In this document: positions 1-34,113 of the stretch, in pieces
Layout of the letters: each line of letters starts with the position of its first letter
Position numbering within the stretch: position 1 is the first letter of the stretch
Assembly: GCA_016935155.1 (NCBI GenBank)
Contig: JAFGRQ010000008.1
Location: forward strand, 1 to 34,113
DNA from: Candidatus Woesearchaeota archaeon
GTDB lineage: Archaea; Nanobdellota; Nanobdellia; Woesearchaeales; UBA10107
DNA length: 34,113 nt
Direction: 5' to 3'
Translations under genes and position numbers: made by a program
Notes under the pieces: generated by a model
What the model was told of the DNA's origin: nothing
What the model saw: the letters and a program-made list of their open reading frames with translations, nothing else
Database searches by the model: none

Positions 1-2094
1 TCCTCTAACTATGACTGTATTTCCATAAGCTTCCAATCCTGTTGTATTTACTTTAATTATTGGAGCAAATTTATCTGTGTCTGTTTTTTGTTTGAACATT
101 TCTGTAATGAAAGGCATGTAACCAGCAGCTGCCAAAAATCCTGCTGCAATTATTGCCAATGCAAGTATAACTAAAATCAATCCAAGCAAAGCACTCCAGA
201 ATCCGCTTTTTTGTGCTTTCTGGGTTTCTTTTAGTTGCTGTTTCTGAAGCTTCATTGCTTCTTTAAGCATTTTTTCTGCTCTCTTTTCTTCTTCTCTTTT
301 AGCTCTTAATTCTTTGTTGAATTTTGCAACTTCAGCCCTTCTTATTCTCGCATTTCTCCATGCTCTTGAAATTCTTCTTCCGAATATTGCCCAGAACAGT
401 GCAAGCAACAACAATGCCGCAACAACAGCAAGTACGATCCAATATTTTACTGCAAGAACAATCATTTCCTGCATCAATGTCATTTCTCTCAATTTAATTA
501 CAAGTTTTGAAGAGAATCCAATTCCTTCTCCTTTAACCGTAGCAACTAATTGAGTTACATAATCTCCAATTTCATTTTTCTCTTGAGCATTAGTTGTGAT
601 TTTTGTTACAGCAGTTTCTCCCGGCTGTAGTGTGATTGTGCTAGCTTCCAATTTTGCGAATGCAACATTCCCGATTGTTAAATCATAAGTTGCTGGGAGT
701 ATTCCGTCGTTTGTTATTTTAACTGGAATTGAACCAGCACCAAATAAAACTCTCGAATATCCAATTTTGATTGATGCTTTGTAAGCATCTTCTGGTGAAA
801 TGACTTTGAATTTCAAAACATCGCTTATTTCCTGTGCAGTTTCAGCAGATTTCGCTGTGAATTTAACTTGATAAGCTCCCGTTTCATTTGCCTTTGCAGT
901 TATTGTGAATGTTTTTGTTTCTCCAGCTTTCAAAACTGTTTTTTGAGCGTCGCTCGAAACCCAAACAGGAGATTCCATTACAAATTCATAAGTGTCTTGT
1001 TTTGTTCCTGTATTTTTAACAGAAACTTTGTATGTTTGAGTGTGTCCTTGAACCAAAATATCGGCAGGAACATCAATATTCAAATCAGAATCATAACAAT
1101 TTTCAACAATTATCTTGCTTTCTCCTTCTTTTACAACATCCCCTCTTACTGAAACAATTTTAACGTCAGCAAAGTACTCTCCCGGATTTGTTGGATTTAA
1201 TGCAACAAGCTGAGTTGTTCCTTTTGAATTTCCGCTTAGTTCAACCTTGTATGCTTCTTGTTTAAGCCAGGAAGGACCCGAAACTTTTACATCGTATTGG
1301 TTAAGGAATTTAACATTATTTTTTATTTCAATTGGAACAGAAGCTTGCTTGTAATTACAAACAACATTTTCTGCAGGTATTTTTACTTCGTAATCATAAG
1401 CTTGAGTAATATCTAACGTGACTTTAGCTTCTGCAAGATATTGAGTTGTTCTTGCAAATGAAAGGAAGGTGATTTCTTTGTTTCCGTAAATTCCGCAGTC
1501 AGGATTTATGAAAACATCAACCTGTTTTTGTTCTCCTGGATTCAAGACGATAGAAGGTGTGCTTAATGTTGCATATTCTTCAAGTCCTTTAACTCCAAAA
1601 TCATAAGTTTCTGTGAAATCTCCCGCATTTTTGATATCGAAGCTGAATTGTGCAACTTCACAAGGATTTATTTTTGCGATTGGAGTTTTGATGTTAACAT
1701 TTACGTTTGTGCATTTGTCAACCGCAACGTTGTGTTTTATTGTCTTGGCTTTTCCAAAATCAGTTATTACTGTTGTTTCAATATAGTAATTTCCTGTTCT
1801 GCTGCCAGGTGCATAATAAACATAAACATATTTTGTTTCTCCTGGCTGTAATGAAAATCTTGAATCAGAATAAGTTGTGAAATCTCCAGCAGAACCAACT
1901 GCAGATAGCGAGTAAACACTTTCAATATCTCCTGTGTTTGTTACAATAACTGAGTTTGCTGTGACAGAAAAAGAGCAAGCAGCAGGATTAAGCGTTGTTG
2001 ATTGAATAGTAAAGTCTTCGCTTAGTGCAAAAGCCGATGTTAAACTAAGAACAAATATTGCTAAAATCAACCACAATGAATTAAGTCTTGACAT
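1..2094 (-). CDS. Secreted/membrane-anchored surface protein with repeated Ig/NEW3-like (COG1470-type) beta domains, then TM - basic coiled coil - TM; C-terminus runs off the window
   Basis: My minus-strand translation from ATG at 2094 is open to position 1 (698 codons): MSRLNSLWLILAIFVLSLTSAFALSEDFTIQ... is a Sec signal peptide. Repeats such as 'NAGDFTETYDFGVKGLEEYATLSTPSIVLNPGEQKQVDVFI' and 'NTGTKQDTYEFVMESPVWVSSDAQKTVLKAGETKTFTI' follow. Then TM 'YWIVLAVVAALLLLALFWAIFG', a K/E/R/Q-rich helix and TM 'SALLGLILVILALAIIAAGFLAAA'. It is missing from the ORF track because its stop lies outside the window. Confidence 0.85.
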   Translation of the reverse strand, partial: MSRLNSLWLILAIFVLSLTSAFALSEDFTIQSTTLNPAACSFSVTANSVIVTNTGDIESVYSLSAVGSAGDFTTYSDSRFSLQPGETKYVYVYYAPGSRTGNYYIETTVITDFGKAKTIKHNVAVDKCTNVNVNIKTPIAKINPCEVAQFSFDIKNAGDFTETYDFGVKGLEEYATLSTPSIVLNPGEQKQVDVFINPDCGIYGNKEITFLSFARTTQYLAEAKVTLDITQAYDYEVKIPAENVVCNYKQASVPIEIKNNVKFLNQYDVKVSGPSWLKQEAYKVELSGNSKGTTQLVALNPTNPGEYFADVKIVSVRGDVVKEGESKIIVENCYDSDLNIDVPADILVQGHTQTYKVSVKNTGTKQDTYEFVMESPVWVSSDAQKTVLKAGETKTFTITAKANETGAYQVKFTAKSAETAQEISDVLKFKVISPEDAYKASIKIGYSRVLFGAGSIPVKITNDGILPATYDLTIGNVAFAKLEASTITLQPGETAVTKITTNAQEKNEIGDYVTQLVATVKGEGIGFSSKLVIKLREMTLMQEMIVLAVKYWIVLAVVAALLLLALFWAIFGRRISRAWRNARIRRAEVAKFNKELRAKREEEKRAEKMLKEAMKLQKQQLKETQKAQKSGFWSALLGLILVILALAIIAAGFLAAAGYMPFITEMFKQKTDTDKFAPIIKVNTTGLEAYGNTVIVRG

Positions 2095-2268
2095 TTTCAC
2101 CACTCCTTAATGGTTCTTATATTTAAACGTTTCTATTTAAACAAAATAGCTTATATTGGCTTAAAGTGGCTTAGACTGCCGTTCTGGCCGTTTCGAATGT
2201 TTAGATAAATTGGGCAAAAGTACTGCTGTTTGGTAAGTATTATAATACACTGCTTTGTTATTTGTTTC

Positions 2269-3183
2269 ATGGAATTCAAAGACACTAGCAAGTTATCTGA
2301 TGAAAAGTTCGTTCAATTCTTTGAGAAAAGAGTAGATGAAACTATCAAAAAATTTAGGCTTTGCAATAAAAATCAGAAAATTTTGGTTGCAGCATCTGGA
2401 GGAAAAGATTCAACTGTGCTGTTGCATGTCATGAAAATTCTCGGTTTTAATGTTGAGGCGGTTACTGTTAACTCACACATAGGATGTTATTCCGATGAAA
2501 GTATTGAAAATCTGAAATCATTTTGCTCAAACGAGAAAATTAAACTCTACGAAATATCTGTAAGAAAAGAATTTGGATGTTCTGTTTGTTATTTAGTTTC
2601 AGTGATGGAAGAAAGAGGAATGAAAAAAAGTTCATGTTCTGTTTGCGGAACATTGAGGAGATATTTATTGAATAAATTTGCAACAAAAAACAAAGCAAAC
2701 GTAATCTTAACGGGACATAATTTAGATGACGAAGCAGACGGAATGATGATGGCTTTATTTATGGGGAACACAAAACAAATTGCACGGTTAGGACCAATCA
2801 CAACAAAATCAGATTTTATTCAAAGAGCAAAACCGCTTTACTTCTTGTTTGAAGATGAAGTTGAAAGATACTCGAAAATCAAAAAATTTGATGTTCATTA
2901 CGGCTGGTGTCCATGTTCAACAAAAGGAACAAGAAGATTTTATTATGAATTGGAATTAAGTCCGGAAAGAAAATTTAATTTGGTTAAAAATACATTGGAA
3001 AAAACACCATCATTAAGAAAAAAATACCTAAATTCAGAGGTAAAATCATGCTCAATATGCCACGAGCCAGCATCAAATGAAATCTGCCAGACATGCAATA
3101 TTTTATCAATAGTAAAAGACATTTCAAAGAATGTCGATTTAAAGAAAGAGGAGAGAATACAGCAGAAACTGGTGTGCAAATGA
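2269..3183 (+). CDS. TtuA/TtcA/Ncs6-family PP-loop tRNA 2-thiolation ATPase
   Basis: PP-loop 'LVAASGGKDSTVLLHVM'; 'CSVCGTLRRYLLNKFA'; 'LTGHNLDDEADGMMMALFMGN'; C-terminal zinc ribbon 'CSICHEPASNEICQTC'. The track start (2230) has an unlikely hydrophobic leader; ATG 2269 (MEFKDTSKL) fits better. Confidence 0.85.
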   Translation: MEFKDTSKLSDEKFVQFFEKRVDETIKKFRLCNKNQKILVAASGGKDSTVLLHVMKILGFNVEAVTVNSHIGCYSDESIENLKSFCSNEKIKLYEISVRKEFGCSVCYLVSVMEERGMKKSSCSVCGTLRRYLLNKFATKNKANVILTGHNLDDEADGMMMALFMGNTKQIARLGPITTKSDFIQRAKPLYFLFEDEVERYSKIKKFDVHYGWCPCSTKGTRRFYYELELSPERKFNLVKNTLEKTPSLRKKYLNSEVKSCSICHEPASNEICQTCNILSIVKDISKNVDLKKEERIQQKLVCK

Positions 3184-3686
3184 AAGATGTTGTAATATCT
3201 AACGGAAACGAAGAAGAGTTCATAGAGATGGCAGAACGTCTTGGTTATGATGAATTAACTTTTGTTACAAATAAAACTTTAAACTTAAAATCTTCAAAAG
3301 TAAAAGTAAGTTTCGAAAAAAACATATTCAAAAGCGATTTGAACAAAGACAGGAATTTAATCGAAAGCAAAAAAGCTTCAATGATTTATGAACTTGAACA
3401 GGATTTAAAAAAAGACAAAACTCATTACAGAAATTCAGGATTAAATCACGTTTTGGCTGAATTAATGAACAAGAAAAAAGTTTCTTACGGATTAAGCTTT
3501 AATCAAGTTCTTGTTGCTTCAAAAGAACAAAGAGCAAGATTATTTGGAAGAATGATGCAGAACTTAATGCTGTGCAGGAAATACAAAGTTAATGTTGTAT
3601 TAGCTTCTTTTGCTCGGCATCCTTCAGAAATGAGGGATTTCAATGATTTAGTTTCTTTTGCCAGAGTGCTCGGTTTAAATGGCTAG
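3180..3686 (+). CDS. rnp3: RNase P protein component 3 (Rpp30/p30 family)
   Basis: ATG at 3180 overlaps the upstream TGA (ATGA). Family motifs 'YRNSGLNHVLAELMNKKKVSYGLSFNQVL' and 'RARLFGRMMQNLMLCRKYKVNVVLASFARHPSEMRDFNDLVSFARVLGL'. Confidence 0.85.
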   Translation: MKDVVISNGNEEEFIEMAERLGYDELTFVTNKTLNLKSSKVKVSFEKNIFKSDLNKDRNLIESKKASMIYELEQDLKKDKTHYRNSGLNHVLAELMNKKKVSYGLSFNQVLVASKEQRARLFGRMMQNLMLCRKYKVNVVLASFARHPSEMRDFNDLVSFARVLGLNG

Positions 3687-3705
3687 AAGCCTTAATTCCC
3701 ATAAC

Positions 3706-3714
3706 ATTTAAATA
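3706..3714 (+). promoter_or_regulatory. Putative archaeal TATA box upstream of the giant surface-protein block
   Basis: 'ATTTAAATA' about 39-47 bp upstream of ATG 3753, just after the rnp3 stop. Confidence 0.5.
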
Positions 3715-3752
3715 CCTTAAATCGTGTTTTGTGTATAACAAAGAGGGTTTGG

Positions 3753-6700
3753 ATGAAATCGAGATTTTTAGTGGCGTTTTCAGCGGTTTTCTTTTTATTA
3801 TTCTCTTTTGTCCATGCACAGCCACTTTGCGAAATGAGTGAGTTGTTCTATAAAGATCAATCTGGTACGTATTCTATGACAATTCCGCAAGAAACAAACA
3901 AAATTTTAGTTGAAACATATGGTGCTGGCGGAGGAGGAGCAGGAGGAATTATGACGTGTTATGCACTTATGCTTAATGGCAAAATTATAGGAATCGGCGG
4001 TAAATGCGGATATGGTTCCGGCGGCGGCGGCGGCTCGGGAGCATACGAAAAAAGCGTTATTGATGTTCAAGAAGGAGATACAATTTCTGTTGTAGTTGGA
4101 GCGGGAGGTTCAGGAGGTTCAGCAAGATTTGTTCCTTGGACCGGAGGAGAATCTTGGCATGGCGGATATGGCGGTGCCGGAGGTCAAGCGTCTACAGTTA
4201 CTATTTCAACAAGTCAAGGAACATATGTTGTTAGTGCAGCTGGAGGCAATGCAGGAACTGGCGGTGGAGCAAGAGCGGCACCAGGAGCAGGAAGCGGAGG
4301 AAATGGCGGTTCAGGAGGAGCAGGAGCAACAAATGGGAAGAATGGCGGAGCGGGCACAGGCGGCGGTTATGATTATAAAGAATATCATTCAGATTGGGTT
4401 TTCGGTGGTGGTTATGGTGGTGCGGGCATATTGCCTAACATAGGGAGCGGAGGAAATGGCGGAACTTCGGGAGGAGCAAGTTATTATGTTGCAAATGGTG
4501 ACTCAGGAAAAGCAGGTTCTGTAAATATTTCGTCATTCAAAGGAGATTGTTGTGGTCTGATTCCATACGAGTATCTTTCAGAAAAATTCGATGAAGAAGA
4601 TGTTCAATATACCTCATACTCTGCTGAACAGAAGGAATTGATTAATGGTTGGACTTTGATGAATCACAATGGTTTAGATGGAACTATTGCAGGAGTAATG
4701 ATTGTTAACACTGATTCAAATGAGAAAGTTTCAGGAGATAGTTCCTTGCACATGAATTTTGCAGCAGAAACAGGAAATGATGCTTATGTTAAAAAAACAG
4801 TTTCATTTTCTCCCGGAACATATGTTTTTTCGGCTTATGTTAAGTCATCATCATTGACTGCACCAAGAGATTATTCTGCTGCTCACGGGGTGCCTTCTTT
4901 GGTAGGCAGAGTTTATTTTGCTGAACCGGGAAAAACACCACCTTATCCAGTAATAAGTGATGTTTTTTATTATGATGCTTCCGAATGGAAAAAAATACAG
5001 TTCGAGTTTACAATTACACAATCAAAGAGATTAGATCTTTCCATCGGCGCAGGTTATGGTTCATTAAAAGGAGATTTGTGGATTGATAGCATCCTAATAG
5101 TTAGAAAAGACGGAGGCGATTTAGGAAAGACGTCCCAAGACGGAAATTATCTTTGCATATTCAAAGGAGGAGATCAACTAGATGAACAAAATTGGGAGTG
5201 GAAATCAGCAACTTCTTCAATGTATGAAATTCTTCAAGTGGGAACAACACACGATGCAATTTCAAACGGAATGCAGTGGTCTGCTTGCAATCCCGGGCTG
5301 AATTTTCTTCCATTTAACGTTTTAAATGAATACACAGGAACAGATTTGGATCCGCCATTTGATCCATCTTACGGTTTTGATGATTTGTCAACTTATGGAA
5401 CAAATCTTGATGATTCATATTCTCCCAACCAAGAGGAGGAATACGGCAGTTCAATTTTAAATGGCGAGGTTTATGCTGATGACGTATTTTCAGGGGTAAC
5501 AATATCAGAACCGGTTATTTTGCCGTACCAAACTGTTTCACTCGGAACAGGATCACAGCTCGGACTGCAAGTCATTCCAAACGAGGCAATTCTGAGTAAG
5601 ATTTTCTTGAATCTAAGAGTTTCCAGTCCAGCAGAAGAGGCGGTAATTCTGAAAGATTCTATTTTGGTAGGAGATACAGATGACGGAGAATTTGTCTGGA
5701 AGTCAACAGACCATAATGAAAGACAGGCAAAGATAGAAATCTTGCAAAGTGGACCGGCAAGTTTTGCAAATATAAGCGAAATGCCAGTTCTTCTTCCCGA
5801 AGGATTAATGGCTGGAAAACATTCTTTGAACATAACAACAGTCACAATGTCTGCCGGAGCAGGAATTGCGAGAAGTTATGTTTTTTCAGATGCTTTTGTA
5901 GTTCCAGAAAACCAGATGATAGACAACAGGGTTGATCCATTCAAAATATATCCCGGAAGATTCCTGTGCAGTCAAGAGGGCGGAAACGAAAATTCTGATG
6001 AATTTATCGGAGGAATCACGGAATGCTGCGGTCCGGTATATGCATCTTGCAAAAATACAAATAAAAATTACTCAAGAATTTCGGGCGGACCAAATACACT
6101 AGTAAAAGACTACTATGGCGGAGATTTCACAAGGAATAGGGTAATGAGGGTCGGTTTTGATGTTGATGATTTCAGTAATTACGGCTACGGATTTGACGAT
6201 TTGATGATAAATTCATGGAAGGGATACGATGCGCTTGAGTTTGACTTCGCAATAGCAGAAGGAAGAACACAAAACCTCAAGCTAAAAATTACAGACAGTT
6301 CAGGTAATGCTGTCTTTGATGATCTGGTCATAAAGTATTCTTTGTCAGGAAACAGCTATGATGACTGGCACCATGTAAAAATTCCGCTGACAGATTTAAT
6401 GACAAAAAATAGAATAGATGAATTATTCTTTTACTCTTTGAAAACAGAATTAATCAGCGAAGCGGGAACAGACCGGGCATCACAGCCGGCATTCGGTGAC
6501 AATCGTTATTATATTATTTTTGCAGTCGACAGATTTTATTTGACCTCTGCTGATTCTTCGTTGCAAGAGCAATTTTGCGTTAGCGATTATGGAAAGTATG
6601 TTTATGTGTCTAACGACGGGTGGACTCAGGAAACAGGTTCAAGCAAAGTCGGAAGATGGACAACAGATTTAGACGAAGAAAGAGATGCCTGCAATAATGT

Positions 6701-8903
6701 AGCATCATATAAATGGACATCAAAAACCCCATACGGAGACGGAGACCAAACACTTTGCTGCGGAGATGACCAAGGAAATAATCTGTTGTCTGAAAATTTC
6801 TACAAAGACAATGGCGGATGCTGGAATGGAATGTATGTCGCAAACAATACCGTAGTTGATGTAAGTGTGAAGATTTCAGAAACAGAAGAACTTCCTGAAG
6901 AAACAACTCCGGATGAAACGGGTCTTTGCGGCAACGGCATCATAGACCCAGGAGAACATTGTGATGATGGAAATACGGAAGCTGGCGACGGGTGCTCTCC
7001 AGCTTGTATACTTGAGGAATGTTGTTTGTCGTTTGATAATGGCATATGTACTCTTGCTAAAATAGACGGAACGCCCTGTATTGGTGGAATATGTGACGGT
7101 ACAGGAAAATGTGTTTCTAGTTGCGGAGACGGAATAGTGGACCTAGGAGAACAATGCGACAGCGGAGCAAGTAACAGCGATAGCATACCAAATGCTTGCA
7201 GAACCAATTGCAAATTGCCTTATTGTACTGATGGAGTAAGAGATACCGGCGAAGATTGTGATGATGGAAATGCCGTAAATAACGATGGATGTCCAAATAC
7301 ATGTAAGTTAATAGATTCAGATGGCGATGGTGAAGTAGATGAAGCGGATTTTTATAAAACAAATTTATTATTTTATGACGGAGAATTCTGGGGATGCAGT
7401 TTAAATTCAGATGCAAAATCAGAAATAGAAAATAAATTCCAGTTCATGAAAGACAATGCTGGATTTTTCGATTGGTTGGTGAACCAAGACATGTGGTCTC
7501 CATCTGTGGAAAATGAAGAAACACTATGCAAAAATAAAGGAGATTATTACTGCGACAATTTGGTTTCAGTTCCAAGATGGAAAGACGCATTCGAATACAG
7601 CGATACAGAAAAAGTGGATACCGAAAAGAAATTATCAACAATTCTAGAGAGCAATTTATGGCCTGTCGAATACTACAATGAAATGGAATTCGGAGAAAGA
7701 AAAGCGTTGCCGATAAATAACCTTTGTTGTCCAGCATCATTTTGTTTGAACGGAACGACTTGCGAAAATTCATCAGAATATGTAAACAATCCAAAGAAAC
7801 CTCCAATATTCATGACTTACGGAGAAACGGGATTGAGATGTGGAAGAGACGGCGAATGGCATATTGCTTCGTTGAAACCGGATTATTACATGGAAGACAC
7901 AGGGTATTGCACTTCTGAAACCGACTGTTATGTTGATGCCACGCATCCATGTTTGGTTTCAGGAAATTGGTCTTATGAAGGCGGAAAGGACAGAATGTGC
8001 ATGGATGGAGATTGGACAACAAGAACGAAATATGTTGCGGCAAAATTATTGGAATATGCCGAAGGATTTGATGAATACTCCCTATACTGCGATTCTGCAG
8101 AAAATGCAATGGACGAAACAATCATGGCGGGAGAAAAATCAATAGATTTCAATTTAATAAATTCAGAAAGTTCATATGGTTACTTATTTACGGGAGATTA
8201 TACAAACAATATTTGTGTATTAAGATTTGGAAGCAACGTTATTGTCGGAACATCATTGAATCTGCCGATAAATGATACGATATATCCCGTTTACAGGGTG
8301 TTCGGGTTCAATAATTCAGAGGAAATGATTGTCAAAGATAAAAAAGTAGATGATTATGAAACGACAGACGATGACGGAAAAGAGAGAATAGAAAAAATTT
8401 ATTCGTCAACAAGATCGGGAGAATTGTTTTATTCGAGCGGAAAGCAGGTAATGTTTTACTCAGTAAGCGATGTTCCGGAAATAGATGCGACGTGGTTTGA
8501 AAGTATTTTGGATTTTGTATCCCATCCAATTTTCTCTCTGGGAAATGCAGTGAGCGGAATTTTTGCAGGCTCAGGCCACGTTCCGTTGGAAACACTTGAA
8601 AAATACCAGGACTTTGACAAGCTTTACGTTGCAAAAAAAGGAAGCAAAATTATTTTGGGTGTAAATGAGATGAAATATGATGCGGCCGAAGGAGAACTGC
8701 TGACGTCGATGGCAATACAATACACAGGATTTGACTCGGACGTCTGCTTGGCGGTAGCAGGAAGGGAGAAAGATTTGAATGTAGAGTGCACAACAGCAAC
8801 AACAAACGGAATAAAAACAGATACGATTTTTGCAGCAGAACCTGACGAGTCATTCTTCGATAATGTCTGGCCTGACTTGACAGCCAAGACAAGGATAAAG
8901 TAA
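3753..8903 (+). CDS. Giant secreted protein: glycine-rich domain, carbohydrate-binding-like modules, DUF4215/Myxococcus-type Cys-rich repeats
   Basis: Signal peptide 'MKSRFLVAFSAVFFLLFSFVHAQ'. Gly-rich segment 'VETYGAGGGGAGGI...GSGGNGGTSGG'. Cys repeats 'CGNGIIDPGEHCDDGNTEAGDGCSPAC', 'CGDGIVDLGEQCD' and 'CTDGVRDTGEDCDDGNAVNNDGCPNTC'. The track start at 3729 is TTG; ATG 3753 fits the signal peptide. Confidence 0.85.
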   Translation: MKSRFLVAFSAVFFLLFSFVHAQPLCEMSELFYKDQSGTYSMTIPQETNKILVETYGAGGGGAGGIMTCYALMLNGKIIGIGGKCGYGSGGGGGSGAYEKSVIDVQEGDTISVVVGAGGSGGSARFVPWTGGESWHGGYGGAGGQASTVTISTSQGTYVVSAAGGNAGTGGGARAAPGAGSGGNGGSGGAGATNGKNGGAGTGGGYDYKEYHSDWVFGGGYGGAGILPNIGSGGNGGTSGGASYYVANGDSGKAGSVNISSFKGDCCGLIPYEYLSEKFDEEDVQYTSYSAEQKELINGWTLMNHNGLDGTIAGVMIVNTDSNEKVSGDSSLHMNFAAETGNDAYVKKTVSFSPGTYVFSAYVKSSSLTAPRDYSAAHGVPSLVGRVYFAEPGKTPPYPVISDVFYYDASEWKKIQFEFTITQSKRLDLSIGAGYGSLKGDLWIDSILIVRKDGGDLGKTSQDGNYLCIFKGGDQLDEQNWEWKSATSSMYEILQVGTTHDAISNGMQWSACNPGLNFLPFNVLNEYTGTDLDPPFDPSYGFDDLSTYGTNLDDSYSPNQEEEYGSSILNGEVYADDVFSGVTISEPVILPYQTVSLGTGSQLGLQVIPNEAILSKIFLNLRVSSPAEEAVILKDSILVGDTDDGEFVWKSTDHNERQAKIEILQSGPASFANISEMPVLLPEGLMAGKHSLNITTVTMSAGAGIARSYVFSDAFVVPENQMIDNRVDPFKIYPGRFLCSQEGGNENSDEFIGGITECCGPVYASCKNTNKNYSRISGGPNTLVKDYYGGDFTRNRVMRVGFDVDDFSNYGYGFDDLMINSWKGYDALEFDFAIAEGRTQNLKLKITDSSGNAVFDDLVIKYSLSGNSYDDWHHVKIPLTDLMTKNRIDELFFYSLKTELISEAGTDRASQPAFGDNRYYIIFAVDRFYLTSADSSLQEQFCVSDYGKYVYVSNDGWTQETGSSKVGRWTTDLDEERDACNNVASYKWTSKTPYGDGDQTLCCGDDQGNNLLSENFYKDNGGCWNGMYVANNTVVDVSVKISETEELPEETTPDETGLCGNGIIDPGEHCDDGNTEAGDGCSPACILEECCLSFDNGICTLAKIDGTPCIGGICDGTGKCVSSCGDGIVDLGEQCDSGASNSDSIPNACRTNCKLPYCTDGVRDTGEDCDDGNAVNNDGCPNTCKLIDSDGDGEVDEADFYKTNLLFYDGEFWGCSLNSDAKSEIENKFQFMKDNAGFFDWLVNQDMWSPSVENEETLCKNKGDYYCDNLVSVPRWKDAFEYSDTEKVDTEKKLSTILESNLWPVEYYNEMEFGERKALPINNLCCPASFCLNGTTCENSSEYVNNPKKPPIFMTYGETGLRCGRDGEWHIASLKPDYYMEDTGYCTSETDCYVDATHPCLVSGNWSYEGGKDRMCMDGDWTTRTKYVAAKLLEYAEGFDEYSLYCDSAENAMDETIMAGEKSIDFNLINSESSYGYLFTGDYTNNICVLRFGSNVIVGTSLNLPINDTIYPVYRVFGFNNSEEMIVKDKKVDDYETTDDDGKERIEKIYSSTRSGELFYSSGKQVMFYSVSDVPEIDATWFESILDFVSHPIFSLGNAVSGIFAGSGHVPLETLEKYQDFDKLYVAKKGSKIILGVNEMKYDAAEGELLTSMAIQYTGFDSDVCLAVAGREKDLNVECTTATTNGIKTDTIFAAEPDESFFDNVWPDLTAKTRIK
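6927..7345 (+). repeat. Region coding tandem DUF4215-like Cys-rich repeats followed by a DxDxDxxxD motif
   Basis: Translation shows three repeats of the C.(N/D)G..D.GE.CD(D/S)G form, then 'DSDGDGEVDEADF'. Confidence 0.7.
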
Positions 8904-8907
8904 TTTC

Positions 8908-11900
8908 ATGAAAAAAGGGCAGTTAACAATATTCATAATTTTAGGACTGGTCATAATCAGCATATTTGGATTTGTTTTTTTTGCGACGGTAAATATTCAG
9001 AGGCAGGAACAGAGAGCTCAGGCAGAAAGAGTAATAAATGAAATTCTGCAGACAACATCATTAAGATTTTATGTAAATCAATGCACTGAAAAGGCCCTGC
9101 AGAATGGAATAGATTTGCTATCCAAGCAGGGAGGAAAAATATTTCCTGAGCAAAGGGGTTCGCTAATGCTCCCAGAGTCTTCTGAAAAAGCGTTTCAGGG
9201 CAGAGAAGGCGATAAAATTTATCTTATTTCATACGGAATTTTGAATGGAAGCTCCTCTCTTCCAAAATATCCCTGCTCCTCAGACCAGCACGAATATGAT
9301 ACAAATGCGTTCTGTGCATATTCTTCCCAAAATAAAAGATTTGACAACTGGGCCTTGATAGGAAAAATAAATCTTCCGGCGCTGTGCAAGGATTTCAAGA
9401 GCGGATGCGATTCAAGATATGCAAAATGGGACACAAGATTTTCTGTTCAGGCGCAGCTCGAAAATTACATCTCGGATTATGTCAAGGACTGCGTTGACTT
9501 TGAAAGTCTTGTTGGAATAAACAGCTCATACAACATAACTGAAGGAGAAATATCAACAACAATCTCGATGACGGGCTCCGAAGTGAAAGCAAAAGTTGAT
9601 TATCCTTTGGTTTTTGCTCCGATTGGAAGCCAACCCGTAGTAAGGCTTCTAAATTTCCAGAGTTCAATTTCTACCAGATTCAAAGAAGCGTATTATTTTG
9701 CAAGATATGCTGTTGTGAATGATGTAACATCTCCAGCCGCAGCAACATTTAATATCAAAACCGGAACAGAAGAAGCCATAAAGAAAAAACACGGGGAAAA
9801 CAGCGGATTTGTTGTTGATGTGCAGAAAAATATTATGGGAAGAGATTACCTTGTAAAAATAACAGACACAAAAGCAGATCCTGCATTTCCTTTAACCGTG
9901 CAGTTCTTGGTCCAGAACAGGCCGCCAGTTTTGGACTACTTGGAGGGAGATTTACCGAGGGAAATCTGCGACACTTATGATATGAAACGGATTCAGGAAA
10001 AAACAGCAGAGATTTCTCCGTCTGCTTTTGACCCTGACGAGGATGAAATTAGTTTCAGTTATTCTGGATGGCTGGAAGACTATGACGAATTCCTGGTTGT
10101 TCAAAGCACGACAACTCCAGAAAGCCTCTGTCCGGATGTTGTTCAGCAAATTTCTTTTTATGCAGATAAAGAAAGTGAAAGAAGATGGGAAAGAGACTCC
10201 GACTTCAGAAAAAACGGAAAAGCAAAGGCAGAATTGACTGATGATGATGTTGGTTTTCATAAATTTAACATCACAGTCTGCGACGCATCGCTGTGTGATT
10301 ATCAGGAAATAAGGATTTTTGTCGATGACATAATTCGGGTTGTTGTCGAAAAAGCAAATATTTTTGGAACAGAACAGTTCAGTCTGGAAGACCCGATGAT
10401 ATTTATTGCAAGAGTGCAGGATTTGTACAAAGATTATATCGGAACTTCAACTTATGAATTTTTATGGACAATAGAAGACCCAAACTTTCTTCGTTCATAC
10501 ACAGACTTGCCAAAAGAAGAGAAATTAATCCTGCCGGTGAATGACAATGGCATAGGGACAATCGCAAAATCATATAATGACATGAAGATTGACGGAATCT
10601 CCCTTTTCAGAAAAAATAACCAATACTTTTTTCATGCATCTGTTGATGCGGGAGGTTATGAAGAGGAAAGCAGCACCGAAGCAATTCCAATACAATGCAT
10701 TCCTTTTACGGGAACTACAACCAGTCCTCCGTATCCTTACAATACAACAAATCCTTATGTTTCTGACCACCTCTGCTGCAATCCAACAACAAACGAGCCG
10801 TACAGCTCTTCCGCTTCAAAAATTTGTTTTGATGAAGCAACATACGGAACATTCGCGTCATTTGACCTTGACAAATACAAAAATGAATATGATACAGCAA
10901 ACTCACTAATTTCAAATCCAACTTCGCAAGGTTTTTCTTCCCCTTACACAGACTTGCCAAACGCAGTTGAAGAGATGCAGGAAGATTTGCTGAACGGAGA
11001 AGAATCTGACAAAACCAAACTGGCGAGTTCTGAAAGCGTAAATGACATAATCAAAAGACAGTTTACGAGAAAATGCGACGGAACGAGAGGAAATATTTGC
11101 GTCGGATCAATGACTGAAACATTCAGTATTTTCAAAAATTGTGTTGAAACAAATCCTGTTGCCGGGCAGACCGGAACTTGCTATGGACCTTCAAAAATAT
11201 ACACAAAAACAGAAACAAGCCCCTCAACGTCTCCCCTTTACTGCGTCCACGACTACAGCGGAACAACTCTTGAAAGAGAATTAGGAATAACAGAAGAAAT
11301 AACATGCACACTTAATACCTTGTGCGTCTTAAACAACAACGATGCAAACGGGTATGTTTCTTCAATCTCTGGACATTATCTTTGCAATGCAACATGCTCA
11401 TCTGCTGGTTGTACAAGAACGCAGCCGAATATTTGCCACAACTGTTATGAAGACCAAACTTGCAGTTCAGATATAGGGAATTTCCTTCCCGCGAATCCTA
11501 CATACGATATGGGACATAAAATCACAGTTAGGTCATTCACATCATGTTCAGTTGGTGAATGCGGACTCACAACACTAACAGATTATTCAGATGTTTGCCT
11601 GGATTCAGAAACAATAAGAGATTATTACTGTGTTTCCCAAAACAATATCGGGGAGTCAAGTAAGCCCTATCTTTACTCCGACAAAAAATGCATTGATTTT
11701 CCAAATCATGAAAAGCAGGCAGAAGACGAAGACGATAGCAAAATACCAGATGCGGCACATCCAAGTGAAAAGCACAATTGCATTCAGTATGAAGTGAGCA
11801 CATGCATAACAATATCAAACGGACCCGATTTCTGCAAAAGTCCGGACGCATTAACAACAACGACATTTACTGATGGACATTGGTATGGAGAAAAACCAGG

Positions 11901-12075
11901 AGATTCCTCACCAAAACATTGGTACAGGGAGTATTATGAAAAAAACAATGTGGGAAATGTGTATATTGCAGAAACTTGTGAAATAGAGTATTATGACTTT
12001 GATGATTTAGACCCGCAGTTTTGCACAAGCGCAGGCGGAAGTTGGGTTGATGAAAGTTGCCAGTGGCCTTATTGA
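8908..12075 (+). CDS. Very large protein with prepilin/class III-like N-terminus and Cys-rich Ig/cadherin-like ectodomain
   Basis: N-terminus 'MKKGQLTIFIILGLVIISIFGFVFFATVNIQRQEQRAQAE'. Internal beta-domain signature 'FDPDEDEISFSYSGW...HKFNITVCDASLCDYQEIRIFVDD'. The C-terminal third is Cys-rich. Confidence 0.8.
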   Translation: MKKGQLTIFIILGLVIISIFGFVFFATVNIQRQEQRAQAERVINEILQTTSLRFYVNQCTEKALQNGIDLLSKQGGKIFPEQRGSLMLPESSEKAFQGREGDKIYLISYGILNGSSSLPKYPCSSDQHEYDTNAFCAYSSQNKRFDNWALIGKINLPALCKDFKSGCDSRYAKWDTRFSVQAQLENYISDYVKDCVDFESLVGINSSYNITEGEISTTISMTGSEVKAKVDYPLVFAPIGSQPVVRLLNFQSSISTRFKEAYYFARYAVVNDVTSPAAATFNIKTGTEEAIKKKHGENSGFVVDVQKNIMGRDYLVKITDTKADPAFPLTVQFLVQNRPPVLDYLEGDLPREICDTYDMKRIQEKTAEISPSAFDPDEDEISFSYSGWLEDYDEFLVVQSTTTPESLCPDVVQQISFYADKESERRWERDSDFRKNGKAKAELTDDDVGFHKFNITVCDASLCDYQEIRIFVDDIIRVVVEKANIFGTEQFSLEDPMIFIARVQDLYKDYIGTSTYEFLWTIEDPNFLRSYTDLPKEEKLILPVNDNGIGTIAKSYNDMKIDGISLFRKNNQYFFHASVDAGGYEEESSTEAIPIQCIPFTGTTTSPPYPYNTTNPYVSDHLCCNPTTNEPYSSSASKICFDEATYGTFASFDLDKYKNEYDTANSLISNPTSQGFSSPYTDLPNAVEEMQEDLLNGEESDKTKLASSESVNDIIKRQFTRKCDGTRGNICVGSMTETFSIFKNCVETNPVAGQTGTCYGPSKIYTKTETSPSTSPLYCVHDYSGTTLERELGITEEITCTLNTLCVLNNNDANGYVSSISGHYLCNATCSSAGCTRTQPNICHNCYEDQTCSSDIGNFLPANPTYDMGHKITVRSFTSCSVGECGLTTLTDYSDVCLDSETIRDYYCVSQNNIGESSKPYLYSDKKCIDFPNHEKQAEDEDDSKIPDAAHPSEKHNCIQYEVSTCITISNGPDFCKSPDALTTTTFTDGHWYGEKPGDSSPKHWYREYYEKNNVGNVYIAETCEIEYYDFDDLDPQFCTSAGGSWVDESCQWPY

Positions 12076-12085
12076 GCCAAGAGGC

Positions 12086-12105
12086 CTCAAAACACCACTT
12101 TTGAG
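12086..12105. other. Small inverted repeat (7-bp stem, 6-nt loop) in the intergenic region
   Basis: CTCAAAA-caccac-TTTTGAG just after the 12075 stop and before the next promoter. Confidence 0.4.
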
Positions 12106-12121
12106 CGGTTTTAAGCATAAC

Positions 12122-12130
12122 ATTTATAAA
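12122..12130 (+). promoter_or_regulatory. Putative TATA box for the 2042-aa surface protein
   Basis: 'ATTTATAAA' upstream of ATG 12195, in the only sizeable gap nearby. Confidence 0.45.
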
Positions 12131-12194
12131 AGAAACAAGGCTAATTTTCAATATTAGACCCGTTTCAAAAAAACGGCAGAAAAAGAGCGTGAAA

Positions 12195-15100
12195 ATGACC
12201 AAAATTCGCTTAGTTTTAGTTTTGTTGGTGCTGTTTTTTCCTATTTTCTTGCTTTTCAATGTTCACGCACAAGATTTAGCTTGTTGCATCGATATTCCAA
12301 ATTCAAATATTTGTGTTCCTACAAATCTAGATGGTGCTTCTTGCGAAGGAACTGTTTATCCATATCTTTGTGAAAATGTTCCCGGAAATTTGTGCGAATA
12401 TGCCTGTAAAACATGCGTCGAAGGGCAGACAAAAATTTTAGTTTATGGACGGGTTGTTGAAGGTTGTTCAGGAGTAGATGCAAATGGCGATTCGATTCCC
12501 GTCTTAGAAAATGCCGAGGTAGAATCTTTTCAATTGGGAGTGACCCAAGAAGAATGTTTTGAACAAGATGTTCCGGCCGCAGGAACAGAAATTCTTCCAA
12601 CAACGGTTTCTGGCCATGTTTACTACAACGGAAATGGAGTAATTGCAGATGTTTATTGCACAGGAGATTCAGATAAATCGGGAAGCGACGGTTCATATTC
12701 TCTTTCTTGCAGGGATGGAACGCCGGGAGTTGTTACTGCATATTACGGGCAATTAACAGGACAAAGCAAGATAATAAATTTTCCATCTCTAACGCCCGTG
12801 ATGAATTCTGCACTTACAGATATCACAATTCAGGAAGAAACAGAAAGTTCTGTCTTAGTTAGTGTTTCAGACCCAGAAGAAAAACCAGTTTCCGGAGCGA
12901 ATATTGTTTTTACAGTAAGCGGAACGTCTTATTCCCAGACGCATACAACAGAAAGCAAAGGAACTTGGCTTTTTACAGACGTTCCTAGAGGAATAGGAAC
13001 TGCGACAGTTTATGTAACTGCAGCAGACCAGGGATATGCGGATGCAACAAGAGACGGAGTTTTAATTTCAAAAGCATACCAGGAAGTTTTAATTCAGCTC
13101 CGAACAGGAGAATTAGTAACAATTCAGGGAAACGTTTTAAAATATTCAGATAATTCTCCAATATCTGGAGCACTAGTAGAGATTTTATATGCCTCAAATT
13201 CTCAGAGGGCAGCATACGATTACACAGATGCAAACGGATTTTATTCAATTTCTGTTTTGAAAGCAGGAGATTACAATATAAAAGCGAGCGGTTCTGGGTT
13301 TACTTCCACAATAGAACATTACGTTTCAACAAGAGATTATTCGGACCATGACATTTTACTAAGAACAGAAGAAGAAACGGCAGAACTTGAGAACGCACAA
13401 TTCCGTTTGAAAGCCGTTAAGAGAGGAACTTCAACAGGAATTTCCGGAATCACATTTACTGTAAAGAGGATTATTCCAACTGAGGGACCGTCAATAAATT
13501 CTCCTCCAACAAATACGAACGGAGAGGCAACAATTCCGGGAATGAATCTCGGAACATATGATATTGTCGCAGCGCATGCAAATGAATTTTACTATCCAGG
13601 ATATGCAAGCTGCTCTTTGCAGGACAGTTCAGACGAATGCATAGTTGAAATGGACGAGGTTCCGATAATAACAATATCAGGAACAGTAAAAGACAGCAGC
13701 GGCAAGGCAGTTCCGAATGCTCAGGTGAAATTTGACGGAAAAGTTTACGACACGAATGACATGGGATTGTTTGCAACAGGGAGTTTCAGTTTTACAGATA
13801 GGCTTCGTGCAACAGACAGGGCAATCTCTGCTTATGATTTGGATGGAAAATACATAAGAGAGCATGATGAAGTTGAAGGAGGGGAGGACGGACCATTCGT
13901 CTTTAACTTTGTTTTGCTAGAAACTCTGTGCAACTCAGAGGGAGATTCAGGAGAGATTGTCATCGATGAGCCGCTTAATGTTGACAAAAACGAAATTACA
14001 TTCTCCTGGCTGGCGGACTGCAATGCAGACGCGTTCAGAATTTTCAGGAGCGAGGGGAGTGAAGACATAGACGATGCGGTTTTAATTGAGCCGTATTTGG
14101 AAGGAAAAATAAAATCATTTGGGGATGTCGTCGAGCCTTCAACAGGTGCCGGAAAAACTTATTGTTATTTTGTGCAGGGAGATTATTTTGGAGGAAAAGC
14201 AACTCCGACAATAATTACCTCAGAACCAGTCTGCGCAAAAATCGCCGATGAAGAATGCTTTTTCGGAGATAAAGAGTTCTGCGGTGATGATGGATTGAGA
14301 TACAAGTGCATCAACGGAGAAAAAATTCCCGAGGAGACTCAATGTGCTTTGGGAGAAACTTGCATGGAAGAAGAAAGCTTCACAGGAAGTTCAACAACAA
14401 CGTGCGTAGAAATAAGAAACTGTGAAATGTGCAACAGACCGTTTGGAGTTTTTGCATACAGAACAGGAACTGGTTCGTTGTTTGGAGGAAAGGCATTCCC
14501 AGCACCAGTTTTTGTTTTTGATAGAAGGTATCCGGAATTTGAAAGCACCGAATTTTATTGCGATGTGGATGGTGTTCCTTGTTATAAGGATGTATCAAGC
14601 ACAGTAGTTGAAAAAAATTATCCCTGCAGTTTTGCAACGAGTTTAGAAGGAAGTGAAGAATATTTTTTGAGAGCGATAGATTCTTGTTATGATTACATGT
14701 CAGAGGAAGCCTGCAACGCCAACAAATGCTTGAAATCGGAAAAATGCGAGTGGAAGGATGATAGCGGTGCTTACAAAGAACTGGGAATCGGAGTTTGCGT
14801 TCCAGAAGAAGAGAAAAGAACATGCAGCGCTTTTAATCAACGCTCCCCTGTAGCTAATGATGTTTTTGCAGCAGGATCTACAGCAAGAATTCTTTGTTCG
14901 CTTTATGCAGAAGACTGTTATTTGAGTGACACAACAGGAGAATGCCTATCTAAGGATGAAATTGCCTGCAGTGATTACAACAGCATAGAGGACTGCATAG
15001 GTGAAGGAGATGAAACAGCAATCATTGATGTAAATGTGACATGGAAATTGACGAGCATACTGCCGGAAAAAGTATTTGGGGATAATAAGATTTTGCAAAA

Positions 15101-18100
15101 CAGCAACGATAAATTTGAAATCGGAATTTGCCAGTACAGCTCAAAAGATTTTGGCTGCATAAGAAATGCAGATAATTTGTCTGAAGATACGAATGAATAT
15201 GACGGTCCGGATTGCCCGATTGGTGACAGAGAATGTCTTTCAGACAATATTCCTCCAAAAACAAACATTCCAATAATGATAACAAAGGGCGGCCCAGTCA
15301 TCCTGCCGTATTATGTTTCGGACGACAGATATTCCGAATTAGATATTGAAACATATTTCAGAAAAACAACGAAAGGAATAGTTCTTTATCCTGTTCTTCC
15401 ACTGACCAGAAGCACAGCACTATCTCTTACAGAAGATGAAAGTCCTTACACAATAACTTACTTTTCAAAAGATCCAGCGGAGAATCTAGAAGAAGTTCAC
15501 GTTCTTAATCTTGTTGTGGATGACACGGGGCCGGAAATAACAAGAAGGTTTGTAGTCGACCCCAATCTTGATGCAAACACAGTTTCTCTTACCATTTTGC
15601 TTGAACTTCCCGAATATAGAGATGGAGGGATTGGTTCTCTAAATGATGCAGCAGCTTATTGCATAAATGATGAGCAAACAGGATTGTTTATGGAATCAAC
15701 GAATGAAAAATTAGATGATTTATATTTGTCAGACACAACAATGGACGGAGAATTCAGAGACAAATGGTTCTCTTCTTACATTAACATACCGACGTACAAT
15801 TCAGAAACAAGCACACAAGGCATAAATGTTGTTTACAAATACAAATGTTTTGATGCGGCAGGGAATCTAGCGGGGGGGTGTGCAGGAAATATTTGCCAAA
15901 AACGTCTCAGACTGGATGCAGACGGAACAATTTCAAATCCGCAGCCGAACGACGAAGCTGTTCCTTCCCGGGAAAATGTTGAAATCTCTATCGAAACACT
16001 TCTCAAAGGAGAATGCAGATTTTCAAACCAGAGCAACAACCAGTTCAGTACATGGAATTTGTTTTCTGAAACGGGAGAGACAGCTACGAAAACAGATAAT
16101 GGATATTTGCACCGTTCAGTTGTAAATGTTCTTTCCTCGGGAGAATCTTCCTCAGAAAAGCATGAAACATTCCATGTTGCATGTCTGTTTGAAGGATTGA
16201 ACGGATATGTAAGAGGAAATTTGGCAGACTATGTTGAAGTAACGGTCGATGACGAACCCCCTACAACAAGAATTATTGACTTCACAAAAGGAACCGAAAT
16301 CTATCCAGATAGTTCTGCTTCGGGACCTTCAACTTCTGTGTGGGTAAATGGTCCAAACCTGGAGCTTGTTTGTGAAGATTATCCAATGCCTTATTCGCCC
16401 CCAGAATCCGGATGCAGAAATATTTATTTGTGTTCTGGAGATGACTGCAATAAAGAAAGCGATGATGGAAGTTTCATTCCAGCAATTCCTGGGTCAATGA
16501 TTCTTGAATTTTACTCAGATGATATTTTAGGGAACAAAGAGCAGAGAAAGTCAGTGAGCATAAGATTTGACGGAGTTCCGCCAGAATTGATTTTGGCATC
16601 ACCATTTGATTCCAATTTTGAAACGAATCAGAAAGATGTTCTTTTAAACATCAATATCGACAATCTCGGACAGGAAACGGCTCTCGAGCCAAACGGCTGC
16701 ACGGGCGGAGAAGGGTGTGAGATTTCTCCTTTGAGTTCAGATGGAGTAAATTATTCTGTGTTTGTTGACAGCGGCATTCAGCATCATAACGAAAGGCTCT
16801 ATGATGTGCCTACTTCCGCACTCAGGGACACATCGATTACGTTGAATGGAGCATTTGTCGAACTGGTTGAAAACAAAAAGAACAGGGTCGAAATTTTCAC
16901 CAAGGATGCGGCAGGAAACGTCGGTATAAGCGTAGTGACGGTTATTCACGATTCTGTCGGCCCCAACTTAACCGAGGCAGTTTTTAAGCAGAGCATAGCT
17001 GGAGAGTTAGAGCAGACAAATTCACCAATTGTTGATTCTGGAGATTCGATGATTCTTTATGTTGAAAACGTAAAAGACGAAAAACCCGGAACCGGAAAAC
17101 TCTCGAGCAGAGTTGATCAAGTCTGGGCAGAGGATATGTTTGGGGCAGAATATCTGATGCAGAGAATATCGCAAGGCAGCGAATATTGGAGAGTTATTGT
17201 TCCAACACAGAACTGGCCAGTAACATCCGCAAATTTCCAGACATATTTGAAAATATCTGCAAATGATACTTTAGGAAACATAGCTGAAAGGAGACTTGAT
17301 TTCACAATAAGAGACATAGAGCCGCCGGAAGCGGAAGTTGTTGTTGAGAATAAGTATGGAGATGCAATAGATACAATCGTGGGCGGTGAAAATTTTATAA
17401 TAGTGAGTGCAACGGAACCTTTGTATAACATAACTTTAAACATGGTTGCATCAGGAAACCAGGGGCCGGGAAAATTCCCCGTAACTTTCATTGCAAGAGA
17501 TTATGAATCGATAACGTGGGTTGGAACATTTGCTGTTCCTGAAGGATATGAAGGAATGCTTCATCCGGAGGGAGAAATGTATGATTTGAATGGAGTGAAA
17601 TCATTGCTTCCACCTTTCACTTTCTATACGCGTCCTGCATCACTGTATGTTCATTCTCCAGCAAAAGAACAGCCCGCACCGCAGGGGATAACACCAGTTA
17701 ATGGAGTTTACATTGTGGATGGAATAAAAGATCCTTATTGGTCAAACTTACTTCTCGAAAGGGAATACCAGATGAGCGTCAATGGAAAATATTATGATGT
17801 TAAAGATTCCGGCGAAACCAATCCAATCAATCTTCCCGTTTTAAGTCTTGGAGAGAATTTAGTTACAATACGCTCAGAGGACGGAGATGGAAATTATGAA
17901 ATAATACAGCAGAGAGTTTCTGTTACTGGTGTCGAAGCAGACGCTCCAAAAACAGATACAACTCCACCTGTATTGGGAGGAAATCCAATTTTGAGTGATG
18001 ATGTTCAGAGGATTAACGGAACTTTAGTGATAAAGGAACAAAATTTAGCTTTAATCAGCGGTACAGCAGGAGCAGAAACAAGCTCAGTTTATTTAATTGG

Positions 18101-18323
18101 CCAGGACGGAAAGAAATGGCCGGCTTCATCATTTAATTCAGAAACAAAAACATATACCATATCAAACTTAAAATTGGTTGGAAATACTTACAAAGAAACA
18201 GAGAACAATTTACAGCTTGTCTTCGAAGATGCAGCAGAAAATAGAATTACCCAAACAATAAGCATCGTAAAAGACAGAAGACCGCCTCATTTGGTAAGCT
18301 TGAGATTTACGAGAATAAATTAG
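12195..18323 (+). CDS. Giant secreted adhesin-like protein (about 2042 aa) with carboxypeptidase-regulatory-like domains and many Ig-like repeats
   Basis: Signal peptide 'MTKIRLVLVLLVLFFPIFLLFNVHAQ'. CarboxypepD_reg-like 'ISGTVKDSSGKAVPNAQVKFDGK' and 'TIQGNVLKYSDNSPISGALVEILYA...DANGFYSISVLKAGDYNIKASG'. Recurrent Ig-like boundaries 'DDTGPEI', 'DDEPPTT', 'FDGVPPEL', 'HDSVGPNL', 'IRDIEPPEA', 'DTTPPVLG', 'KDRRPPHL'. Confidence 0.85.
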   Translation: MTKIRLVLVLLVLFFPIFLLFNVHAQDLACCIDIPNSNICVPTNLDGASCEGTVYPYLCENVPGNLCEYACKTCVEGQTKILVYGRVVEGCSGVDANGDSIPVLENAEVESFQLGVTQEECFEQDVPAAGTEILPTTVSGHVYYNGNGVIADVYCTGDSDKSGSDGSYSLSCRDGTPGVVTAYYGQLTGQSKIINFPSLTPVMNSALTDITIQEETESSVLVSVSDPEEKPVSGANIVFTVSGTSYSQTHTTESKGTWLFTDVPRGIGTATVYVTAADQGYADATRDGVLISKAYQEVLIQLRTGELVTIQGNVLKYSDNSPISGALVEILYASNSQRAAYDYTDANGFYSISVLKAGDYNIKASGSGFTSTIEHYVSTRDYSDHDILLRTEEETAELENAQFRLKAVKRGTSTGISGITFTVKRIIPTEGPSINSPPTNTNGEATIPGMNLGTYDIVAAHANEFYYPGYASCSLQDSSDECIVEMDEVPIITISGTVKDSSGKAVPNAQVKFDGKVYDTNDMGLFATGSFSFTDRLRATDRAISAYDLDGKYIREHDEVEGGEDGPFVFNFVLLETLCNSEGDSGEIVIDEPLNVDKNEITFSWLADCNADAFRIFRSEGSEDIDDAVLIEPYLEGKIKSFGDVVEPSTGAGKTYCYFVQGDYFGGKATPTIITSEPVCAKIADEECFFGDKEFCGDDGLRYKCINGEKIPEETQCALGETCMEEESFTGSSTTTCVEIRNCEMCNRPFGVFAYRTGTGSLFGGKAFPAPVFVFDRRYPEFESTEFYCDVDGVPCYKDVSSTVVEKNYPCSFATSLEGSEEYFLRAIDSCYDYMSEEACNANKCLKSEKCEWKDDSGAYKELGIGVCVPEEEKRTCSAFNQRSPVANDVFAAGSTARILCSLYAEDCYLSDTTGECLSKDEIACSDYNSIEDCIGEGDETAIIDVNVTWKLTSILPEKVFGDNKILQNSNDKFEIGICQYSSKDFGCIRNADNLSEDTNEYDGPDCPIGDRECLSDNIPPKTNIPIMITKGGPVILPYYVSDDRYSELDIETYFRKTTKGIVLYPVLPLTRSTALSLTEDESPYTITYFSKDPAENLEEVHVLNLVVDDTGPEITRRFVVDPNLDANTVSLTILLELPEYRDGGIGSLNDAAAYCINDEQTGLFMESTNEKLDDLYLSDTTMDGEFRDKWFSSYINIPTYNSETSTQGINVVYKYKCFDAAGNLAGGCAGNICQKRLRLDADGTISNPQPNDEAVPSRENVEISIETLLKGECRFSNQSNNQFSTWNLFSETGETATKTDNGYLHRSVVNVLSSGESSSEKHETFHVACLFEGLNGYVRGNLADYVEVTVDDEPPTTRIIDFTKGTEIYPDSSASGPSTSVWVNGPNLELVCEDYPMPYSPPESGCRNIYLCSGDDCNKESDDGSFIPAIPGSMILEFYSDDILGNKEQRKSVSIRFDGVPPELILASPFDSNFETNQKDVLLNINIDNLGQETALEPNGCTGGEGCEISPLSSDGVNYSVFVDSGIQHHNERLYDVPTSALRDTSITLNGAFVELVENKKNRVEIFTKDAAGNVGISVVTVIHDSVGPNLTEAVFKQSIAGELEQTNSPIVDSGDSMILYVENVKDEKPGTGKLSSRVDQVWAEDMFGAEYLMQRISQGSEYWRVIVPTQNWPVTSANFQTYLKISANDTLGNIAERRLDFTIRDIEPPEAEVVVENKYGDAIDTIVGGENFIIVSATEPLYNITLNMVASGNQGPGKFPVTFIARDYESITWVGTFAVPEGYEGMLHPEGEMYDLNGVKSLLPPFTFYTRPASLYVHSPAKEQPAPQGITPVNGVYIVDGIKDPYWSNLLLEREYQMSVNGKYYDVKDSGETNPINLPVLSLGENLVTIRSEDGDGNYEIIQQRVSVTGVEADAPKTDTTPPVLGGNPILSDDVQRINGTLVIKEQNLALISGTAGAETSSVYLIGQDGKKWPASSFNSETKTYTISNLKLVGNTYKETENNLQLVFEDAAENRITQTISIVKDRRPPHLVSLRFTRIN

Positions 18324-18339
18324 GGGGGTTAATTTCATA

Positions 18340-21300
18340 ATGAAAAGGACTATCCTTTTGCTTTTATTTGGCATGTTCTTAATTTCTGTAGCTCACGCGG
18401 TGGGAACAATAACAGTAACAGACACCGTCCGGCCGGAAATCAAGGCAACATTTAATGAAACGGTTCAGGAGCTGAGGGTTGGAGATTTTGAGTTAAGGTA
18501 CACTGCAGACGATTCAGTTATTGATTTAACAAACTCGACAGAGGACAACAGAACATTTATTTTCGTTCCCAAGACGTCGCTAAGAAACGGATTTTATACA
18601 TTTTGGGTCAATGCCAAGGATTTGATTGGAAATCCAAAAACTTTTGAGCAGAATATCGCAGTCAACATAAACAAGACAGACATTTATTTTAAGGAGCCGA
18701 TAACAGGATTTTCAAGCAAACCAAAATACAACATAATTCTCGGAACAAGCAGAGATGCGATGTGCAGATGGAGTTACTTCAATATTCCTTACAACTTGAT
18801 GCTTGCTAATTCTTTTTCAGTAACCGGAACAGAATCTGCAATGGTTACTGACCACACAATAAAAGATTTTCCCGTTTCTGCAAGCGGAGTGAGTCCCGAG
18901 GCTTTTAATTCAGACGGAAGAGAAACACTTCCTTACATTTATGTGGCATGTATTGATAAGTTGGGTTTGAACGTGAGCAAAAAAATGTACACGGGGTTTG
19001 ATGAAAGCGGTCCAGTTGTAAGCCTCAAAGAAGCAACAACCCCTGTAATAAAAACTCCTCCGACATCAAAAATAACAACGGATTCGCAGTATGACAGAAT
19101 TTTTTGTTCAATAAACAACAATCCTTTCAGCACGCAGTCAAAATTAGACATAGCAACATATGTCCGTTCCCCTGTTCATAATATAATCTACGATCCGCCG
19201 GATACAGATTCAAATGGGGAATACACTTACACGATTATTTGCGAAAATTTAGCAGGAACGCAGGCAGCTCCAATTACACAAAAAATAGTCGTTGATACAA
19301 AAGATGCCCTTTCGATAAATATAGTTCTGCCGAATGCATACATTCAGCCGGTCACAAATGCTATTCTGCAAGTAAAAGCAGAAACAAACAAAGAGGCAGA
19401 ATGCGAAGCATACTTGGATGATTATGAAGATGAAACAATTCTTGTTGCAGATGCAGAAACAGGAACTGTGCATACAAAATCAATAAGCACAATGAAATCT
19501 TTAACAATAGGAGAAATCGTTATTCCCGGAACTGCAAAAAACATTTTTCTGAATGGAACACATTATTTGCGTGTGTGGTGCAAAAGCAATTATGCCGGAT
19601 TTGAAGATTTTGCGGAGGAGACAAAAAAAATCACAATAGATACATCGGCGCCGTCCACTCCAACAATAAACGCAACAGCATGCGAAGATGACGAAATTGA
19701 CATACTATTGAAATCTTTCGATAATGAATCAGGAATTGTCGGCTACAACTATACTTTAACGGGTCCAAACGTATCATTGACAAATAAATTCAGCGCCACG
19801 GGAGAAATCACAGAAACAGGATTAAAGCTCTCTTTGGGCGGGCAGTACAGAATAACAGCATTCTCGATGAATGGAGCAGGAAAAACATCGAGTGTTTCAA
19901 GCCCACATTCCTTTACATTCAATCCCAATACAACAATAGCTTGCATGGAGAAGGACCCGCCGTACGTTACATACAACATTACAAATACATCTTTCGGAAG
20001 AACAGTAAGATTGATATGTTTGGATGAATCTGGGTGCTTAAGTTTAAAATACAATACAGGAACTACAAACTGTTCGCCGACAAAATCAGGAAGTGTAATA
20101 GATTTGACTGCTCCAGACACGATTTGTTACGAGGCAATTGACAGAGCTCAAAATGTCAAGGTTGGTTCGTTCAATATTCTGTTCACAGCAATCGGTTCAA
20201 CTTGCTTTAATACAAAACAGGACGGTTCTGAAACAGATGTTGATTGCGGAGGAAACTGTCCAGGCTGCAATGTAAATCAAAAATGCAAAGGAGATGCAGA
20301 CTGCGCAGAAAGATGGTGCGTAGATTTTATCTGCAAGAAACCTTTGTGCACAGACAAAATAAAGAACGGATTCGAATCTGATGTTGACTGCGGAGGAAAA
20401 ACATGTCCTGGCTGCGCAATAAACAAATCTTGTGTTCTGTTCAGCGACTGTGCAAGCAACTATTGCAAGGATGGAAAGTGCGCTCCGTCGTCATGTATGG
20501 ATGGAATAACAAACGGACTGGAAACAGATGTTGACTGCGGAGGCACGGTTTGCCTCAAATGCTCGGGCGGCAAGAGCTGCAGCAAAGATTCTGACTGCAC
20601 ATCCGGCTCGTGCTATTATGGTTCATGTTCTGGAAAAGAATCTTTCGAGGAATGGGCGCTCAAAAATGGAATAGACCCCGAAGATAAAGATGGAGATGCT
20701 GACGGCGACGGACTGACTAATTATGAAGAGTATCAGCATAATACAGATCCAAAGAACAAAGATACTGACGGCGATGGATATTCTGATAAAAGAGAAATAG
20801 ACGCCAAAACAGATCCGCTTGATGAGTTTGATTTTCCAGTCTCAAAAGTTGGAAGATTTCTTCTTTTGTTTATTGGAATTTTAATTCTTGTAACAGGACT
20901 TTTGATGCTTTATTATTTCAAAGCAGACAAGCAGACAAGTTTGAATATAATCATCATAGGAGGAGCAACTTTGCTAATTCTGCTTTTCGACTGGATGATT
21001 TTCACGATGCCTTCGTTTGTGCATTATTTGCTTGCAGTTTTATCTCTCGGAGGAGCAGGCTATTTGATTTATTTGCACAAAGATGAATTGGAATCGCTTT
21101 TTCAAAAACCCGGAATGATTTTACCGCAGCAAGGATCTCCATCTCAGCAGATGAAAAAACCGGAGGACAGAGGTCCAACAAAAGAAGAAATAGATGAAGC
21201 AAGAAGATTGGCGGAAGAACTGAAAAGGGAAAAAGCGCTCAGGGAAAAGCAAAGAAAGGAGTTGTTCGAGAAATTCGGCGGAGAGCCAAAAGACAATCCA

Positions 21301-21726
21301 GAGATGAAGAACAAGGAACTAGCCAGGCAAAATAAAAACATTCAGATAAAATCCCTTCCAAAATTTAAAAAATTCAAAAAAGAAGAAACTCAAAAACCAA
21401 TTCAAAAGAGAAGAGAAGAATCTGCGGTTGAAAGGCTTTCAAACCTAAAATCAAAAGGCTCCCTAGACACGCTTTCAAAATTAGAAAAGTCAGGCAAAGG
21501 AATGAGCGACATTGAAAGATTAACCAAAAAAAGAGACGCTTTCGAAAAACTCGGTTCAATATCAAAATCGAATTTGAACGACGTTTTCAGCAAGCTTCCT
21601 TCAATAAAGAAAGAAGAAAAGAAGGAAGGAATGAAAAAAGAAACAGATAAAGAAGAGAAAAAGCCGGCCGAATCGGCAGAAAAAACAAAAACCCAAAATA
21701 AAAAACAAAAATCCAAATCAAGGTGA
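18340..21726 (+). CDS. Large surface protein with Ig-like domains, Cys repeats, TSP type-3-like Ca-binding repeats, three C-terminal TM helices and a K/E-rich cytoplasmic tail
   Basis: Signal peptide 'MKRTILLLLFGMFLISVAHAV'. Three 'ETDVDCGG.CPGC..N..C' repeats. 'DPEDKDGDADGDGLTNYEEYQHNTDPKNKDTDGDGYSDKREIDAKTDP'. TMs 'VGRFLLLFIGILILVTGLLMLYYF', 'LNIIIIGGATLLILLFDWMIF', 'FVHYLLAVLSLGGAGYLIYL', then about 200 charged residues. Confidence 0.85.
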   Translation: MKRTILLLLFGMFLISVAHAVGTITVTDTVRPEIKATFNETVQELRVGDFELRYTADDSVIDLTNSTEDNRTFIFVPKTSLRNGFYTFWVNAKDLIGNPKTFEQNIAVNINKTDIYFKEPITGFSSKPKYNIILGTSRDAMCRWSYFNIPYNLMLANSFSVTGTESAMVTDHTIKDFPVSASGVSPEAFNSDGRETLPYIYVACIDKLGLNVSKKMYTGFDESGPVVSLKEATTPVIKTPPTSKITTDSQYDRIFCSINNNPFSTQSKLDIATYVRSPVHNIIYDPPDTDSNGEYTYTIICENLAGTQAAPITQKIVVDTKDALSINIVLPNAYIQPVTNAILQVKAETNKEAECEAYLDDYEDETILVADAETGTVHTKSISTMKSLTIGEIVIPGTAKNIFLNGTHYLRVWCKSNYAGFEDFAEETKKITIDTSAPSTPTINATACEDDEIDILLKSFDNESGIVGYNYTLTGPNVSLTNKFSATGEITETGLKLSLGGQYRITAFSMNGAGKTSSVSSPHSFTFNPNTTIACMEKDPPYVTYNITNTSFGRTVRLICLDESGCLSLKYNTGTTNCSPTKSGSVIDLTAPDTICYEAIDRAQNVKVGSFNILFTAIGSTCFNTKQDGSETDVDCGGNCPGCNVNQKCKGDADCAERWCVDFICKKPLCTDKIKNGFESDVDCGGKTCPGCAINKSCVLFSDCASNYCKDGKCAPSSCMDGITNGLETDVDCGGTVCLKCSGGKSCSKDSDCTSGSCYYGSCSGKESFEEWALKNGIDPEDKDGDADGDGLTNYEEYQHNTDPKNKDTDGDGYSDKREIDAKTDPLDEFDFPVSKVGRFLLLFIGILILVTGLLMLYYFKADKQTSLNIIIIGGATLLILLFDWMIFTMPSFVHYLLAVLSLGGAGYLIYLHKDELESLFQKPGMILPQQGSPSQQMKKPEDRGPTKEEIDEARRLAEELKREKALREKQRKELFEKFGGEPKDNPEMKNKELARQNKNIQIKSLPKFKKFKKEETQKPIQKRREESAVERLSNLKSKGSLDTLSKLEKSGKGMSDIERLTKKRDAFEKLGSISKSNLNDVFSKLPSIKKEEKKEGMKKETDKEEKKPAESAEKTKTQNKKQKSKSR
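20203..20640 (+). repeat. Region coding three tandem Cys-rich repeats (C..G.ETDVDCGG..C..C....C....DC.....C)
   Basis: Translation: CFNTKQDGSETDVDCGGNCPGCNVNQKC.., CTDKIKNGFESDVDCGGKTCPGCAINKSC.., CMDGITNGLETDVDCGGTVCLKCSGGKSC.. Confidence 0.75.
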
Positions 21727-21730
21727 ATTT

Positions 21731-22285
21731 ATGAAAAAGGCAGAAATCACGTCGCAAATATTCATTTACATCATGGTTCTTATTGTTGGAGGAGGAATAC
21801 TTCTTTTCGGATACAAAGCAATAGCGCATTTTACCTCAACAGCGGATGAAACAATGATGATAAAATTCACCAACGATTTTAAAAATGACATAAAAACACT
21901 TTCTTATGGCCAGCAAAAATCAGAGACATATTATGTTCCAAGCTTTGTGAAGCAGATTTGTTTCAAAGGAAGAAGTCTTCCTGCAGATGAAGCGCAGTCA
22001 TATGTGCAGGATGAAATAAGCTATCAATCAGGCAGAAATAAAGATTATTCTTATGTTCAGATAGAGAATTCAATCAGCCAGGATTTAAAGGAAAATGTTT
22101 ATTTTTATCCAAAAGGAACACCCTTCTTTTCGGGCAAGGACATTGACTTGGATGAAGCATCCCGGCAGCCGCCGGTCAGACGCTCCGAAACACTTGAATT
22201 TGCTTGCTTTGATGTAATCGGGGGTTCATTCAAAATAGTAATGAACGGCCAAGGAAGTTCTGTTCTTCTAACGGAGAGTAAATGA
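21731..22285 (+). CDS. Pilin-like protein, class III-like N-terminus
   Basis: 'MKKAEITSQIFIYIMVLIVGGGILLFGYKAI' followed by a soluble ectodomain. Confidence 0.8.
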   Translation: MKKAEITSQIFIYIMVLIVGGGILLFGYKAIAHFTSTADETMMIKFTNDFKNDIKTLSYGQQKSETYYVPSFVKQICFKGRSLPADEAQSYVQDEISYQSGRNKDYSYVQIENSISQDLKENVYFYPKGTPFFSGKDIDLDEASRQPPVRRSETLEFACFDVIGGSFKIVMNGQGSSVLLTESK

Positions 22286-22290
22286 AGTAA

Positions 22291-23424
22291 ATGAAGAAAT
22301 CTCAAATTGAAGTGCAATTCAACTGGATTTTTGTTCTCATTGTCGGAGCAATTCTGTTGACTTTTTTTGTAACAATCGCTCTCAAGCAAAAATCAACATC
22401 AGAGACAATAATAAAGTCAGAGAGTTTCGACGCATTTAATACAATTCTCTCGTCAATCTCTTCGCCGGAAGGCTCTGCAACATCGCCAGTCAAGTTTTCG
22501 GACGACATCGGATATTACTGCATAATAGAAGACCCCTGTATTTGCCAGATTTATTCCGGAAAGAGAACGCAGCCGAGTGCCCTGCTCTTCACAGATGATT
22601 TGTTCATATTTTCTCAAGAGAATCTAAAGGGATTGTACAAAATAGTTTCAAGCAAAGAGTGGACCTTCCCATTCAGAATTGCAAATTTCATTTTCATAAT
22701 CTCTCCTGAAATAAAGTATTTTATAGAGGACACGTTTTTCGGCCAAACAATATTTTATGGGATGCCTCCTGAAACAATTTTAGAGGAGGATGCCGAGTAC
22801 AAGGCAGTAGACAAGGAGCTTTTCAATCCGAATGAGTTTTCAATAACCTCCGGAAACTACAAAGTAAGGTTTGTATTTACAGAAACAAATCCTGAAGATT
22901 TTTCCATTCCAGAAGAAATAAGAGGCTCTGACACCGATGTTTCTGCAGTTTACTTCACAACGGAAAATAGCGCAGACGTAGTTAAATTTTATAAAAAAAG
23001 CAAAAGCGACCCATCAAAATTTTCTTATTCGGACGAGTCTTTTATTTTTGGAGATGCAACAACATATGCTGCGATATTCTCCGAAAACAAAGATGATTAT
23101 GCATGCATGATGAATAACGCGTTCAAAAGATTTATGGCAGCAGCGGAAATAATGAAAGAAAAGCAAATTATTTATCGAAGTCAAGAACAGTTTGGCTGCA
23201 GTTCAGAAAATACATTAGGATTAGAATCAATACAAACAGAAGTAAGTTCAAGTGTGTGTTGCACAAGTTACGACACACATGCATCAAGCAGTCTTTTGAA
23301 AATTTCAATAGATATGTTTAATTTGCAGGACTATGATTCTTACCTTTCAGTTAAGAGAGAAATCTCAGCACTGAATTCGCAGAATGACAATGCAGTCAGA
23401 AACGGGTGCCCAAATTTATATTAA
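22291..23424 (+). CDS. Pilin-like protein, class III-like N-terminus
   Basis: 'MKKSQIEVQFNWIFVLIVGAILLTFFVTIALKQ' plus an about 340-aa ectodomain with Cys (CICQ, SVCCTS). Confidence 0.8.
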   Translation: MKKSQIEVQFNWIFVLIVGAILLTFFVTIALKQKSTSETIIKSESFDAFNTILSSISSPEGSATSPVKFSDDIGYYCIIEDPCICQIYSGKRTQPSALLFTDDLFIFSQENLKGLYKIVSSKEWTFPFRIANFIFIISPEIKYFIEDTFFGQTIFYGMPPETILEEDAEYKAVDKELFNPNEFSITSGNYKVRFVFTETNPEDFSIPEEIRGSDTDVSAVYFTTENSADVVKFYKKSKSDPSKFSYSDESFIFGDATTYAAIFSENKDDYACMMNNAFKRFMAAAEIMKEKQIIYRSQEQFGCSSENTLGLESIQTEVSSSVCCTSYDTHASSSLLKISIDMFNLQDYDSYLSVKREISALNSQNDNAVRNGCPNLY

Positions 23425-23453
23425 AAATTCAAACTAAAAATGAAAATTAAAAA

Positions 23454-23978
23454 ATGAAATACAAAAAAAACAAAAAAGCACAGGTACAGATGACAGAGAA
23501 TGTGATAATTCTTTTTATTTTCTTCATTCTTCTTGTATTTTCAATCGTTTTTTATACAAGACTGCAGACGGCAAAGATAGGAGATGTATCTACAGAAAAA
23601 GCAGAAATGGATGCCATAGAAATCGCACAAAAAGTTCTGTCAATGCCTGAACTTCAATGCTCTGTGCAAGGTGCCGCGACACCAGACTGCTACGATTTTG
23701 TATCTGTCAATGCAACAGCCTCTGCAATGGAGAAAAATCCAGATCTCGTAAACATATACTCTAATATTTTTAAATTTTCTACAATCACAATTCAGAAAAT
23801 TTTTCCAGAAAAAGATGAAGAAGTTTTTGTAATTTATGACAAAAAAAATGAAGAATTGCAAGACATAATGCCAACTTATTCGCCAATTATTTTGTGTGAG
23901 TATAGTCAAAGCAATTTCGGATACGGTCAGACAAGAATTTGCAGTTTCGGGGTGCTAAAAGTTGCAGTTTACAGCTAA
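23454..23978 (+). CDS. Pilin-like protein
   Basis: 'MKYKKNKKAQVQMTENVIILFIFFILLVFSIVFYTRLQTAK'. Confidence 0.8.
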   Translation: MKYKKNKKAQVQMTENVIILFIFFILLVFSIVFYTRLQTAKIGDVSTEKAEMDAIEIAQKVLSMPELQCSVQGAATPDCYDFVSVNATASAMEKNPDLVNIYSNIFKFSTITIQKIFPEKDEEVFVIYDKKNEELQDIMPTYSPIILCEYSQSNFGYGQTRICSFGVLKVAVYS

Positions 23979-24474
23979 AAAAGGACAGATGGAAATGATT
24001 GGACTTGCAATAATAGTTATTCTTATCGCTTTTGGAATGTTTTTCATAATTCGGTTTTCAGTGTCCGACCAGCAGGAGAGCATAACAAAAACAGTGCAGG
24101 TAAAGGAGCTGCCAAAAAATTTTTTGAATACCCTCTTGTATTCTGAAGCGGGATGTGAAGGAAGCTCGGCAACATTTACGAGGCTAATCGGAGATTTGGA
24201 AGATCCGTTGTCAAGCAGTCTCACCTGCGGAGGAAAATCGGGAGAAGATTTATTTTTTTATTTGAATGAAACCCTTAGTGATCTTCTCAGCCAAACGCTC
24301 GGTGAATGGGGACATAATTATGAACTACTAATAGATTTTCCTGACACGGCACCGATTGAAGAAAATGAGATTAGGATAACGAATATTTGTATCGGCGACC
24401 AAAAGGATTCAAGTCATTTCCCTTTTACGGGAGACTATGGGATGATAAGGGTCGTTCTGACAATATGTCACTAA
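23962..24474 (+). CDS. Pilin-like protein (TTG start, overlapping the upstream gene)
   Basis: '(M)QFTAKKGQMEMIGLAIIVILIAFGMFFIIRFSVSDQQ'. Only the TTG start at 23962 keeps the KKGQ motif. Confidence 0.75.
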   Translation: MQFTAKKGQMEMIGLAIIVILIAFGMFFIIRFSVSDQQESITKTVQVKELPKNFLNTLLYSEAGCEGSSATFTRLIGDLEDPLSSSLTCGGKSGEDLFFYLNETLSDLLSQTLGEWGHNYELLIDFPDTAPIEENEIRITNICIGDQKDSSHFPFTGDYGMIRVVLTICH

Positions 24475-24520
24475 CTGCCAAAGCAGTTCAAAAGCAGTCC
24501 ATCATGGTGATTTGAGTAAG

Positions 24521-24535
24521 ATTTATATATAAATA
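24521..24535 (+). promoter_or_regulatory. Putative TATA box for the 24564 gene
   Basis: 'ATTTATATATAAATA' about 29 bp before ATG 24564, in an 89-bp gap. Confidence 0.6.
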
Positions 24536-24563
24536 GGGGCTTTAAACCCCTAGAGGTGACTAG

Positions 24564-24839
24564 ATGAACAAGAAGGGCGTTGAAATTTCTATGAACGTTA
24601 TCATCATAGCTGCAATCGGCTTGATGGTTTTAGTTGTTCTTTCGGCGATATTCCTTGGAAGAATTGGTGTATTCAGCCAAAGTACTGCTGATTGCTCGAT
24701 ACAAGGAGGAATATGTGCAGAGCGTTGCGGCGATATTGATGTGGGGTCAGAGGATTACTTAACACCAAATCCATCGATAAAGTGCAAGCTTCCTGACGGA
24801 GAACCAGGAGTGTGCTGTTTGAAGGTAGCAACACAATGA
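24564..24839 (+). CDS. Small pilin-like protein with C-terminal CC motif (tandem paralogue 1)
   Basis: 'MNKKGVEISMNVIIIAAIGLMVLVVLSAIFLGRIG...GVCCLKVATQ'. Confidence 0.8.
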   Translation: MNKKGVEISMNVIIIAAIGLMVLVVLSAIFLGRIGVFSQSTADCSIQGGICAERCGDIDVGSEDYLTPNPSIKCKLPDGEPGVCCLKVATQ

Positions 24840-25129
24840 ATACAATCAAAGCAAAGCTTTGCTGTACCCATCGAAACAAGTTTCGATTGGGCAAAAAAGG
24901 AGCAGAAATGGCTTTGAATGTAATTATCATAGCAGCCATAGCTCTCGTTGTCATGGTCATTGTTCTTTTTATTTTCGGGAGCAAGTCATCAGACATATCA
25001 AAAACAACAGAAGATTGCGGGGCCAAATTTGGCGAATGTTTGCTCAAGGAAGATTGTATCGGCCGGCCAATCATATCGAATACAGACTGTGAAAAGAACG
25101 ATGAAGTTTGCTGCATTAAGCTCTCTTAA
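24836..25129 (+). CDS. Small pilin-like protein with C-terminal CC motif (tandem paralogue 2); start could instead be TTG 24887
   Basis: ATG 24836 overlaps the upstream TGA. Core 'GKKGAEMALNVIIIAAIALVVMVIVLFIFG...EVCCIKLS' matches the preceding protein. Confidence 0.75.
   Translation: MNTIKAKLCCTHRNKFRLGKKGAEMALNVIIIAAIALVVMVIVLFIFGSKSSDISKTTEDCGAKFGECLLKEDCIGRPIISNTDCEKNDEVCCIKLS
24850..24891. repeat. Two adjacent inverted repeats between the paralogues' conserved cores
   Basis: AGCAAAGCTTTGCT (24850-24863, perfect palindrome) and CCCATCGAAAC-AA-GTTTCGATTGGG (24867-24891, one bulge). Confidence 0.65.
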
Positions 25130-25157
25130 TTTTTCTTCTCCTTTTTCTTTTTTCTTA
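25129..25157 (+). terminator. Probable archaeal U-rich terminator
   Basis: Pyrimidine/T tracts 'TTTTTCTTCTCCTTTTTCTTTTTTCTTA' immediately after the stop codon. Confidence 0.55.
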
Positions 25158-25172
25158 TAAATCCCATAGATA

Positions 25173-25190
25173 CATTTAAATATATTTAAA
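25173..25190 (+). promoter_or_regulatory. Putative TATA box for the 25206 small ORF and downstream operon
   Basis: 'CATTTAAATATATTTAAA' about 16-33 bp upstream of ATG 25206, after the T-rich terminator. Confidence 0.55.
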
Positions 25191-25205
25191 AGCCATTTGT
25201 CTAAT

Positions 25206-25340
25206 ATGCAAAAGAGAGGCGGCAGAGGCATTCTAAACCATAAAGGGGACTCTGAAGTTCTCATCGTAGTCATCTTGATTTCAATGCTTTGTCTGCTTGT
25301 AATTGCAGCAATTTACGTAATGGTGAATAAGGCATCATGA
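25206..25340 (+). CDS. 44-aa single-helix pilin-like small protein (not in ORF track)
   Basis: My translation: MQKRGGRGILNHKGDSEVLIVVILISMLCLLVIAAIYVMVNKAS*. Good TATA upstream; its TGA overlaps ATG 25337. Confidence 0.7.
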   Translation: MQKRGGRGILNHKGDSEVLIVVILISMLCLLVIAAIYVMVNKAS

Positions 25341-26206
25341 GCAAAAAACCGAGCAAAAAGGCAGACGTCGCTTTCGAGAAACTTGTCGTAATCATTGCAG
25401 CATTTATTTTTTTGCTTGCGATGATTCCTGTTGTCAATTACATTCTTTCAAAAGACGAAGATGCCGCTAAATTGGTCTGTCACAATAGTGTTCTTCTGAG
25501 GCAAAAGGCAGCAGTGGATGTTCCGGTTATTGGAGAAGAAGGCAGTCCTCTTCTATGTCCAACAACAACCATGAAAATTTCAGGAAATGATGAAAAAATA
25601 AAGAGAGAAATTGCCAATTTGATAGCAGATACTTGGTGGCAGTTCGGAGAAGGGAGATTCGAAGATGTGCTGAAGGAAGGAACGGCAGGAGGGAAACACG
25701 AATGTGCAATTCGTTATGTTCTGCTCCTAAAAAATCCAGACTTTAAAATTTCGGCGAATGAATTCGCAAATTATCTTGCCAAAACAACATACAAGTTTGT
25801 AGCAGAAGAAGGTTCATATTATTCAACTGCAGACAAGCCAGTGACATATCTTGACTACATTCAAAAATCAGAAGGAGGAACAGGAAATATTTTTTTGTCG
25901 GATATAGAAGCTCCACAAACTTATGCGATTGCATTTGGCTCTCCAACTGTTAAACCGGGTGCATGGATTTCTGTTCCAGCGGGGGGCGGTGCAGTACTGA
26001 GTGCAGCTTTTTGCTTTATTCCGGCTGTTGGTTGGGCAGCGTGCGGGGGAGCTGTGGTAGTGGGTGCAGTGACCGGCGCATATTTCTTATCTGATGATGC
26101 GGGGGAAATCGCAGCAAAAATTTTCAGCGAAAGAGAGGTTTCATCAATATATGTTGTTCCTCTTGAAGAACTGATGAGGGGTGAGCACTGTGTCATGCAC
26201 AAGTAA
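25337..26206 (+). CDS. Pilin-like protein with a second, Gly/Ala-rich hydrophobic segment near the C-terminus
   Basis: 'MSKKPSKKADVAFEKLVVIIAAFIFLLAMIPVVNYIL' and 'PAGGGAVLSAAFCFIPAVGWAACGGAVVVGAVTGAYF'. Confidence 0.8.
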   Translation: MSKKPSKKADVAFEKLVVIIAAFIFLLAMIPVVNYILSKDEDAAKLVCHNSVLLRQKAAVDVPVIGEEGSPLLCPTTTMKISGNDEKIKREIANLIADTWWQFGEGRFEDVLKEGTAGGKHECAIRYVLLLKNPDFKISANEFANYLAKTTYKFVAEEGSYYSTADKPVTYLDYIQKSEGGTGNIFLSDIEAPQTYAIAFGSPTVKPGAWISVPAGGGAVLSAAFCFIPAVGWAACGGAVVVGAVTGAYFLSDDAGEIAAKIFSEREVSSIYVVPLEELMRGEHCVMHK

Positions 26207-26348
26207 AAAAGCAGATACGGGGCCGTTCTGGATTATTCTAACTATCATTTTAGCTCTGCTTTTCCTGCTCTGGCTGTTTTTTTACTCAGCATCGCTGAAA
26301 GATAAAATGATGGAAACCGTCAAGAATTTTTTCGGAGGGTTTCTATGA
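26181..26348 (+). CDS. 55-aa single-helix pilin-like small protein (GTG start at 26181 or 26190; not in ORF track)
   Basis: My translation: (M)STVSCTSKKADTGPFWIILTIILALLFLLWLFFYSASLKDKMMETVKNFFGGFL*. Overlaps the preceding gene; its TGA overlaps ATG 26345. Confidence 0.7.
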   Translation: MSTVSCTSKKADTGPFWIILTIILALLFLLWLFFYSASLKDKMMETVKNFFGGFL

Positions 26349-27085
26349 ACAGAAAAGGAGACATCAAGTTCATAATGTTTGTTATTTATCTGCTGATTGT
26401 TTTTGCTATATTGGCGTTTTTGATGCGCAATTTGGAGAAGGGAGTTGAAAAAATAACGCCGAATGCTGCCGAAAAACAGGAAGAAAGGACACAACTCCTC
26501 GATTTAACCCCCACAAAAGAATCATCCCAGATATTCAATAAAGTTGTCGGCGCTTTCAAGACGGCAAAAGACTCCCCAGTCTCACAATGTCTGGTTTTTA
26601 TGGATGAATTTTCAGACATTAAAAAATCGAATATAGAGATTTCATACCAAAAAAATGAAAAAGGAGAACTGATTTCATGGATTAAACTTGTTGATGATGA
26701 GGGAAGAATTTTAGAGTTCGAGGAAATTGCAATAAAACCATGCATTGTTGCAGGAAAAGAATCTGAAAATTTTTATGATTTAAATTTTAAAAATAAAGAC
26801 CAAGGAGAAGAAAAAGAATATCTTGAAGTTACATCGATTATAATTGCAGAGAAAGAAAAAATAATCGCAGACGGAATAAAATACGACATAGACGATAATG
26901 GCTGCTGTCCAAATAGCCCATATACAGACAACAAGAAAGTAAATCTTCTTTACAAACCAGATAAAGAACATGTTTGCTTTATTGCAACTAGAAGCGGAGG
27001 CAATTCATGCGCCGTCAATGAAAAAGCAATAGATGACGACTGCATAAGCGACGGAGATATTTTTTTAAGAATTAAAAAATGCTAA
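26345..27085 (+). CDS. Pilin-like protein
   Basis: 'MNRKGDIKFIMFVIYLLIVFAILAFLMRNLEKG' plus a Cys-containing ectodomain. Confidence 0.8.
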   Translation: MNRKGDIKFIMFVIYLLIVFAILAFLMRNLEKGVEKITPNAAEKQEERTQLLDLTPTKESSQIFNKVVGAFKTAKDSPVSQCLVFMDEFSDIKKSNIEISYQKNEKGELISWIKLVDDEGRILEFEEIAIKPCIVAGKESENFYDLNFKNKDQGEEKEYLEVTSIIIAEKEKIIADGIKYDIDDNGCCPNSPYTDNKKVNLLYKPDKEHVCFIATRSGGNSCAVNEKAIDDDCISDGDIFLRIKKC

Positions 27086-27104
27086 GGTGAAAAATGAAAA
27101 ACGC

Positions 27105-27119
27105 CAAACTAAAAGTTTG
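27105..27119. repeat. Small hairpin in the intergenic spacer
   Basis: CAAACT-AAA-AGTTTG between the 27085 stop and ATG 27146. Confidence 0.45.
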
Positions 27120-27135
27120 TCTATTTCGTTCGTAC

Positions 27136-27141
27136 GGAGGT
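27136..27141 (+). promoter_or_regulatory. Shine-Dalgarno sequence for the 27146 gene
   Basis: GGAGGT 4 nt before ATG. Confidence 0.6.
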
Positions 27142-27145
27142 ACTC

Positions 27146-27430
27146 ATGAAAAACAAAAAAGCGGAAGTTGACCCAATAAAAATTATCATGATTTTCGTGA
27201 TTCTGGCAGTTGTTGTTGCAATATTGATTTATTATTTCAACACACAGATAGGAAAATCAAAAGAAATTACGGAAAAACAGTTTGATGCGCTTGGAGACGA
27301 AGACGGCGACAATATCGCAAATTTCATTGACAAGTGTCCGGATGTTAAATCTCCGATGGGAAAACCGGAATTTGACGGATGCGCAGACCAGGCTGCATTG
27401 GATGCCGCAGAAAAGGCAGGAACAGAATAA
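27146..27430 (+). CDS. Small pilin-like protein with a TSP3/OmpA-type Ca-binding-like motif
   Basis: 'MKNKKAEVDPIKIIMIFVILAVVVAILIYYF' then 'DALGDEDGDNIANFIDKCPDVKSPMGKPEFDGC'. Confidence 0.8.
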   Translation: MKNKKAEVDPIKIIMIFVILAVVVAILIYYFNTQIGKSKEITEKQFDALGDEDGDNIANFIDKCPDVKSPMGKPEFDGCADQAALDAAEKAGTE

Positions 27431-28072
27431 ATGAGAACAAAAAGAAAAGCAGACATGACTTTGCAGAATCTTGTTTACATGATTTTGTTCGTTATTCTGT
27501 TTGGTTCACTGGCTTTGGGAGCTGCAAACAAGCTGAACGCGGCAATAATCAAGCAGGGAACAAGAGATTTTACCTCATTGAATGAACTGATTGATGATGT
27601 CGTCAAGAAAAAAGACATAGGAACAACTCTCGGAATGCCGTTTTTTATGGAAAAGGATTCTGCTGTTGTATTTTTTAAAAGCGACGAAGTTTATTTTGAA
27701 TTTACCGAACAGTTAGAAATTATAGCTGGCGAATCTACTGTGTCAACAAATCCGAGCTATAAAATAAAAAAACCAGATAGAGAAGGAAATATCTTGTGTT
27801 TGTGCAGAGAGCTTGAAAATGTCAAAATAGACAGCAAAAAATCATCAGAATATCTTTGTTCTGACAGCATATGCTATGAAATAAAAGATGTCAATATCCT
27901 CTTCAGTGTAACCGATTGCAAGACAAGAAATTATGATTGCGTGGATAAAAACGGAGACAGGATTTTGCTTAACGGATTTGATATCGTTTCAAAATATGCA
28001 AAAGAAGGCCAGGATATTTTTGTAAAAAAAACAGACGGAAAAACAGTAACAATACTGAGAGAAATTAAGTGA
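27431..28072 (+). CDS. Pilin-like protein with Cys-rich ectodomain
   Basis: 'MRTKRKADMTLQNLVYMILFVILFGSLALGAANKL'; ILCLC, YLCSDSIC, DC..RNYDC. Confidence 0.8.
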   Translation: MRTKRKADMTLQNLVYMILFVILFGSLALGAANKLNAAIIKQGTRDFTSLNELIDDVVKKKDIGTTLGMPFFMEKDSAVVFFKSDEVYFEFTEQLEIIAGESTVSTNPSYKIKKPDREGNILCLCRELENVKIDSKKSSEYLCSDSICYEIKDVNILFSVTDCKTRNYDCVDKNGDRILLNGFDIVSKYAKEGQDIFVKKTDGKTVTILREIK

Positions 28073-28503
28073 TTTTGATGCAAATCAATAAAAGGGGTGT
28101 AACGCAGCTTCTAATGCTTTTCGAGCTAGTTATTGCAGTCATCGTGATAATTGCAATGGTCGGTGTCGCAAAGAATACTGTTTCAGGAGCGAAAGTTTCA
28201 GAAAAATTCATTGCAAAGGATGCAGCACTGATGGTTGATGCTTTGCATGCCTTGCCGGGAGATGCTGTTGTTAATTATGTTGCCGTAAATATCCCTGAAC
28301 AAAAAACAATTTTGGTTTTGGGGGGATTTCTAAAACTAATTTCTGATGATGAAACAGCAATATTGGGTGCAATTAGCACACCCTACAGAGAATCAACGTC
28401 AATTTCGATAGCCGAAAATAGAGTAAGTCTCATTCCGAAGCAGACAAACACCATTATTTTTGACAAAGAAGGAAGCACAATTTCTTTGAGGCACGGGGAA
28501 TAA
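28069..28503 (+). CDS. Pilin-like protein (GTG 28069 or ATG 28078 start)
   Basis: 'MQINKRGVTQLLMLFELVIAVIVIIAMVGVAKN'; overlaps the upstream stop. Confidence 0.8.
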   Translation: MILMQINKRGVTQLLMLFELVIAVIVIIAMVGVAKNTVSGAKVSEKFIAKDAALMVDALHALPGDAVVNYVAVNIPEQKTILVLGGFLKLISDDETAILGAISTPYRESTSISIAENRVSLIPKQTNTIIFDKEGSTISLRHGE

Positions 28504-28974
28504 ATGAAACTACCGAAAAAAGCAAGCTTCGAAATCGGAGGAAAAGCACTGTTTTTTGTATTCGCTCTTATATTTTTCACTGCATTGTTTTTTGGAATAA
28601 AATGGATAATTTTTGATTTGGATGCTGCGACGCTGTTTGCACATGATAATGCATATATTGACAGTTATGTCGAAAGATTCGTGGGGACATCCGGCTGCTT
28701 TGCTCATGTTGACTCTCAGACAGGAAACATATATTCTGGAATAATAGACGCTTCAAAATTCACGCAGGACAGATTAAATTCCTGCTATCTCGAAAACTCA
28801 GGCTCCCCGTATGAATTCTTTTTGACATTGCAGTACAATGGGATTGAGGAAAAAATCGCGAGCGAAAATTACAAAATCAGGGATAAAGAATATCCCATCC
28901 TTGTTTTAGTTTATGACGGCGGAAAAATGTATTCAGGGAAACTGTTGGTTGGTGTCGGAGGTTTAGATGAATAA
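28504..28974 (+). CDS. Pilin-like protein
   Basis: 'MKLPKKASFEIGGKALFFVFALIFFTALFFGIKWI' plus an ectodomain. Confidence 0.8.
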   Translation: MKLPKKASFEIGGKALFFVFALIFFTALFFGIKWIIFDLDAATLFAHDNAYIDSYVERFVGTSGCFAHVDSQTGNIYSGIIDASKFTQDRLNSCYLENSGSPYEFFLTLQYNGIEEKIASENYKIRDKEYPILVLVYDGGKMYSGKLLVGVGGLDE

Positions 28975-29533
28975 AAAGGGGCAGCTAATCTTTGATGCAG
29001 GGGATTTGATTTTTTCTGTTGTAATACTTGTTGTTGTGCTTTTTTTCCTCGGATTTTATGTTGGCCTTCAAAAAGATGCAGTGAAGGAAAAGGCCGAGGA
29101 GAAAACAACAATTCTTTCGCAGGACAGATTTGTTTTGGATTATTTAATGATGCCAGTAAGCGACACAACATATGTAAGAGAAAAAAGATATTCCGGTTTG
29201 CAGGAAAAAGAAATTGAAACTATGAAAGAGCAAAAAATGATTATTGCAGATTTATTCTTGATAATAGGAAATGAACCGGAGTATTCCCAGAGAAGAGCGC
29301 TGGCGGACATTTATGCGATAGGAGAAAGCCGCCAAAGAACATTCGAATTATTGAGAAGTATAACCGGAGCGGAGCAGTCATTGGCATTTTATGACATAAT
29401 TGCTCTATATCCGAGCGGAAAGCAGGACATAATACGTTCTGGAGGATGTTCAATGGGGATTATCTCAACGGCATACATTCCGATGGAAAACGGAAAATCA
29501 ATGGCGGTGCAAATAAAGAAATGCAACAAGTGA
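28967..29533 (+). CDS. Pilin-like protein
   Basis: 'MNKKGQLIFDAGDLIFSVVILVVVLFFLGFYVGLQKDAVKEKAEEK'; overlaps the upstream gene by 8 bp. Confidence 0.8.
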   Translation: MNKKGQLIFDAGDLIFSVVILVVVLFFLGFYVGLQKDAVKEKAEEKTTILSQDRFVLDYLMMPVSDTTYVREKRYSGLQEKEIETMKEQKMIIADLFLIIGNEPEYSQRRALADIYAIGESRQRTFELLRSITGAEQSLAFYDIIALYPSGKQDIIRSGGCSMGIISTAYIPMENGKSMAVQIKKCNK

Positions 29534-32500
29534 ACAAAAAAGCAGGCGTAGTGCTCACCATGAGTGTTTTCGGATTTCTGATAGTTGTCGGTCTCATCTT
29601 TATGTGGCTGTCAGTGGAAAAAGTGGACGACTTTATTGGAAACAAACAGCTCAGTTTACTGATGCTTGGAAAAGACGCAGAAAAAGCGCAATTTTTTATT
29701 GAAAGGAGTGCGGATGTCGCAGCTAAAAATGCTCTATATGAGACGGTAAGCGATGCGTCAAGCTGCGGAACATATTTAGGTTATATGAGGCTGGGCAGCA
29801 CCTGTGCAGTTAATCTCGATGATGTAAAACAAAAGTATTTGGCAAACTTCAAGACAGAATTCGACAAAGTGCTTCTGACATATACCAAGGCAAATCTATT
29901 CAAAGAGAATTATGACATTTCATTCAGCGAATCTTCGAGCAAGTCTTCGTCAACAACACAAGAACAAGAAAATGCAGCGCAGGCAGGCAGTCCGAAAATG
30001 GAGTGGCCGGTGAATGGAATGATTTCTTCGTGTTTTGGGTATAGAAATCTTGCCGGAAAAAGGCAGTGGCATGACGGAATAGATATTTATGCTGCAGAAA
30101 ATACAGACGTTAAGGCGCCAGCTGACGGCGTAGTTGAAAAAATATGCTCTGATTGGACCGGTGCATGTGCCTGCAGCATTTTTGACAAGAATTGCCCGTC
30201 TTCCTGTGATGGAAAATGCGGAAATTACGGAAATTATGTTATAATAAAGCATAGCAATGATTTATACACGAGAATGAGCCACTTGAAAGAAGTTTTAGTG
30301 AAGGAAGGAGACAAAGTAATGGGGGGTGATGTTGTTGCGAAATCAGGAAACACAGGTTCATCAGAAGGTCCGCATCTGGACTTTAAGGTTTATTTAAGCA
30401 GCGACTTTACTGCAGACGTTGGAGAAGGAACATATGACAGAAATCCTCTGTGCTATCTTCCTGAAATCCCTCAAGAAATGTTTCTGAAAGAAGTTGCAGC
30501 AAGCTGTTATGATGAAGACGGAACAGGAATTCAGTTCTGCTCCGGAAAGGGAAGCACAGATTCAATTTCTTTGAGAGGAATCGCAAAACTGCCTTTTGTT
30601 TTTGGAACAGGAGTTATTTTCAAGGATGTTAAAATGACCGCTTACAGAGTTTCATTGGAATCTGATTACGATGTTTGGTCAACAGGAGAATTACCAACAG
30701 AAAAAGGACAAAGAGAAGGAACGGGATTTTGTTCGATTAGCGAAAGCAAAAGAGGGTTCTATGAAGATGTTTTGTGTCAAGGAACTGGTTTGGGTATAAA
30801 TGGAGATTATTATTATTATGAAACCATTACTCACTCAAAAGAAACCAGTCAAATCGGAACAAAAAAACAAACAGCATCAGGAACAGACTTGGTCGCTCAC
30901 AGAACAGCTGCAGTTTCGTTCGATATGATTCCGAAAGGTTCAACAATAAAAATAACATACAAGGATTGTCAAGACCAGGCGTGCTGTGATTCTTGGAGCG
31001 GAATTTATGTCGCAGAAGATACCGGTGGTGCGATGATTGCCGATTGGAAAAAAGGAATACCTCACATTGATGTTTTTGCAGGATATGGAGAAGCTGCATC
31101 AAAAGAAGCATCATGCATAGGCCTTGCAAAAGCAGATGTTGAAGTTATTTCTTCCGCAGCAGACGTCTCAAATCACGAGGGGAGCATGCAGTATTATCTG
31201 AAATCAAATTTCTTCGCAACCCTGGATTATTCTTTCAGTGAATTCAGCCAAGTAATTTCGGACTTGAACTTAATTTCAGAGAAAGTTTCAAAGGAGTGTT
31301 CAGGGGGAGATAAAACAAACTGCATTTCAAACAAATTGAAGGAAAAAAGCGCAGAACTAAAATTGAAATGGACAGCATCCTGTGATACTCCGGAAGAAAG
31401 TGCATTCAATTATTTGGTTGAAGGAATAACGTTGTGCCTGAACTCAAATAAAGAAGGATACTGTGAAATTCCGCTGACCGCCGAAATGAGAGCAAACATA
31501 AAAATTGCTCGCGACGCTGCAGCAAACACCATGCAGATAAAAACAGATTCTGCATCAGAAAATATCGCGCAGGGGTATCCTACTCATTCATTCTTCAAAG
31601 AAGATAAGTTTGAGTCAACGACTTGCGAAGAGATGGAACTGGATATTCAAAACAAAAGAGCAGAAATAAAATGCACGAGCGGAGGAACACGATTTTCTGC
31701 AAACTACGATGGAAATATTGTTCTGTACAACAAATTGAGCCCGGAGGAAAAATTAAGTACGCTGAGCTTTTTAACAGGAAATTTTGACAAAAACAAATTG
31801 ACAAAAATAGAACTTTCTTCGGAAGAATACAGAATTTGCGCCCAGTCAAAATTCATTTTATTTATGAACGGAATCTTCGAACCTTTGATTTACAAGGTCG
31901 CATTCTCTCCAGAGGACAAAGTTCCTCCGGAAAAAGCAGGATTTGATATAAAAGCAAAAGAGAATGCAGATTCTGTCATGATTGTCGAGATAACGAAACC
32001 CGCAGAAGGAGCATCGGTTTATGAAGTATATTATTCTGAAATCAAATTCAGCGACATTTCGGGTGCAGTATTTCTTGATAAAATGCAGACAGAAAAAGAA
32101 TTTGCAATGACAAAAGCAGGTTCATATTATTTTGCAGTAGTTCCTGTCGATGAAAAAGGAAACAAAGAGACAGTCGTCGAATCTGTCTTGGCCGAAGCGA
32201 AGGATAACCTGAGGCCTGGCCCGGTTTTGGGGTTGACTGCCAGTTTGGTTGAACCTATTGATGAAATACGCCCATCATTCAATTTAGAAATAGTGAAACC
32301 GACAAAAAACACAGATGATTCGGACTTAACGGATTTGAGAGGTTATTCTTTTTTCCTTTCCGAGGCAATAGGAGATTCTTGCTCACTTTCAGATGCATCA
32401 ATCGCAATAAATAATGCACTAAATACAAGAATAACACCAATTTCCGGCAATTTAGACTCGGCGGTTATTCAAATCTCAAATAAGGACAAGGCATACTGCC

Positions 32501-32583
32501 TATTAGTCATCGCGGAAGACGAAAATCAAGACGCAATTTCCGAATCTCGATATTCTGAAGAAAGCATTGTTTTGCTGAAATGA
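29530..32583 (+). CDS. Pilin-like N-terminus fused to an M23/LytM-like domain, a 3D (Asp-Asp-Asp) domain and an FN3-like C-terminus
   Basis: GTG 29530 overlaps the upstream TGA (ATG 29521 also possible; the track start 29446 is too far upstream). '(M)NKKAGVVLTMSVFGFLIVVGLIFMWLS'. M23-like 'CFGYRNLAGKRQWHDGIDIYAAENTDVKAPADGVVEK...NYVIIKHSNDLYTRMSHLKEVLVKEGDKVMGGDVVAKSGNTGSSEGPHLDFKVYL'. 3D-like 'MTAYRVS...DVLCQGTGLGING...VSFDMIPKGSTIKI...IYVAEDTGGAM...HIDVFAGYG'. Confidence 0.85.
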   Translation: MNKKAGVVLTMSVFGFLIVVGLIFMWLSVEKVDDFIGNKQLSLLMLGKDAEKAQFFIERSADVAAKNALYETVSDASSCGTYLGYMRLGSTCAVNLDDVKQKYLANFKTEFDKVLLTYTKANLFKENYDISFSESSSKSSSTTQEQENAAQAGSPKMEWPVNGMISSCFGYRNLAGKRQWHDGIDIYAAENTDVKAPADGVVEKICSDWTGACACSIFDKNCPSSCDGKCGNYGNYVIIKHSNDLYTRMSHLKEVLVKEGDKVMGGDVVAKSGNTGSSEGPHLDFKVYLSSDFTADVGEGTYDRNPLCYLPEIPQEMFLKEVAASCYDEDGTGIQFCSGKGSTDSISLRGIAKLPFVFGTGVIFKDVKMTAYRVSLESDYDVWSTGELPTEKGQREGTGFCSISESKRGFYEDVLCQGTGLGINGDYYYYETITHSKETSQIGTKKQTASGTDLVAHRTAAVSFDMIPKGSTIKITYKDCQDQACCDSWSGIYVAEDTGGAMIADWKKGIPHIDVFAGYGEAASKEASCIGLAKADVEVISSAADVSNHEGSMQYYLKSNFFATLDYSFSEFSQVISDLNLISEKVSKECSGGDKTNCISNKLKEKSAELKLKWTASCDTPEESAFNYLVEGITLCLNSNKEGYCEIPLTAEMRANIKIARDAAANTMQIKTDSASENIAQGYPTHSFFKEDKFESTTCEEMELDIQNKRAEIKCTSGGTRFSANYDGNIVLYNKLSPEEKLSTLSFLTGNFDKNKLTKIELSSEEYRICAQSKFILFMNGIFEPLIYKVAFSPEDKVPPEKAGFDIKAKENADSVMIVEITKPAEGASVYEVYYSEIKFSDISGAVFLDKMQTEKEFAMTKAGSYYFAVVPVDEKGNKETVVESVLAEAKDNLRPGPVLGLTASLVEPIDEIRPSFNLEIVKPTKNTDDSDLTDLRGYSFFLSEAIGDSCSLSDASIAINNALNTRITPISGNLDSAVIQISNKDKAYCLLVIAEDENQDAISESRYSEESIVLLK

Positions 32584-32635
32584 TAAGATGAATCAGCACC
32601 CAGCAAGGCCGTGTTGAGTTTTTCTAAAGAAAAAC

Positions 32636-32644
32636 TATTTAAAT
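32636..32644 (+). promoter_or_regulatory. Putative TATA box for the RPA-like gene
   Basis: 'CTATTTAAA' about 33-41 bp before ATG 32677. Confidence 0.5.
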
Positions 32645-32676
32645 GACCTAAAGTCATGTTTTGTTAGGGGTGTTGA

Positions 32677-33675
32677 ATGAATATTCCATACGAGGAAGTA
32701 GCTGCCAAGATAATGAAGGATGCAGGTATTTCTGAAAATGAACTCAATGAAAAAATAGAAGAAAAAATGCAGCAATTGTCTGGTTTAATTTCCAAAGACG
32801 GCGCAGCACACATTATTGCAAATGAACTAGGCGTCAAAATCATAGAGCAATTTTCGGGAAAAGTTTCTGTAAACAAAGCATTTCCAGGAATGCATTCAAT
32901 CAGTCTTCTTGTCAAAGTACAGAAAGTTTTTGATGAAAGAACTTTTGACAAGGGGAACAGAAAAGGAAAGGTAAGATCATTCACAGCAGGAGACGAAACA
33001 GGAACAACGAGAATTGTTGCGTGGAATGATTTAGTTGATAAAATTCAAACATTGAAAGAAGGAGACATAGTTCAAATTGATGATGCTTATGTGAAGGAAA
33101 ACAACGGACAGAAAGAAGTCCATCTGAATGACAAGTCAAAAATAGAGATAAACCCGCCCGGAGAAAGTGTCGGGGAAGTTAAAATCACACAGATTCAAAG
33201 AAACAGAAAAAAAATAGAGGCCCTGCAGGATAATGAAGCAAATGTAGAGATTTTAGGAACGATAGTCCAAACTTTCGAGCCAAGATTCTTCGAAGTTTGC
33301 CCTTTCTGCAACAAGAGAGCAAGAAACGTTCAGGGGGAAGGAGAATTTGTCTGCGAGGAGCATGGAAAAGTCACTCCGAAATATTCTTTTGTGCTGAATG
33401 CAATCATTGATGACGGAACAGGAACAATAAGGGCGGTATTCTTCAAGAATCAGGCAACAAACCTGACAGGAAAAACAGAAGAAGAGCTAGTTTCAATGAA
33501 GGAAAGCACAGAAAAAGTTGAACAGTTAAAGACAGATTTGCTTGGGGAAATTGTAAAAGTGATAGGCAAAGTAAACAAGAACACAATGTTCAACAGATTA
33601 GAGTTCGTTTCTCAGCTCGTGTTTAGGAATCCAGACCCAGAAGAAGAATTAAGAAGGCTGGAAGGACAAGCTTAA
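32677..33675 (+). CDS. rpa: Replication protein A / OB-fold ssDNA-binding protein
   Basis: OB-fold signatures 'VRSFTAGDETGTTRIVAWNDLVDKIQTLKEGDIVQIDDAYVKENNGQKEVHLNDKSKIEI' and zinc ribbon plus OB 'CPFCNKRARNVQGEGEFVCEEHGKVTPKYSFVLNAIIDDGTGTIRAVFFKNQATNLTG'. Confidence 0.85.
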   Translation: MNIPYEEVAAKIMKDAGISENELNEKIEEKMQQLSGLISKDGAAHIIANELGVKIIEQFSGKVSVNKAFPGMHSISLLVKVQKVFDERTFDKGNRKGKVRSFTAGDETGTTRIVAWNDLVDKIQTLKEGDIVQIDDAYVKENNGQKEVHLNDKSKIEINPPGESVGEVKITQIQRNRKKIEALQDNEANVEILGTIVQTFEPRFFEVCPFCNKRARNVQGEGEFVCEEHGKVTPKYSFVLNAIIDDGTGTIRAVFFKNQATNLTGKTEEELVSMKESTEKVEQLKTDLLGEIVKVIGKVNKNTMFNRLEFVSQLVFRNPDPEEELRRLEGQA

Positions 33676-33702
33676 ATAGTTGTTTTACTTTATTCTTCTA
33701 AA

Positions 33703-34113
33703 ATGATGTTTAAGACGCACATCGTGATAGCGTTTCTATTCGGGTTAATCGGAATTACATTATTCCATCCAGGAAATCAAGTTTTATTTGTCTCGTTAGC
33801 AGTCATTGCAGGTATTGCTCCAGACATAGATCATCCAAAATCAAAATTAGGAAGGTGGTTTAGACCATTTAATTTTTTGTTTGAACATCGAGGATTTTTC
33901 CACAGCTTTTTAGTTCTTCCAGTCATCGGAATTGCTTTGTTTTTAGCAGGACTTCCTAATTTTGCACTGCCAGTCTTAGTTGGTTACAAATCTCATTTGC
34001 TTGCCGACTTAGCAACAAAAGAAGGAATAATGCCAATTCATCCAATTTCTAGATTCAGAATTCGCGGGTTCATCAAAACAGGAGGAACATTTGAACTGCT
34101 TATATTCTTAGCA
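33703..34113 (+). CDS. YdjM/DUF457-like membrane-bound metal-dependent hydrolase, truncated at window end
   Basis: My translation: MMFKTHIVIAFLFGLIGITLFHPGNQVLFVSLAVIAGIAPDIDHPKSKLGRWFRPFNFLFEHRGFFHSFLVLP... Motifs PDIDHPKS, HRGFFHS, SHLLADLAT. Open to the window end. Confidence 0.8.
   Translation, partial: MMFKTHIVIAFLFGLIGITLFHPGNQVLFVSLAVIAGIAPDIDHPKSKLGRWFRPFNFLFEHRGFFHSFLVLPVIGIALFLAGLPNFALPVLVGYKSHLLADLATKEGIMPIHPISRFRIRGFIKTGGTFELLIFLA

Follow-up and report, generated by a model that had tools for sequence, protein, structure and literature searches.

A gene of a Candidatus Woesearchaeota archaeon (assembly GCA_016935155.1, contig JAFGRQ010000008.1) encodes a pilin-like protein whose N-terminal domain is conserved across its order, and at the same locus in relatives this carrier holds a changing set of unrelated murein hydrolase domains, suggesting that these tiny archaea work on bacterial partners or prey. 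The window, the whole stretch of DNA analyzed, is 34,113 nucleotides long, and the gene, at 29530 to 32583, combines a class III-like N-terminus with a LytM/M23 domain and a 3D domain. The observation in the preliminary description, that M23 endopeptidase-like and 3D domains sit together in the last gene of a pilin-like block, is confirmed. The features are as follows (all on the forward strand).

29530 to 32583, forward strand: gene for the pilin-like carrier with M23 and 3D (MltA-like) domains, 1017 aa, with a GTG start overlapping the previous stop codon by 4 nt (GTGA).
29530 to 29967, forward strand: ND, the N-terminal carrier domain (KKAG class III-like start, one hydrophobic helix, then ~110 aa with conserved G37, C79, C92, and P94).
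30004 to 30459, forward strand: LytM/M23 domain, with H181 (30070-30072), D185 (30082-30084), H251 (30280-30282), H282 (30373-30375), and D284 (30379-30381) where canonical M23 has the second zinc His.
30145 to 30219, forward strand: Cys-rich insertion inside M23 (C206, C213, C215, C222, C226, and C230), seen in an alignment to be shared with the carriers L035 (from a genus-mate) and L036 (L numbers denote the loci compared and their carriers).
30724 to 31098, forward strand: 3D/MltA-like domain with a QGTG motif; D465 (30922-30924), D497 (31018-31020), and D514 (31069-31071).
31150 to 31398, forward strand: CD, the second conserved core domain, downstream of the inserted hydrolase domains.
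31915 to 32355, forward strand: C-terminal region related by blastp to stretches of other carriers, some with weak fibronectin type III matches (weak evidence).
21731 to 29533, forward strand: block of about 12 small one-helix proteins with KKG/KKA/KRG class III-like N-termini (genes at 21731, 22291, 23454, 23962, 24564, 24812, 25337, 26345, 27146, 27431, 28069, 28504, and 28967).
32677 to 33675, forward strand: RPA-like OB-fold gene, a conserved downstream neighbor that is not part of the apparatus, 93 nt from the carrier gene.

The M23 domain is well supported (Pfam PF01551, E=6.9e-23, 81.1 bits against a cut-off of 28.7), and an AlphaFold model built with a 53-row alignment, including 52 viral M23 domains, has a mean pLDDT of 76 (about 90 or more across most of the core), with its best PDB matches being the M23/LytM proteins NMB0315, ShyA, DipM, EnvC, and LytM (E to 4e-11). 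The active site departs from the canonical HxxxD, H, and HxH at one place, as the last motif reads GPHLD and the second zinc His is Asp284; we therefore regard this as an M23 fold with a variant site rather than a proven peptidase, and its activity is unsure. The same change is present in four other domains of the set (in L037, two in L043, and in L096) that keep the other four residues, and in 2 of 52 viral M23 domains, whereas the genus-mate L035 has the canonical His and no 3D domain. The 3D domain is only just over the cut-off in this protein (PF06725, E=4.2e-5, 24.1 against 23.8 bits), but its relatives score 1.8e-11 and 4e-10, and a profile of six of them has MltA lytic transglycosylases as its top three solved relatives (best E=4e-5), with a QGSG-type motif upstream as in MltA. 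All three aspartates are intact. A single-sequence model of the 3D domain alone reached a pLDDT of only 31, too low to be meaningful as a test for a double-psi beta-barrel fold, and two scans for 3D relatives found none. A genome-wide search for relatives by peptide patterns found only two gammaproteobacterial M23 genes.

The N-terminus (VNKKAG, then one hydrophobic helix; the sequence after KKAG is VVLTMSVF) has the short basic leader, [KR][KRN][GAS], of class III signal peptide proteins, but lacks the Glu at +5 of canonical pilins. The setting is archaeal, with genes for RPA and RNase P p30, a 771-kb genome in 59 contigs (90% complete), and a GC content of the gene like that of its neighbors. 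We considered that the gene might lie on a phage or mobile element, but this was rejected because it is a single-copy syntenic gene next to RPA, and contamination of the bin was rejected for the same reason and for the matching GC. No phage match to ND was found, and its best match to a solved structure (E=0.16) was rejected as not meaningful.

A profile of the first ~145 to 160 residues (ND, an undescribed domain) finds 284 of 353 genomes of the order, which has 88 families in the set, and 153 of the 180 best ones, almost always once; in a mixed sample of other orders of the class it finds 211 of 378 genomes. The carrier gene usually ends a run of small proteins with class III-like starts: over 61 loci of the order, 279 of 349 genes upstream of ND have the motif against 6 of 266 downstream, and 73 of 77 carriers conform to it. 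We note, however, that the pilin-like assignment rests on a simple motif plus hydrophobicity rule, which 91 of 302 ORFs on the other strand or further off also pass. An RPA-like gene follows in most loci of the order, often within 100 nt, and in related orders. In those related orders the carrier is mostly about 250 to 290 aa and consists of ND plus CD. A CD profile trained without this protein and its genus-mate still finds CD here (E=3.9e-6), and the hits that first appeared to count against this profile in its null set proved to be genes downstream of carriers that lack CD, all on the same strand.

Pfam searches of 77 carriers show the following loads: M23, 22; SLT, 18; Amidase_2, 5; NlpC/P60, 4; M74, 2; 3D, 2; M15/VanY, 2; CHAP, 2; Amidase_3, 1; and a VgrG3-like C-terminus, 1 (L134). 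Domains outside this theme are few (fn3, 4; metallophosphatase, 2; TPM, 1), although 20 of the 77 have no recognized hydrolase on or beside them. One unloaded carrier, L105, is 277 aa long. Because the first 17 loci were found with this very protein and are biased towards M23 and 3D, enrichment was computed on 60 loci picked afterwards from the ND hit list, by family spread and by how long a contig they lay on, without knowledge of what follows ND. In these, 36 of 60 carriers have such a domain, as do 11 of 75 adjacent downstream genes, against 1 of 594 other ORFs of at least 150 aa. The first hydrolase begins a median of 42 residues after ND; in 27 carriers the load lies between ND and CD, and in 7 some of it lies after CD. 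In 18 loaded carriers no CD is found, and in loci without CD on the carrier it is mostly found in the gene just downstream (13 within 1.5 kb, and 4 others on the same strand). The core is thus ND-load-CD, sometimes split into two genes at the load. In 8 of 20 loci of related orders a hydrolase domain is carried by another gene of the same block (M23 in L152, L154, and L158; 3D in L162; SLT in L168, L169, and L170; Amidase_2-like in L163), and in L152, L154, and L158 the carrier itself has SLT, such that the theme is wider than one gene.

The loads have been exchanged repeatedly. On a carrier tree built without the loads, at least 24 changes of load type are needed among loaded carriers, and although the backbone is weak, well-supported sisters differ: this protein (M23 and 3D) and L044 (Amidase_2, with a 3D in the next gene), 97/89; L095 (M23) and L098 (NlpC), 99/98; and L048 (M23) and L089 (SLT), 100/98. 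Catalytic residues are mostly kept, including the SLT Glu in 32 of 32 aligned domains, and the NlpC Cys in 9 of 9 and His in 11 of 11. Of 27 M23 domains, 18 are canonical, 5 have the Asp variant, 1 has Tyr for the first His, and 3 (L047, L049, and L085) are fully degenerate. Machinery for class III proteins is also present: an Arc_PepC_II match is below cut-off (E=0.066), but an A24 peptidase is found in this genome (E=1.2e-14) and in 57 of the 60 searched relatives, and the genome codes for a T2SSE ATPase next to a protein that looks FlaJ/TadC-like by eye only. PBP transpeptidase is absent from this genome and from 58 of 60 relatives.

We favor, with moderate confidence, the interpretation that the protein is a modular pilin-like carrier. 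In this view, its N-terminus would be put into the membrane and probably cut by the A24 prepilin peptidase, so that the ND helix can join a type IV-filament-like assembly made from the other pilin-like proteins of the block, and the hydrolases inserted between ND and CD would be displayed outside the cell to cut the murein of a bacterial partner or prey at the contact site. In this species the load would be an M23 endopeptidase-type domain plus an MltA-like lytic transglycosylase, with other murein hydrolases in the same slot in relatives. SLT enzymes cut MurNAc-GlcNAc bonds, and amidases and M23, M74, and M15 enzymes cut murein stems and bridges, so that the polymer they share is bacterial murein; pseudomurein differs in sugars and amino acids, although CHAP, M15, and M23 members can have substrates other than murein. 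The sequences themselves establish the conserved carrier, its locus, the exchange of loads, and the mostly intact active sites, whereas enzymatic activity, a pilin fold for ND, extracellular display, filament assembly, a position at a tip, the bacterial target, and what is gained are inferred. Of these, we consider display and a bacterial substrate likely; a filament tip and a benefit in attachment, wall penetration, nutrient uptake, or killing are possibilities.

The interpretation in the preliminary description is thus partly supported. It recognized the domains, the N-terminus, and the terminal position correctly, and of the three roles it offered (remodeling of the archaeon's own envelope, attack on or penetration of a partner wall, or a structural module), the second is by far the best supported, as relatives at the same locus carry at least seven unrelated families whose common substrate is bacterial murein. 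It did not extend to the conservation of the carrier across the order and the class or to the exchange of enzymes. Occurrence of the domains widely in other archaeal genes had been named beforehand as a counterindication, and this is partly true, since M23 occurs in 153 of 353 genomes, also outside this locus, but the association with this locus is very strong.

Among the alternatives, it is unlikely, but least so, that the domains are mainly binding or structural modules that hold on to bacterial walls without cutting them. The Asp variants and the degenerate M23 domains are consistent with this for some loads, LytM domains without activity act as EnvC-type regulators, and modular pilins of bacteria mostly carry binding modules (PMC8179133). 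However, a structural role fits only a minority of copies (3 of 27 M23 domains are fully degenerate), catalytic residues are kept in the aligned SLT and NlpC domains and in 18 M23 domains, and the 3D aspartates are kept here. It is less likely still that these are surface-bound scavengers digesting dead bacterial walls for food, with the N-terminus only a membrane anchor. The genomes are very small and free-standing hydrolases also occur, such as a DUF333-M23 lipoprotein-like protein of the same genome and SLT proteins outside the locus, but the tight linkage with a long conserved run of pilin-like genes and the one carrier per genome argue against it, as anchoring alone would not need this locus. 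Remodeling of the archaeon's own cover, so that pili can pass or the cell can divide, is the least likely, as although the locus is pilus-like and bacterial trans-envelope machines often carry a dedicated murein hydrolase (e.g., VirB1-type enzymes of type IV secretion), PBP transpeptidase is nearly always absent (in a search that left out Mur ligases), archaeal S-layers do not contain the murein that the SLT, amidase, M74, and M23 domains of unrelated folds share as substrate, and frequent exchange of load type does not suit a fixed self-substrate.

It is possible, although we hold this only tentatively, that this is an order-wide and probably class-wide contact machine, a type IV-filament-like apparatus whose single dedicated carrier presents interchangeable murein hydrolases to breach the walls of living bacteria, making most members of this archaeal group bacterial episymbionts or predators by a mechanism not described before. 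Hosts and contact mechanisms are not known for most DPANN archaea, and a near-universal single gene whose load points to the target polymer suggests that this group works on bacteria, provides one protein to label for finding partners, and offers dozens of enzymes that can be expressed and tested at once. It also extends the idea of modular pilins to archaea, with a lytic load.

We found no description of the carrier, its locus, or the exchange of loads in the openly accessible literature, a search that leaves out most subscription papers, but several related systems have been reported. Large murein-type lytic transglycosylase proteins of Woesearchaeota and Pacearchaeota (fam00969) are from the same kind of organisms, have SLT-type domains on large extracellular proteins, and were also linked to bacterial walls (PMC8204110), but that report treats one protein family with one enzyme type, and we did not find in it the carrier domain, pilin block, fixed locus, or exchange among at least seven enzyme families; murein transglycosylases were also reported in other Woesearchaeota MAGs (PMC9723730). 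Archaeal peptidoglycan hydrolases, including M23 enzymes, can kill bacteria (Woldo of Halogranum salarium, and a survey with Nanoarchaeota; PMC12352652), and the M23 here matches NCBIfam NF052336, named for an HSB1 locus and thus pointing to that enzyme's strain (E=1.3e-13, below its cut-off). Those are secreted hydrolases with separate wall-binding domains, whereas here the enzymes sit on a pilin-like carrier and no wall-binding domain is recognized in this protein. In tail-tip and tape-measure lysins of phages and VgrG3-type spikes of type VI secretion, a conserved delivery part likewise carries interchangeable murein hydrolases at the point of contact, and L134 has a VgrG3-like C-terminal domain, but no phage or secretion-system structural genes were recognized in this locus and the carrier is pilin-like. 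The 3D domain shares with MltA a QGSG-type motif and three aspartates, but only the 3D half and a short upstream part are recognizable, about 125 aa instead of about 350. The modular type IV pilins of bacteria (PilB of Streptococcus sanguinis, and GspK and ComZ with inserted domains; PMC8179133) also have a small carrier with one N-terminal helix plus a large functional module, inserted inside the pilin module in ComZ and GspK, with different modules in different species and a proposed tip position. The system here differs in being archaeal, in an ND-CD carrier with no recognizable sequence relation to a solved pilin, in loads that are almost all murein hydrolases, which we did not find named in that work, and in having one carrier per genome at a fixed locus across an order.

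The pilin block is directly preceded by four very large surface-type proteins (1055 to 2044 aa), with matches to DUF4215, SdrD_B/SpaA/CarboxypepD_reg, and TSP3 repeats:
3729-8903, very large surface-type protein
8908-12075, very large surface-type protein, itself starting with MKKGQLTIFIILGL, which is class III-like
12189-18323, very large surface-type protein
18340-21726, very large surface-type protein
Within the block, 24564-25129 codes for two small Cys-rich pilin-like proteins in tandem (MNKKGVEISMN... and LGKKGAEMALN...) that end near CCLK/CCIK and are likely paralogues. We note that this genome also has a second M23 gene (contig C42; locus L151, 3960-4748, minus strand), coding for DUF333 plus M23 (E=6.7e-19), with a lipobox-like N-terminus (FLLLVACTKQ) and an HLHF motif.

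PBP transpeptidase domains are present in 2 of 60 relatives (genome G011, contig C1, 1062871-1063686; and genome G048, contig C263, 5644-6258), one of them in a single-contig genome, and these may reflect either transfer or another function.

Not all carriers have a recognized hydrolase. Those at loci L111, L115, L120, L126, L127, L129-L132, L135-L137, L139, L140, and L144 are 330 to 790 aa long and have none, although the extra regions might be undescribed wall-active domains. The sister carriers at loci L118 and L124 code for a metallophosphatase domain instead of a hydrolase, with NlpC or amidase/M15 plus GDSL lipase in neighboring genes. Genes beside the carrier can also combine several wall-active domains in one protein, either polysaccharide deacetylase, NAGPA, and VanY, or GDSL lipase, Amidase_2, and M15, as shown by L108 (9280-13224) and L124 (9691-12660).
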